Of a DNA stretch of 64,000 bases, positions 1 through 64,000 are shown piece after piece. Source of the DNA: Corythucha ciliata (taxonomy: Eukaryota > Arthropoda > Insecta > Hemiptera > Tingidae). Within the stretch, counting starts at the first letter, position 1. The number at the start of each line of letters is the position of its first letter. A program made the position numbers and the translations under genes. Where the stretch lies: contig CM075941.1 of the NCBI GenBank assembly GCA_038030265.1, positions 23,932,001 to 23,996,000 of the forward strand, given 5' to 3'. The notes under the pieces were generated by a model. That model searched no databases. It saw only the letters and a program-made list of their open reading frames with translations, and was not told the DNA's origin.

Positions 1-352
1 TGAGAGTGACTTCCAGGTACTATATATCCCCCACCAGCATGCTCTAACACGATTTAACACTGCACCTCGAGGTTTATAAATTATTGCGTAAACTAGTGTA
101 TTGGTAATAATGGACAAGACATGTTCTTATCGATAAACAAGCGGAAAAACATTTGCCCATTATAAGAAGTCGGCCAAGGTCACTGTGTCCTTGGCGAAGA
201 GGAGACGTAACATCCTTGAATGTGTTTTATTAGAGAAAAAGAATAGTCGAAGTAATAATTTGGTTTAGTGTAAGATTGGAGACGTAAATGGGTTTTATCA
301 GCAAAAAAAAAGTCGAAGTTTATCTAATACAGTTTGAGCGTATATTATACAA
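1..352. other. No gene recognised
   Basis: AT-rich sequence with no open frame that I can support. It lies downstream (3') of the first minus-strand small gene and may hold its 3' untranslated region. I see no terminal repeat here. Confidence 0.4.
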
Positions 353-739
353 TTAAAAGATTAGCATTTTAAAATGGCTTTTCGTTGAGAATAACTCGGC
401 GATGGCGGTTTTTTTCGTCTCTTCGTCTGTGTCTTGGTCCGCCGGCACACCGAATATTTTACGCAGTCTAACGTCTACTTCAAATGCATTGTGGTCGAGC
501 AGGCAGCAAATACAGGTATCAGGCCCTTCCGTGTTTTCGTACCACTCACAGCCATAGTAGTGACCCTCTCGTCTATTTTCTGTGTCGAAACCTTCCCTTT
601 TGTCCAGTAATTCATTCATTTCCTCGATGGCTTCGTGTATTTTGATGATGTTTTTGTACCGATTAATATTTTGCCGCTCCTTTAGGAATCCGTTTTGGTA
701 TTCGGGCATTTTGTAAATTTTCAAGAGTACTAAATCCAT
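353..739 (-). CDS. Small Cys/His protein, family member A
   Basis: Function unknown. The protein shares a pattern with the next three minus-strand genes: an aromatic residue then LKER, a helix ending in IHEAI, a Gly-His-Tyr-Tyr-x-Cys stretch, a C-x-C-C cluster and a C-terminal amphipathic helix. Met at 739 is chosen because it lies one base past the stop codon (741-743) of the upstream gene. A Met at 709 would also fit the family length. The helix plus Cys/His core suggests a small zinc-binding protein, which is inference. It is the most divergent member and has a longer C-terminal tail. Compact head-to-tail packing is typical of viral or Polinton genomes. Confidence 0.6.
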   Translation of the reverse strand: MDLVLLKIYKMPEYQNGFLKERQNINRYKNIIKIHEAIEEMNELLDKREGFDTENRREGHYYGCEWYENTEGPDTCICCLLDHNAFEVDVRLRKIFGVPADQDTDEETKKTAIAELFSTKSHFKMLIF

Positions 740-740
740 T

Positions 741-1022
741 TTAAGCCTCGTACACACGATCCAAGAGTCGTACTACGTTGTCCTTCGCTCTCTTAATGTA
801 CCAACACGCAGGCGGGGAATCTACAACGTCTGTTCCGGGTGGCGCTGGCTCTGAGCACTTCTTGCAAAATTCAAATTCGTTAAGCGGCCCTTCAATGTGT
901 CGTCTCCTTGTTCTGTATTCCACCACTGCGTTGTGAAGGTCAATAAAGTCGCGGGCTCGTTGAACGTTTTCAACTTCTGCAAGGTACTTTCTAAATTTAA
1001 CGCCATCAAACTCTGGCTCCAT
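741..1022 (-). CDS. Small Cys/His protein, family member B
   Basis: Unknown function, same family as its neighbours. Residues FRKYLAEVENVQ, then IDLHNAVVEY, a Cys-x-x-Cys pair (CKKC), a Cys-Trp pair, and KDNVVRLLDRVYEA align with the other members. The frame is open upstream to a Met at 1115, but Met at 1022 gives 93 residues, matching members C and D (95 and 97). Its stop is followed after one base by the next gene's ATG. The 340-bp inverted repeat starts just upstream, so A and B lie outside that repeat pair while C and D lie inside. Confidence 0.6.
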   Translation of the reverse strand: MEPEFDGVKFRKYLAEVENVQRARDFIDLHNAVVEYRTRRRHIEGPLNEFEFCKKCSEPAPPGTDVVDSPPACWYIKRAKDNVVRLLDRVYEA

Positions 1023-1141
1023 ACTGAACGTAAACACGGACGGTTTTCCACTATTAATGCCCACTTGTGAGTGGGGAGGAACATTTTCTTTTGAGTTTTG
1101 TAACCCCCAGCGCAACCATCATGACTGCTATAATGAGAGCT

Positions 1142-1480
1142 ATGAGTAGTAAGAATACGCCGGCGCAGTCACCTTTTTGAGCAGTTCGTTTTGTGAGCAA
1201 GATGGCGGATTGCGCATGCGTGAGTGTATGAAAAAATGAAAGATTGCGGAGACTCGATCCTTGTTCGTTTGGATTGATAGTCGGAGACGTTACCTCTGAG
1301 CCACCGTTGAAGGTTGGGTGATGGTGTTACATTTTAAGCACATACGCGTCGACCTGCCCCCGTGCGGGGGGCGGTTTCCCACAAAAAGGAATTTTTTAGC
1401 TACGCGTCGCCCCCTTGCTCTGTGCGAGGGGGGGGGGGGCCTTTCCTACTTCCCAAAAAGGCATTGTCATTGACCCCCCA
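1142..1480 (-). repeat. Left copy of long inverted repeat (paired with 10898-11290)
   Basis: Read on the minus strand this block repeats, with few differences, the plus-strand block at about 10898-11290. Its inner part holds two GC-rich units that each contain ACGCGTCGACC next to a C-run/G-run. Its outer part holds a tRNA-like pair of promoter boxes (TGGCTCAGAGGT and, about 40 bases on, GGATCGAGTCT). It may be the terminal inverted repeat of Polinton-like element A, or one of two inverted copies of a tRNA-derived SINE. The copies also flank a run of minus-strand Polinton-type genes, which favours the first reading. Confidence 0.65.
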
Positions 1481-1530
1481 TTTGCTAGACGTGCTTGCGC
1501 AACGGAGAGTGGGTTATAAAAAGGGTTGAC

Positions 1531-1818
1531 TTATGAAGTAAATGTATATTTGCCATAAGTTCGATCTAAAAATTTGATTACATTATCTTTGCGTTTATCT
1601 ACATGTACGCAGTAACAAGGTCCATCGATTTGCAGCCTGTGAGGTGGGGGACCTCTGTAGATACAAGGGTCATAGTGTCCTCTAAAGTTTTTGCCTGCAC
1701 GAAGCGTGGATGTTGCATCGTTGAAGTAAAGAACTGCCTGGTGGAGTGCAATATAGTTCTCATAATGTTGAAGTTTGTGACGCTCTTCCAAGTACTTCTT
1801 AAAATTGTCTGAATTCAC
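1531..1818 (-). CDS. Small Cys/His protein, family member C
   Basis: A 95-residue protein of the four-member family. It shows FKKYLEERHKLQHYENYI, then LHQAVLYF, a GHYDPCIY segment, a CYC pair, VDKRKDNVIKFLD and a terminal Tyr. The closest relative here is member D. Family signature: Y-L-x-E-R, H-(Y/F)-x-N-Y-I-x-L-H-x-A-V-L, H-Y-x-x-C, C-Y-C, V-D-K-x-K-D-x-V-I. No known domain is recognised. The conserved His and Cys suggest metal binding (inference). It lies just inside the left long inverted repeat. Confidence 0.65.
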   Translation of the reverse strand: MNSDNFKKYLEERHKLQHYENYIALHQAVLYFNDATSTLRAGKNFRGHYDPCIYRGPPPHRLQIDGPCYCVHVDKRKDNVIKFLDRTYGKYTFTS

Positions 1819-1914
1819 GATCTCATCCCAAATGCGATCACTCTTTCGAGTGGCTGATAAATGGCTAGGAGAAAAAGAGCCGTCTAATTTGTTTACTAAA
1901 AAGAATGATAAATT

Positions 1915-2208
1915 TTACCTCTCATTGTATGCATAATGTAAATTTTCAATCACGTCATCTTTATACTTGTCAACGACATAGCAGTAACAATGATCAGAAC
2001 TGTCTTTAAACTGACTGTATAAACAAGAAGAGTAGTGCCTCAAATCTTCCTTTAATCCACTGACTAATTTGGATGCTTCTCGATAGCGTAGAACTGCATC
2101 ATGGAGAGAAATATAATTTTTAAAGTGGTCAAGATTACCTCGCTCAGACAAATACAGTTGGTACTCGGGCGAATCCATAACCCTTTTCACTTCCGAGACA
2201 TTGTTCAT
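1915..2208 (-). CDS. Small Cys/His protein, family member D
   Basis: A 97-residue protein with the full family pattern: YLSERGNLDHFKNYISLHDAV, then HYSSCLY, HCYCYVVDKYKDDVI and a C-terminal aromatic helix. The start Met is followed by a short acidic lead and falls where the family homology begins. The order of the neighbours (small genes, then a gene of unknown family, then DNA polymerase, all on the minus strand) resembles a viral or Polinton transcription block. I do not recognise the family by name. Confidence 0.65.
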   Translation of the reverse strand: MNNVSEVKRVMDSPEYQLYLSERGNLDHFKNYISLHDAVLRYREASKLVSGLKEDLRHYSSCLYSQFKDSSDHCYCYVVDKYKDDVIENLHYAYNER

Positions 2209-2384
2209 GGTGGTGACTGGTCAGCCTCTCATCAGTTCCACCGTCAGTAGTGGTAGTGTGAGGAGTGGGAACAGAGAGAGAGAGGGGGGCATAAAAAATG
2301 TAGTCTTTTCCCAACTTATACCTTCTATTTAAAACGAAATTGAAACCTTAAAGCTAAACTATTATACAAATCACAACTTGTAAT

Positions 2385-2867
2385 TCACTTATCTTGGTAC
2401 AATGTTTTTAAAAGACTATTAAACGTAATAGTGTCCAATGGAGGGTCAAAGTCATTTACAGGAGGAATTAACTTATATTTAAGATCTTCCAAACGATCTA
2501 TATTATCTAAACGATCTATATTAAGCAGTTGAATATCACCAATTTGCGTTCCGAGATTGACAAAGTATTTCAAGCCCAAATCAATTGCAGTCTCGTTATG
2601 CGAAATCCGTACAATCTTTCGTCTATTCAGCTTGCAAGGTGTGAGGTGAATGTTGACTGCAGCAGGAAATTTCTGAGAATTGCAGTCAAATTTCATATGC
2701 TGAATACTTTTTGTGAACGATGACACGGTGAGAAAATCTTGAGCGTTAAGAGACATAGTTGACTTTTTTCCCCTCATCTCTACTATAACTTCATGATTGT
2801 TCATAAGACCAACATTAACACTTGTGTCTTTTCTATTGTTCAAATAAAAACTGGTTACAAAATACAT
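2385..2867 (-). CDS. Hypothetical protein beside PolB, possible PC4-like fold
   Basis: A 160-residue open frame with no domain I can name surely. Near residues 26-50 it reads VEMRGKKSTMSLNAQDF, and near residues 70-95 IHLTPCKLNRRKIVRIS, a two-part pattern also seen in the minus-strand proteins at 19663-19959 and 48025-48345. The motif of hydrophobic strand, x-I/M-S-L, two residues, acidic-aromatic resembles the strand-turn-helix of PC4-type single-strand DNA-binding proteins; that is inference. A heptad-like LLNIDRLDNIDRLEDL repeat lies near the C-terminus. It is the gene after the polymerase on the minus strand, so it is probably part of the Polinton-like block. Confidence 0.5.
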   Translation of the reverse strand: MYFVTSFYLNNRKDTSVNVGLMNNHEVIVEMRGKKSTMSLNAQDFLTVSSFTKSIQHMKFDCNSQKFPAAVNIHLTPCKLNRRKIVRISHNETAIDLGLKYFVNLGTQIGDIQLLNIDRLDNIDRLEDLKYKLIPPVNDFDPPLDTITFNSLLKTLYQDK

Positions 2868-2948
2868 GGTGATAGCTTACAGAACGATAGCATAAAACTA
2901 AGTGGATGTACAAGAGAATCTAAACATAATATACAAGTGGGGATATTA

Positions 2949-4868
2949 TCAAGTGGGGGAAGGTTTGAAAAGTGAATAATGTCCATGAGGCAGGGTGTCT
3001 ATTCCATTTGACATAATATGTCTTTTATCATCATAAAACGACAGCGCCTTTTTTGAAGTTTTTGTTGTGAACACTGCATGTTTTTTTGACTGAATTGTGG
3101 AGAAGGTTGCATAAAAATCTTTGTACGTATTCAATGTGTTAATGTAATCATGTATGCTAATATTGTGTTTTATAGCAGCCTTTTGAACTCCTTTTGCCTT
3201 TTTCTGCTACTTTTTTTTTTAAAGAAGAGAAACATTTATGATGGTATTGATGAACATTTATGAAGGTATTGTTTGTTTAGTTTTAATTAAGTTTTTTAAA
3301 TGATTAATTTCGCTTATAATTTATGTCATGTGAATATAATTGGAAAAAAAAAAAATTCAAAATGATCATAACTAAGTTTCCGAAATTTTTCGAAAACATC
3401 ACACAGTAAAAATATGTCGGTTTTGAGATAGAGTAGAGTGTATTCCATCATGTTTTTTATTTGACATTCCCTCCATACATTTTTAGCATGCTCATAATCC
3501 TCATCACTTATATGTTCCTGTGTTAAATTGAAAAATGCTTGTTTTTTAGGAAGGGTGGTTTCTTCCAGGCTAGCCCATCCAGTTATGTGAGAGTAGGGGT
3601 ACACACCCTTTCGTAGCAAGTGTTTCCTTACCTTTGGATTGGTAAATTGCTTTTCCATTTCAGGGAATGCCTCCAACGTTTTCACCAAGTTATCCAAACT
3701 GGCTGGTAAAAACCGGAAAGAATCTAGAAATCTCATATTTATTCTACTGTCTGTAAAACGTTTTCCAAACTAATTAGTTTTTCACTAGTTTGAGGAATTA
3801 CATGAATGTCCCCGTCGTCAACATTGAGCGCATGAATTAAAAAATGACTGTCATGATTTGATAGGTTGTGGAAAAGAATGGGCACAAAGTCGGGCTTGCG
3901 TAGTTTGTTGACATTGCATGAACTGCATACTGTATAACGGTACCGTCCGCTGAAATGGTCATGATCGAGACATTTTGGGGTTTCTTTTGAAAATCTATTT
4001 TGCAAAGGTCACATTTTGTTGCATTTGAATGCTTTTCATACTCATCCTTTGTGATGATGAGTGACAAATTGGTTGAGTACAATTTTTCAACTTCTGAGCT
4101 TAGTGATTTCAACTTTAGCATAAACTGTCGAATACAGTCTTGACCAGTGAAAAAGAAGCTGCAGTCTTTTAATAGGTCGGGGTAGTATGATTTTATGTGC
4201 ATTCCAACACAGCTAGGGACATGGCGTTCAGTTTTAAGAGTCCATGAAGCTGTGGACGGTGGATCGACATTATTGGTAGGCATCAGCATGCATTCGATGT
4301 CTGCGTAAATGCAAATGGGTACTTTCGTCATATAATTGAAATTGTCAAATTGAATAATTTGCTCTTTGGGAAATTTGTATCTGATTGGTTTAAATTTATT
4401 GCAAAACTCAGCATGTTCATCAAGACGTTCTTGAGCAGTTTTACCGCCAACTGTAACATATTGAGAATCATAAGTTTTAAAACATCTTTTACAAATTACG
4501 TGATGATGATCTCGTGAATTTATTTGCTTTGATACCAATCTCCATAATTCTTTGATTAGACAATAGTGTGTGCTGTTACTATTCTTCAAGTATAAAAGGT
4601 CAATATGTTTGTCAACCCCCAGCAAGTTAACGTTATTCGATATTTTCAATGGGTAAACGTCACATACGTCATTTAACGCATACACATTAATACTGACATT
4701 GTTCAAGTTTTCAAACTTTGAAATGTCTTCAATGGAAATGGGAGAATGAGTTGCATCAAAGTTGAACGGATGGCTAAGCCTTTTATATGTTGATGGACTG
4801 GTTTTTTTCTGTTCTCCAGACTTGGCTAAAAGTGAACTTAAAATAGCACACTTGAAACACATATTGTC
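2949..4868 (-). pseudogene. polB: Polinton-type family B DNA polymerase, C-terminal two thirds (broken)
   Basis: Protein-primed type-B DNA polymerase that replicates Polinton/adintovirus-like elements. Fragments in order: region beginning CFKCAILS (to 4862), an HNH-like DHDHFSGRYR segment near 3950, the exonuclease region with DSFRFLPASL and YLKTDIFLLCDVFEKFR (3326-3736), and the extreme C-terminus SFYDDKRHIM then DTLPHGHY (2949-3134). The whole palm, with the SLYP- and DTD-type motifs, is missing between about 3135 and 3340. Frameshifts lie near 3738 and 3985. The 5' part of the same gene continues at 6613-7160, beyond a Penelope insertion. Non-functional as it stands. Confidence 0.88.
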
Positions 4869-4880
4869 ACTATTTTTTAT
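4869..4880. repeat. Target-site duplication, left copy (Penelope insertion)
   Basis: ACTATTTTTTAT at 4869-4880 is repeated exactly at 6601-6612. The polymerase reading frame that stops at the left copy resumes at the right copy, so the two copies mark the insertion site of the element between them. Confidence 0.85.
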
Positions 4881-4981
4881 ATTTCTTCAAACGAAGGCGA
4901 TGTTGTGAGTGCCCTTGTAATATTAAGGGGTTCAATAAAAAGACGTTGTTTCACTCACTTTTTAATTCGACTCCCGAGCGC

Positions 4982-5005
4982 TTTCGATCGCTAGATCATC
5001 GTCAG
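4982..5005 (-). ncRNA. Hammerhead-like core, left arm of Penelope element
   Basis: On the minus strand CTGACGA (4999-5005) is followed by a GATC-TAGC-GATC stem-loop and GAAA (4982-4985). These are the two conserved boxes of hammerhead ribozymes in the right order, around a perfect stem II. Penelope elements are known to carry such ribozymes. The closing stem III pairing is not clear, so activity is uncertain. Confidence 0.45.
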
Positions 5006-5141
5006 GGTTTAGGCTACAAAAGTAGGGAGAGGGGTAATTGATCAATAAATAAGTAATTTAGAAAACAAAACAATTAAACAGTACGGCTGATTACCTTTTG
5101 ACTAGATCGCATGGAGAAAGAAGTTAACAATAAATTAAAAG

Positions 5142-5663
5142 TTAGGGGTTTATCACACCGTCGTCATTAAATGTCAAATGCGGTTTCTCCTTCGCGTTTG
5201 AACGTGTACAGCAGGCCCAAAGCGTTGTGAGAAGAGGCGTTCGTGTGGACTCCGATCTTTCGTTCAAAACTTTTTCACCTCGGATTTTAAATTCGCGATA
5301 AATCTCGAATGACTCCAGACTATTCATCAGCCTCCCCTTCGTGACGTTATGTAGAAGGGATGCCTGATGAACTCCGTCAACCGTCCCTTCACACTCGCTC
5401 AAGTGATGCTTAAATTTCGACTCTGTTCTTGACGTGTGTTCTTTTATTCTTTGTTTTAGTGCTCGTCCCACCTGTCCAACGTACGATGCCTCTCCACACT
5501 TGCCGCAAATCAGTCTATACACCCCGTTCCGGTCCTCATATTTAATTTTGTCTTTTACCTGGGAAAGCATATCACGGAGGTTTTGGCTAGACTTGAAACC
5601 TGTATTATAGCCGTGGCGCTTCAGAACTCTCCCAATCTCCATCGAAAGTTCTCCTGTACCCAA
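5142..5663 (-). pseudogene. Penelope GIY-YIG endonuclease domain
   Basis: The C-terminal nuclease of a Penelope-like element, which nicks target DNA. GVYRLICGKCGEASYVGQVG is a GIY-YIG-type core with a Cys-x-x-Cys pair inside. It is followed by LKQRIKEH and the FKHHLSEC segment typical of these proteins. The frame overlaps the reverse transcriptase by about 40 bases in a different phase, which I read as a frameshift near 5650 in what was one polyprotein. Confidence 0.8.
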
Positions 5664-6388
5664 CCTTTTAACTTTTCATTGTTGATGGGCGTGAGCTGCG
5701 TTAAGCGTGGAAGTAGCCTTTTAATATTTTGTTTTTGGACAATTCGCCTCACCATGCCCTCTTTAAAGCCATTCACCTGTGCCACGTGTTCTATGTAGGC
5801 TAACTCTTCATTAAATGCTTCATTCGTCAGTGGGACTGTCAAAAGGCGGTGTACGGCGCTCTCGAAGCTCGCTATTTTCTGGCGTGGGTGGTGGTGTGAT
5901 GTTTGAGGGATAACTATGTCCGTTGACGTCGGCTTATGATAGATCGCGAAGTCGAGTTTGTCGTTGACCCTTTTCACCCGAAGGTCCAGGAACGTTAGCT
6001 CCCCGCTCACTTCACGCTCGCTCGTAAAGCTAAGGCATGGGGTTCGACTACTCAAATACTGCACGAATTCGTCGAGCTCAGGGTCGGATCCGGTCCAAAC
6101 GAGAAACGAATCATCGACATAACGACGGTACGCAGCAATGCGACTTCTAAACGGGTTACTCTCGTTCATGATGTAACTTCTATCAAAATTGTCCATGTAG
6201 ACTTCCGCCGATGTTGGTGACAGGGGTGAGCCCATTGGAAGAGACTTGGTGGAGTAGAACTTTCCATTGAATTGGCAAAAGTTTTGGTTCAGACATACTT
6301 CGTAGAGCTCCATCAATTCGTCTCCCTCCTTCCACGACAAGTTACTCCTGTCGATAATGTCTCTCACGAGTGGCTTTACGTCTTCCAC
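5621..6388 (-). pseudogene. Penelope reverse transcriptase, 5'-truncated
   Basis: The C-terminal half of a Penelope reverse transcriptase. SLPMGSPLSPTSAEVYMDN and YRRYVDDSFLVW give motifs B and C, with YVDD as the catalytic pair. ELTFLDLRVKRVNDKLDFAIYHKPTSTD is also typical of the family. Motif A and the N-terminus are absent, so the copy is 5'-truncated. The frame then runs into the GIY-YIG domain with one frameshift. Confidence 0.85.
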
Positions 6389-6516
6389 CCCGATGGAACA
6401 GAAAAGGTTAACGACGTCTATCGAGACCTTTTGTTTTCTATTGTTTAATTGTTTTGTTTTCTAAATTACTTATTTATTGATCAATTACCCCTCTCCCTAC
6501 TTTTGTAGCCTAAACC

Positions 6517-6553
6517 CTGACGATGATCTAGCGATCGAAAGCGCTCGGGTGTC
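6517..6553 (+). ncRNA. Hammerhead-like core, right arm of Penelope element
   Basis: The mirror copy of the left-arm core: CTGACGA at 6517-6523, a short GATC/GATC stem, GAAA at 6537-6540 and GTC at 6551-6553. The two arms differ by one base in this stretch (GGGT here, GGGA in the left arm). Confidence 0.45.
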
Positions 6554-6612
6554 GAATTAAAAAGTGAGTGAAACAACGTCTTTTTATTGAACCCCTTAAT
6601 ACTATTTTTTAT

Positions 6613-7160
6613 GTTTATCACGCTATTGGTTGCAGATATGACCTTGGGGAGGGCAATGTACTGCTTACCTTTCAAAGGTGTAGGTATACTTTGTGATTCG
6701 AACCCACAGACCATCAATTGATTTAAGAGCCCAACCTGAACCCTTTCTCTCAAAATCATCCATTTCACTTATGATTGTCTTTAAACTGGTTTCAATGTAA
6801 TTATTAATATTTGAAGTCTGAAACAAAGTATCGTTTTGCGTTTTGAAATTCACATCTATCAATTCTTCTTCCATCTCATTATTACTTGTTGCATGAAGTT
6901 AGAAATAAGTACAATCCAGTACTAAATTTATCTTAACAGACCCATGTTTTTCTACGTACTCATCTATGACGCGAAGCAAATCGATAAAAGTGTGTCGTAA
7001 AAATACATCCGGAATCACTATGGTATTTACATTTTTGTAGTATTTAAATCAATGGCTGATTCGTTCAACTTGTTGATGACTTTTCCATGTTCTTGGGGCA
7101 CGGAAAAAAGTTTCCTCTTTTTACTATTCTCAACTGGACAATGACATTTTCTTTTTGAAG
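6613..7160 (-). pseudogene. polB: Polinton PolB, N-terminal part (5' of the Penelope insertion)
   Basis: This continues the polymerase upstream of the target duplication. It reads GSGWALKSIDGLWVRITKY and NFKTQNDTLFQTSNINNYI, matching the second copy at 50215-51516 residue for residue in many places. Further upstream, HGSVKINLVLDCT near 6925 and a KRK-rich stretch near 7130 match the same second copy. An in-frame stop lies near 6900. The zinc-finger N-terminus of the second copy is lacking: the sequence passes directly into mariner sequence near 7165. Confidence 0.8.
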
Positions 7161-7164
7161 AGGA

Positions 7165-7343
7165 ACATGGTTGGAACCAACTGCAATCTGTATGGTCGCA
7201 ACAACAAACGACGCCTAACGACCTTCCAAACGGTAGTGTGCGGCATTTGTAACTCACGGCTTGCACGACGAAGTGACGGAAAAAAGGGATTATAATCAGT
7301 AAGAAAAATTACAACATGTACCAATAACAAAATATAAAGAGCA
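7165..7343 (-). pseudogene. Tc1/mariner (IS630-type) transposase, middle fragment
   Basis: Reads SLRRASRELQMPHTTVWKV then RRRLLLRPYRLQLV, a second helix-turn-helix of a mariner-like transposase of the type with an N-terminal MATPQQKAF. It continues the fragment at 9093-9299, from which it is parted by the Myb/SANT-bearing insert. The catalytic DDE region and 3' end are missing; the sequence joins polymerase sequence near 7165. Confidence 0.75.
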
Positions 7344-8802
7344 TTATGCATTATTACTATTCAATTTTTCAATGTTGGCTAGAATTCGCTCCAACAAACT
7401 GTTTTTTTTTTCTGTTGCTTCTCTCCTTTTTTTAATTTCTTCGAGCCTTCTCTCGTCCAATTCTAACTCCTTATCCCTAAACTCGAGCTCTTGTTTTTTG
7501 AGTTCTACGAAAGAACGCATTTCTTCAAGTGCTGATCTCGAATTTCTGAAAATGTAAAATTGAAAATTACATAAGCTACATCTTTCAGGCTGATTTTTGT
7601 TGGGCTCATTACTTATTTTTACGAGACGAAGAAGACACAGCCGGGCGCGTAGACGAAGGAGAGCAGTTTTCGTTTATTTCCCTGCCATCATCTCCGTCTG
7701 ATTCGAGCGATTGAATTGAACTCGAACTCGCCTGCCCCGGGCCTTTTGAGCCGAGGGTAAATTCAGGGAAAATGGCCTTGTTCGAAGCATTAATTTCGGC
7801 GAGTTCTCTGCAAAAATAAGAAAAAGTCATACAATTCATGGATCGACTAAGTAACCGTACAAGAATCAAACGCAAATTTACCTTTCGAATTTACAGGATG
7901 CTCTTGCCCTTCCAGTTTTATTGTTGTTGGTGATGGTGGCCTTGTATCGTCGGTCAAGGGTTTTGTACCGATTTTCCACCTGGGCGGCTGTATAATTATA
8001 GCCATTTTCCATTAATTTGTTGGAAATGGCAATCCATAACTTTTTTTTGGTTTTAAAAGCAAACGTTTTTCCAACTTTTGAGCTCATTTCACCATACTGC
8101 TGAATCAGTAGCTTAGTGGCTTCGTCTGGCCATGACTGGCCACTTGGTAATGTTGCAGTCTGAGAATCTAACCGTGAAAATGGGAGAGTGTGGTATTAAC
8201 TATTAATAAATACGGTAATAACCAGTTTTCACGCTAAAAACAAAAACACCATAATGCATGCAAAAAGTTGTAACCATAAAAGCTTACTTCGTCAGTCTTC
8301 CCTCGTTGAGATGGCGAGCAGCCGAAACCGGTACGTTCTTAACGCACCTCAACGAGGGAAGACTGACAAGTAAGCTTTTATGGTAACAACTTTTTGCATG
8401 CATTACCTACTAACCCTCGTAGTTTAAGCAACCTTACTAACAACATCAAAAACACCATACTTCCTTCCCTACGGGAAGATGAAAGTAAAATTAAACGTTT
8501 CTTACCCATATCAGCCGGCACTAATTCCTCCCCTTCCTCGCCAATAAATATATTGAAAAACCGTCTACATTCTTCATCGAGTTCAACGGCCAGTCGTACG
8601 TTGGGATCTGGAAACATTCATCAAAGTTCTACACTGACTGAAAAAGATAAATTAAGAAGAAACCCGTACCTGTCTCTGTCGTAACAATTAACTTATTGTT
8701 AATTGTTTCTAGCTGTCCAGTCCCGTCTTCGTACAGCTTGTGAAGACCTTCTAAAAGTTCGTTTCCGGAAATAACATGTAACTGCTCTTCAACGTTATTC
8801 AT
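7344..8802 (-). CDS. Myb/SANT-like DNA-binding protein, five exons, intact
   Basis: Five exons join in frame with GT-AG borders: 8802-8670, 8607-8506, 8167-7882, 7807-7613 and 7545-7344, giving 305 residues. Exon 3 holds the Myb/SANT-like domain (SWPDEATKLLIQQYGEM, then AQVENRYKTLDRRYKA). Exon 4 is a Ser/Asp-rich linker. Exon 5 is a long charged coiled coil (LELDERRLEEIKKRE). Such genes are the DNA-binding partners of Harbinger transposases and also occur as host genes. All phases match and there is no stop or frameshift, unlike its broken neighbours, so it is recent or kept by selection. It lies inside a mariner copy, so it arrived by insertion. No transposase accompanies it. Confidence 0.85.
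8254..8403. repeat. Long hairpin (foldback element) in intron 2
   Basis: Two arms of about 57 bases, starting ATGCATGCAAAAAGTTG and ending with its complement, are nearly perfect inverted copies around a roughly 33-base centre. It sits wholly inside intron 2 of the Myb/SANT gene. It may be a foldback MITE; as RNA it would form a long hairpin. Confidence 0.75.
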
Positions 8803-9085
8803 TTTCGATAAAAAATAAAAATACAAGAAAATTCTGATAGATTGAACGGACAACGAAATAACTGGATAACCACACCTAACCTTTTCCCCTTTGCCGCCCT
8901 TTTCATGATAATAAGTCAGTGTAGATGTCACACCTCCTTTTGGGCAGGTGGACTTAAACTACACTCAGTGCAGATATTTACACCTACACCGAATCAAGGG
9001 AACGCTCTCGTGCTCCACTGTAATGGCAATGGAACGACCAAGTGCTACACTTCTACACGAGTGTAGGAAAAGTGTAACAATGGAA

Positions 9086-9441
9086 CGCACCTATTGTCTC
9101 CAGTAACGCGCGGTCGTCCGGGGCTTTTCCTTTTGCAAAGGCATCCACGCTGTACGAATTGTTGATACCACCTTTTAATGGATTTGGGGTCAGGTGGATT
9201 CATGTTAAAACGTCTTCTAAAAGCACGCTGAACTGTAACTACAGACTCACTTTTACCAAACTCCGCCACGCAAAAAGCTTTCTGTTGTGGCGTCGCCATT
9301 TTAACTGGTGGTGCGATCTCTCGGCAACCGAAAAAACCATGGAACTTCTACTTTCATAAGGAATCAACTTTTTCTCGCTAAGTTTAAAAATAGCGAAGTT
9401 ACAGATTTTTGAAACTAGGGCATTCTTTTATGAACACCCTG
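9086..9441 (-). mobile_element. Tc1/mariner-like element, 5' end and transposase N-terminus
   Basis: The element begins at 9441 with CAGGGTGTTCATAAAAGAAT on the minus strand, directly after a TA inside the ATPase gene, as expected for mariner insertion. The transposase start (9299 downward) reads MATPQQKAFCVAEFGKSES, then RWYQQFVQRGCLCKRKSPGR, a helix-turn-helix N-terminus of the IS630/mariner group. The frame is cut after GRPRVTGDN by the Myb/SANT-bearing insert; the next piece is at 7165-7343. Confidence 0.82.
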
Positions 9442-9443
9442 TA

Positions 9444-9789
9444 TATGTTCTGCGTTGTGGAAGGTAAAAACTTTAATTTCAGGAACTAGCGCTAGAATTT
9501 GCAATAAGGTTTGGTATTTTTCCTGGTATATGGTTTTTGAGTATATGTAGATGTTTTCAAATTTCGGTCCGTTAGGTGCTGTAATCAAGCTTAGCAGTAT
9601 CTGAGACTTCCCCGAGTTTGAAGGACCTACAATTAAGGATCTAATATTTTGATGCAGTAGGGGACCGTTTTTCTGGAATCTTGTGCTAACACCAGCTTCA
9701 TTTGCAAACGTAGAAGTACAAATTGAGTTCAAGACGCGATCACCAATCCCACAAAATGCACGAGCAATAGCTCTCATTATTAGTGACAA
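9444..9789 (-). pseudogene. Polinton packaging ATPase, N-terminal half
   Basis: A FtsK/HerA-type genome-packaging ATPase as in Polintons and adintovirus-like elements. LIVGPSNSGKSQILLSLI is the Walker A loop, followed by APNGPKFENIYIYSKTIYQ, a hallmark of the family. The gene is cut after the codons for HNAEHI by the mariner end at 9441, so Walker B and the rest are lost. The matching C-terminal half of another copy is at 56701-57170. The start Met at 9789 precedes a short basic leader. Confidence 0.82.
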
Positions 9790-9857
9790 GATTATTCGTT
9801 ATAGCCCTTTGTATAAAACTATAGAGAAAATGTAACTTATATTTTGTCTTTGTAATA

Positions 9858-10100
9858 TTATTGAAATAAAAACTCACCACTTATCAAATTGATGACTTCC
9901 TTCTCTTGCAAGATTGCCTTATAGCGGTCAGGAATTATTATTGTACAAGGGTCTTCGCCCTCGCTTACTGGTGTTATTTTTGAAGTTAAAAATGGGCCAA
10001 ATCGCCCGACCTTTTCCTCGATTTGCTTTATTTTATAAATCCCCTTCTCCAAATCAAGCAGTTTTTTGAAGGCAGTCGCCTTATTCAGCTTCTTGATCAC
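9858..10100 (-). CDS. Small 'LP/IPxR' protein of Polinton-like element
   Basis: About 80 residues: a KIKQIEEKVGRFGPFL strand, then TIIIPDRYKAILQEKEVINL. The pattern of a hydrophobic strand, P-x-R, a spacer, L-x-x-x-E-(V/I) and N-L/Y recurs in the minus-strand sequences at 45919-46225 and 46740-47040, next to the other Polinton-like copy. No ATG opens the frame; it is open upstream to a good splice acceptor (TTATTCACAG near 10118), so it may be a last exon. Function unknown; nucleic-acid binding would be a guess. Confidence 0.5.
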   Translation of the reverse strand: MIKKLNKATAFKKLLDLEKGIYKIKQIEEKVGRFGPFLTSKITPVSEGEDPCTIIIPDRYKAILQEKEVINLISGEFLFQ

Positions 10101-10270
10101 TGAAGTAGTCTCCTTCTGTGAATAAGAAAATTTACAAACAATAACACATCTTGATTAATGTTATATTTTTAGGGGTTTGGCTTTTTTCTTCTTCTTCTTC
10201 TTCTACTTCTTAAAAACTATCAAGTCTCAACTATCAAGTATCAAGTTTTATGGCTTAAAAACTAATAATA

Positions 10271-10597
10271 TTAATAACACATCTTTTTTTGTAAATTAAT
10301 ACCTTCATCCTCTATTCCACTATCCCTTGGAAGGAAATAACTCCTCAGAATTCCCAAACACTCCGAACATGAGCGAGCAGAACTCAGATAGTATAATTGT
10401 TCATTACAATTCACGCATGTTAAATCACTATAAATGAACTCCAAGACAGACCAACTTTCTGTTGTAATTTGAGCGTGACAAGAAATTATTGAATACCTGA
10501 GTTCTGCTATGGAAAATCTATCAAATGCACATTCTTCACAATAGTACACATCGTTGACGTGAAAAAGCCGAATTATGAGACATTTAAAAATACTCAT
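10271..10597 (-). CDS. Hypothetical protein with Cys pairs
   Basis: 108 residues, not recognised. It has three Cys-x-x-Cys pairs (YYCEECAF, CVNCNEQLYYL, CSECLG) and a CHA segment, suggesting two small zinc-binding knots. A possible donor site (AAG then GTATTA) lies near 10304. It may be joined by splicing to the neighbouring open frames at 10682-10900 and 9858-10118, but the phases I tried do not match, so the gene model is unresolved. Confidence 0.4.
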   Translation of the reverse strand: MSIFKCLIIRLFHVNDVYYCEECAFDRFSIAELRYSIISCHAQITTESWSVLEFIYSDLTCVNCNEQLYYLSSARSCSECLGILRSYFLPRDSGIEDEGINLQKKMCY

Positions 10598-10681
10598 TTT
10601 TGCTTACTTTTTTTCTGCTCAAAAAGCGATGAAATCGAAGAGAACTGTTGAGTTTTCACAGGATGTTGTCCCGTCTTTGTA

Positions 10682-10900
10682 TTACGATTCCCCACCTCGC
10701 ACATTGCACTTTTTCCCACAAACAACTTGGAAGATGCAGCATCGCAAAAATCTTACCATATTGGGAATACTTACTTTGTGAGCTGTTTTTAAACACACGC
10801 ATGTAATTAACTCGGTGTCGTGAGAACTAGCCTTTTCCTCTATTACTTGACTTTCATGAAGTGAGATTCCGAGGAGTGCATACAGAAATGCACAAAGCAA
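10682..10900 (-). CDS. Possible first exon with signal-like N-terminus
   Basis: Opens MLCAFLYALLGISLHE, a short hydrophobic start, and contains a strong donor (AAAGTAAGTATT) near 10780 after the codons for CVCLKTAHK. A matching acceptor (TTTTTGAGCAG) is near 10617. The coding stretch is short and unrecognised, and beyond the donor it is probably intron. It lies at the inner edge of the right long inverted repeat. Confidence 0.3.
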   Translation of the reverse strand: MLCAFLYALLGISLHESQVIEEKASSHDTELITCVCLKTAHKVSIPNMVRFLRCCIFQVVCGKKCNVRGGES

Positions 10901-11290
10901 GCTAAAAAATGAATGTCTTTTTGGGAATTACTTCGTGGGAAAGTTTGTCCGTGAACTAATTAACACCCCCCCCCCCGCACGGATCAAGGGGGGCGGGTCG
11001 ACGCGTAGCTAAAAAATGAATGCCCTTTTGGGAAGTGGGAAAGTTTGTCCGCCCCCGACCCCCCCGCACGGGGGCAGGTCGACGCGTATGTGCTTAAAAT
11101 GTAACACCATCACCCAACCTTCAACGGTGGCTCAGAGGTAACGTCTTCGACTATCAATCCAAACGAAGAAGGATCGAGTCTCCGCAATCTTTCATTTTTT
11201 CATACACTCACGCATGCGCAATCCGCCATCTTGCTCATAAAACGAACTGCTCAAAATGGTAACTGCGCCGGCGAATTCTTACTACTGCTA
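10898..11290 (+). repeat. Right copy of long inverted repeat (paired with 1142-1480)
   Basis: Two tandem units, each starting AGCTAAAAAATGAATG and ending GTCGACGCGT, are followed by the tRNA-like part: TGGCTCAGAGGT near 11131 and GGATCGAGTCT near 11170. Similarity to the left copy ends near AAGAATTCGCCGGCGCAG in both, which sets the outer edge at about 11290. With the left copy it encloses about 9.4 kb of minus-strand Polinton-type genes. Confidence 0.65.
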
Positions 11291-11689
11291 TGATTATGTA
11301 TGCCCACGGCAGAGACGGTTTTATCGAACAATTGTGATGTGCTTTAGTCAACGCATCATTGCAAGTATTATTGAAAGATCAAATAGGATAAAGCCGCATG
11401 GCAATATCACATGGCACGCCACACGGAAGTGCACCGAATCCTTCCGACTAGTATTCAATTGGATGGCTCATGTTTAACTGACAGCAGCGCTACGGCATTG
11501 TTTAATTCTTACGCTTAACCTCTATCAGCGTCAATTCTGGTTATCTCTTATCAGCTGTTATCACTTATCAGTAGTTATATCTCTTATCAGCTGTTATCAG
11601 TGGGCGGGTGGGGACGTTTTTTTTTAGTGACGCCATGCTCCCCTCCGGCGACATGTGCAGCGCCGGCAAATTATATCTACTGATAATAT

Positions 11690-12583
11690 TTGCATATTTG
11701 CATTTTTGTAATGCAGCGAATTCATCGTATCTGTTGGTTGAAATAATGAGTTCGTTACACAACATCACTTCCGCACAAAACAAAAGAATCTCAATAATTT
11801 TGATAAAAGAACACGTTAATATTCCTGGAAATGACGAAGTTGATCTGCTAGCAAAAAGCGGTAGCACATCAAACAGTATACTCCATTATAAAATCCCAGT
11901 TAGCGACATCCACACTACTTTCACAGAAATACTCAAAGATAAATGACAGTCTGATTTTCAAGAACAAACAAAAGGCTATTTTTGTAAAACCATCAATCCC
12001 ACAATCCAACAAATTAAACTTATCTCGAAAAAATATTAAAAACATCAATAGAATCAAATCAAATCATGGTGTATGTAATGAATATTTGACTAAAATAGTA
12101 CGAAAAACCAGTACAACATGCACCACATGCAACCAGACTGACAATCTTGAACATAAAATAATGGAATGTACAAAATACACAGATCAAAATTTTTGAATTT
12201 CTTATAAAAAAAATTAATCGCTTCATTCAACTTTTACACAGTACTCACGAATATTAGAATTACACATACAGAAGGTTATATCCGCTTCAGGATCTTGTAC
12301 GTGAAACTCTTCCAAGTCATGCGTCGCTATTGAATCAAGTTACATAGGATCATTTTTCACTACGGATGTTGTCGCCGCGATATGTTGTGGAGTTGGAGGT
12401 GGACGGCCTTCGACGCCCGGGTCAACGCGGTGGACGAGGGCCGGAGGCAACGGAAAACCGGACTAATAACCTAGTAGTTGATGCTCAAAGGTTGACTTGC
12501 AGAATAATTTATTCTATGAAGAAGATGGGCTAATCAGTAGTTGATGCCCATAAAATTATAGTAATAATAATAATGATGATGAT
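11690..12583 (+). mobile_element. I-type LINE, 3' end with RNase H fragment
   Basis: The end of a non-LTR retrotransposon. A broken RNase H domain reads RISIILIKEHVNIPGNDEVD then LLAK (up to 11943), close to the IxSHxxIxGNExADxLAK pattern. After a frameshift come SRKNIKNINRIKSNHGVC and CTTCNQTDNLEHKIMEC, the C-terminal CCHC-type tail. About 380 bases of non-coding sequence follow and end in (TAA)n/(TGA)n near 12560-12583. RNase H plus a TAA-type tail point to the I clade. Confidence 0.75.
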
Positions 12584-13749
12584 TTTAGGGGGTGATTATC
12601 TACTCGTTCTCCAAAACGATGAAATATCGCGTTAGCGGCTGAGTTTTGTGTAGATCATTTATAAACTTGAAATCTCGGGTGTGAGTTGTATACCATTTCA
12701 TGAAGATAAAATTGTTTCGTTCATCAAGTTCACCGCGCGATTACTCGCAGAGATCCATACAAAAAAAAGCAAAAACCTTGCGGAAAAAAGCTGCCGAAAG
12801 GGCTAAACCGTTGTGTCCCAACAGCTAGCCTCTGTCGTGGTTTTAAAAGCCCATAAGCTAGTCAGGCGACACATAATGCTCGGGTCACTAGCATGGACCT
12901 TAAAAGCCTCCAAACCCGTTAGCCCTCCGCTCTTTGCTCCAGGTAGCTTAGTAAACACCAAAACTTGAATTGAACTGAAACTGAAAGCAAACTCAGAACG
13001 TGGCGGACGAAATAGCCCCAAGAACCAAAAGTGATCTAGTAAGTTTGGAAAACTACACAATAACTCAGTCGTTGCGTTGTGTCCATCAACTGGGAATGCG
13101 TGTAGAAAAACAAATGTAGGACAACATTTCAATAACTAAGATGGTCTATCTTCATCATAGAATAATAGCTGTACAAACGTAATTGGGATTTGTTTGACAC
13201 CAAATTGGTAGGTTTATTCTCGCGGAGGGCTGTTATCTGCCTGGTCAGTTGTTTGGATCCCCCCCACTCTTGAAATTACTCTCCCCTATCACACCCTCTT
13301 ATTCCGTTCGCACTTTGCATCCTTTTTTTATTTTGTTTTTACAATTCCCGTGCTTGAGATTTTTATGCTGGCGAATGAGTACACCTTTTCCACTTAATTT
13401 ATACATTATAGGGCTCTAAACGACCCTGGAATTGGCCTCCTCACGCTAACGGATTTTTTTTTCCTCCCGCCCCTCACCGCGAAGGTCAATGTGAGACTGC
13501 AGATTCGTCGTTGCACGTTATCGTATTTGTCAGCGAGAAGATTTTTGTTTGTTTTTAAGCAAGATTAATTTTTTTCTTTTACGAAGTTTTCTTTGTTTTT
13601 GTTTGGGGGAGCTCTCCACCTGGCCGAGTCGGTTTATATTTAATTTTCAGTGTATTTTTTTTTTTTGTTTCAGCGAAGTAAAGCCTTTATGTTCCTTAGA
13701 TTTTTACAACACTCAGTAAGAACCCTGAGAGAACCGGGTACAAATTTTG
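12584..13749. other. No gene recognised
   Basis: About 1.2 kb without a supported gene. A 109-codon minus-strand frame (12803-13132) has no recognisable motif and a composition rich in Phe, Ser and Cys, so I do not call it. T-rich tracts lie near 13560-13670. Confidence 0.5.
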
Positions 13750-13899
13750 TTATACATCTTCTTCTAAAGGTGCTGAAGGATGGGCACTATTAGCAAATTT
13801 TGACCTTTCTTCATCTAGCTTTTTGGCTGACCTAGAATTGTGTCTAATAATGTCTTTAAATTCTGGTTCTATTTTGACATTTCCTCTTTTAAATGCCAT
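13750..13899 (-). CDS. Short ORF of 49 residues at the edge of the MULE
   Basis: A complete ATG-to-TAA frame of 49 codons, too short for usual cut-offs, with protein-like composition: MAFKRGNVKIEPEF at the start, a basic-acidic middle (AKKLDEERSKF) and an acidic end. The ATG context (GTGATGGCA) is good. No relative is recognised. It abuts the subterminal repeats of the MULE and could be a remnant of a captured exon, or chance. Confidence 0.3.
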   Translation of the reverse strand: MAFKRGNVKIEPEFKDIIRHNSRSAKKLDEERSKFANSAHPSAPLEEDV

Positions 13900-14214
13900 C
13901 ACTCATCGTCATCGATCGTTGTCAACTGCACTTTCGATCAACTGCACCCCTGCTTACAAACCTATCGACTGCACTTACGATTGACTGCACCGCTCTGCAA
14001 TTCGCTCTGAATTTAATTTGTCTTACTAGGTGTTTAGCTACTAGATGATATTTGCCTCTAACAGCAAAATTCCCAAAATTTCGGAGCCATCTCAATAGCT
14101 CATTTTTTTGAAAATTCGCTAAAAAAAAAACTAGGCGTTTGCCAGGAAAAAATATAGATTCATCGTAAAAGTTTTAACCCTCCGTTGGTAACATGGGTTT
14201 CTGGAGCACACTTA

Positions 14215-14245
14215 GTAACATGGGGTCCGTTGGACCCCAATTCAA
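14215..14245. promoter_or_regulatory. piggyBac subterminal palindrome
   Basis: GGGGTCCGTTGGACCCC, a perfect 7-bp palindrome around GTT. Related palindromes GGGGTCTGACAGACCCC (near 16469) and GGGGTCTACTGGACCCC (near 16648) lie at the other end. They are likely transposase-binding repeats. Confidence 0.6.
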
Positions 14246-14499
14246 ATATTTTTTTCCGGGGCTTTCCCAGATTGAATAAATTTGACTAGCTCATACAAAA
14301 CACGTTTATTTCTGTTTAATCTCTTTTTTAGGAACTTTAATTTCTTATTTTCACAACCCGAAAGGTAACATAGCTTACTATAAAAACAAAATAAACGAAA
14401 TGACTGGTGAACTTATAACAAAAGAAACTCAAGCATTCAAATAATCTTATAAAATGATAAGAACATTAATATATTTATATAAAAGTTGAACTTTTCAGA

Positions 14500-16268
14500 C
14501 TAGTCATCCATCTTAGTTTCCGTGTCAAAACAATTTTGACAGCATTTTGGCGTGCTCTTGGCAAATTTTTTAAAGCATTTAGTGCACGACAGGCGTGTTT
14601 TCCTGTCTTTTCGGCGGTCACATAAGTAGCACCTTGACTTGGCTGTCGTAGCAGTGCTGGTCGCAGGTGACAGGGTCTCCTTTTCAACTCCAAGAACGCT
14701 CATCATATCAGTTCGAAGATAATTTGGCAAGTTTTTGGCGAGTAATCTGCACTTGATGTGAGTCTCCATGCACGAGGGAATAAGCTAGCGCCTTTAGGAA
14801 ATCAGTTCTCTTAGAAGTAGAACTGTTGAGAGTGGACAAGACGTAGCTATTTATACCAGCGGCGTCTACGACGAAAAAAAATAATCTCATTGGCCATCTT
14901 CTGGAAGCTCTTTTGCTGGTAGCAGAGTGACATAATTTGTCGAACACGTCCACACCTCCTTTCGTCAAATTGTAGAATTCGACAATATCCGGTTTACCGC
15001 TGTCCTTGTTGATTGTGGGTAAATCGTGCATAGTGGATAAGAGAATGACATTTTTGTTCTTCTTTTGGGTGAAAGACACCATGGTTTTTTTCCGCCTGGA
15101 AGACGAAACGCGAATTTCCTAACTCAAGGCCTTTTACAGAAACCATGCTTGGCGGAATTTCTCTTTTATTTTTTCGTAGAGTCCCTACCATAGTCAAACC
15201 GACTTTCGTAAGCTCCTCAGCCAGTTCGAAGGACGAAAACCAATTGTCAATTGTGATGTTTCGGTTAGTTCGCATGATTGGTTTTGACAGTTTCAAAACA
15301 TACTGTGTCGGTTTGAGCAATCCGATTTCACCCTTCAAAGTTGATTTGCCGATGTAAGGAATGCCGTCGCAAAAATAAAATGTTCGGGCGTCGCATAAGC
15401 TGACAATCTTCAGTCCGTACTTATCCGGTTTTTGAGGAATGTACATTTTGAATGAGCACCGACCCCTAAAGCTCAGTAAAGTTTCATCAATAGTGACGTA
15501 TTCTGAAGGTGTGTAGAATCGTCTGCAGTTTTCGGTGAATTTATCCCACAGCTCTCGAAAAGCGGCAAACTTGTCTTCTTTCAGCCTCTCCTCTCGAGTA
15601 ATCTTCGAGTCAAACCGCATTGCGCGAAGAAGAAATTTGAATCTACACTGAGTCATGGTCGATCGAAATATAGTTGGGCCATAAACTTGTGAAAACATAT
15701 CGTCCGTATTCAAACAACTTTTTTTGAGCACTCCTGCTAGAATTACGAGGCCTAAAAGTGCCTTGATTTCTGTATTATTTGTAGGCCCAATGTACCTTTG
15801 AGAGGTGTACCGTACGGACAGTCGGCCAATTTGTTCATTCGTGTGTACCGTGATTAGGTCGATTACTGAACTATCTAAGAAAAGAGATAACAAGTCTAGT
15901 TCCGAGGAAGCATCCTTAGCAGCTCCTTTTGGGCCTGGAAGATGACTAACTATGTTTTTTGCAGGTCTTCGTGAACCGTGATAAGAGAGAAAATGATGGT
16001 CAGTCCAAATTGTTTCCGCATCTTTTCCTAGCAAAATCTCCGTACTTTCACCATCGTGGGAAATGAAAGGACAGGTATCGCCGTTATTACCATCTTCCAC
16101 GCTGAACTCATCAGCAACATTGTCGTCGTTGGGAACAATGGCATCCTCTAGTTCACTCACACTCCCATCTCTTTGCTCGTCGTCGGATTCTTGATCAAGC
16201 CGTTCAAGCTCCCTTCTTATCTCTTCCGGGGTTGAGAACAAAACACTGTTAGCCATCTGTAAAATCAA
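14500..16268 (-). pseudogene. piggyBac transposase, two frameshifts
   Basis: Cut-and-paste transposase acting at TTAA. An acidic N-terminus (EELERLDQESDDEQRD type) is followed by the catalytic core: YVTIDETLLSFRGRCSF (first Asp), ITIDNWFSSFELAEEL (second Asp) and GGVDVFDKLCHS (third Asp). The Cys-rich C-terminal domain reads CYLCDRRKDRKTRLSCTKC then CCQNCF. A frameshift lies at a T-run near 15085 and another near 14775. All three catalytic Asp are present, so inactivation looks recent. Confidence 0.88.
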
Positions 16269-16736
16269 GAACCAAGTCCTATTTTGATGATAACCACGAA
16301 AGAAGATTCATGCGTGGAAAATCCCCCCCCCCTCCCAGATAGAAAACTAATTTACAATAACTCCTCAAAATTTTGGTTCGATTGCTTCTTATGCATGAAT
16401 GATAAAATAAAGATTTAAACGTAATTGATAAAAAAAAGCGATAAAAAACAGTGAACAGAGAGTAACAAGGGGTCTGACAGACCCCAGCGCCCCCTTTTTT
16501 TCCCCAGCGAGAAAAAATGAGGGTTTTCTTACCTTATTTTGTGTTGCGACACACTTCACGGCTGGCGAACAACTGAAAGAAAAGGTTCTGAAGATCTAAA
16601 ACTTCTGATCACAGATCGCGCTTGAATAGAGCGGGAAACGTGTGTTTGGGGTCTACTGGACCCCATTCTTACCACTCGAGGGTAATGCTAGGTATAAGAT
16701 TTCATTACATCCATCGTCAAAGTTACGTCACTTTTA

Positions 16737-18119
16737 TCAGTGCACACTATAATGGCGACAAGCGACTTTTAGTAGATGGAGACGAGAAATTTTTCCTTCC
16801 TTGAAGTTGGCCATTGTTTGTCGTAGAATATGTCGCCTTCTTTCTTGTCTGGAATTTCGCGGAGTTTTGGGATCACCACAACTATTCATGATGACGTATG
16901 TGTCCGTTTGCATTTGGAGGAGAACGTCTATGAATAAAAAAATGTTTGGGTGAGGTGATGTGAACATGTTATTGAACTTGGCATGGAACGACTCACAACA
17001 GTTCGTCGTTCGGTCGGATGTGAGTTCATCGGCTGCCCACATAGTCGGCGGAAATTTCGCATGCGAGAATATGTAATTGTCAGTAAGATAATCGCAGAAA
17101 TCAGTCACTTTGGGGTTTATGTCTGAGGGACACACGGACATAAGGTCCTCTACAAAACTGTCTTCAATTTGATCCGGGGGTAGTAGTGGGAGTCCAAACA
17201 CCAGCTTCAACCATTCACCGACTTCGTTGTTTTTTTCCTTGTACTGCGCTGAGAGACCATATCGCTGTATTGCTCTCCACGATGACTGGGCGAGGTGAAA
17301 TCTGCAACCAGTGATCTTCGCTTGTGGGAATACCGCCTTCACAGCAGCATGAATAGCCTCCTCAAAGTCGCATACGACGGCCTCAGGTGTAAATGAAAGA
17401 CCCAACTCGCAGCTTTCTTTGATCGTCGCTTTGAACATGGTTTCGTAAGCCTTAGTCGTTTTATTTGCCAAGAGAGAATACACAACCGGTATGAAATGGC
17501 CATTGTCGATGGAGTGGATGGTAAACATCTGAGTGAAAAATTTTTCGCAGTAGGTAAATGTCCCGTCAACAAAAATGGATTTGGAAGAAGACAGCTGCTT
17601 CAAATTCGTTGGAGTCGAAAATAGCACCAAACCGTCGTCATTAACCAGTAAAAACTTTTCCTTTCTTGCTGTTTCAAACCTGGCATTCTGTAGGCAATCG
17701 TGAGTTTCCGTGAGAAATTTGGGCAATGGTGGTAGGCGTTTTCTTCGCTCTCTGTATAAACATTGCCTGAAGTTACTTATGTCTGTCAGGGTGTAACTTA
17801 CATCGTCTTTCATTTGGGACCGAATCAGCTTCGACGGGCGTTCACTCAGCGAAGACGTAGCCTTCCTTTTCAACGAGTTAGAAAAATTTTCCTTTTGTAA
17901 CGTCGTATCGCTCACCAATGCATGATTGTGCCCTCCTTCTTCCTTGATGACTTCCGAAAAGCTTTCAGGAACGTATATTCTCGCACCACAACATCTTCTA
18001 CAACAACGCCACTTGTTACAGTTCAAGTATTCTACAAAACTGCACTTGTAGAATTTGAAGTTTTTATAAACTGCTAACTCGTTGCCTCGCTGTCCCACGA
18101 TGAACGACACTGGATGCAT
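16737..18119 (-). CDS. MULE transposase with FLYWCH-type zinc finger, intact
   Basis: 460 uninterrupted codons. Residues about 10-65 form a FLYWCH-type finger (ELAVYKNFKFYKC, W-R-C, C-G-A-R, then GGHNHAL). The catalytic core follows: KSIFVDGTFTYCEKFF (first Asp), EAVVCDFEEAIHAAVK (second Asp), a C-x-x-H in GCRFHLAQSSW, and TNCCESFHAKFN (Glu). This is the order of Mutator-like elements. Absence of any break suggests recent mobility or domestication. The stop lies 55 bases from the piggyBac end, so that insertion spared the gene. A related C-terminal fragment is at 53682-54068. Confidence 0.88.
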   Translation of the reverse strand: MHPVSFIVGQRGNELAVYKNFKFYKCSFVEYLNCNKWRCCRRCCGARIYVPESFSEVIKEEGGHNHALVSDTTLQKENFSNSLKRKATSSLSERPSKLIRSQMKDDVSYTLTDISNFRQCLYRERRKRLPPLPKFLTETHDCLQNARFETARKEKFLLVNDDGLVLFSTPTNLKQLSSSKSIFVDGTFTYCEKFFTQMFTIHSIDNGHFIPVVYSLLANKTTKAYETMFKATIKESCELGLSFTPEAVVCDFEEAIHAAVKAVFPQAKITGCRFHLAQSSWRAIQRYGLSAQYKEKNNEVGEWLKLVFGLPLLPPDQIEDSFVEDLMSVCPSDINPKVTDFCDYLTDNYIFSHAKFPPTMWAADELTSDRTTNCCESFHAKFNNMFTSPHPNIFLFIDVLLQMQTDTYVIMNSCGDPKTPRNSRQERRRHILRQTMANFKEGKISRLHLLKVACRHYSVH

Positions 18120-18700
18120 AGCTACGAGAAGGAGAATGTTTTCTGGGTCGAACTCAACGCAATACTGACTCCCTACTGATAGCGAATGAGATAACAGATC
18201 GACGGTGCAGTCAATCGTTGACCCTGGACTACCTGAAACAGCAACAAGTGCAGTCGATACAATTCATTATCGCCTAATGACAGCTTACGGTGCAGTCGAT
18301 ACTCACCCGTTTTCTGACCTAGAGCAGCAAAAGGAAGAAATGGAGTGCATGGGAGTGAATGGTATAGTCCTCATAAATATTTATACACACATAACCGGTG
18401 TCTAAAATGCATGAAGTTTAGAATGATTTGCGAACGCAGAGTTATCCTTCGGGGTAACATGATGAACAAACGTAAATCTTTCCATACTGGCAATGCTGCC
18501 GTATTGCATTACAAACCTTTTCTTTTCTTTTCTTTTCTTCATTTCCGGATAAAAATGTCAAAGCTCCAAGCACATTTGAGAGGTAGGGTTTGTGCAACAA
18601 CGAAAGTTACCAACAAAAAGAGTAATTATTTACAGAATTGTACAATTTAAAAAAAAATTAAGACACGAAAAAGATGAAATCATCTGAAATAAAAACATTT
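18120..18700. other. MULE right end and unannotated sequence
   Basis: 18200-18320 holds the subterminal motifs of the MULE (GTGCAGTCGATA copies). The rest has a (CTTTT)n tract near 18528-18540 and no coding signal that I can support. Confidence 0.45.
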
Positions 18701-19090
18701 CTATTGTAGTTCCCTAATCGGCATGTTCCTTGGTACTCTGGGGTCCACAATTTCAGGCAATAAGCACTGTTCGTAAAAGAAATTAAGCTTCGGCAGGCAC
18801 GTTTCTCTCCAGAAATCCTCGTCTTTTTCAATTACATTAATTTTAATGTCCAATGGTGTATATACAACAAAATAACATCTATCGCAACCTGAAATATTAA
18901 GTTGTCCTTGGACCTGATAGAAGTAGTCGTGGCTCCTTGAGAGGGAGCCATTGGCATCCAAGTATTTGATTTTATTGTTTTTTACGCCCTCTTCTACAGT
19001 GCCAAATCGTGCGGAATAAGGGCATTTCACTTCAATGATGGCACTCTCACCCTCAATGACTCCATCAGGGGACGCTGCTAAGTGGGAGGG
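18701..19090 (-). pseudogene. YqaJ-type nuclease domain fragment
   Basis: A PD-(D/E)xK exonuclease/recombinase domain. SPDGVIEGESAIIEVKCPYS carries the Asp and the E-V-K catalytic pair, and YFYQVQGQLNISGCDRCYFV carries the usual Q-x-x-Q-L motif. The tail LPKLNFFYEQCLLPEIVDPR is typical. Such genes travel with arthropod DNA transposons and viruses. The N-terminal half of the domain is missing: upstream the frame becomes a zinc-knuckle sequence. Confidence 0.75.
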
Positions 19091-19309
19091 TGGCTGGGGG
19101 CGGGTTAGAGGCCCGGGGCAGACAAATTTATCGTGATTTAAGCCACAAATTACACATTTCACCTTTACGTGGCATTTCTTTGCAATGTGTCCAAACGTCG
19201 TAAGTAGGGACCCGTGGCGTGTATGAGGGTGCAGGATACCGAGATACCGGCCACGCCCGCTGGCCATTTTGTACCCGCCCCCCTCCGCCGGCCATTTTGT
19301 ACCCACCAC
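19091..19309 (-). pseudogene. CCHC zinc-knuckle fragment, retroelement Gag-like
   Basis: In frame with the YqaJ fragment, HIAKKCHVKVKCVICGLNHD then FVCPG has paired Cys/His knots as in BEL/Pao-type Gag or precursor proteins. The joint near 19085-19110 is C/G-rich and looks like a rearrangement, not a natural fusion. Upstream residues (GGGYKMASGRGR) are low-complexity. Confidence 0.45.
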
Positions 19310-19354
19310 TCCCAGATCGGCTAGCCCCGCCCCCCGGCCGCCCGCCCCCTGCTC

Positions 19355-19408
19355 GCTTCAGGATAGTCCATACGAGACAGACGCCTTAACCACTGGACCA
19401 CCGCGGTG
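19355..19408 (-). repeat. tRNA-derived SINE head (truncated)
   Basis: On the minus strand GGTGGTCCAGTGGTTAAGGC matches the D-arm and A box of a tRNA gene, but no B box follows at tRNA spacing; the sequence becomes GC-rich unrelated DNA. It is a fragment, not a functional tRNA gene. Confidence 0.4.
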
Positions 19409-19662
19409 AGTTGTAAGTACATGAGAATGGAAAGTATAGAAACCTCACACTCACGTAACACCCCCCCCCCCATTCAACCGGCCTACCAAGCACCCCCTCC
19501 CCGCTCGCAGGAACAAGGAAATACATAATAAAAAAGGAAGTTAAAAAAAAATTATTTCGCGTCGTTACAAAAGCGCCCGTGGTTTAGCGACTGTCGCTTT
19601 GATTTCTCGTCAAGTGCTGTGTACGTTAGAAAACCTGTATCGATGAGCTCTGAAGCTTCTCG

Positions 19663-19959
19663 CTAGAAGTCCAGCGTTGCGAAATCAAATGGGACAGAAT
19701 AGGTGCCCAGAGAATTTTCGAGCCGAAGTACCCGCGATGGATGAGTCCAGTATTTTGCGCTGAATGCAACACTGCCGAGGCCAATATGGTAGTGCACATC
19801 ACCGAAGTGCAGAGCCTTCTCAATCAGATTGAAATTGGATTTTAACAGTTCCCAAACATCACGGTCTATTTTAACTCCCACGTTGTCCTGTAACGGTGGA
19901 GTGCAGAATATCAGACTTGGGTAAGATAAATCCCATCGCATGTGAACTCGCTGCTTCAT
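19663..19959 (-). CDS. Hypothetical protein related to the 48025 and 2385 genes
   Basis: About 98 codons with no named domain. VGVKIDRDVWELLKSNFNLI then HIGLGSVAFSAKYWTH and SRVLRLENS follow the same two-part pattern (strand, acidic, Trp, helix ending in I-x-x-x-L; then strand, Ser, x-x-x-Trp, basic, hydrophobic) as the 106-residue protein at 48025-48345. Homology is inferred by eye. It lies next to LINE and integrase fragments, so it is probably a Polinton remnant. Confidence 0.4.
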   Translation of the reverse strand: MKQRVHMRWDLSYPSLIFCTPPLQDNVGVKIDRDVWELLKSNFNLIEKALHFGDVHYHIGLGSVAFSAKYWTHPSRVLRLENSLGTYSVPFDFATLDF

Positions 19960-19982
19960 GACGGACGAAGTGTACGCTGAGA

Positions 19983-20555
19983 CTACCTGTTGGCTCCTGC
20001 TCGCACCTGGCTCGCATCCGATGGTAGGATCGGAACGTGTGTAGGGGCCTTAACTCTTTGTGTCCGATTCGAAAGGTAAGACTCAAAAAGCTTCAAAGTT
20101 AATCCTCTAATACCATAAGCATACAACTTATTTAATAATACTTTGTGCTGCACACAATCAAAAGCCTTACTAATGTCCAGAAAAATCCCCATTAATTGAA
20201 AACCCTCATTACATTTCTGGGAAATTAATTTATTCAGTTGAAATAAAGCATGTTCTGTACTTAAATTATGTTGAAAACCAAATTGTCTCTTTGAGATTAT
20301 ATCCGATTTTTCCAGGAAAGATATTAACCTAGATTTAATACATTTTTCTAGAACTTTGGAAAGCGACAAGGTTAATGAGATTGGCCTATAATTGTCTTTT
20401 AAGCCCTTATCCCCTGACTTGAAAAGCGGAACTACAATGGAATTCTTGAACAGATCCGGATAAACACCCGTAGCAAAAACCAGATTAAAAATGTGCGATA
20501 AGATCATACTTATGAACGGACTAACCATTTTAAGAACCTTGAAGACTACCTTCAA
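19983..20555 (-). pseudogene. CR1/Jockey-group LINE reverse transcriptase fragment
   Basis: The N-terminal part of a LINE reverse transcriptase: NYRPISLTLSLSKVLEKCI, QFGFQHNLSTEHALFQLNKL, then FLDISKAFDCVQHKVLLNKL (motif A) and YLSNRTQRVKA. It is closely related to the LINE copy at 23693-30005. It ends near 19985, and its upstream end is lost near 20530 in a CTTCAAG-rich stretch just before Harbinger A. Confidence 0.8.
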
Positions 20556-20827
20556 CCTTCAAGACTGTGTACTTGAAGACTAACGGTAAAGGTAGGTCTA
20601 CACGGAGAGAGCTAGAGCGACGCTGATTGCGTAGAGCAGTGTCAGCCGCGTCTACACCATGAGCTAGAGTGAGAGCTAGAGTGAGCTTCCGAGACCGCTC
20701 TCGCTCTCGCTCTCACTGGTGATTGCGAGAGCAATTGACAGTGCGTCTACACCCCCCCCCTTTCTTGCAATTGCGCGAGAGCGAGATTCGTCGTAATTTC
20801 ACTCAGTAGTCTTCCGACCGTCTGATT

Positions 20828-21956
20828 ATGGGTTCGTCGAGGCAAAATCATGCTTGCGCAGCACTCGTGATTGTATTAATCATCAAAAGGAGACGAAAAC
20901 GACGTGTTTGGGTGAAAGAGTGGATTAAACAACGTAATCAATACGGTGTGTACAAGACCCTTCTTCCTGAGCTGATGGCGAGCGATCCGAGGGTCTACAC
21001 AAATTTCCTGCGATTGTCGGCCGCTAATTTTCAGGAGCTACTGACCATGATTTCCCCACTCATCAAAAAAGAGGATACTGTGATGAGAGAGTCGATACAA
21101 CCAGGAGAAAGATTAGCAGTAACGCTCAGATTTTTGGCTTCAGGTAAATGTAATTAATCTTGCGGCAAAGTTATGTTGAAAAATGAATAAAACTGTATTT
21201 ATGGAAATTGAAATTTACATGAAATTAGGTACATATTGCCCTTTTTTTCCAGGAGATTCGTATCATTCGCTGTCGTATTTATTCAGGATTCCTGTTCAAA
21301 CGATTTCGAAAATAATTCCGGAATGTTGTGACGCTATCTACACTTGTTTACAATCGTTCGTAAAGGTTAGTTTGTTCTGTCGGTGGTAGTCTGTAATTAG
21401 TGTTTGGAAAAAATGTGGTTTCGTCAGTACAAATTTCACTGGTCCAAGAAGCGGGGGTAGATGATCCAGTGGGCAATGGAGTCGATGAGACCGTCACATT
21501 TGAATCCATTTCCTCCACCTCCAGAACTGCGCGTTGAATCTTGAGTCTCGAGTTTTGTTTCGATTGGGGAGAATTTAAATTCCTCAGAGCTGATGCGACG
21601 AAATCTCCAAAAACTTGATCGTCGTCCTTCACTTGTAGTATCTGCAGTGCATTATCTAAAATGGCATCTTCTTTTTGCATGAGATTCTTCTTTTTAGTTA
21701 AAAGATTTTCTTTTTAGCTAAAAACTCATTGCAACGATATGCCCCTCCAGATGTTTTTGATCGGCCTGCTGAAAATGGAGATGACCTTTTGGGAACCTGG
21801 AGATCTGAAAGCTTGCCAGACAATTTACTTTTCCCACTGCAGTCATCTACTTCTAGGCATAATGTCAGCAATGCATGTAAAAAAATCAGAGAAGAATTTA
21901 AAGAATATTTTGTTTCTTCCCAAGGTGAACTGCCTTGGCAATATAAATCCATCTGA
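20828..21956 (+). pseudogene. Harbinger A transposase, catalytic core deleted
   Basis: Exon 1 (20828-21143) holds a basic start and the N-terminal helix domain ending ERLAVTLRFLASG. Exon 2 (21253-21365, in phase, after acceptor TTTTTTTCCAG) reads GDSYHSLSYLFRIPVQTISK. The last piece (21722-21956) reads NSLQRYAPPDVFDRP then WRSESLPDNLLF and ends QYKSI. The D-D-E region expected between exon 2 and the last piece is absent; that space holds the minus-strand BESS exon. Confidence 0.82.
21348..21700 (-). CDS. Harbinger A partner gene, BESS exon
   Basis: The C-terminal exon of a MADF-BESS protein. DDDQVFGDFVASALRNLNSP is a BESS-type motif (a short two-helix protein-interaction domain), followed by a Ser/Thr-rich tail. 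It lies inside the transposase gene on the opposite strand and overlaps transposase exon 2 by 18 bases. The MADF exon of the same gene is at 22108-22458, on the far side of the transposase's last piece. Confidence 0.7.
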
Positions 21957-22107
21957 AGGGAAACAACTTCTCTCTGTAATTAATTAATAATAACTCCAAT
22001 TTTGTTTGTTCAACATTGTGCAATAAAAAAGTTATCTTTAACGTTATTTTTCTCTTTACTACCTCACCAAATTACTAAAACTACTAAAACTTACTAAAAC
22101 TACTCAC

Positions 22108-22458
22108 CAAATTACTGGTCGTCTGTTGTTCAATTCTGCTGGACGTGACCATGAATTGCAAGGCGTCGAAAAACTGCCATCCGCTTTTATAAACGTCGTC
22201 CGTCCCACTGCCACTCTTCCGCTTCTTGATTTTTCTCAATTCGCTGTTGAGTTGCGTCCTTGTATTGTGAAGTTTCCTCCCGATTTCTTTGGCATCTGTA
22301 GCAAATTCATTCGCCAGAGCCGCGGTGGAAACTGCTCTCCTGCTTCGGTCCTTGTATACATCGGAGGATACATCCCAAAGCTCGGGATACGCCTCCAAGC
22401 GGCTGATAAAACTTTCCGTTTCCTCTTTCGTCCACTGCCGACCCGAATTATTCGCCAT
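22108..22458 (-). CDS. Harbinger A partner gene, MADF exon
   Basis: A MADF (Myb/SANT-like in Adf-1) DNA-binding exon. RQWTKEETESFISRLEAYPE then LWDVSSDVYKDRSRR and FATDAKEIGRKLHNTRTQL give the three helices. It ends KSGWQFFDALQFM and a donor (TTGGTGAGTAG) at 22107. Met at 22458 is preferred over 22533 because the domain starts right after it. The protein would help the transposase find DNA, as known for Harbinger Myb-like partners. Confidence 0.8.
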
Positions 22459-22852
22459 CGCTCTAGCAACTAGTTTCCGACAGGTGAAACTTCTCGAGTC
22501 TGATTCCGAGATCACTTGCAGTGCCGTCCACACGTCGAGAGGGAAGGGGAAACGCTAGAGCCCGAGAGCACCTCGAGAGTGCTCTCGCAACTACTCTAGG
22601 GTACTCTAGGGGGCGTCCAGACTTCTCTCGAGAGCTCTAGCTCTCGCTCTACCGCAATAAGTGTCCCCGTGTAGACCTACCTTAAAGGCATTTCCGTTAC
22701 ACTCTGAGCCACAAGAGAAAGGTGGAGTTAACTCAGTCGACCTGTTTTTCTACTTCCAATGGTCGACGAAGGAACTCTCGAGTCATGTGTACTGTCAAAA
22801 CCGAGCCAACGTAAAAGAAATTTGCTTCCTCGTTTTCTCATCACCTTTTCAA

Positions 22853-23480
22853 TTAAATATTCATCACGAACGCGAGTTTGTATCTTTTCCTCCTTTTAAA
22901 CTTTGCAAATATATCCTGATTGTGATAACCTGTAATGCTGTAAAGAGGAACATCTCGATCGTGTACTTCCATAGTGAATTGTTCGTTCGTATAATTCGGC
23001 AGGTAACTTTTACCAAATAAATGCTTGTAACGACATAGCCTGACTCGGTCACCTACGCGAAATCGGGGTTGACGGCGACGGCTTTTTCTCACACCCAATC
23101 GATTTGAGCGTTTGATAATTAATTCCTCACCGTTCTTTGTAACATCATTAGGTTTCATGCCTATGCTGCGGTGATACCTGCTATTAAACTGTTCAACGAG
23201 CATTGGGAGGATGCTTACACACTTGTAATGACCTTGCAAACTGAATTGTTTCCACACAAGACTTTTCAAGGAACGGATGTACCTTTCTATTATATTACCC
23301 TTCACTACACTTCCCGTTGAATAATGTTTTATATTTCGCTCCTTCATCAATTTCTGGAAATGTTGATTTTAAAATTCTTTCCCATGATCGGTCTGTAAAT
23401 GTCGTGGATGCATGAAACTCGAGTTTTCATCGAGAATTTTCCTCATAGCCTTGGTAACTTCAATGCCTGTTTTAGTTTAG
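22853..23480 (-). pseudogene. Polinton-type integrase, C-terminal two thirds
   Basis: A retroviral-like (rve) integrase. HLQTDHGKEF holds the second catalytic Asp (in-frame TAA just after, near 23370). IKHYSTGSVVKGNIIERYIR holds the Glu, and VGDRVRLCRYKHLFGKSYLP then YTNEQFTMEV is the C-terminal SH3-like part. These match Polinton integrases better than LTR elements. The first Asp is missing, and the end beyond YSITGY diverges. It lies between Harbinger A and the LINE tail. Confidence 0.82.
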
Positions 23481-23692
23481 GCTCGCAATAAGCCCCTTTA
23501 TCTCAATTATCAAGAGGAGTACTTTTCAACAAAGCACTGAGAAGGAATAAGAAGAAAGTATGTTTACAATAAATTGATAGTTTATTACGTTTGATAAAAC
23601 TGACAATTTTGAACATACTGTATTTTATATGTATATTTATACAGTTAAAAAAAAAATGTGAACTTACAAGTAGTGCGGTGGTCACTGGTAAG

Positions 23693-25089
23693 TAAGTAAG
23701 TTTTATTTTGGAAAAAAACATGAATAAATAAAAGGAAAACTCCAATTTACAATAATAATTACATCACCAGCCCTATTAGAAGTTCAAAGAACTTGTGCAA
23801 TAGGGCCGAGTTGGTTGAAAAGACGGTCAGCAGAGCCACAAGAGCTTAAAAAAACAATCTACACAAACCAATTAGGTGAAAATACTATACAAATTAAAAA
23901 AAAAAAAAAAACAACAAGGGCAAGTACAAAGTAATAAGTTACACAAATTAATAACAAAAAATATTTCTTATAGCTTCAGCTAGCGAGTGAGGTGTGTGCT
24001 GTGCAATGTTCAGACAGTTATTGTAGGAAAAAATAAGGGCTTGATCGTAAGCGTTGCGCCTTTAAAATTCAGTATTACATTTAGGGATTCTAATATTCGA
24101 AAGAGTGGCAGATCTCAAATGTCCGATGATACTCTTATGCTCTTCCTTAATGCTAGTCTTAGAAATATGCAAAGACGATATAAGCAAAAAAAGCTGCTTA
24201 ACATTCAAGATACCTAATTCTTTGTATAATTTTCCTGTTGGGTAACGGGGAGGTTTTTTAAATAACATTTTTAGGATACAGTTCTGTACCGTTTGTAAGG
24301 TTTTCAAATTAGTCCAAGTGCTACCCCATACAATAATGCCATACCGAATGATAGATTCCACTAGTGCAAAGTAAACAGTTTTACGTTCAATATAGGACAA
24401 TAACTTAGTTAGAATTTTACATGGATAAAATAACTTACGTAGCCTGTTACTAACCGATCTAATATGTGATTTAAATTTCAACTGGTGGTCTATAGTGACC
24501 CCCAAGTATTTGCACTCTGTGGTCATCTGTAAGTCACTACAAATACAAGACTTCGAGAAGACACAAGATACACTTTCATGGAATTTCAAGCTCAACTTAA
24601 CTTGTTTCACACAAGGGGAAATTTTAAATTTAATAGCCCATGATTTATTAACATTGAGACAGATATAATTACAGTCTAGCCATTTCTTAAGTACGAATAA
24701 ATCCATATTTATTGAGTTCTCCAGATCAACCAAATCATCTCCCCAATAAATTAGCGCAATATCATCCGCAAAAGCAAATATTTCTCCCGATAGGTTAAGA
24801 TGTAGGACTTCATTTATATACAACAAAAATAGGATAGGCCCCAAAACCGTTCCTTGAGGAACCCCGAAAGTAACTTGTTCAGTAGAGCTCAAACTACCAG
24901 AGACTCTTGTTACTTGAGTTCTACCTTCAAGATATGATCTAAGCAAATCAAGAGCAACCCCTCTAACTCCACAAGCAAATAATTTTTCCAATAACAGGCC
25001 ATGATGAACAGAGTCAAATGCTTTTTTAATGTCTAGGAAAAGTCCTACTACATGTTTTCCTCGATCGAGCTTTTCCGATACCAAGTTAT
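23693..25089 (-). mobile_element. LINE A (CR1/Jockey group), 3' part
   Basis: The 3' segment of a LINE whose 5' part is at 29488-30005. The frame 24062-25085 reads FLDIKKAFDSVHHGLLLEKL (motif A), FGVPQGTVLGPILFLLYINE (motif B) and EIFAFADDIALIYW (motif C, FADD), then the thumb region with YGIIVWGSTWTN and a tail. No stop occurs in this part. The 3' untranslated region ends with AATAAAACTTACTTACTT near 23693, a microsatellite-like tail. The gene is interrupted at codons for VNN-LV by the LTR/virus insertion. Confidence 0.87.
25086..25089. repeat. Target-site duplication of the LTR/virus insert (left)
   Basis: TTAT (ATAA on the minus strand) at 25086-25089 is repeated at 29488-29491. Removing 25090-29487 and one copy restores the LINE reading frame through the conserved F-K-V-N-N-L stretch. 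Confidence 0.85.
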
Positions 25090-25177
25090 TGTAACGAATA
25101 CACACAAATGCATGGGCAACTTCACCCTTTTCCTTTTTTACAAAAACCATTTAAGTCCTTATCCTTAATTATTATTC
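25090..25177 (-). repeat. 3' LTR remnant (last 88 bp of the LTR)
   Basis: Matches 29005-29092 with two substitutions, then diverges abruptly. On the minus strand it ends GTTACA at the LINE junction, the inverted partner of the TGTAAC that opens the 5' LTR. It therefore carries the terminal bases an integrase needs, although the upstream part of the LTR is absent. Viral sequence begins directly next to it. Confidence 0.85.
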
Positions 25178-26368
25178 GTATAAATCTACATCCTCTACAT
25201 AAGACTTAGTATCTGTGTTTATAATCTTAGAAAAAGCCCAACCCCACTTACTTCTAAACTTCTTATCTAAAACCACCGCTGATGGGGCCCCGCCGGAGGT
25301 ACCCCAGCGCATCGGGTCATTACAGTAATCCTTAAAATTTAAAAATCTAGGAATAGGACTAAAGTAGTTTAAAAATGAGCTGAATTGTCTGTCGACGAAT
25401 TCAGGCGTGCCAAGGTCCGGCTTGGGACTCACCCACTTCTTGACGTCCGCGACAATGTCTTCCTTCCGGTTAGGTGCTCTAGCTCCGAGAGCATGTAGGT
25501 GTAAGAGCCACTTGTACTGAATGCCTTCAGTGAAAACCCATGGAAAGTAGAATGAACTTACCTTCGATAGGTGGGCCCTCAAATAATCACTTTTTGTGTT
25601 TGGTGCGTACTTCTGGGCCTTCTGGGCCCACAGCAGCTTCTTTTTAAGGATGTTCAATATTCCGAGGAAGGATTGTGGTATGTAATGTTGTCCGCTCGAT
25701 CTAATTTAGCAGTAATACAGGTATAATGGTTGTGAATATGAAGTACCCATTATGGGCCATCCGGGCGGGAGCTCAACACTAAATCTGGTCAATGCTTCGA
25801 TTTCGGGGTCCGGCTTGGGGGTGTACTCGAGCTTCTTGAGCTCGTCCACCAAGACGCGGGGGACCGTGACCTTCAACATTTTGCAGAGGGGTGTTGAATT
25901 GTTCTTTTTGAATGGATTGGTTGCTAATCTGATTATATCGTCCCTTCCTTCGGTTATGAAGTCCTCCATTAAGTTAGAGTCTAAGCCCCATCTTCTGTCG
26001 GTTGGTCCGACGTACTTGGAGCCCCTGGTGGTATTATCGATGAATTGGTGAGTTGTGCCTCCACCTGTTTCTTCCTTTCTTCTTCTGGTTTCTTTTCGTC
26101 CCGAGGCTTCATCATCTGCTCCAACCTCGGAACTACCTTCTCTTTCACCACGGTCGATGTCAGGTTGGCCACTTGTTCCTTCGCTTTGTCTGACAGGCCC
26201 AAATCCTCCGCTAATCTGTCCAGTGCTTCTAGGCCAGCTGTCTGTATGGCCGCCTGTGGGTTCATCGTCTTCAAACCCTGCTGGAGGCCCTTCACTAGTG
26301 GTTCCAACACGTACCTCTTTGCCCGTGAGTAGACCGCCTGTCCCCCTTGGACTAAAAAATTCAGCCAC
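25172..26368 (-). pseudogene. Totivirus-like RNA polymerase, N-terminal part (endogenous)
   Basis: The second viral frame, -1 relative to the capsid frame. It opens after a TGA only a few codons upstream of a slippery site and runs about 220 codons to an in-frame TAA (25706-25708). It then stays open to 25172. The latter part reads FLNYFSPIPRFLNF and RWGTSGGAPSAVV, which I take as the region upstream of the polymerase palm of toti-like viruses. The palm, including GDD, is absent because the viral sequence stops at the LTR remnant. The first part is low-complexity (Gly, Glu, Arg) and overlaps the capsid frame. Confidence 0.72.
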
Positions 26369-28722
26369 TGTGGTGGGTCAGGATATTTAAGGTCTGACGT
26401 AACAAAAAGGACATCTCTCAATGAGTTGTCAAACCCAGAGCCTATCACCTTGATGGAACGTTTTCCATCCGACCACATCGGGTACGTGTTGGTTTGTTGG
26501 GACCAACATTGAGACATGAATGTCGATCCTGAAGTCAGGACAAATTGGTTCGTCCTGATGAAAGTCGTTTGTGAGTCCTCACCCCATAGGATGGCTGCGC
26601 CGTTTGTGAGCTCGCCTATCACGGGGGTAAGGGCAAACACTACTGGGGGATTCAAAGTTAACACCATCTTGCTAGTGCTGGCTATCTTGAACATGCCGTT
26701 GGTGTCAGATATGTTCATCACAGGCATGCGTCTTCCGTTGACTAATTCCCCGTGCATAGGAACTTGTTGATTTTGAAAAGACGGTAAACCCATGTTGTTA
26801 ACCCACTGGAGGAATGGACCAAACATGATGGGGGCGGTGCTGTTGAGCTGTTGGTCGGTAATTGATATGTCGTAGTAGTCTTGGACTGATTCCCATGTCC
26901 TGTCTACTCCGTATTCTATTACATTATTTAAATCGACTCCGATCACCGTCCAAGCCGATATTATTTTCATCATTTTCCGGATATATGTGTTGTCTATTTG
27001 TTCATCTACGGGGCTGAGAGAACTGAGCGTGGCCAGGGATAGATCTGAATTTGCGGCCCAGTAGGTCATCGTCATCGCCAGAGTCAGACCATGTTGAACC
27101 ACAAAACTGTACAGTCCATAGTGAGACAAAGGCGATAGTATTTGTTCGTGCGTTTCGATTAGGCCCATTGTCATTCCGAGCCTCATCTCGGTGCTGGTGG
27201 TTTCTATGCTGTAATTTGGTAAACCGGACACGTCAGTCCCATCCCAATAAACGTAGGAGTACACAACTTGCGCGTATTCCGAGTCTCTGGGCTCCATCAA
27301 CCATTGTTCAGTCACTGATGTTGCTATGTGACCAGTCGCATAAGTCATGAAACAATCACGATACGAAAAGTTGTATCCCGATAGACGAGACCTGGCGGCT
27401 GTATTGTCTGCTGCTGTGCTCTTGTCATCGGTGGCCGATTTCCAAAACCACTTACAACGTATGTACATGTTTTTCTTCTCATCAAGTGGGCCTTCCTCAG
27501 TTCCCCACGCTCCGTAAGAGGCTATGTCAGGGCTGTCCCATTGCGTTCGACCAACACCGAGGGTGAAGTTGTCACAAAACGTTGCTGATACAGACAAGAC
27601 TCTACCAACAACGCGGGACGTGCAGGTATGTTTTTCGATATATTTCCATGCTTTCAAACAGTCTGCTCCCATTCTGTCGAAATCTATTGTTGCCGATTTA
27701 TTGTTGAACCAGTTTTTCCATATCTCTGAAAGATTATGTATTTGTGGATTATCTGATATACGGTGCCACACTGGATAATTCCTATTCCCGATGCGTATCT
27801 TTGGTAGTGTGTTAGGGCCTCCTGACTCCGTGAGAATTAACATAGCGTGTAATGGACCCGGGATAAAGACTGAGTTACAGGTGGGCATTATCGATTGGTA
27901 TGTTTCCGAGGTGGGTGGGGACGCGGTCGCGTTCTTGTACTTTTGCCTCCATGCGTAGGCTACTTGTCCGGACCAAAAATTTGAATCCAGGTGTGATATG
28001 GTGTAGGGCACTAACGCGGTGGCGCTCAAAAGTTCTGGTTGACATGGAATGCCCGTCCAGGTTCTATCAATATCTGTTTGGTTAAAACATTTCTGTAGGT
28101 CAGCTGGTGGGTTGGCAGTTGCCATGCCCTTATGTGTCATGTATTGGTTCCAAACGTCCACTGTTACTATTAATAATTTTGAATCTGTGTTAAATGGAGC
28201 CGGACTTTCTAATTTTGTCATACCGGTCAACGAAGTGGGCAGGTTTATAGCGCGCCGTATGATACGTCGTGAAGTTGGGTCATAGGTCAAGTCCTTGTAA
28301 CACAAGGATAGTGTCAGACACGTCAATCTTAATAGCGGTGCTTCGTCGTTAGGAGTGTTTTTTTGCACCCTCAACCGCTGGGCCAATGCAACCAGTGTGC
28401 TGGGGTCAGTCGTGCCGTATCCTTTCTGCAGTGACAGTGCTCCCGCCATTGGAGAAGGGGAATCGGCTTGTGCAATTAGAAATGAATGTTTAGCTGTGAA
28501 ACTAACCGGATCAATAACATCCGGGGAATAAGTGATAGAACAGACGCGCACGGGTATTCTGTCAATGGCGGTTCCGGCGTCATACTTCGGTTTAGGGGCA
28601 GCCTGGTTATGGTCAGGTGGGGCTTCAACCTTCTGGGGGCCTAGCAGTGTTTCGGACAACAGCGGTTCTAAACATAAATTAACAAATGATGATGAACTAG
28701 CTTCAGACGGGATGACGGACAC
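25981..28722 (-). CDS. Totivirus-like capsid protein frame (endogenous viral element)
   Basis: 913 open codons without a stop or frameshift. Length, lack of motifs of cellular enzymes, position 5' of a -1 overlapping polymerase frame and a C-terminal helical, charged tail fit the coat protein of a toti-like double-stranded RNA virus. No ATG opens the frame: a TAG lies at 28732-28734 and the first internal Met is about 90 codons in. The viral start codon is therefore lost or lies in another phase. An unbroken 2.7 kb frame suggests recent integration or selection. Confidence 0.7.
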   Translation of the reverse strand: MSVIPSEASSSSFVNLCLEPLLSETLLGPQKVEAPPDHNQAAPKPKYDAGTAIDRIPVRVCSITYSPDVIDPVSFTAKHSFLIAQADSPSPMAGALSLQKGYGTTDPSTLVALAQRLRVQKNTPNDEAPLLRLTCLTLSLCYKDLTYDPTSRRIIRRAINLPTSLTGMTKLESPAPFNTDSKLLIVTVDVWNQYMTHKGMATANPPADLQKCFNQTDIDRTWTGIPCQPELLSATALVPYTISHLDSNFWSGQVAYAWRQKYKNATASPPTSETYQSIMPTCNSVFIPGPLHAMLILTESGGPNTLPKIRIGNRNYPVWHRISDNPQIHNLSEIWKNWFNNKSATIDFDRMGADCLKAWKYIEKHTCTSRVVGRVLSVSATFCDNFTLGVGRTQWDSPDIASYGAWGTEEGPLDEKKNMYIRCKWFWKSATDDKSTAADNTAARSRLSGYNFSYRDCFMTYATGHIATSVTEQWLMEPRDSEYAQVVYSYVYWDGTDVSGLPNYSIETTSTEMRLGMTMGLIETHEQILSPLSHYGLYSFVVQHGLTLAMTMTYWAANSDLSLATLSSLSPVDEQIDNTYIRKMMKIISAWTVIGVDLNNVIEYGVDRTWESVQDYYDISITDQQLNSTAPIMFGPFLQWVNNMGLPSFQNQQVPMHGELVNGRRMPVMNISDTNGMFKIASTSKMVLTLNPPVVFALTPVIGELTNGAAILWGEDSQTTFIRTNQFVLTSGSTFMSQCWSQQTNTYPMWSDGKRSIKVIGSGFDNSLRDVLFVTSDLKYPDPPQWLNFLVQGGQAVYSRAKRYVLEPLVKGLQQGLKTMNPQAAIQTAGLEALDRLAEDLGLSDKAKEQVANLTSTVVKEKVVPRLEQMMKPRDEKKPEEERKKQVEAQLTNSSIIPPGAPSTSDQPTEDGA
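26353..26359 (-). promoter_or_regulatory. -1 ribosomal frameshift heptamer
   Basis: On the minus strand T-TTT-TTA in capsid phase (codons AAT TTT TTA), a canonical X-XXY-YYZ slippery site. The polymerase frame opens 12 bases before the codon that precedes it, after a TGA, which is the expected arrangement. A downstream pseudoknot was not resolved by eye. Confidence 0.72.
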
Positions 28723-29004
28723 ACTGCTGCCCTACAGACCTATCGAGTCACTTGGGACTTTTGTCAGTTTAGCGGACTGGCAATCGAGGTACGACGCTAC
28801 GTGTTCACTGCGATTTAATACGAAACGGAAAACTGATTATTGTGTTTTGATGTGTTTGAGCTAAAATGGAAAACGATCAAAACGCACCTTTATTCGAGAA
28901 CATTGACCTTCGGCCGACCACCGTTAGTAGATGTAACTCAAAAACTGTTATTGCTTTATTGTTGTCCTTTTTTATGATTTTAATTACAAGTTTTGTATTT
29001 GTAG

Positions 29005-29487
29005 TGTAACGAATACACACAAGTGCATGGGCAACTTCACCCTTTTCCTTTTTTACAAAAACCATTTAAGTCCTTATCCGTAATTATTATTCCTTCTAAA
29101 AATTATCCCTATTTAAATCTACCAATACTACAAATTATTTCTCACCCCTCCCCAGCCCTTCTGCACCAAAACGGAAATCACCGAGATGCCGAGAAAGGGC
29201 GAATATTGGAGCGTCAGCAAAACTCAGCGTGAGAAAAGCGGGTTTCCCACCAATAGGTGCCGAAAAACAGATATAAGGAAGGGGCGCTCTGATCTCGCTC
29301 TCTCTGCCGTCCGAGTCTTCGCCGTAATCCCGTCAGATCCCTAGGTCCGCGTGGTGTGTCCTCCCCGAGTATAATAATAGGCTTTATACTGTGTCAATAA
29401 ATCAGTTTTATTCTTTTTAATCACTTTCTTAATTCCCCCCGGTAATAAGCCCATTCCCCAATATCGCCCAAAAAAAGGCTTGTTACA
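29005..29487 (-). repeat. 5' LTR (483 bp)
   Basis: Begins TGTAAC at 29487 and ends GTTACA at 29005 on the minus strand, a perfect 6-bp inverted end. Inside are a TATA-like AGTATAAAGCC stretch and AATAAAACTG. It lies directly against the 4-bp target duplication. Similarity in style is to Ty3/Gypsy-type LTRs with 4-5 bp duplications; no internal retrotransposon gene is left to classify it. Confidence 0.82.
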
Positions 29488-30005
29488 TTATTTACTTTGA
29501 AAAGAACATCCTGTGTACTAAGTTCTCGATGGAAACCAAATTGATTGTTAGATATAATTTTATTCCGTTCCAAAAAAGAAACTAATCTACTTTTAATACA
29601 TTTCTCCAACAATTTCTAAACAGCTAAGGTCAAAGCTATAGGCCTGTAATTACTTGTCAACAATTTATCTCCACTCTTGTACAGAGGTACAACACAAGCA
29701 TGTTTCAATGACTTGGGAAATTTACCAGTAGTAAAAGCCAAATTGAAAATATGAGCCAAAGGGCTACTAATGTAGCAAGGCAACTTTTTAAGAATTTCAT
29801 TATTTAAAGTGCCCATATTGTAAGATGAAACCAGTTTCAACTTAGCGATCAAATTTTCAACTTCAAGGGGATGCACTGGACCTAAGAATATTGACTCCTT
29901 AACCGTTGTTACACGGTCGACTTTGGATCGTACAATCTGCAACTCGGCATCACAGGGGTACCTGACTGTACTAGCTATTTCAGCCCCAACACTTGAAAAA
30001 TAGGT
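29488..30005 (-). mobile_element. LINE A, 5' part of the reverse transcriptase
   Basis: Upstream continuation of the LINE at 23693. It reads FFK/YFSSVGAEIASTV near 29990, then GPVHPLEVENLIAKLKL, FPKSLKHACVVPLYKSGD and NYRPIALTLAV, an in-frame stop near 29616, then LLEKCIKSRLVSFLERN and QFGFHRELSTQDVLF up to the insertion. The 5' end is cut by the R1-like LINE at 30006. Confidence 0.82.
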
Positions 30006-30026
30006 ATTTAGCAGACAGATGGTGCT

Positions 30027-31804
30027 CTAGGTCCCAGTACCCTGGGTATCCGAGGCCGAGAGTTGGCTAGTGGGTGGGTCACCAGCACTCGCCATCGCGG
30101 GGCCCGTGCCCCGGCGGTGGTACCACGCGTTAGCGAAGGCGAGGAAGCGGCGGGCCGACGATTTTGTAGCGACGAGGTGGCGCGGGTTTTGGGGGATTCG
30201 CCATAGATCCCTGATGTCGCGATAGAGTGTGCAGCGGAGAAGCACATGCTCCGCCGTTTCGGCCTCGCCTCCGCATGGGCAGTTGGGGTTGTCTCGGCGC
30301 CGGTGGAAGTGGAGCTTGTGGTTGAAGGAGCCGTGTCCCGATAATAATTGTACCGCTGGATAGCTTAGGAAGCGCCACTTCCACCGCAGGCGCTCCTCGA
30401 TCACGGGGATAATGGTGTGTGTGTATCGGCCAGTGGTTCCGTTATCCCACTCGCTCTGCCGGCGCCTGAGAGCTGCTCGTCGGCACTGTTTTTCGTATTC
30501 CGCTGATTCAAGTGTGGGGTGGGGGCCAGCCATTCGGGGAGTTTGGTAGTTGGTCCCTAGGAGGCGGGCTCGTAGGGCTGCGAGGACGTCCAGCTCTAGG
30601 TCGAGTGGGAGAACTCCGGCTAGGACGTGGAGTGTCAGGTGTGCCGTGGTGTTATAGGCGCGGAGCGCGGCAACAAGGAAGCGGCGTTGAATTGTGCGCG
30701 CTTGTTGGCGGTCCGAGGTCGTGCTGCCGGCCACCAGGTGACGCACGCGTATGTTATTCGCGGTATGAAGACAGCCTTGTAGTATACGAGCCGCCTCTGG
30801 AAGTCAGGCCCCCATCCTCGGCCCGATATCCCTCGGAGGAAATCGCAGCTGGCGGTGGTGGTGCGCGCTAAGTATGCCAGGTGTTGCGTTGGCAGTCCTG
30901 ATCTCATCATCGTGACTCCTAAATAGTGCACGGGGTGAACTAGCGGCATCGTTCGGTTGGTGGAGGTCCGAAGGTGTCGCGTGGCGCACTGTGGAAGGCT
31001 GCGCGCATGGTGATTTCGGCGAGATTAGCGATTCGCATGTCGATCGAGTCCCCATCCGGTGGAACATCCAGGTGGAAAGAGGTTGTTATTCCGCGGGATA
31101 CGAGGGCCTTGAAGGCAGGCCAGTTGGCATTGGCGAGGTCAAGACGGGAAGGTTGGTCCGCGACACGGGGCGGTCGATGACGGTTGTCGGCGATCTCTGT
31201 GATAATTAACACATGATCCAACGTGGTGATTGCGTCGGAGATCATCCAGGATAGGGGGGTGAGTCCGACAGCGATGGTCAGGTCGATGAAGCTGTCCCCA
31301 TGTGGGCCTGTGAACGTTGGGCCTTGGTTGGGGTCGTTGATGATCTCCGCCCTGTGGACGCAGCGCAAGGAGGCGTTGGCCGCGGGCGTCTGTCCGAGGG
31401 GCGCCCCACTCCAGAGCCCAGGCATTGAAGTCACCAAGGAGGATGATCCTTGGGAAGGAGTGAAGGAGGGTCTCGAGATGGGCGAGAATTTGAGTTTCGT
31501 GGGTGTTGGGTGGAGGTATGTAGACTGAGGCGACGATGGAGTTGCTTACTCGGACGACTGTAACGAATGGCGTGGAATGCCGGGGTAGGAACAGAGCGTC
31601 TATGTTGGGGGCGGTGATCGCAACGGCCGTGCGCTGCTCGACGCTGAAGGTTGGAGGGGCGATGCGGACACCAGTGCCTAGGGTGGGGTTTTCAAGACGG
31701 GGTACTTCCTGCAAGGCGACGAGCGTGGCCGGGATTGATGCTAAGGTTTCCCTTAGCTCGTCCCATGTTGCGCGTTGCCGCGCGAGATTAAGTTGCGCGA
31801 ACAC
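30027..31804 (-). pseudogene. R1-like ORF2: endonuclease and C-terminus, RT core deleted
   Basis: The APE-type endonuclease starts MFAQLNLARQRATWDEL, with VALQEVPRL (Glu) and ILLGDFNAWALEWG (Asp and Asn). After a frameshift near 31430 it continues PNQGPTFTGPHGDSFIDLTI and a weak HVLIITEI segment to about 30990. The palm with its FADD motif is absent. The C-terminal part resumes HYLGVTMMRSGLPTQHL, then a CCHC tail NCPCGGEAETAEHVLLRC and ends near 30027. Confidence 0.8.
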
Positions 31805-31864
31805 CAGAGGGGTGCTGGGGTTGAGGCGTTAGTGCGGTTGAGACGGTGGCTGTTGGGAAGGGTT

Positions 31865-33502
31865 CTATCCATGGTGTTCGTTATTGGTTATGTCCATTGC
31901 CGTGTCCGATGACTGAGTTGTCGGAGTGACGGTGGGTGTTATGGACTGGTTGGAGTCGGTCTGCGGGGTGGTGCCGTAGTCAGTATGTCTGACCATTTGT
32001 TGGGTGGCCGCTATAAGTGACGGGCATCGGTGATCCCTAGTGTGGTGAGTCGTGTCAGGTCTTCGGTCGCGGACGCAGTTGATGCATCGCGGTGGGCTGT
32101 TTTTGTTAGGGCATTCCCCATAGTCGTGGCCGGATGCTGAGCAGTGTCCGCAGATGGCTTCCTCCGGTTTTAGTGGGCATGATCCAGTCGAGTGGCGGAA
32201 GCCATGGCAACGGAAGCAGCGGGAAGCTTCGATGAGGTCTCGTGGCGCTACGTATATCCATGGCTGGATTTCGAGGTGTCCGCGGGTCATGATAGCGTGG
32301 CGTCCTGCAGTGGTGACCTGTTCCACTCGCGTGACAGTGCCGGATGATGTTATTGGCGTAGTTTTAGGGAAGAGGGGCACTATATCGCTCACTGGGATTT
32401 CAGGGCAGTTCTCCCGGATGGCCTGTTTGAGTTGGTCCGGAGTCCAATCGCGGGGGACTTCCGGGATTAGGAGTCTCGGATGTAGTCCCGGGAGTGGGGT
32501 GACGCGGAGAACTGCCGTGGCCAGGCGAGTAGTTTTTGTTTGTCCCTGGTGGTTCCCAGTTTTATGATCACGCCTCCTGCCCGCGTGATCTGAGTCCCCG
32601 TGATGGTTATTCCGAGGGAGCGGGCAGTGGGGAGCTTCGAAAGGAGGTCGGCAACTTTGGTGGTAGGGTCGTTGGGTTTGAGCATGAGTTGCCTGCTCGA
32701 GTCGGACTTGGGTATCGGCCCACTGGTCGCTTTTATTGTTGCCCTAGCTTGTTGGACCGTGCGTTCGACTGACCTGACACGCTCAGTTGACTTGGACCGG
32801 GTATTAGGAGAGGTGCTCTGTTTCGTGATTTGTGCAAAGGTGGTGCGTGATGCGCGAGTTGTAGGTGGGGCCAGCTGTTCCATCGCCATCAAGGGAGTTG
32901 TGCCCTGTGTAGGGGGCTGGTTGGTCGGGAGGATTTTCTTGATTTCAGGTAGAACTATTTCGCGGATTGCGGTTGAGATTTGGGTGCGGATCTTGTCCAC
33001 GATCTCTTCTCGCGTGGTGAGTGCGGTGGTTATGCTGGAGGATGTGGAGGGCGTTGTGGCTGGGTCGCGATTTGCGGGGAAGGCTATAGCTGTGGCCGCC
33101 TCCACCAGATATAGGAGGGCGTCCACCTGCTGCGTGAGCAAGTTGCGGCGATAGTGGTGCCCATTGTAGAGTGCATGTAGGATGTCGTCACGGAGGGTGT
33201 GGACTCCTTTGAGGCTTGCTGGAATGCCAGTCTCCCGGAAGAAAGTGGCCGACTGGTAGGCCATGTAGTAGGGAGGGGTGACGGTATTGGTGGTGGGGTT
33301 GCCGCTGGTGTTGGGGTTGATGGCGGGGGTTGCAGTCGGTTGAGGTGGGGGCGACGGTGGCGTGCTGGGCAGGACGCTTGAGTGGTTTCGCTGTTTTTGT
33401 CGCTGTTGTGTCTTCGGGGCTTACTTGCGTTAGGAAAAGATTCGAGAGGGAGGTCGATTTCTTTGGTTTTGATCGCAGAGGGGGGGGGAGTGATTTGGGC
33501 AT
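31865..33502 (-). pseudogene. R1-like ORF1 (Gag-like) with three zinc knuckles
   Basis: A Pro/Thr-rich N-terminus (MPKSLPPPLRSKPKKST) is followed, after a frameshift near 33260, by a helical region (DKIRTQISTAIREIVLPEIK). A further frameshift near 32430 leads to a C-terminal block CFRCHGFRHSTGSC, CGHCSASGHDYGEC and CINC with H-x-C: three CCHC knuckles typical of R1-clade ORF1. Confidence 0.78.
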
Positions 33503-33545
33503 TGTGACGGGAGGGGGGTGTGGTATATACCACTGAGTTCCCCGT

Positions 33546-34542
33546 CGAAAATTAAAATTTGCAAGACGGTGGAGGAGTACGAGGGGCGGTGGGTGGTGAA
33601 GGGGTTACCCCTCCACCGGGTGGTGGGGGGGGGGTAAAAATCCGCGGTTTGGGTGGGGGTGTTGGTGGCCGGGGGCGGGCGGGGGTCAAGTACACGTGTA
33701 CTTGTTTACTGACCGTTGTTGACCTGTACGCGTCACTAGGAGTAAACACTTGGAAAAATTCCAATGTCCGGTTTGGCAACGTCGTTTTGGAAACTTTTAC
33801 AAGTTTTAAATCACTTCTATTTAATTTTATTTCAATGTATTTCCTATGGGGCGAACTTTAAAAATCAATATCTCCGGAACGGTTCGATGGACTTTCACGA
33901 TTTCGTATACAAAAGTTTCGTCTCTGAGAGCACTATTTTTTACGCTAATAAGAAATGTGAAAAACTCACCCGGTGGGTCCAAAAGGGCGAATCCTTCTGA
34001 TGGCCAGGGGGGTGGTCCAAAAAATCCAAAATTTGGTGGGAGGCTTCCTTCCTCTTAAAGGATTATGCCTGCCAAAACTCACGAACTTTCGCGGTGAAAA
34101 ACCCGACACTTTAATTCTTAGACCTGGAGAGCTTACGGAGCGCGACGCTTACTCTTCCACGGTTGGAGAACGACTGTGAATACATGAACAAAATTCCCTT
34201 GCAGTATACCTGGAATGACCTTAAATGTAATAAATTCTTGCCAAAAAATTACACGTTGTTTTTCTTACCTTCAACACCCTTTTTTTGCGAAATTTGTCGC
34301 CAGCAACTGTCGACAACATTTCTGTTCGAGGACGCCTTCATCCTCTTGTCCCTAATTAGCCGCTTCATAAATACTTTCGAGATTAAAGTTTGTTTATCCA
34401 CGACTTCAAGCTCACTTGTTCGAATTCCGATTCCGACTGACTCGGCGAGCAGAAATGAACAATAATTGATTCCTACTAGGCTACTCGCGAGACGGTTCTC
34501 GCGCGAGAGATGTCACTACGGACGCTCTTATAAAAAAACAAA
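33546..34542. other. No gene recognised
   Basis: 33560-33700 is very G-rich and probably belongs to the 5' end of the R1-like LINE. 33760-34540 has short open frames with no motif, including a stretch near 33870 (ATCTCCGGAACGGTTCGATG) that looks like old repeat DNA. Confidence 0.45.
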
Positions 34543-34755
34543 GGGTATTCACGATCAATGTTATTTGTTACGGTCTGCTAAATGTATTTGGTTTACGAAA
34601 CCATGATAGTGAACACCCTTCGGGGAAGATTATGAATACGAAAGACATGCTTAGTTGATAAGTTCTGAACGTTGTTGATAGTGCCGTGATAGTCCGTTGA
34701 TAAAGATTATTGAATTAGATATTTCAAGAATTCTGACGATTGAAATCGCAAGGCA

Positions 34756-36046
34756 ATGCCACGATTGGGAAATAGGCAAACGATAGTGAATGATTTGATT
34801 GAAGAGTGGGCGTGCAAGATTTTAACTGCTGAGGATGAGGAAGAAGACGAGATCTTGGATGAGATGTTGGAGAAACTCTTGGTTGTTCATTCCATCAGGT
34901 AAGAGTTAATCCAGTTGTTACGATTTGTCTGACCTTCCCCAGCCTTGAAGTCCATCTGGGGCGTTCCGGGTCAAAGAGTTAAATTATTAACAGATTAACA
35001 GGTACACAACGAGTTCCGTCCTGGAAGCGTTGTTAAATCCAGGTCATGGATAGAAAACGTTCTACCAAATTTAGATGACAGCCGCTTTAAAGTTATGTGC
35101 CGAATGACACGCCGACAATTTAATCTTCTTCTGAACGAAATTAAAAATGATGAAGTATTCACTGGTCCTCATTCTTCCAAGCAGTTCCCCGTCGAGAAAC
35201 AATTGGAAATAGTCCTGTTTTTGCTTGGTGAAGAAGCTGCCAGTGTAGGCAAAACTGCCGCTTTGTTTGGGTGTGGAGATGGTGGCACGGTAGCTAAAAT
35301 CCTCAAAAGAGTTTTTACAGCAATACTCCATCTTAAATCGAAATATCTTCGATGGCCCGACGCTGGGACTCGTAAGCAGTGGGTTGATGAGTACCGTCAC
35401 GAATTGCCCTTCTGCGTTGGGTACTTGGATGGGACAGAAATTCCTCTGGCAGAGAAGCCTCTTCATGATCCTGACTCATATCTGTCAAGGAAGAACAGAG
35501 GTTTGTCCAACATGAACAACTTTAATTTCGGATTCCATGTGATTTATAATAGTGTGTATGATCCACAGGTACTCTCTCAAAGCGCAAATGGTTTGCAGTC
35601 CGACTTTGAAAATTATGCACGTCGTCACGGGGTATCCAGGAAGCGTCCACGATGCCAGGATTTTCTCAAATTGCTCATTATCAATCAACTCGCAGTTGTT
35701 TTTCAGTGGGATGGAATGGGTGGCTGCTGATAGTGCTTATAAGCTCTCAAGTACGTTAGTAACTCCGTACAGAAGCAATGCGCCAGGAATGGATTCAAGA
35801 AAGAAAAGGTTCAACCGGTTGTTCAGCACTTATAGAGTTCGGATAGAACACTATTTTGGCGAGCTGAAAGAGCGCTTTGGCAGCTTGAAATGCTTGCGGA
35901 TTAGAATAAATGGAAAAACAAGTCTGAAGTTGGCGTGCTCCTGGGTTTTGGTTTGCTGCATCATCCACAATATGCTTATCGATGACGGCGACCAGGGGGA
36001 AGAAGAATGGTACGCACTTGAGAACCACGAAGAAGGTTGTGAATAA
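34756..36046 (+). pseudogene. Harbinger D transposase
   Basis: Exon 1 (34756-34898) starts MPRLGNRQTIVNDLIEEWA and ends at donor AGGTAAGAG. Exon 2, after acceptor TTAACAG near 35002, holds SWIENVLPNLDDSRFKVMCR and the N-terminal helices. First catalytic Asp in CVGYLDGTEIPLAEKPLHD. A frameshift near 35565 is followed by HVVTGYPGSVHDARIFSNC, WVAADSAYKLS (second Asp) and RIEHYFGELKERFGSL (Glu). The exon phases differ by one base, a further break. Confidence 0.82.
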
Positions 36047-36183
36047 TTAACCATGGAAAGTGATGAAACCGAAACAGGTGTTATGAAGAGAGAAATAATC
36101 GCTCAACTGTTGAATTTGTAATAACTATTTAAACAACTTATTGTATAAGAAATGAAATAGACGTATAAAAAATACAAATTGGC

Positions 36184-37030
36184 TCATTTACCCATACGCA
36201 ACAACTCTAAATTCATCTCCTTCTCCATTTTTAATTTTTCAAGTTCGAAATGTTTTTCTATTTCTCTTTCTCGGAGCCTCGAGTCTTCGAGCATTTTTTT
36301 ATTTTCGAGCTGAATTTTCATGTTTTCTATCTCAATGTTTGATTTTCTCAGGATCATCTCATCCTTGAATCTCTCAATTTCCATGTTGAGACGCCGATCC
36401 TCAATTTCTTTATCTTGTTTCAGCTTCTTGTCTAAATACGCAAGCCTCTCTTCCTGAAGCTAACACAAAACTTGGAATAACAAAGAGCAATAATTGTGAT
36501 TTAAACTAATGTTTACCTCAAGAAGTTGAGAAAGGGAGTTTCCCTTCGATTTCTTCGCCCTCTTCGGCTCGGAATGGCTTCCTCCAGCTGATTCAGGCTG
36601 CTGAGGAACTGTTGCTGAGTCCCTTTCAGCAGCAGCCGTCGCTGTGTCCTCTTCGACGACCTCAAATTCCTCACACTCGTCAAGAAGTAGGTCTGTGGTT
36701 TCGGAATTTTCGGTGTCCAATACGAACTCCGGATGGACACTGACGCGGGATCCGAAGATGGAATCAAGAGTGTCGAATTCCGGGCACAACTTGAGCATGT
36801 AGTCTAGATAGGTTCGGTACACATTTACGTACTGCGAAAAGGGGCGTTTCGATTGTAACTAACTTACAACTAACATACCTCGAATGGTTGTCTCCTTGTT
36901 TTCATCAGTTAGACCGGCTCCGGTATTGCTGCGCCAGTCCACGGCCGCTTTGTATTTCGTTTTAAGGTTTTTCATTTTGTCTCGCATACCGGTCCAGCCA
37001 TATTTTGTCAGCAGCGGGTCGGTAGCAAAC
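36184..37030 (-). pseudogene. Harbinger D Myb/SANT-like partner gene
   Basis: Minus-strand exons in order: a Myb/SANT-like piece (MFYKKLFATDPLLTKYGWTG, then MKNLKTKYKAAVDW) ending at a donor near 36889; a linker exon with KRAKKSKGNSLSQLLE before donor GAGGTAAAC near 36526; and a last exon (from about 36465) that is a long coiled coil (LEDSRLREREIEKHFELEKL). The second to third exon joint is in phase, the first to second is not. The N-terminal helix is decayed. Confidence 0.7.
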
Positions 37031-37469
37031 AATTTTTTATAAAACATCTGGGCCGTGGGTTTCTACAAAAGGTCGTTTGTGAATAAAGGGCTTTTAAAAT
37101 TAAACAATGAAAACTTCCATGACTTACCTCGAACAAATCGCCTGGTCACTCGCTTACAGTTCTCAAAAGAGACTCCGTGTCTAATTGGACCCACCTTTTT
37201 GTTTTTTTATCTCTTTGTCGTTTTATTTTATCCATATTTAAAAAGACAAGACGAACGAAGTCTCGCGTTGTGCCTCAGCTATCGGGATTCTGGATAACCG
37301 TGCACGAGGTTATAAGTTTAACAAATACGAGACCCGAATAGCGAACCTTCAGCTCTGCTAGGTAATACGTATGTTATTTGCCTCAAACCTGCTATATCGT
37401 AAATGATAAATACCATATAACACGGTTTACGTCGTTTACGTGTGTTAAACGCAAGATCGTGAATACCCC

Positions 37470-37842
37470 TAAAGAACATTTCTGGAATTGCTGTTCAGAA
37501 CATGACACCTGTTGACACATCATACAATTTGCCCGAAGTAGTGTCGTGGAGTAAACGTGTATCGAGGAAAAAGGCACTTTACTTGGCACGTGCTTCAAAA
37601 GATTTCTATCAACGTCCAAAGATATTATTCGAAAACAATTTAAGGTGACTGCGGCTGCTCAAACTGTAAAAAGCCCACCTCATACTTCTCACTGCTGCCT
37701 AAGAGTAGACCGCAAAAGTATTGCAAACTCTTCTAGGGACATTTGTATCTGTAACTACTAGCTACTACTGCTAAATAAAACATTTCTCCTCACAATCCAC
37801 GCGTGTGTGGACGGCCTAAACTCATCAATGAGAACGATGCTC
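37470..37842. other. No gene recognised
   Basis: Mixed sequence between Harbinger D and the Ulp1 fragment. A short plus-strand stretch near 37650 could encode a Cys-rich GDCGCSNCKK segment, but it is not long enough to call. Confidence 0.35.
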
Positions 37843-38177
37843 CCGCAGTAGCATAAAGATGTTTCGTAGGCGGACATTTGTTCGAAAAAAGCATCATCAA
37901 TTGGTCGGACATGAAAGTTTCGGTTCCTGGCAAATCTATCATTCTTGTACCTCTTCATGAATGTAATCATTGGATATTGCTTGTGCTTGACTCTGGTAAT
38001 AAAATGCTTTATTATTTGGATTCCCTGAAGAGGAGTAAAGCCTTCTTGAAAAAGCAAGCTGTGAAGTACAGAGCTGCCTTAGCCGCTAATGGAGAAAACA
38101 GTGACCCCTTGAAAGTTGATGAAATGCTATCTATGCTATGCTATCTAGATATCTTCCTGCCTGAGCCCATCAAGTAA
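37843..38177 (+). pseudogene. Ulp1/SENP-like cysteine protease fragment
   Basis: Reads FEKSIINWSDMKVSVPGKSI then ILVPLHECNHWILLVLDSGN and MLYYLDSLKR. The H-W and Y-x-D-S segments match the catalytic His and Asp region of C48 (Ulp1-type) SUMO proteases. The catalytic Cys region is missing. Ulp1 domains travel with several DNA transposons. A Harbinger fragment follows within 70 bases. Confidence 0.65.
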
Positions 38178-38237
38178 ATTTATTTACATACAGGTTTGTT
38201 GGGAGAATGAAAACATAATAATTTTTTTTGTGTTTTA

Positions 38238-38625
38238 GGTTCTTTGCCACCGGAAATTCTTTCACGGCACTAACGTATGAATTCCGGATTGGAAGGAGTG
38301 AAATTGCCCAAATATTGACGGATACGTGTAAAACTGTCTGGTTCACCTAAAAAAACTCAGAAATGCCTGCACCTACTACGACAGATTGGATCAACATAGC
38401 TGATACTTTCCAAGAAAAGACAGATTTCCCCTACTGTTTGGGAGCAGTTGACGGAAAGCACGTCCGCTGCGTTAAGCCCCGGCGGTCTGGATCTAAATTC
38501 TACAACTATAAAAAGTTCTTTTCTGTCGTACTAATGGCGGTTGTTGACGGCAATCTGAAATTTATTTCCATTGATGTGGGTGCATACGGTCAGGAAGGGG
38601 ACAGCATCCTGCTGAAGTTGAGGCG
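38238..38625 (+). pseudogene. Harbinger transposase fragment (first Asp region)
   Basis: After an acceptor-like TTTTGTGTTTTAG it reads FFATGNSFTALTYEFRIGRS, has a stop near 38350, then ADTFQEKTDFPYCLGAVDGK (first catalytic Asp), SKFYNYKKFFSVVLMAVVD and VGAYGQEGDS. It belongs to the same family as element B (which has the matching NFPHCLGSMDGKHIP stretch). The remaining catalytic region is lost. Confidence 0.78.
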
Positions 38626-38749
38626 ATGTTGACGATCCTGTTGTCCATCCATTTACAAACAAAAATTCAGTCTTTTTTTCTATCACGTTCTCTGTGCTGC
38701 CTCTCGCGTTGGGCTTTTCGGTTTTTAGTTTAAAATCATTCTCAGTAAT

Positions 38750-38839
38750 ATTATTATTAGTCACTTGTAGCTTTCTTCTATACTTTTCCTGAGCTACACC
38801 CCACACTAAACAGCCATATGTAACAATTGAATGGGCCAA
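38750..38839 (-). pseudogene. LINE C-terminal fragment
   Basis: AHSIVTYGCLVWGVAQEKYR resembles the ...YGI..WG... segment after the palm of CR1/Jockey-type reverse transcriptases. About 30 residues only. Confidence 0.35.
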
Positions 38840-39423
38840 TTGATTCGCGTAATTTCTATGTTGCTTCGTACATAATTAGCAGGGGGTCCTGCCAGTGTTG
38901 GCGGGAGCAGTCTATTGATGAAATTATCGTCAGCAGGGTGTAATGAGGAGATGGCAGAGGCGACGACACGTAAGTAACATTCTGAATCACTTTTTGCCGA
39001 GATGCTTGTACTATATTGCTTGTATGGTTGCTTGTACTATATTCCTTGTACTATATATGCTTGTATTATATTTAGAGAAGAGCCCCAGCGCAGCCCCCCA
39101 CCGCCACCGAGCCCTGACTCGTCGGCTCAGGAGGAGGCAAGACGTAAGACAATGCTACCTTGAAACCTTGATAATTTAGTTTGCTAGAATCTATAATGTA
39201 TTTATTTTTTTACAGCGATGAAGACACAAATAAAAAATTATTATTAAAAGTTGTTTTCAGTTTACGTGCAACCTTCGGAGCGTACACAACTTGACTAAAA
39301 AGTAAAAGTGAGATAGGGAAATTCAGTGCAATTATTTATCCACTTTTTTCTCTACCTTTGTTTATTTGTTTGTTTCTTCACTCAATTATCGAACTTTGCC
39401 TCAAGCGAAGCTTCAACCTCATC
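38840..39423. other. Unassigned; possible small spliced exon
   Basis: 39075-39143 has an acceptor-like ATATTTAG, an open Pro-rich stretch (EEPQRSPPPPPSPDSSAQEE) and a donor (GACGTAAGAC). A similar donor lies near 38970 (CACGTAAGTAAC). These could be exons of a partner gene for the neighbouring Harbinger fragment; evidence is thin. Confidence 0.25.
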
Positions 39424-39858
39424 ATGGATGACGAGGGGGACTATTCGTCTAAAAAGCGTAAGGTGCACAATGTACAATCCTACATTAGCCCTAACCCGTT
39501 CCAGCCTTTATCTAATCTTCAAGATGAAGATAATCCCACCAACTCTACTGTGGAAAAGCCTCCTGCCTGCGACGTGAACGAAATGATGAAAGAGCTAAAG
39601 AATCTCGGCTATGATCCTGTCCAAATGGTTCCGGTCTTCCATCCGGTAACAAAGCAAGCACATCCTCTCTTTTTTCTTGATTTGAAGCCCAGCATACAAA
39701 ATCCCGAAATATACAAACTTACCACTTTTTATTACTCGAAAATTCGGGTAGAGCCACCGAAGCCCCGGCGAACCGTCCTGCAGTGTGTTCGTTGTCAGGA
39801 TTTTGGGCATCAAATACATCCCACGTCGTCTTGCAATAAACCACCAAACGCACCATCT
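39424..39858 (+). pseudogene. Jockey LINE 1, ORF1 (first part)
   Basis: A Gag-like ORF1 with a PRE_C2HC-type region. It starts MDDEGDYSSKKRKVHNVQ, then NEMMKELKNLGYDPVQMVPV, HPLFFLDLKPSIQNPEIYKL and a knuckle CVRCQDFGHQIHPTSSCNKP. The frame is cut near 39858 by Jockey LINE 2 in the opposite orientation, and the element resumes at about 43745. Confidence 0.78.
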
Positions 39859-40001
39859 ATTTGTTTTTGTTTGTTTTCAAATTTATAACTTTGTTGCACC
39901 TAGGTACATTTCAGTTAGGCTCGGTACTATGGGTATACCGATCATATGACACATGTTGCAGTAGCAGCATCCAGTGATGGGCTACGCTAATTACTAATTA
40001 T

Positions 40002-42681
40002 TTATAAGTTCAGCAGGTCACTATGCCGCTTTCGCTGTAGCCTTCGCTGTGATCGGGGTGCCGGTTGGTGCGCAAACTTCTCTTTAAGGAGATCATTTGG
40101 ATGATCCCTGAGTCTCTCATGATGACGATTGTATATCAAACCTAAGGATTCGTGTACCTCAGGGATACCTAGATCCACGTGAAGGGTGCGGTTTCTCACG
40201 TACCATGGGGCACCAGTTATTAGGCGTAGGATTCTATTTTGAACTGTTTGAACTCTCTTGATTTGGGAGTCGGAGGCCGAGGCCCAGAGAGCACAGCCAT
40301 ATTGCCAAACCGGTCTGATCAAAGACGTATATTGCTTTTTTCGTGTGCAAGGCAAGGCTAGGGCTAATTAATAGATGTTTTAGCATATGCATGCGGGCTC
40401 TCAATTTCTGGACAATTGCAGTTATATGAGGTTTCCATGTGAGCCTAGCGTCAAGTACCAAGCCGAGATACTTAGTTTCGTCGGAATAAGGCACTTCTGC
40501 TCCATGAAGAGTTAGAGTCGGGGACGATACATTTCTAAGATACGTGAATTGTACCACCTGGGACTTGGTCGGGTTCACCTTGACTCGCCAGCGGTTGCAC
40601 CAGTCCTCGACCTGAAAGGAACAGTTTTGCACATGGGTATGCGCTTTGGTGCTAGACGATTCTTTAGACAAAACTGCCACATCATCTGCAAAGTGGGCTA
40701 CTTTCACATGCCTATCAACAGGATAATCGTGGACGTAAAAAAAGTAAAGGAAAGGTCCAAGCACACTTCCCTGCGGCACCCCAGCTCGTATAGCGTAAGA
40801 CTTCGATAGGGCATCCTTGTATTTCACAGTGAACGTGCGGCCTTGAAGGTATGAGCGGACAACTCTGAAATACGTGTCAGGTAAGAATTCTTTCAATTTG
40901 TACAAAAGTCCGTAATGCCACACTCGGTCAAAAGCCTTTTCAGTGTCCTGGAACAGGCCAATGCAAGTATTCTTTTCCTCGTACGTGTCCAGAATCTCAT
41001 CAACAACTCTATGGAGCTGCAGGGTGCACGAATGAGCTGCGCGGAATCCGAACTGAGTATTTGGTAGCGCGCATTCCAGGAGCGGCATGAGTTTAGCAAG
41101 AAGGAGCCTTTCAAAAATTTTGGACAAGAGGGGTAGGAGACTAACCGGCCTATAATTCGCTGGGTTATCTTTGCGCTGGCCAGGCTTGGGTATAGGAATA
41201 ATGTGGGCGTGCTTCCACGTCTGCGGGTAGTGCGAGAGCCGTATTACCGTGTTGTAGATTTGCGTTAAGCACACTATTCCTTTCCTTGGCAGATTGACTA
41301 ACAACGGTATCGTAATTAGGTCATGCCCGGGAGCTTTTTTCGTTGGTAGCTTCTGTATAGCGGCAACGACTTGTTTAGGAGTGAACAACGGAGGCAGTCG
41401 CGATAGCTGGAGGGGTCCATCCGCAAAGTCCTCTACCTGGCGACACCATTCGTCATTACTGCTGTGATTCGGCTCAAACTGGGTGTAAAAGCGCTCTGCA
41501 AATGTGTCTGCTTTCTCCTTTGGGGATGTGGCCCACTGATTGTTGTTTAGCTTGAGCGGAGGTATACCCGCGAAGCTCCTAGTGATCGATTTGGTCTTTT
41601 TCCACAGCGTGCCGTCTTGGAGATCCAAATTTGCCAGTTCGGCTTCCACGTAACTTGCACGATTATCCTTGAGCGCACGTTTCCCATCTCGAATAGAATT
41701 GTTGTACGCCGTTTTATCAGGAGGATATTGTGACTGTTCCCATCGCAATCGGCATTCTCGTTTAATACGAAGCAGGTGTAGTATATGTGATGGTAAGGAA
41801 GGGAGGAAGGGATGCATTATCTTCCTAACTTTCTTGCTGCTCTGTGCTTCAGTGACCGCCCTTTGGAGAACTCGGGTGAACCCGCTAATAGCTTTATCGA
41901 TGTCGGTTGGGTCTTTCAGGCTGATGCTATGTTTAACGCTAGAATCTACTATGGACCTATATTTATTCCAATCCACAGGGGAATGGATAAGGGATGCGGG
42001 TTTATACGCTGGAGCGATAGCTGATGTGAGTTTAATGTGAACGGGATAGTGATCGGAGTGCAGTTCGTAATGAACTCCAGGATGCGAGCGGTGGCGTTTT
42101 ACATTTTTCCCTATGAAAAAATCAAGAACGTCTGGTGTGCCACCACTATTCGGGAAGAAAGTTGGTTCAATAGGGTGCATGAATTCAATATTATGTTTGT
42201 GCCCAACTTCGTGCAGCAATTTTCTTCTAGGGTTAGTTACATTGGATCCCCAGCTCGGATGTTTGGAATTAAAGTCTCCTCCTAGGATGAAGTGTTGTTT
42301 CATTTCATGGAGAATCCCCCATAGGTGTGCTTCTTGCACTCTATTTTCAGGCGCCGAATAGAAGGAACCAAGTTGGTATTTCCGTTGTCCCATTTATACT
42401 CTAGCCCTAGCTATCTGTACTTCGTTTTCACATATTGGGGGAAGTTCGTCATGTTTAACGTGCGGTCGTATCAGCAGCAGTGAGCCACCTTTTCGGCGGC
42501 CGCTGGGGTGGTCAGAACGATAGCATTTGTATCCTTTCATCTGAAAATTGATATGCGGCGCTAGTTTGGTCTCCGTTGCCAGCAGAACGTCAATGCTATG
42601 CAGAGTAAGGTATACATCTAATTCGTTATATTTCTGGGCAATACCTTGACAATTCCAGGTGCTTATTTTGAGGGCGTTCAT
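40002..42681 (-). pseudogene. Jockey 2 ORF2: endonuclease and reverse transcriptase
   Basis: The APE endonuclease starts MNALKISTWNCQGIAQKYNE, with LATETKLAP, a stop (TAA at 42394-42396), then ILGGDFNSKHPSWGSN and LHSDHYPVHIKL. The reverse transcriptase has NYRPVSLLPLLSKIFERLL, GLFQDTEKAFDRVWHYGLLY, AGVPQGSVLGPFLYFFYVHD and VAHFADDVAVLS (FADD). A frameshift near 40345 leads to the C-terminal IRPVWQYGCALWASA and a short tail. One stop and one frameshift in about 890 codons. Confidence 0.88.
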
Positions 42682-42689
42682 TTGTTGAG

Positions 42690-43656
42690 TATAGCGGGAA
42701 GGATTTGGTTTAGAAGTGAAAGCATTGGTTGTATTGTGGATAATAGGACATAAATTAATTTTAGATATTAGGGTTTCAGTCAGACTGCTGTTGTTGTGAG
42801 TATTGGTTGGTTCAGAGCTTCATGCCTGTGCGTAGGAGGGGTATGGCACCTTCCTTAGATTACCAATATTTTTGGTAGGCTCCCTGGTGGTTCGAGGGAT
42901 AGGTTGCTCAGTGGGTTCTTCCCGGGGCTTAAGGGTTGTACTAGGCTTAGTTAATTTTTGAAGCCTAACAGCTACAGGACAGCCCCTGTAATTGGCAGTG
43001 TGGTTACCTAAGCAGTTTGTGCACTTCGGAGGTAAAGTTTTAGCTTTGGGGTACTTCTCTGTTGGGTGAAGTTCGTCTCACTTTACGCATCGGGGTTGTC
43101 TGTGGCAGAAGTTCTTAGTATGGTTGAAGTCCTGACACCTCGTACACTGAACAATACTCTTTTTGGGCCTTGGGGGCTCAAATTTAACCACGCAGTGGTA
43201 TAAGCGAGAGATGTTGAAAATTTCCCGGTTTTTTTCGCAGGGCTTCAAGTCTAGGAAGAACATAGGCATTGGAACCTTAGTGATTGGGTGATAAACAGGA
43301 GTCATTTGAACAGGTTGGAAACCAAGCTCTTCGAATTCCTTCATCATTGCCGTCGTGTCGCATGAGTAGTGCGGGCCCCGGATTACAACGCGAAAATTTC
43401 TCTCGTTTCTCATCTGGAATGTGTGGTATTCGGCCTTCTGTTGCTCTAAATATTGAACAGCTTTTCTGTAGTCTTCAGGGGTATCGAGATCGAGTTTTAT
43501 TTTATTTTGAACAGTTCTGTATCTATAGGATTTAATTTCTAATTCGGCAAAAGACTGTATTACACCGTTCATGTTATTAACATTGTGAATGTAGAGTGGA
43601 GGGGGCTTTTTATTTTGCGGGGCTGAGTTATTATTACTCTGGGTATTGGTATCCAT
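42690..43656 (-). pseudogene. Jockey 2 ORF1 (Gag-like)
   Basis: Starts MDTNTQSNNNSAPQNKKPP. The middle has the PRE_C2HC-type region (FRVVIRGPHYSCDTTAMMKE, then MFFLDLKPCEKNREIFNI) and knuckles CTRCQDFNHTKNFC. After a TGA near 43078 the frame continues with a further knuckle (CTNCLGNHTANYRGC) and a Pro/Thr-rich end just before ORF2. It is clearly homologous to ORF1 of Jockey 1. Confidence 0.8.
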
Positions 43657-43744
43657 AGATTCATTATCTACCGGAGCATGGGCAAGGGGAGCAAAACGAT
43701 TTTCCGTGAGGACGGCACGGCCCTCCTTCGGAGATTAATTTAAT

Positions 43745-44406
43745 TTTTTTTGCTCTTTGTGGATTGGGGTCACCGTCCATTGCAAACTGGTAAATTGCAT
43801 ATAAATACTGCAACTGCCTATCCTTCTCCCCCTCACAACTCCACGCCGCTTCAGTCCTCGGAATCGCCACAAGAAAAAGTTGCGTCCCCATTCAATAAGA
43901 GCTATGCTTCTGCAGCGAAGGGATTTGTTTCCGTACTCGAAAACATGATGAGCAAAATCGACTCGTTGCTTTCTCTCCTTCAACCTCTTGTCCAAACTCT
44001 AGTTCAAATTCTTCCTTCACTCCTGTCCAACCAAAAAAAAAACATGAATCAACAATTTACCAGAGCACTCACCATCTTCACATGGAATGCACAGGGCATT
44101 AATAATAAGCATCTCGTTTTAGAGCTATTCCTACGAAGTTACAACGTTGATATTGCGCTTGTGTCTGAGACCAAACTAGCCCCGAATATAAATTTCTATA
44201 TTCCAGGTTACACGATTTATCGGTCAGATCACCCGAGCAGACGTCGTAAGGGAGGTTCTGTACTGATTAAAAACAACATAAGTCATAATGAATTGCCTTG
44301 CATTCAAGAAAATGTATTTCAAGTGTCGCGCGTCTCCCTTCAGAATTCTCACCGCCAGCTGATAATTGGGTCATTCTACTCGGCTCCAGAGTGCAGGCTT
44401 TTGTAA
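43745..44406 (+). pseudogene. Jockey LINE 1, ORF1 end and ORF2 start
   Basis: Continues the plus-strand Jockey 1 after the nested Jockey 2. The ORF1 tail (SPFNKSYASAAKGFVSVLEN, then a Leu-rich helix) ends near 44040. ORF2 starts MNQQFTRALTIFTWNAQGIN, with VSETKLAPNINFYIPGYTIY, RSDHPSRRRKGGSVLI and IGSFYSAPE, then is lost near 44400. 3'-truncated by the Polinton-like sequence that follows. Confidence 0.8.
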
Positions 44407-44502
44407 TGATAGCCCTAGTAGAGCTGCAAACGCCCGCGGATGCCGTCAGAAGAAATAGGGCTATTAAAGTTGACATGTTGATTGATGCGGTGGTATTTAA
44501 AT

Positions 44503-44703
44503 CTAATCGTTATTTTCGTTATTATAGCGCGTTCTGGAGCAACGAACGCATTCACGGCGGTGTTCAGCTAAGGTGAACCTTTGAGGATGATGAACTGTTA
44601 TGGTATAAGCAATTATTGCCACAAAGAATACGGTTATATATACCCAATACGTCACGTCGGGTTTCACGTAAGGCGGTCTCGGGATTCTGGGGCGCGGACG
44701 CAT
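44503..44703 (-). CDS. Hypothetical small membrane protein
   Basis: 66 codons: a basic/Pro N-terminus (MRPRPRIPRPPYVKPD), one hydrophobic span (YWVYITVFFVAIIAYTITV) and a polar C-terminus with two Cys. It looks like a single-pass type protein with a proline-rich cytoplasmic leader. Such small membrane proteins occur in adintovirus-like genomes, but I have no homologue to name. Confidence 0.4.
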   Translation of the reverse strand: MRPRPRIPRPPYVKPDVTYWVYITVFFVAIIAYTITVHHPQRFTLAEHRRECVRCSRTRYNNENND

Positions 44704-45033
44704 GATGATAGGTACCTTAAATCAAATTTGAAATTTTATCTTAGGAATCGTTGACGATGAGTAACAAGACATACCACCAAGTATTTTAGAAAATAGAAAA
44801 AATGACACAATAGGGATTTAAAGAAAGAGAAAATTATACCCAATCACCCGGGTGAATCCTCTTTCTTCCACGGCACTCCATAATTTCGCACGAACCAACA
44901 GGGGCTGTCTGGTTGCTTCATCATAATCGGCGGTTTCCAAGCCGAAATAGCCGGTTTCGCGGTCTCAGTAGGGTGTTCACATGCGGCACGACCTTGGGCT
45001 CAATGTTAACGTGGCGCTGATGACGTTTCGGAC

Positions 45034-45492
45034 CTACAGGCGAAGCCACAACAGCCCATAATGGTTTTCTAAGTCCGCGCGCGATACCGAACAAGTCCAC
45101 AGTCTATCCGCCGCCTCTACTACGTCGATGGTTTTTCCCTCCAAAACTCTTTTCGAGGTTTTCAGCTTAATGTAACGACAATCCGCCAACCTTTTATTTT
45201 CGAAGATGTGAACTGGGTATACGTCGGGATAGTGTTTCATGCAGTCCTCTAATTCCAGCCACTTACCACGGGTGTTGAACTTTATCAAATTCTTCTGGTC
45301 TCTGTATCTGAAACCAAATGAAGTTAATAATTCGGATACGGAAATTTGGAGTCTTGAAATTATTTCAGCAACTTGTAGTTCGTCGAACTCAGTCGTCGAT
45401 AGTTCCAACTTAAGGTCGGTCGCGTCGGCGAGTAAGTTTAATTTTGCTCTATCACGAATTAACTTGGAAGTGTATTTTAGCGAATTCGCCAC
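45034..45492 (-). CDS. Hypothetical protein, 152 residues
   Basis: Not recognised. The frame is unbroken, and alternating charged and hydrophobic segments (LSTTEFDELQVAEIISRLQI, then YPDVYPVHIFENKRLADC and VVEAADRLWTCS) suggest a real globular protein. It is one of several minus-strand genes running toward the Jockey 1 end. It may be an accessory gene of Polinton-like element B. Confidence 0.45.
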   Translation of the reverse strand: MANSLKYTSKLIRDRAKLNLLADATDLKLELSTTEFDELQVAEIISRLQISVSELLTSFGFRYRDQKNLIKFNTRGKWLELEDCMKHYPDVYPVHIFENKRLADCRYIKLKTSKRVLEGKTIDVVEAADRLWTCSVSRADLENHYGLLWLRL

Positions 45493-45520
45493 AGACGTAT
45501 TTGAATCTTTTGCAGTTTAT

Positions 45521-45745
45521 TTATTCTAATTTCGAGTGCGACGGGTCGTCGCATGATAAAGAGCCAGGCTCCTGATAAAAAAGCTTGGCCCAACCTTCGT
45601 CGCCAAGCCTGCGTCGTGGGGTAGAAACCAGAGTTATCAACGCTGACAAGATCGGGAAGAGGTCCGGGTAACTTCCCGGATACCTCTCTGCGACCGCGGC
45701 GGACAACGACGGCATAATTGCCTGAAGTCTGGTATTCTTCTGCAT
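45521..45745 (-). CDS. Hypothetical protein, 74 residues
   Basis: A short frame starting MQKNTRLQAIMPSLSAAVAE, followed by a hydrophobic LFPILSALITLVS segment and an acidic end. It lies 30 bases upstream of the 152-residue gene on the same strand. No family recognised; may be chance. Confidence 0.3.
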   Translation of the reverse strand: MQKNTRLQAIMPSLSAAVAERYPGSYPDLFPILSALITLVSTPRRRLGDEGWAKLFYQEPGSLSCDDPSHSKLE

Positions 45746-45825
45746 GTACTAAAATAATAAAGTTTTCGGAATAAATAAAAAAAGAAAAAAGTCGTTTTCT
45801 GTATAATTATACTCCTTATGCTATA

Positions 45826-46225
45826 AATTTAATTCAACTATGTTGGCATTTTTCATCTTTCCCATAAACAGTAAGTATAAATTCGGTGCATTATTATACA
45901 AAATGGGAAGTTGGTTATTTAAATTTGAACAATACAGTCGTGTAGTTTTTTAACAGAATGCATTTCGGGCCCAATCCCGGTGCCCCTCATCAGCAATCTT
46001 ATCGCCACTACGGCATTATTATACAGCTGTATTTCGGCATCTGACAAGCTGGTTGACATTCTGCGCGGCAGGTAAACCAGTCTTCTCCGTTGAACTGGAT
46101 CATTGTTACTAAGCTTTCCCCATATGAAGGATTGTGCGTTTTTCCATTTTTTTTGATAAAATATTTTTGGCGTGGAGTCAACTTGTCCAATCCTATTAGT
46201 GGCACGCATTTCGAAGACTTATTTA
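45826..46225 (-). pseudogene. LPxR-family small gene, copy 1
   Basis: Two overlapping frames together carry a protein pattern: DKLTPRQKYFIKK, SYGESLVTMIQFNGEDW, then VYLPRRMSTSLSDAEIQLYN. The P-x-R plus L-x-x-x-E-I-x-x-(Y/N)N core resembles the protein at 9858-10100 in Polinton-like element A. A frameshift lies near 46070. A second, more decayed copy is at 46740-47040, so the unit was duplicated. Confidence 0.45.
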
Positions 46226-46436
46226 TAGTCTAGTCAACGAATGCCAAACATGGGGGTCTAGACGGAAAGTCAAAACGTACAAAAAGTAACTGCGGTACGT
46301 TGTTTGGTGTGCCTAGAGGTATGACATATTAAAAGTCCTTGCCCCTAGTGATGGTGCAAGGGGTGGAGAGGGAGGGGTAAAGGTCTCTTATTTTGGTTTT
46401 GGGACTTTTTTCTCGGAAGGGGTTGGTTTTTCACTA

Positions 46437-46725
46437 CGCGGGAGCAGGACGAGTAATCAGATTCCTGATCTCGTTTAGTTCGGCAACGATGCAGCAATGG
46501 AATTGCACGCTCGCGATGAAGTACGGAGGCAGTCCAGAACTCCTCTACGATGAGTAGATGATTTGACCCGTTCCAAAGATTTTGTAGAAAAGTACACCTC
46601 TCGCCGCTATGTTTGAAGTGTTCCTGTAGAGGTACGTCGGTCTTTTACCAGTCTCCCAATGTAATTTTGCAACAGTAGCAAGTTACAAAATCACGATAAC
46701 CGCTGTAGTAAAATCCAGCCGAGGT
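46437..46725 (-). repeat. Direct duplicate of 48349-48640 (partial BIR gene)
   Basis: About 290 bases nearly identical to 48349-48640, in the same orientation. On the minus strand it encodes the BIR domain from about residues SAGFYYSGYRDFV onward, with the same in-frame TAA (46645-46647) as the longer copy. Upstream coding sequence is missing. Confidence 0.75.
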
Positions 46726-46739
46726 CGTTTTCTAATTAT

Positions 46740-47040
46740 ACTCCTTATGCTATAAACTTAATTCAACTAAGTTGGCATTTTTCATTTTTCCCATAAATAG
46801 TAAATATAAATTCGGGGCATTATTATACAGCTGTATTTCGCCATCTGTCAAGCTGGATGTCATTCTACGCGGCAGGTAAACCCAACAGTCTTCTCCGTTG
46901 AAGTCTATCAATGTTACTAGTCCTTCACCGCATGAGGGATGTGTGCGTTTTTAAATTTTTTTAATAAAATATTTTTGCCGTGGAGTCAACTTATCCATTG
47001 CTAGTAGTTGCACGCATTTTGAAGACTTATTCAGCTTTTC
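46740..47040 (-). pseudogene. LPxR-family small gene, copy 2
   Basis: A degenerate tandem copy of the block at 45826-46225. Minus-strand reading gives DKLTPRQKYFIKK, THPSCGEGLVTLI, FNGEDCWVYLPRRM and LTDGEIQLYNNA. A stop follows the first segment. Together with the BIR duplicate it shows that this stretch was copied as a block, then decayed. Confidence 0.45.
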
Positions 47041-47337
47041 CAAGATCGACACTGAAAGAGAATAAAAATATTAGATTTATGTACACCTCTTTTATGGTGG
47101 CAGTCCGGTCACAAGCTCTATGTTCGGTAAAGTCATCGCAGCCAAATCCCTCGAAGCATTTTTATGCGTTGCATAGACACCACACAACACAAACATAGAG
47201 CTTGTGAACGGGCCTTTTTGCAAAAAAGTAATCTTACTTGTTAACTCCTTTTCGACGGAATGCAGTGCAGACACATTGAGGGCTCTCATTTATGTACCCA
47301 AAACGTCCCTCCATTCATCCCCTCCCAGGGCAGACGT

Positions 47338-47770
47338 ACAAAAAAAGTTGAATGCACCATCAGTTTGGCTTTAAAATAAATCATGTATGATCACCTCACC
47401 ACGTCACCTCGGATGTAAGAAGTTCGCAGTAATATCCGCATTCAAGTGAAAGTTATTCGGTCAAGTTCACGCTAAAAAAGATCGCGGGCAACAGTTTGGC
47501 CTTAAAATGAATCGATCACTTCTTTAGAGTGTCTTCCTATACCCCCCCCCCCACGCCTAGTGATATACTTTGATTTAAAATAAAATAATATTCTTCTTCA
47601 ATTGCTAAGCTCATCAAAAAAAGGTGGACCGGCCTTCTGAATGCGTAAGCAGTTTGTTAACCCCTCCCCCCGTTCACCTTAGATTAAAGAAGTTCGCAGA
47701 TATATCCGCATTCTAGTAAAATTAACCCCGCCAAGTTCGCGCCCCAAAAGTATGCGGAAATGTCGACCCA
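47338..47770. repeat. Degenerate tandem repeat
   Basis: GAAGTTCGCAG...ATCCGCATTC...CAAGTTC sequences at about 47410-47480 recur at 47685-47750 with substitutions. The repeated unit is about 270 bases. Poly-C tracts lie between. No coding signal. Confidence 0.45.
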
Positions 47771-47798
47771 TCCTGACATTGACAGTTCTTTCGTTTCG

Positions 47799-47806
47799 TA
47801 TATAAA
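47799..47806 (+). promoter_or_regulatory. TATA box with short downstream exon
   Basis: TATATAAA stands 34 bases before an ATG (47833). That ATG opens a 15-codon exon (MSRAVKHLQRMSSK) which ends at a consensus donor, GTAAGTCC. No following exon was recognised. The spacing fits a core promoter of a compact viral-type gene on the plus strand. Confidence 0.4.
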
Positions 47807-48024
47807 GCCCTGCAGAACTGTTGTAAAAACCAATGTCTCGAGCGGTGAAGCATCTCCAAAGGATGTCGTCGAAACAGTAAGTCCTCCCCTAGGATAATAA
47901 AAAAACACGTAATTTTGTTTTAATCATTTATTGAAGGAGTATAGCTAGAAGAATTTATATTATACGCAATGTCTTGCTTGAGGTTATTATAACTATCTCG
48001 AATAATATAAAACATTGAGTTTAT

Positions 48025-48345
48025 TTAATCAGACGCGTTACGCAAAAAAATTAGAGCACTTTTGCCAACTTCCAGGGTATGCGATTTTTTAAGAAGCACG
48101 CGCCGCCTTTTTTTACTCCAACGTTCGGTAGACAGTGTGATGGAGTTCCCGACGGTAATTAGAGAGGGAGAGCCGGTGCAAAGTTGCCGTAGAATGTTGT
48201 CAAGTTGTGATCGGGTCCACTCGTCATAACTTAGACTAATTTTATTATCCAAGTCACGGTAGATTACTAGCTCCGGGTGGGTGTCCTGCCAGGCATAACG
48301 CAGTTTCCCCATGCCCCTTTTAGCCAGTCGAGAATTCTTTGCCAT
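48025..48345 (-). CDS. PC4-like small protein (106 residues)
   Basis: Starts MAKNSRLAKRGMGKLRYA and continues HPELVIYRDLDNKISLSYDE then WTRSQLDNILRQL. The I-S-L-x-x-x-E-W-x-x-(Q/S)-L-x-x-I pattern matches the strand-helix end of PC4-type DNA-binding proteins. A second half SITLSTERWSKKRRRVLLKK resembles the proteins at 2385 and 19663. It starts inside the 3' part of the BIR frame in another phase. Likely a Polinton accessory gene; the PC4 assignment is inference. Confidence 0.5.
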   Translation of the reverse strand: MAKNSRLAKRGMGKLRYAWQDTHPELVIYRDLDNKISLSYDEWTRSQLDNILRQLCTGSPSLITVGNSITLSTERWSKKRRRVLLKKSHTLEVGKSALIFLRNASD

Positions 48346-48348
48346 ACC

Positions 48349-48740
48349 GACGCGGGAGCAGGACAAGTAATCAAATTCCTGATCTCGTTCAGTTCGGCAA
48401 CGATGCAGCGAAGAGGAAATTGTCGCTCGTGATGAAGTACGGCGGCAGTCCAGAACTCCTCTACGGTGAGTAGATGATTTGACCCGTTCCAAAGATTTTG
48501 TAGAAAAGTACACCTCTCGCCGCTATGTTTGAAGTGTTCCTGTAGAGGTACGTCGGTCTTTTACCAGTCTCCCAATGTAATTTTGCAACAGTAGCAAGTT
48601 ACAAAATCACGATAACCGCTGTAGTAAAATCCAGCCGAGGTTAGGCACAAGGGAGAGATCCAGTCAATGGGCCAGTCGTGGAAGGCCTGCACACGCCAAC
48701 ACTCGTTGATCAACTGATCGCTGTATTCCAACAATGATGT
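48349..48740 (-). pseudogene. BIR (IAP-type) domain gene with in-frame stop
   Basis: The minus-strand frame reads LINECWRVQAFHDWPIDWIS, then LTSAGFYYSGYRDFVTCYCC, KITLGDW, a TAA at 48561-48563, and KTDVPLQEHFKHSGERCTFL. This is the baculoviral IAP repeat: Trp-Pro lead, AGFYY-x-G-x-x-D, C-x-x-C, 16 residues, His, then Cys (spacing one longer than usual). The frame then continues open past VEEFWTAAVLHHERQFPLRC for another 60 codons. Such proteins inhibit caspases or ligate ubiquitin in insects and their viruses. The stop is shared with the partial duplicate at 46437. Confidence 0.8.
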
Positions 48741-48848
48741 TCTCTAGTTACGCAATTCTAAGCCTAAGACCACCGCTTATCATGGAATCATCCGTTTCTT
48801 CATCGCAGACTCGCTCTGCTGTTGTCGAGATCAACGCCTTCTACGGAC

Positions 48849-49300
48849 TTAAGGGCCGTATTCATAGTCCTCACTCAAGTGTGAGTACTTACTTGAGTGC
48901 GGTCTGGCGCGTGCGCGTATTGTTGTTGGTATTTATAAACAAGGAATGAGCAAATGCTTAAGTGTTTACCAAAGTTTACACTCAAATCGGAGAACCTTTA
49001 CGAAACCTTCAAGAAAATCAAGTGCGATCTTATACTTACTGAATTCATAGTGAGAGAAGTGAGGGTTCCCTTAAAGGCCGTATTCATAGTCCTCACTCAA
49101 GTGTGAGAAAATTCTCAAGTGAGGCCTGGCGCCTACGCAAAGCGGATATGGTATTCATAAACAATAAATAAGCAAATGCTTAAGTGTATTCTCAAGTTTT
49201 TACTCAAATCGTATAACCTACACGAAACCTTCACCAAAATTGAGATCCCTCTCACACTTATTCAATTAATAGAGAGACAAGTGAGGGTTTCCTCAAGTGA
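48849..49300 (+). repeat. Tandem Harbinger-type terminal repeats
   Basis: Two head-to-tail copies of a roughly 225-base sequence, each beginning with GGCCGTATTCATAGTCCTCA (about 48852 and 49075), followed by AAGTGTGAG and later AGCAAATGCTTAAGTGT. GGGCCGTATTCATA is also the end of the MITE at 62327. They stand just before a Harbinger transposase first exon, so they look like its 5' terminal region, duplicated. Confidence 0.6.
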
Positions 49301-49448
49301 ACACTCAAGTAAAGAGACACGCAGCAATTCATAGAGGATGCTGAGAAATGAGTGAGAGTGCGCTCTCATACTTCAAGAGCCAAAAAGCTGAGTGTGGTCG
49401 GGAGGTCCCTCAAGTGAAGGCTTCCGATACTGTGTCGAAAAGTAAAAA

Positions 49449-49793
49449 TGGATATTAACGAATTTGAAGATTGGAACGACGAGTATGATGATTATTCTTT
49501 ACAGAGGGTACCAAAAAGGTAATTTGACAAATGCAAGTCAATCACGAGTTTGCATAATTTTGTCATTGTTTAGATACATACGCGATGTTGAAAACCCGCT
49601 CGAATATTACAACGCGGAACAATTTAAAGAGAGGTACCGCTTTAAAAAAGAAACAGTGGTACAGGTTTTGGTGCCCTTAATTTTTCCAGCTGGAGGAACA
49701 GCTAAAAATCAAAGTGGGCTACCATTCCCTAATATATACAAAGTTCTGATAGCATTACGTTTCTATGCTACATCGTCCTTCCAGGTAACATGC
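49449..49793 (+). pseudogene. HARBI1-like transposase, N-terminal exons (Harbinger C)
   Basis: Starts MDINEFEDWNDEYDDYSLQR with a donor (AAAAGGTAATTTG) near 49520 and an acceptor near 49573. The second part reads RYIRDVENPLEYYNAEQFKE then FPNIYKVLIALRFYATSSFQ and stops at donor CAGGTAACAT. This is the N-terminal half of a HARBI1-type protein. The next expected exon is not downstream; a matching one lies in reverse at 57740-58100. Confidence 0.7.
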
Positions 49794-49846
49794 CCGTGTA
49801 GTTAGCGTTCCTTGTGTGCCCTTTTGTACGTGTCGCTTCTAGCACC

Positions 49847-50107
49847 ATACCTTCATCTACCGTGAATGCAGTGACCACGTATTGGTGTCATGCACTCACT
49901 TCGATCCTACCCTACTTCGATACACCCATTTTTGTTCCAACTCATTGGTGTAGAAAGATAAGTAACAATTAACCGAAACTCAATGAAATGGTCGCTCGTC
50001 AAAAGAAAAGTCAGTCTGTCCAAAATTTCCAATTTTATGAGATTCTGGACTGCTTGTGAGCATCTTTTGTTGAGTTTGCAGTTCCATAAGATGTCGCGTT
50101 TGAGAAT
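49847..50107 (-). repeat. Inverted repeat, left copy (pairs with 58172-58431)
   Basis: About 260 bases, over 90% identical by eye to the complement of 58172-58431. Both copies keep an 80-codon open frame (DILWNCKLNKRCS then LIKLEILDRLTFLLTS) in the same phase; the differences are mostly single substitutions. Its family is not recognised. It fuses in frame to the end of the PolB fragment. Confidence 0.75.
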
Positions 50108-50214
50108 TTCAATAAGAATAAACTGAACTGAATTACAGTGAAATCGCAATCTACAATTTGTTGAAGCTTGCGATTCTTGGGCGGCTTTTTCGCCCAAGTT
50201 TGAGACACTTCGTC

Positions 50215-51516
50215 GTTCCTGCGCAGTTTTGTCTTTGTAAGTATTGTAATCCGTTTTGTACGTTTCGAAACACGTTTTAGACATCAAATGATGGTGATCG
50301 TTAGAGCTTAATTGCTTGCCTACCAGTCTCCAGAGATCTTTTACTAGCGCATAGTGCGTATTTTCTATGTCGTCTTTCAAATAAAGCAAGTCGATGTGCC
50401 GATCAAGCGTTGGCTCGTTAACATTTTTTGAAATTTGAAGGGGATGTACCTGATTTGAATTATCAAGGGCGTACAGATTAATGCTGAGATTATTGTCTTT
50501 TTCAAAACTCGCAATGTCTTCTATAGCCATTGGGAACGTAATTTTTGCAAAATTAAATGGGTGTTGAAGGGAGGCATGTGTAAGAGGGTCGGTTTTTTGT
50601 GAAACGTTGGAGTTGGCTTGCAAAGGGCTAAGTATTGCGTACTTGAAGCACAAGTCATCATCATTTTTAATGTTTATTACGCTTTGTGTACTGGCAATTG
50701 TTTTTGGGAGGGGGATGAATTTTTTACCTCGTAGTGGGGCATACCGCGTGAGACGAACCCAGACCATCTATTGACTCAAGCGTCCACCCGGACCCCTTAG
50801 CCGTAAAGTCGTCAAATTCGTTAACAATTTTTTTATTACAGTCTCTAATGTAAGCATCAATGTCAGAGGTTTGAAACAGAACTTGACTTCCAGTTTTAAA
50901 ATTAGCATCGAGGGTTTCAAAGACGTCACCTGTATGCGTCCTTGTGCAATGTGCAATCCAAAAGTAAATTGATTTTAATTGAACCGTGTTGTTGGAGAAA
51001 CTCGTGTATTATATTTGCCAACTCTGTCGCGATTGAGTGTATAAATTCTTCGGGGATCACGATAGCATCAATGTTTTTGAAAAAAATGTCCAAAGCCCTA
51101 TCATCACATTTAACCACCACTTTGCCCTTTTCCAATTGCACAGCATTAACGCGACAAAGTTTAGAATTAATTGGGTCAAAAGAATGTTTTCTTTTTCTAT
51201 TCGCAGAGGATTCCATATTGCTACTGAAAGGAGAACACCTAGTTCTATGCACTTTAAGTGAGTGGGCCCGAGTAAAATAACGATTGCACTGATCGCACTT
51301 GTGACAAGTGTGAGGTTTAAAGTGCATGAGTTTGCAAATGGTGCATTCTACAAGTAAGCGTTGGCACCCCTCCTCATGTTTTCTATGAGCTGCCTCATCT
51401 GGGAAAATCTGTTTACAATTACTACACTTTAATTTCCTCCCACAATTATTGTTTTGGTGCAACATGCAACATTTGTTGCATGTATATTGAGAGCTAGAAC
51501 CACTAATGCACTTCAA
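50215..51516 (-). pseudogene. polB: Polinton-type PolB copy B, N-terminal half
   Basis: N-terminal zinc-finger region with paired Cys/His (YTCNKCCMLHQNNNCGRKLK, CDQCNRYFTRAHSLKVH), then IVIPEEFIHSIATEL and HGSIKINLLLDC. After a frameshift near 50930 come DANFKTGSQVLFQTSDIDAY and FTAKGSGWTLESIDGL, and after another near 50770 VRLTRYAPLRGKKFIPLPKT, SVINIKNDDDLCFKYAILSP and LYLKDDIENTHYALVKDLWR. It ends at KDKTAQER, where the inverted repeat begins. Exonuclease and palm are absent. Confidence 0.85.
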
Positions 51517-51522
51517 ACAGCA

Positions 51523-51715
51523 CCTGTGACTTACTCGTTAAGGATGAAAATGGAGAGCCGATTTACGGCGCATTCTATCGCGAGGAACTGCAGAAAACAG
51601 CATACCCCAAGATCTATTTAGTGGAAAAAGTGTTGAAAACGAGGGGGGATAAAGCCTATGTCAATGGCTTGACACGAATTCCACAAGTTGGATAGGGAGG
51701 GGGAATTGACTATGA
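51523..51715 (+). pseudogene. Polinton integrase, C-terminal end
   Basis: Reads DLLVKDENGEPIYGAFYREE, LQKTAYPKIYLVEKVLKTR and, after a one-base loss, a Trp-rich chromodomain-like end. This is the usual C-terminus of Polinton-type integrases (…G-x-P-I-x-G-x-F-Y-x-x-E-L-Q-K-T…). Upstream catalytic domain missing: the fragment abuts the 5' end of PolB copy B, which runs the other way. Confidence 0.78.
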
Positions 51716-51752
51716 ATGTGAGAATGCATTGACGTGGAGCATCAGTTCAAAC

Positions 51753-51874
51753 ATGGCTCTCGTTGCGGTAATTGACTTCCACAGTTATGTCGGTGGCAAG
51801 GGCTCACCATTTATCGTGAACGAACTCAGTTATGCTAAGGGCACCGGAAATGACGTTCACCACTTCACGTTTAA
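51753..51874 (+). pseudogene. Polinton-linked ORF, 5' part (cut by Harbinger B)
   Basis: MALVAVIDFHSYVGGKGSPF then FIVNELSYAKG and VHHFTFK. The last codons lie at the TTAA target of Harbinger B and resume at 56689-56718 with KAPPSRFQH and a stop. A V-D-x-x start and an H-x-x-F-K-x-P element are, from memory, common in a gene found in arthropod Polinton-like loci, but I cannot name the family. Function unknown. Confidence 0.5.
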
Positions 51875-51899
51875 GGTGCCTACACACCAAAAGTCAGTA

Positions 51900-52160
51900 G
51901 CATAACATTGTTATTAGCAAAACATGTGGATAGCAAAAATGTTATTAACAAGATATTTTTCTACCGGTCGCACTTCACGAAAATGTTAATAACAGGCCAA
52001 TGTTGATAGCAAAACATGCGAATAACCGAAATGTTATTAACAAGTTATTTCAGAGCATGAAATGATATAGCAAATCGCTATTAACAAGTTTTTATATTAA
52101 CATATTAATAACAAAATATTTTTCCTATAAACATGTTAATAGCAGGTTTACAGCATTTTG
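51900..52160. repeat. Subterminal motif array, left end of Harbinger B
   Basis: At least eight partial copies of ATGTTATTAACAAG/TTATTAGCAAAACATG in both orientations. A matching array is at 56370-56680. Probably transposase-binding sites. Confidence 0.6.
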
Positions 52161-52201
52161 ATAGAAATAGCGTCAGAACCCAATAGTAAGATTAGTAAGC
52201 C

Positions 52202-55200
52202 ATGGACAATCGAACGCGTGCCACTGTTGCTGCAGCTTGTGTGGTAGTTTTGGGGGCAGCAAGAAAAAAGAAGAGACTTTGGATGCGCCCATATTTGCAT
52301 AGAAAAATACAAAGTATTGCCGTGTTGGAAGATATATATAGGGATGAAGAGAAAATGAGACTGGGCAAACTTCATTTGGATAGCTTCAAAGGATTTGCTA
52401 GAATGTCGAGCATCGATTTTGAATTCTTAATTAACGTTTTGGGGCCGCACATATCTCGACAAGACACGAACTACCGCAAAGCGATACCGGTGCAGGATAG
52501 GCTGGCGATAACTTTGCGCTACCTTGCAACTGGGGACAGCTTTAACAGTCTGATGCTGCTATTTCGAGTGTCGACGTCCAGCATCTCCAACATCGTGAAA
52601 GAGGGATGTGAGGCTATAATAAATGTACTTCAGGATGAAGTGAAAGTGAGTACGTAATATTAATCTTACTTTTTTCTTTATTTAGCGAATCTTACTTTTA
52701 TTCGAGCGGATAGTGGACCCCTACTGCCTTTGAGATCAGTTCAATGTGTTTTTATTCCAACGTGCCTGAAATTGATCAAAATTCTGACATTTTTGGTCGT
52801 TCAGCTCTGAAGAATAGTTTGCGATCAACCTTCGAACTGGGCAAAAGGCGTAAAGTTTCACCGTGAAGCTCACGCCTGATATACTACCTCTTTATTTAAG
52901 GAAGGGGATAAGTGTGACACAAAGTAAACAAAAACAAATTTTTTGAGCAAAAAAGTTATTCAGTAATAAAAAATTGGAAAAAAGAATTACGTAAAAAAAT
53001 TAAATCATAAATTGAAATCAAGAAGGTAGTTCAAACATTTGGAAGCTGGTGAGCGTTGCTACTCGAAATCTAATAGAACAGTGGAATTCAGTGCAGCTCT
53101 CAGGATGTCAAAATTGTTCGTTGTTGTGGTGGACTGCTGAACGTCGTCTTTTGCCTTTTCAGAGGACGAGGTTTCATCCAGTGGTCGTGATGAGGTTGTG
53201 CCTTGAGAATTGAACGTTTCCTCCACAGCCAGGAACAGCAATTCATTAATTGAATGCTGAACTTTATTTCTGGTTTCAGCAGGCAGGAGTCTCATTTTAC
53301 TAGCAACGTAGTCTCCGTATGCTTGACATTCGTCTTTGTCAGCACTTGATTGTAGGCTCTTCATTACTTCATACGCCTCTTCTGTAATTTTGTCCATGTG
53401 TACAGATCGCGGTTGGACCCCAGACGGCTCCGATTCGACCCACTCGGCTCCCGAACTTTCAAATTTGTGAGACCCCACTCGGCTCCCGAACTTTGAAATT
53501 TGTGAGACCCCACTCGGCTCCGGTTCTTTCAGACCAGCACCCCACTCGGCTCCTACTAAGCAGTTACCAGCACACTTTCCTTCCCACTTATGCAGACTTA
53601 GGACTGCCTACTTGAAGGTAGGTGTGGTTAAAAATGTGTTGGTGGTATTATGCGGTCGAAACAACCGTAAGTCATGCAAATTCAAGGCAAATTTTTGCAG
53701 CATGCTAGTTTCACAAAATTGAGACGCGAAATGGCTCCGGATGTGTATTGCCGTATCAGGTCCTCAAGGAATGCCTGCTTCTTCCGGGTTCGAGGGTTAA
53801 CGTTTTGGATGGTGGAGTTAGCTTTTATGTGGGTCTCCATTTGTATCTCCTTCAAGACATCTACGACCCTGAAAATGTTCGGATGAGGACCAGGAAACTC
53901 CCGATTGAATTTGCTATGAAAGGCTTCACAGCAATTTGTAGTGAGGGTTGGAGACGGTGAACACTCAGCCCATATTTCGGGAGGGAATCGGCTGTCAGGA
54001 AGTAGATAATTGTCTAAAACGTAGTCGAAGACGTTGTCTAATCGGGAATGAGTAGGTTTGAAGGTCATAAGGTCGTCGGTGAAGCAGTCCAGTACCTTAC
54101 TTTACAGTACAGTACTTACGACAATAGATATGATACTGATTATTCGAGGATCCAATGAGGTGAACAATCGCTCGGCGTGTTGTTTAGACAGCACGGGAGC
54201 CGAGTGGGGTTTCACGGTGAACACAACACGGGAGCCGTCTGGGTCCAGCTTAACTTACTACCGGAGCCGAGTGGGGTTTCACGCAGATCGCTTCCTAGTC
54301 TTTTTTTGGGGGGGTGAGCGGAACAATCTTTTCGGTAATTGCGGTGTGTCGGTCACAGGCGAAATGGGTTCACACTCATCGCTTGTTGTCAGCGATGCGG
54401 TATCATATGAGTTCTGTTGAGTCTGAAACAGTAAAAGCAAGAAAATGGTACGAAAATATTAAACCGAACCAATATGCATATAGTTGTGTTCAAATTATCA
54501 TCTCATAGGTACTAGGTCGCTACGGCAATGAATTGAAACCTAATTTCTTTCGTCCTGTTTTTCAGCTCCCACAAACGACAGAGGAATGGCTACAAGTGGT
54601 AGAAAAATACCAGGAAAAATGGAACTTTCCTCACTGTTTGGGCAGCATGGATGGAAAGCACATCCCAATTATGGCTCCCCCCAACAGCGGAAGTGACTAT
54701 ATTAATTACAAAGGATTCTTCAGTATTGTCCTCCTGGCACTTGTTGACGCTAACTATTGCTTTTTGTACGCTAATATTGGATGCCAAGGACGCATATCGG
54801 ATGGAGGGGTCTTCGGAAACACGGCGTTGGCGCGGTTACTAAATACTGGACATCTTGGAATCCCGGGACCGTGTCCACTACCTGGGAGGGTAAATGACAG
54901 CCCTTACGTCATTATAGCCGATGATGCCTTCCCCTTAACTGAAAATATAATGAAACCGTACAAAGGAGAGCAAGTCAGAGGATCTCCGGAGAGAATTTTC
55001 AATTTTCGTCTTTGCAGAGCACGCCGAGTAGTAGAAAATGCTTTCGGCATCTTTTCTGCGGTGTTCCGAGTAATGCGTAACACGAATCTACTTGAGCCTA
55101 AAAAAGTAAAAACCGTCACTCACGCTTGCGTTCTCCTTCACAACTTTCTCAAGAAGAGCTCAACTTCATCGCACGTATATTGCCCTCCTGGACTGCTCGA

Positions 55201-55387
55201 TGACGAATTCGACTCCTCTGGAGAAACCATCACAAGAGACTTGAGGAACACAGCAGAACCTCGGTTAGCATCGCTCCAAGCAGTAGGGAGAAGAGCACCA
55301 CTGCTCGCTAGAGCAGTACGTGAAGAATTCGCTAATTATTTCTTGTCACATGAAGGGCGCATTGAAAGACAAGAAATAGTGGAGTAA
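52202..55387 (+). CDS. Harbinger B transposase, two exons, intact (421 residues)
   Basis: Exon 1 52202-52645 and exon 2 54566-55387 join in phase 0 (donor AAAGTGAGT, acceptor TTTTTCAG). Exon 1 has the N-terminal helix domain: SIDFEFLINVLGPHIS, DRLAITLRYLATGDSF, then SISNIVKEGCEAI. Exon 2 has the catalytic triad: FPHCLGSMDGKHIPI (Asp), YVIIADDAFPLTENI (Asp) and CRARRVVENAFGIFS (Glu). No stop or frameshift. The 1.9 kb intron holds the BESS exon of the partner gene on the other strand, plus a nested MULE. The element may be recently active. Confidence 0.9.
53059..53410 (-). CDS. Harbinger B partner gene, BESS exon
   Basis: The C-terminal exon of a MADF-BESS protein: DECQAYGDYVASKMRLLPAE then KVQHSINELLFLAVEE is the BESS-type two-helix motif, followed by a Ser/Thr-rich tail. 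It lies within the transposase intron on the opposite strand. Its 5' edge is cut by the MULE at 53411; the exon start probably lies just beyond, near 54300. The MADF exon is at 55873-56244. Confidence 0.72.
53403..53410. repeat. 8-bp target duplication of nested MULE (left)
   Basis: CAGATCGC at 53403-53410 is repeated at 54284-54291, bracketing the MULE copy. Confidence 0.75.
53411..54283 (-). mobile_element. Non-autonomous MULE inside Harbinger B
   Basis: An 873-bp insert between 8-bp duplications. Both ends carry inverted CCCACTCGGCTCC repeats (four at the left, 53430-53560; two or more at the right, 54195-54280). It keeps only the C-terminal part of a MULE transposase. It interrupts the BESS exon of the partner gene but lies in the intron of the transposase. 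Confidence 0.85.
53682..54068 (-). pseudogene. MULE transposase C-terminal fragment
   Basis: Reads DYVLDNYLLPDSRFPPEIWA, LTTNCCEAFHSKFNREFPGP and HPNIFRVVDVLKEIQMETH, homologous to residues about 350-430 of the intact MULE protein at 16737-18119, including the TNCCE Glu. Catalytic Asp residues are absent. Confidence 0.85.
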
Positions 55388-55872
55388 TTTTTCAAGCATT
55401 GCTTGGGCCAGCAATGTAGTTGCACAAGGGAGTGGGGAGAGTTTAAATAAAAATTTTGACATTAAGGGTTAACAATAATCCTTACTCACTGATTAATGGA
55501 ACCCTATGTCCAATTCCTAAATGCGACCGGTCATACTAGTTGTCGAAAAGGGGTGGATCGGTAGAACGTAGCAATTTGAATTTGTATTGTCGGGGCAAAG
55601 AAAGAGGTGCACGGATGGTGGAGGTCCCAAGCCTGCCTTTTTATTATTTTTATTATGTATAGGATTTTTAAAAAAGACGATATGGGAAATTATTAAAGAA
55701 ATCACTAACACTCGCAATGAAGAACGAAGGCGGAAGATAGAATACGTTTGAACGAAATGTAGGAGAAGTATTCAAAGGTAAGTGGAGGTGGTGATCGTAG
55801 TGAGAGAGAGAGAGGTCTGTGCCCCGATTATAGGAGAAGCAGAAGATAATGTAATAAATATTATTTGCTTAC

Positions 55873-56244
55873 CTTGATTCCTACATCGGTAGTACGATGA
55901 GGCTTCCACTTGTCCTGCAAGAACAGCAGGCTGTCGAAAGCAAACCACTTGCTTCGGCCAGCCCAAGTCCCGGTGCCTTCACTTTGATCGGCGTTTTCAT
56001 CATCCTCTGCCCCTTGACCTGACTTCCCTTTTATCTTTTTGAATTCCCGCTGAAATTGCCCGATTAGAGTCTTCACTTTTTTTTCAACTTCCACCCAATC
56101 GCAATTGAATTCACTCCCTAGCTTTTCCCAAGCATCTCTCTTTTTTTGCTTGTCCTTGTACTCAGGAAGTTGTACGTTCCACAAACAGCCTAATTTGCGG
56201 TATTCTTCTACGAGGTGCATTGTTTGAGATTTTGACCACTCCAT
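55873..56244 (-). CDS. Harbinger B partner gene, MADF exon
   Basis: A MADF/Myb-like exon of 124 codons: MEWSKSQTMHLVEEYRKLGC then LWNVQLPEYKDKQKKRDAWE and VEKKVKTLIGQFQREFKKIK, an acidic insert (EDDENADQSEG), then WFAFDSLLFLQDKW. It ends at donor CAAGGTAAGC (55872). Convergent with the transposase. Its second exon lies inside the transposase intron, so the two genes interlock. Confidence 0.8.
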
Positions 56245-56369
56245 ACCGAGAAACTCAGTCGCACGAGACCACTTAAAAAAATAAAATAATTGAAGAGAGG
56301 GATGTACAGACTGGTCGAAATGAGAAAAGAAGGAGGTGTTTCTTTGAAAAATAGCCCAGTCAACATTTT

Positions 56370-56680
56370 TGCTATCGCTCCCAGACCGGTAGCAGAAATT
56401 TTTTTATTGGCATGTCAGTAGCAATGTTATTAACAATGTTATAAAAAAAGTCAACAAGTTATTAGAAATGTTACTGGCATTTTGTCCTCCAACATGCTAA
56501 TAACAATTTCGTTAAAAACGTTTTTTTCGTTTTCGTAACATGTTATTAACAAGTTATGCCAATTTGTTTATAACTTTGTTACAAATAAATGTTATTAACT
56601 TGTTAGTCTCGGTATGGACGAGGATGCTTCAAAAACAATGTTATTAGCAATGTTTCTAACAATGTTATTTCCGGTGTAAA
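56370..56680. repeat. Subterminal motif array, right end of Harbinger B
   Basis: Repeated ATGTTATTAACAAGTTA, CAATGTTATTAACAATGTTA and related copies in both orientations, mirroring the array at 51900-52160. Confidence 0.6.
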
Positions 56681-56688
56681 GGTGCCTT

Positions 56689-56718
56689 AAGGCTCCTCCA
56701 TCACGCTTCCAGCACTGA
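56689..56718 (+). pseudogene. Polinton-linked ORF, 3' remnant
   Basis: Resumes the frame cut by Harbinger B: codons for KAPPSRFQH, then TGA. The frame matches across the TTAA duplication. It overlaps the 3' end of the ATPase fragment on the other strand, so the two genes were convergent. Confidence 0.5.
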
Positions 56719-57170
56719 CGCACCATATCGAGGAAGGCCTCCCATGACATATCCGATCCCACGTGATCGAGATAATACGTGCTTCAAGTTGAGTACGTCT
56801 TGCGGAAAAAGAACCAGAAAATTAAAATTATCGCAAATTAAATGTTTTTGAATTTTTGTGTAACTCTGAGCCAAGTACAGTACGTCGAGACCCGCGTGTC
56901 GGCCCATTGCAAAAAATTATCGGATTTTATCCTGCGGCGCCAGTATCAAGTCGTCAAATATTACAATCGAGTTGGGTTCTAGGTCGCTAGGAGACGGGAT
57001 ATTTTCAATGTCAGACGAAGCGTAGTAACCTATTTGAGGTGAAAGTCACTTGAAGACTCGGTCGAGGAATCGGTACTTGGGTTGATTAAGAGTCCGGCTA
57101 AATACGTAAACACGCTCAAAACGTAGGCCTGTCTGCTCAATCATTAGGGCTAGTGCCTCAAAGCTTATTA
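56701..57170 (-). pseudogene. Polinton packaging ATPase copy B, C-terminal two thirds
   Basis: Reads FERVYVFSRTLNQPKYRFLD, NSIVIFDDLIL (Walker B), FFAMGRHAGLDVLYLAQSYT and KIQKHLICDNFNFLVLF, then LNLKHVLSRS. These match the family of the fragment at 9444-9789 (which has Walker A). In-frame stops lie near 57047 and 56918. Walker A is decayed near 57190. Confidence 0.82.
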
Positions 57171-57179
57171 GAAGACGGT

Positions 57180-57489
57180 GCTACCCAGATAATGTCTGGA
57201 CCTCATTCAAGTTTAGAGTGCTCCGGGAATACAGTAAAGCAGTTTTTATAATTTTTACGAAATATTATATTGTAATGGGTAACATTCCGCATGAAAGGCA
57301 ATTATGAAGAGGGTAGGTTAAAATTAAAGAGGTTCGTAGACGAATCAGATTTCGCTGGTTCTTCTACAGCCGACGAAGACCGTGGACGTCCCTTCCGGGA
57401 ACTCCAAAAGTGCCGGATAACTTCAGGCCTCTTAATAACGGCGAATCTTTCTTTTCATCAACTTATTCCTTAAAACAGCGTTCGTAATT
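57180..57489. other. No gene recognised
   Basis: AT-rich joint between the ATPase fragment and the Harbinger C sequence. A short frame near 57291 (MKGNYEEGRLKLKRFVDESD) may be part of the Myb-type partner gene but is not distinctive. Confidence 0.35.
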
Positions 57490-57822
57490 TTGTACCGCAT
57501 TATAGATCTGGCTTTTAGCTCATCCCAGCAGTCCCCTCGTTGTCGTTTTTCGCGTTCACCCCCCGCACCCACGAGCGTCAATCTGAGTGAACCAGACAAT
57601 GACATTGAACATGGATCTGGGCAATCCTCAACCACTTCAATTACAACTTTACTTGAAGAGACCGTTGAAGGGCAGAAAAAGAGCCAAAGGATGAATGAAA
57701 AAATTCTGGCGGCACTGCACACGCTTATTGCGAAGGGCGAAGGGAATCGTGCGCAGATCCTGGCCATCTACACACAATGTCAAAAATTTCTTCCCTCGGT
57801 CCTCCAACCACCTGTACATTGA
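57490..57822 (+). pseudogene. Harbinger C partner gene, C-terminal coiled part
   Basis: Ser-rich linker then LLEETVEGQKKSQRMNEKIL, AALHTLIAKGEGNRAQILAI. This acidic-helical tail is typical of Myb/SANT partners of Harbinger elements (compare exon 5 of the gene at 7344). It overlaps, on the other strand, the HARBI1-like fragment at 57740-58100. The DNA-binding part is missing. Confidence 0.45.
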
Positions 57823-58100
57823 TAGAAAAGTATCCCTTTCTATTTCTGAAGATTTCAGCCTGCGCTCCTCCAGGACTTTTAATAGGTACATGCGTGCCAT
57901 CGACAAGTCCTATAACTCCCGGAAATCTTCCTTTTCTATAGAAGGCACTCCACGTTTGACGAATTTCTTCGAGAGAACTGGGAAGTTTAATATACCGCGG
58001 ACTCTTACAGCTGATTATTTCGGAGAGTGCCCCAACTATTCGACAGACAGTCGGCTGGCTTACTTTGAATAGATCAGCCAGACAATCTGCGGGGAAAATC
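57740..58100 (-). pseudogene. HARBI1-like transposase, catalytic fragment (Harbinger C)
   Basis: Minus-strand frame without ATG: LADLFKVSQPTVCRIVGALS, SSLEEIRQTWSAFY, FPGVIGLVDGTHVPIKSPGG (first catalytic Asp), GYFSINVQVVGGPREEIFDI and RWPGSAHDS. An acceptor-like CCCCGCAG precedes it. It continues exactly where the plus-strand exon at 49449-49793 leaves off (…YATSSFQ, then …LADLF), with one base lost at the splice joint. Confidence 0.75.
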
Positions 58101-58171
58101 GAGCTATCAGTAGGACATGAGATACGATAATCTGAGATCTAACTAATAACGTGAACGTCATGCAGTTATTG

Positions 58172-58431
58172 TTCTCAAACGCGACATCTTATGGAACTGC
58201 AAACTCAACAAAAGATGCTCACGAGCAGTCCAGAATCTCATAAAATTGGAAATTTTGGACAGACTGACTTTTCTTTTGACGAGCAACCATTTCAATGAGT
58301 TTCGGTTAATTGTTACTTATCTTTCTACACCAATGAGTTCGAACAAAAATGGGTGAATCGAAGTAGGGTAGGATCGAAGTGAGTGCATGACACCAATACG
58401 TGGTCACTGCATTCACGGTAGATGAAGGTAT
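58172..58431 (+). repeat. Inverted repeat, right copy (pairs with 49847-50107)
   Basis: Complement of 49847-50107 with few differences; see that entry. Located just upstream (in transposase sense) of the HARBI1-like catalytic fragment, as the left copy is just downstream of the N-terminal exons. Confidence 0.75.
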
Positions 58432-58966
58432 ATCAGGCACGTGACAGGGACGTAACCCTTCAATTTCCATTGAGAATAATATTTTATTTGCCGGGCGGGG
58501 CACGTCCCGTTCACGGCACTGATGTGTGTAAACGGACCTTTATACATAAAAAAAGTCAATAAAATCTTCCGTTCAAAAAATTATGTGTGAACCTCTGGAT
58601 CAAAGTTACTTTTTTGACCTTGAGCATTATTCTCAGGCGAGCAACTTTCTCTGGGCCAAAAAAGTGAAAAATTGTTCCCTAGGTACACAAATCTACTTTC
58701 GACTATATATGATTTTAACTACCCCAGCTTGGAGGTGAATTCTTTCCGGGTAAGACCGGAGAGTGATAAGAAGTAAAAATTAAAATCATGAACATGTCTA
58801 TTATAAAATAGCCTAATAACATATTTGCATTTGATAAAATAGCACATACACGCCGCGTACAAAAAACTTATAAAATGATGCTCTGTGTATTAATGATACC
58901 TGCTGCACAAGTTATCGCTAGATCCAAAACATGAACCAAGTTGCTATCGACAGCAATGTGAGGAAG
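58432..58966. other. No gene recognised
   Basis: No motif or terminal repeat found. A short YLSFYTNEFEQ-type stretch belongs to the inverted repeat, not to a gene. Confidence 0.35.
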
Positions 58967-59380
58967 TCAAAATCTGAACTCCCGGATTCGCCCTATTACC
59001 AGTTCAACTTGCGCTCTAAGGCTTGCAATTCTTCTTCCCCTACTGACTTCCTCTTCCTTCAATTTGTCCCCAGTTGTTACTGAAGGAGGGCGAACCAGAG
59101 TAGCATTAATTTCACTCAAAACACTACTTATGTTTTTGAACCCTCGATCAGCCATGAGTTGGTCCCCCGCAGACATGTAATTCACGAACCCACATTGGGT
59201 AAACAACTCGACATCGCTAATACGACCCCAGTAGCCATCGGATAAAAAATTTACGAATCCATTAGGGCTACAGGATATGAGATACTTGATGGTGTTACAT
59301 CCGTAATACTGACTCCAAGACAGAGCCTGTTTGTAAGGGTTGCTTGGTTTTTCTATTTGTATTTCCAACCCAGCAAACAT
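58967..59380 (-). pseudogene. ISL2EU/IS5-like (DDE_4-type) transposase fragment
   Basis: LEIQIEKPSNPYKQALSWSQ, YYGCNTIKYLISCSPNGFVN and FLSDGYWGRISDVELFTQCG, then GDQLMADRGFKNISSVL (Asp), and VELVIGRIREFRF (Glu). This is the C-terminal catalytic part of an IS5/Harbinger-superfamily transposase of the ISL2EU type. The frame is clean but the N-terminus (and usual THAP-type finger) is absent. Confidence 0.78.
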
Positions 59381-59394
59381 TTTTAGGTCTGATT

Positions 59395-59765
59395 GGCATC
59401 TAATAGACGTCACACCTAACGTATATACATATAATGTCCATTGGACTTCCAATATGCGTATATTTTGGGTCTAAAAGAAACACTTTTTGGCATCTATGAG
59501 ATGTCTACTTTTGATGTATAAGACATTCATTAGACGTTTACGTTAAATCCATGTTACATCTCCTAGACGTTTGTTTTCATTGCTTTTTATCGTTTAATTG
59601 ACGACTCATTGGACCTATATTAAACATCTATTTGACTTCTGTATTACATATAGTTAGAGTCTAAAAAAAACAACTTTTTAGCATCTATGGGATGTCTTGT
59701 TTTGAGCTAAGCGATGCACATAGAACGTTTATATAAAGTGTGTATTAGATCTGTTGGACAACCTT
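59395..59765. repeat. Tandem AT-rich repeat
   Basis: GTCTAAAAGAAACACTTTTTGGCATCTATGAGATGTC-type sequence at about 59480-59570 recurs, altered, at 59650-59740. ATTAGACGT and ATTGGAC motifs recur throughout. Possibly a decayed MITE array. Confidence 0.4.
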
Positions 59766-59766
59766 T

Positions 59767-60830
59767 TTAGCTATTTAGTTTGGTCAACAATGTTTGAAAA
59801 TTCATGAGAAACTTGTGTGCCTTTTCAAACATTGCCCATTCTTCTTCTGATGGTAGGAAATGCGTTAATTCTGGTAACGAGTGACAAAGCGTTTTAATCC
59901 CCTGGCGTAGCCTTATCGCTCTGCCAAGCATTTCATTTGTAGAGTTCCATCGAGTAGGGCAGTCAACAATGACACTCAAATTCGAAGGAACTCCGGCAGT
60001 TTCGCACGCCGACCGAAACGTATTCCCAAGGGCCTCGCTTCTCTTAATTTTAGAAAAAACAGAGCGAGTTTTCGAGACAGCCGTGGTGGAATCGTTGATG
60101 CCTGGAATCTCTTCGTCTTCGGCTCCTTCAGTGTCCTCATCACTTTCCTTTTCCGTCAGGCTTTGAGTTTCTGCGGATGGGGGAATAGATACATTAACTA
60201 GAGACATGAGCTATACAGAAAAGATCAGGCTTACCATGAAAGTTCAAAATTTGCAGCATATCTTGTACCCCAAGGTTCAAGATGTGCGCAAGGCACCGAA
60301 AATGGGCATCCTGTGGATCGAAGTCTGGATCTGATATAAGTGGAGCAAGAGCATCGATGAACTTCGAATTAGCCGCAGCATTGTCCATTGTGATGCCTTG
60401 AACTCTTTTGGTCAAATCAAACTCGGTCAGGCAATCGTAAAATATCTTAGCAATATCGCTTCCGGAATGATGACCGTGTGCAGGGATGAAATCAAGCACC
60501 AATGACTGATAGTTCCAATCGGTGTCGATAAAATGAACAGTGATTCCGTAGTAGGAACGACCCGCTATAGATGTCCATCCGTCAACCGTGAATGACACTT
60601 TGGTGGGACATTTTTTGATGAGGTCCTTCACCTTTAATTGTAGTGCATTGAACTTTTCTTTGACGAGGCGTCGAAGTGCGAATCTGTTCGGGAACTTAGT
60701 GTCGGGACTGATCAACTGAAAGTAGGTACTCCCTCGTTTCGTGGTCGTCAAAGAAAGAAAAGGGCAGGTATTTTCTGCAAACCCAATCCACTGTAGCAAT
60801 TTCAAAACGTTGATCTTTGGGAATCTGAAA
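59767..60830 (-). pseudogene. hAT transposase, central part
   Basis: VSFTVDGWTSIAGRSYYGIT, VLDFIPAHGHHSGSDIAKIF, VQGITMDNAAANSKFIDAL and FRCLAHILNLGVQDML are the catalytic-domain segments of hAT (RICESLEEPER-like) transposases. The frame then shifts near 60215-60238, where CATGGTAAGC and CTGTATAG would make only a 24-base intron, and continues KRSEALGNTFRSACE then CPTRWNSTNEMLGRAI. The C-terminal dimerisation part is lost. An acceptor TTCTTTCAG at 60827 links it to the BED exon at 62905. Confidence 0.82.
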
Positions 60831-62326
60831 GAAAGAAGAAGAAAAATTAAAAAAAGCCTTCTAAAATAAAAAATAAAAAAAGAAGAAAGAAAAAAAAACC
60901 TTCTATCGAAAAAGAGTGATTTCCAAAATATTTTCCGACATCCATGACATTTTGCTCTATGCCTTTCGGTCTTTTGTGAAAAAATTTCACGGTATTTGTT
61001 GAAAAAAAAAAGAAGGAGATTCCCTCTGTAATTTGTAGCATTCTGCTGTTTTTAGGCCGGATCGCCAGATGCACTATGAATATGTTATTAGTTGATTTAT
61101 TTTTGAAAAAATCAATATTTTCGTGTTGGGGGGGGGGGAGAGAAACAAAAATTTGACATTCTTTATGAAGAAAGTAATTTTTCTGATGAAGTTGTCCCTG
61201 AAGGGCGCACAGTTTCTCGACAATAACACGGGAAAAATTCACTAAAAACTCATTTTGGAATTTTAAAACTATTTTTTATGAATTTCCCGTTACATTTTCC
61301 TCCGAAAAATGTATCATGTTGCAGAAACCGAACCTTGGAAAATTAACCATTTCCAGCTTTCCCGATTTTTCCTGTGACCCACAGGGCCCATTCACTGGAA
61401 ATAAAAAATACGGGCCCAATATTTTTTGGTGTAGGATCACCAAAATGAATTTCATTGAAATCGGTGCGGGACAGCTGAGGACCTGCCCTTGTTTGCAGAA
61501 TCGAAAGGAAAATGAACATGGAAGTAAAATGAGGGGGTTGTTAAAATGGGGTTTTTTGTGACTCGGTTGATTAAAAATAACGATTTTATCGCAGAATGTA
61601 ACATCCTATAAGGAGAATTAGCCGCATTCTGGAATAAAAATTCATGTTCAGTGCATCAGTGGAACTTATTTTGGGGAAAAGTGGGATACCGGTAAAACTT
61701 TTGTGAAACTCTCGCTGATGAGGCCATAGATGGCAGAGAGCTGGCTCACATACATATTTACATTTTCCGGATGAGTGTTCATCGATTGTGAGGAGAATTG
61801 ACGGCATAAAGTGGCAGGTTCTATGCCCTCAATCAACTGATTTTTTCTCCACAATAAGGCAAATTATCCTCGAAGAATGTTGGATTCTGACATAAAATGT
61901 AATATAATGTTTATTTCTAACCAACCGAGTCAACATAAATCAAGAAAACCCCATTTAAATTCACCCCCTCCACCCCATTTTTTTGTGCTTTCCGCTAAGT
62001 TCAAGCGTAACCACCGGTACCCGTTAGCGGACATGAAAAAATAAACAGGACCTTTTGTCCCAAGTTATTTTCTTTATAATTTTGAAAATATGAGTACGGT
62101 CGAAAAACTCGACAGATAGAAAGATATTCGCAACAAAAAAAAACAGGAAATAGTTTTTACGAAAAACAATATGTTGGCCAGCCCGCCAGCCATCACCTCC
62201 GACCCTCGGGGACTTTTAGTATGTTAGTCAGGACCCTTCAATGCACATGTGTACCAACCAATTTTCAAATTGTTATTAATGAATATTTTTTTCACCCCAA
62301 TATTTACCCTTCGTTTCTGGGACTAA
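60831..62326. other. Intron-like sequence of the hAT gene, no gene recognised
   Basis: A-rich and G-rich tracts, no protein motif. It lies between the putative donor at 62905 and acceptor at 60827 of the hAT gene, and so is probably intron enlarged by insertions. Confidence 0.4.
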
Positions 62327-62582
62327 GGGCCGTATTCATAAATGCCACTCTAACTCAACTTGTCCTCAAAAGCCGTCGAAATAGCTGTTTTCTATCGAAT
62401 GAAGACTGTTACGCCGGTTACTAAAGAGAATTTAAGTTCAAGTGGAATTTATGAATACGGCCCTTAGGCCTAAATTCTCCTTAGTAACCGGCGTAACAGT
62501 CTTCATTCGATAGAAAACAGCTGTTTCGACGGCTTTTGATTGAGGACAAGTTGAGTAGAGTGGCATTTATGAATATGGCCCT
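62327..62582. mobile_element. Harbinger-type MITE pair forming a hairpin
   Basis: The first copy (62327-62463) begins GGGCCGTATTCATAAA and ends with its complement. A second, inverted, truncated copy follows to 62582. Together they make arms of about 110 bases (…GTAACCGGCGTAACAGTC…). The same end sequence, GGCCGTATTCATA, starts the repeats at 48849-49300. Confidence 0.75.
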
Positions 62583-62899
62583 CAATGTCAAACTGTAAGA
62601 ACTATAACAACAGTAGGGGGGGGGGGATTATACTTGAATCCACTGCAAAATTTTCCTGATGCACGCGTTAAGAATTACAGAATCGGGGAGCATTTTTTTA
62701 GGTATCCAACGCAAAAACGAGACCCTCATCCACGCACAAGTGAGGAAAAACCCCAGCCAAGCTCATAAAACAAAATCAGATTTAACTACCCCCCTTTTGT
62801 AATCAGAATTTTAACTTGAAATTAATTAAAAAATTAAAAATACTAAAGTTGGGACTCCCCCACAAATAAGTTACATGATTGAAAGAATATGTACCTACT

Positions 62900-63308
62900 T
62901 ACTTGTGTGTTGCCGGATGTTCTGGTGTGAAAAAAATCGGTGATTTCGGTTGAACGATGCTCTGTCTGCAAAGGAGGGAATAATGCCATTGATTCTTTAT
63001 CTCTCCTATGCTTGGTCATCAAATGTTTTTTCAGCCCAGAGGTATTTCTGTTTTTCATTTTTATTTCCACGTTCTTCCCACTGGCAAGCTGGCAAATGCC
63101 GTACCGATCGCCACTTTTAACAATAATCAATGTAGAACAAATGTAGAAATAATAACAAGCAGCTAGCCCTCGTCGTATTTTCACATAGGAAGGGATGGCA
63201 GAAAAAAAAAAAAAAAACAGTAACGTTTGGTCTTTTGGGCTGCTGATCTTGCTGTTTCATGAGCGCGAAGTCCGACGACGAGGGTGAGGGGGACCCGGGT
63301 CCTTTCAA
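62900..63308 (-). pseudogene. hAT N-terminal exon with BED-type finger
   Basis: Reads MKQQDQQPKRPNVTVF near 63256, then SGDRYGICQLASGKNVEIKM, NRNTSGLKKHLMTKHRR. The TSGLKKHLMTKH tail is that of a BED zinc finger, but the usual second Cys of the pair reads as Gln or Leu. It ends GNTQ at donor ACAAGTAAGTAGG (62905). A long T-run near 63205 disturbs the frame. Confidence 0.6.
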
Positions 63309-63399
63309 GCCGGCCTCTTCTTCTCCACGTCATTAGTTTATTTTATTTTTTGAAGCCCTTCCCGACATCCACCCTGTGCGGCCACCCATCACCGACCTC

Positions 63400-63612
63400 T
63401 TCTTTCTTGCACTACACTTGCAAGACTTGCAAGAGTCTTGCACTACAGTCTTGGTCTTGCGCAACACTTAGCGAATGAGTCTTGTAAAAAGTCTTGGTCT
63501 TGCATTACCAGTCTTGGTCTTGGTCTTGCAGTCAGAAAACAGTCTTGGTCTTGGTCTTGCTGCAAGAGTCTTGCGAGACTCCAAGACCAAGACCACTTTT
63601 TGCTCACCACTA
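63400..63612 (-). repeat. hAT terminal region with CAAGAC repeats
   Basis: On the minus strand it begins CTAGTGGTGAGCA at 63612, a hAT-type end, followed by many copies of CAAGACCAAGACT and CAAGACTCTTGCAAGAC to about 63400. This is the probable outer end of the hAT element whose exons lie to the left. The opposite end was not found. Confidence 0.55.
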
Positions 63613-64000
63613 GTTTTTCCCCGTAAGTCAGATTTAATTTTAAGCCAAACCTCAAACTGAGGTGGTGAAACCCACCATTAAAATCTTACACCGCGTGACC
63701 CAACAACTGATATAGAGAAACTTACTTCATTAGCTTCACTCCTCGCCCTTCAAGGCTTGTGAATTTGATTTGCTCATTAATAAATTTGCAAACAGCAAAC
63801 ATCGACAGAAGCGTAAGATTATTCGTCGAAGCTTTTTCAAAGCTTTCTCGTAAATTTATTCTGGGCATTTCAATAATAAACAAAATATCGACGGTTATGA
63901 AAACAACTTGACAATAACACTGATAACGATAACACGCGACACCGGTAGCGAACCAGGGGGCTTGTTCTGTAAGAATTTGACTGATCCTAGGAACAGTCAG
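63613..64000. other. No gene recognised
   Basis: No motif or long frame. Sequence outside the hAT end. Confidence 0.4.

Follow-up and report, generated by a model that had tools for sequence, protein, structure and literature searches.

How does sequence that may derive from an RNA virus come to lie between the ends of an LTR retrotransposon in an insect chromosome? The entry of RNA viruses without a reverse transcriptase into animal germlines has often been inferred from context. At a locus where the outer ends, the target duplication, the LINE frame and both inner joints can be read, the LTR route becomes separable from the LINE route at the base level. The original prediction for the DNA analyzed here, a 64-kb stretch from Corythucha ciliata (the window), was that a totivirus-like cDNA had entered in one event between LTR ends. 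Our best reading (probability of about 0.6) is that the insertion arose from a one-off aberrant reverse-transcription product, which would have been inserted by the integrase of an LTR element.

Structure of the insertion and its target site

The insertion is one unit of 4,398 bp (window positions 25090-29487). On the plus strand it consists, in order, of TTAT, an 88-bp LTR piece, 3,827 bp of other DNA (the cargo), a 483-bp LTR, and TTAT again. The left LTR piece (25090-25177, plus strand, beginning TGTAACG) is identical to 29005-29092 at 86 of its 88 positions, with the two mismatches at LTR positions 19 and 76. Its similarity ends at 25177/25178; the next 61 bases agree with the later part of the LTR at 27 of 61 positions at best in ungapped comparison. 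The cargo follows at 25178-29004, and the complete LTR at 29005-29487 (plus strand, TGTAACG...TTGTTACA). After these two copies, the third-best match to the LTR in the 64-kb window was only 26 nt long (E 0.025). LTR words found no match in IMG/VR or in prokaryote contigs, collections that are not arthropod genomes and are therefore little informative for this question, and neither tRNA genes nor Rfam families were found in the window.

Flank comparison placed the target-site duplication at 25086-25089 and 29488-29491. It reads TTAT on the plus strand and ATAA on the minus strand, as originally reported, and its extension to 5 and 6 bp fails to match. The outer termini are TG..CA, which together with the short duplication is the form expected of an LTR-retrotransposon integration product; with 88 of 483 bp in the left LTR, the two full LTRs of a complete LTR retrotransposon are not present. 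The target is a LINE reverse transcriptase on the minus strand, whose downstream part lies at 24062-25089 (RVT_1, E 1e-19) and whose upstream part, at 29492-30026, is in frame with it across the empty site; the 136-aa ORF of the upstream part has no Pfam match by itself. Once the insert and one TTAT are removed, the reverse-transcriptase frame is unbroken at the site, and one stop lies further upstream in this old, interrupted LINE. A second LINE copy (ORF 19986-20558) aligns across the insertion site without a gap. The restored frame and the collinear copy define a precise empty site, in line with the earlier claim that removal of the insert restores the LINE frame. Elsewhere in the window, a 719-aa LINE-type endonuclease-reverse transcriptase ORF (40237-42393, minus strand; RVT_1, E 1.2e-34) is open; it shares 27% identity with the interrupted LINE and has PRE_C2HC ORFs in its vicinity (39295-39885 and 43081-43734).

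Comparison of the flanks of the three blocks found no exact 4-bp duplication around any inner block. The flanks are GTAG/TTAT for the full LTR alone, ATTC/TGTA for the cargo alone, and TTAT/GTAT for the 88-bp piece alone, the last agreeing at three of four positions. A later entry of the viral piece with its own duplication, the case that would have told against a joint integration, was searched for at these inner blocks and not seen. Since the LINE frame is restored, the second LINE copy is collinear and exact inner duplications are absent, the outer ends and the duplication are, judged by their sequence, those of a single integration event. By itself, a 4-bp duplication would be expected as a coincidence in about one of 256 cases; once the LTR termini and the LINE frame are considered as well, coincidence would not be a serious explanation. 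The sequence thus gives good support to the integration of a single chimera, bounded by LTR ends and accompanied by a 4-bp duplication, but the polarity first assigned to the LTR has to be reversed.

This reversal follows from the order of two signals. On the plus strand of the LTR, TATAAG at 29272 is followed by AATAAA at 29396, while on the minus strand AATAAA (29412) stands ahead of TATAAA (29388), an arrangement that does not suit a promoter followed by a poly(A) site. We therefore read the LTR on the plus strand, where the partial copy would be the start of U3, an orientation that rests on two short signals. The original prediction had described a 483-bp LTR and the last 88 bp of the same LTR; the two copies are indeed there, but the shorter one is the last part only when read along the ORFs and, by the LTR signals, would be the opening 88 bp of U3. 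Of the two inner joints, the right one coincides exactly with LTR base 1 and the left one lies inside U3; the long ORFs of the cargo are antisense to the LTR.

The sequences that normally accompany LTRs are missing. Over the 40 nt ahead of the right LTR, purines run for 3 bases at most; in the opposite reading, they reach 6 in a row ahead of the left piece, at a distance of 13 nt, so that neither side offers a polypurine tract. No TGG of a primer-binding site occurs in the relevant 20 nt beside the LTRs in either orientation. In a Pfam scan of the eight cargo ORFs of at least 100 aa, none of the families reached its cut-off, so that no gag-pol, retroelement or transposase domain was found. Without a primer-binding site or polypurine tract, the structure is unable to spread by normal retrotransposition and, as it could not have made itself in this way, at least its right side probably stems from an abnormal reverse-transcription or joining event.

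Gene layout and identity of the cargo

The cargo is organized on the minus strand. ORF1, a candidate capsid gene (25981-28731), has 916 codons from stop to stop, an open length with a chance p of about 1e-21 under the base composition; its first methionine is residue 95 (28449), from which 822 aa can be read. ORF2 lies in the -1 frame relative to ORF1 and is divided by one in-frame stop into a first open piece (P0003, 25706-26377) and a second (P0002, 25178-25705), the candidate start of an RdRp, which ends at the LTR joint. The translation of P0002 was taken from 25175-25705, so that its final codon lies inside the LTR piece. A long ORF1 with an overlapping ORF2 in the -1 frame, here with one internal stop, is the layout of toti-like viruses. 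Three XXXYYYZ heptamers occur in the ORF1/ORF2 overlap (26197-26359, minus strand; first bases at 26359, 26278 and 26203) in a phase that fits -1 frameshifting. RNA folds downstream of these heptamers were no better than those of shuffled sequences (z of 0.50, 0.15 and -1.27), and three comparison segments gave z of -0.46, -0.08 and -1.12.

Codon usage was scanned in 31 segments of 120 nt with a model trained on 26400-28431, and only segments outside this training region are counted. At or below the ORF1 stop, the ORF2 frame was the best of the six in five of six segments, and the ORF1 frame was best in two of the three overlap segments. At the start of ORF1, its frame was best in one of three segments, a plus-strand frame being higher in the other two, and in the two segments above ORF1 no frame had a positive score. 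Because the codon signal at the start of ORF1 is weak, its first 95 or so codons may be non-coding. Between ORF1 and the LTR lies a stretch of 273 bp (28732-29004), without a polypurine tract before the LTR, of which the 140 bp next to the LTR (28865-29004) are AT-rich (34% GC). This stretch may be the 5' untranslated end of the virus or another captured piece, such as a host mRNA. It also contains a 47-aa plus-strand ORF with a hydrophobic end (28866-29009) that runs into the first LTR bases. Its one Pfam match is below threshold (E 0.11) and we do not claim it as a gene; it could be a product of chance, 48 open codons being common by chance, or the start of a captured host mRNA.

Searches for relatives of the cargo proteins were negative throughout. 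ORF1 had none in Pfam, NCBIfam, PDB sequences or IMG/VR, nor in the protein database, where residues 1-900 were used and the 7992 candidates that had the most words in common with them were scored. The first ORF2 piece had no relative in Pfam, NCBIfam or IMG/VR, nor among 365 candidates from the protein database; the second had none in Pfam, NCBIfam, PDB, IMG/VR or prokaryote contigs, nor among 36 protein-database candidates. For both pieces, the length range applied to the protein database excluded full-length RdRps. Word-pattern stretches were found in IMG/VR for the first piece (14) and in IMG/VR (2) and prokaryote contigs (14) for the second, and tblastn confirmed none of them. The five plus-strand ORFs of the cargo had no Pfam match. 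A hit of ORF1 to RNA_pol_I_A49 (E 0.084, below the family cut-off) and eight PDB matches of the same ORF (E 0.44-0.88) were set aside as chance. Single-sequence AlphaFold models had a mean pLDDT of 39.4 for the ORF2 piece and 32.2 for ORF1, too poor for fold searches.

The label "totivirus-like" thus stands on the gene layout, while a significant sequence relative was found in none of the searches. The second ORF2 piece may resemble the region ahead of the RdRp catalytic motifs, and the cargo ends at 25178, presumably before the position at which the GDD motif would be expected. We consider the cargo to be probably viral; that it is specifically toti-like, as the gene layout and this possible motif resemblance suggest, is also probable, though we hold it with somewhat less confidence.

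Routes of entry

Under our preferred reading, an LTR retrotransposon particle would have reverse-transcribed a foreign, probably toti-like RNA along with its own RNA or DNA. A strand begun at U3 base 1 would have copied 88 nt before switching to the viral RNA, which would then be copied from inside ORF2 up to its 5' end; synthesis would have resumed at base 1 of an LTR template and continued through U3-R-U5. The double-stranded product would terminate properly, in U3 on its left side and in U5 on its right side, and the integrase of the element would have inserted it into the LINE, generating the 4-bp duplication. A tentative order of events, which we consider less likely than not, is capture during plus-strand synthesis: the nascent strand, primed at U3 base 1, would have departed from its DNA template at 88 nt, followed the viral mRNA as far as its 5' end and then moved end to end onto the 3' end of the LTR strong-stop DNA. 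On the right side, U3-R-U5 would be added once synthesis transferred to a minus strand whose 3' end lies at U3 base 1. LTR base 1 is an end made by reverse transcription itself, and ORFs opposite to the LTR strand are what a plus-strand switch onto viral mRNA would produce. Copying of a negative-sense viral template during minus-strand synthesis would yield the same product and is indistinguishable here from the plus-strand route. If plus-strand capture did occur, viral cDNA can receive integrase-ready ends without a primer-binding site, a polypurine tract or a full second LTR.

Several observations speak against this preferred reading. No relative of the cargo was found that could serve as a parent for comparison at either inner joint; the polarity on which the scheme depends is given by the two short signals TATAAG and AATAAA; and no simple one-step process would place a switch exactly at LTR base 1. 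Furthermore, the truncated left LTR is also explicable by a later deletion, and this provides the main rival. Here, a longer chimeric provirus with two full LTRs would have integrated first, and a subsequent deletion on the left would have taken away LTR bases 89-483 together with the primer-binding site and some of the cargo. A single post-integration event would suffice, and the left inner joint does fall at an arbitrary point of the LTR, as deletions leave it. Nevertheless, the right LTR also has no polypurine tract, so the chimera must have been abnormal from the outset, and we regard this course of events as rather unlikely. The filling of a double-strand break, with viral DNA replacing the interior of a normal LTR element already resident in the LINE, would account both for the common outer duplication and for the lack of one around the cargo. 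It is improbable, since the right inner joint would have to hit LTR base 1 exactly by chance and nearly the whole element would have to be lost simultaneously. That exact joint is readily obtained if the retroelement integrase joined an LTR end into viral cDNA, in a manner resembling autointegration, before the product integrated. We regard this as equally improbable: integrase would have to act twice, and the 88 bp on the left would need an origin of their own. Nor does the inner joint show another duplication, although none would be left by a reaction at one end.

The rivals are not all mutually exclusive, as one of them concerns the cargo and the others the route. According to the former, the interior would be an unfamiliar transposon or a host cDNA lying between LTR ends. 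The protein searches without significant homology, the lack of a frameshift structure and the first 95 or so codons of ORF1, where codon usage does not favor its frame and a plus-strand frame scores higher in two of three segments, all agree with this; the small ORF at 28866-29009 might also be captured host mRNA, subject to the same caveat about chance. Against it stand an ORF of 916 codons without a stop, the overlapping -1 frame that comes after it and has slippery heptamers in the appropriate phase, the shift of the codon-usage signal from ORF1 to that frame, and the lack of retroelement or transposase domains in the eight larger ORFs, so that we judge a non-viral interior unlikely. LINE-mediated entry of viral RNA, by target-primed reverse transcription from a poly(A) tail, is the route proposed for endogenous bornavirus elements (PMC3205384), and the insertion does lie inside a LINE. 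It is nonetheless hardly credible at this locus: in the 30 nt at each of the four joints, runs of A or T do not exceed 4, and the outer ends already contradict it, being LTR termini with a 4-bp duplication.

Related systems, age and neighboring elements

The capture of RNA-virus sequence by LTR elements is already known in invertebrates, and the case described here differs in that both joints are readable. A close likeness is eBxnv-1, a nodavirus-like element in a Bel/Pao retrotransposon of Bursaphelenchus xylophilus, where non-retroviral RNA-virus sequence also lies between LTRs and for which copy-choice recombination during reverse transcription, followed by integration, was proposed (PMC5177903). 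As described there, eBxnv-1 has pol, a primer-binding site and a polypurine tract, none of which is seen in the Corythucha insert, and its LTRs match over 132 nt, in contrast to LTRs of 88 and 483 bp. The available text of that report describes no target duplication, and LTRharvest was set to require 5-20 bp. The authors of the report were aware of a single natural precedent, of which only terminal repeats were left (Tanne and Sela 2005, cited in PMC5177903). In arthropods, RNA-virus sequences inside LTR elements include the chuvirus glycoproteins of the mosquito BEL-Pao elements named "Anakin" (PMC7642597) and AeBunya1 in a Pao-Bel element of Aedes aegypti (PMC5497376). The former are reported in many copies, 13 of them complete and potentially active, whereas the Corythucha insert has no visible means of moving; the latter is described within a full-length element. 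Further associations of such inserts with LTR elements have been reported (PMC6455143, PMC10675110). Consequently, our claim is more modest than the original one of a notable case, as LTR-element capture in invertebrates is in print (PMC5177903, PMC7642597).

Other systems share single features with the insert. In the LCMV-IAP recombinants (Geuking et al. 2009, via PMC3205384, which also describes the LINE route; cited in PMC5177903), RNA-virus sequence was joined to an LTR retrotransposon and integrated, but experimentally and in mouse (PMC3205384). The template switching through which LTR elements take up cellular mRNA has been reviewed (PMC5408686), and in LTR-mediated retrocopies (Tan et al., via PMC5408686) it likewise brings foreign mRNA into LTR-element cDNA. 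According to that account, the retrocopies are cellular genes that gain LTRs and a promoter, whereas the left LTR in Corythucha ends before the TATA box. HIV-1 proviruses with asymmetric LTRs also have one incomplete LTR, ascribed to faulty reverse transcription (PMC9278108); in the model given there, the deletion affects the 3' LTR and the cargo is HIV, while in Corythucha it is the left LTR that is incomplete, and the cargo is foreign. Toti-like endogenous elements are common in arthropods, with 5686 elements in 593 species reported from 1188 genomes (PMC10636211). The main text of that survey does not contain the term "LTR", and the Corythucha cargo differs in having no detected relative. 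Among the matches listed from the open-licence PMC literature, mostly titles and the beginnings of abstracts, none presented a toti-like insert of an arthropod in which a target duplication accompanies both LTR joints. Since the structure is without the parts that a retroelement needs to move again, we predict it to be single-copy, unlike captured genes that spread with an element.

The LTR copies differ at 2 of 88 positions, or 2.3% (95% limits 0.3-8%). At a divergence of 2.3%, 1.27 new stops would be expected in ORF1, with a probability of 0.28 of finding none; across the range from 0.3 to 8%, this probability falls from 0.86 to 0.012. Zero stops are unremarkable at such divergence, so the intact ORF1 is no evidence for selection. 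No evidence for a function of the insert was found.

Several further elements occur around the insertion. To the right of the LINE, at 30000-33500, the composition shifts abruptly to about 56-61% GC and several long minus-strand ORFs appear, four of which were tested and had no Pfam match. To the left, on the minus strand, an IS4-type transposase, which we assume to be piggyBac-like (14997-16307; DDE_Tnp_1_7, E 1.1e-57), is accompanied by a MULE transposase domain (16740-18263, E 4.9e-15), and a YqaJ-like viral recombinase domain (18704-19357, E 2.2e-8) is found among these transposon genes. Further to the right, the plus strand encodes a DDE_Tnp_4 transposase (54509-55384, E 6.4e-26), presumably Harbinger-like.
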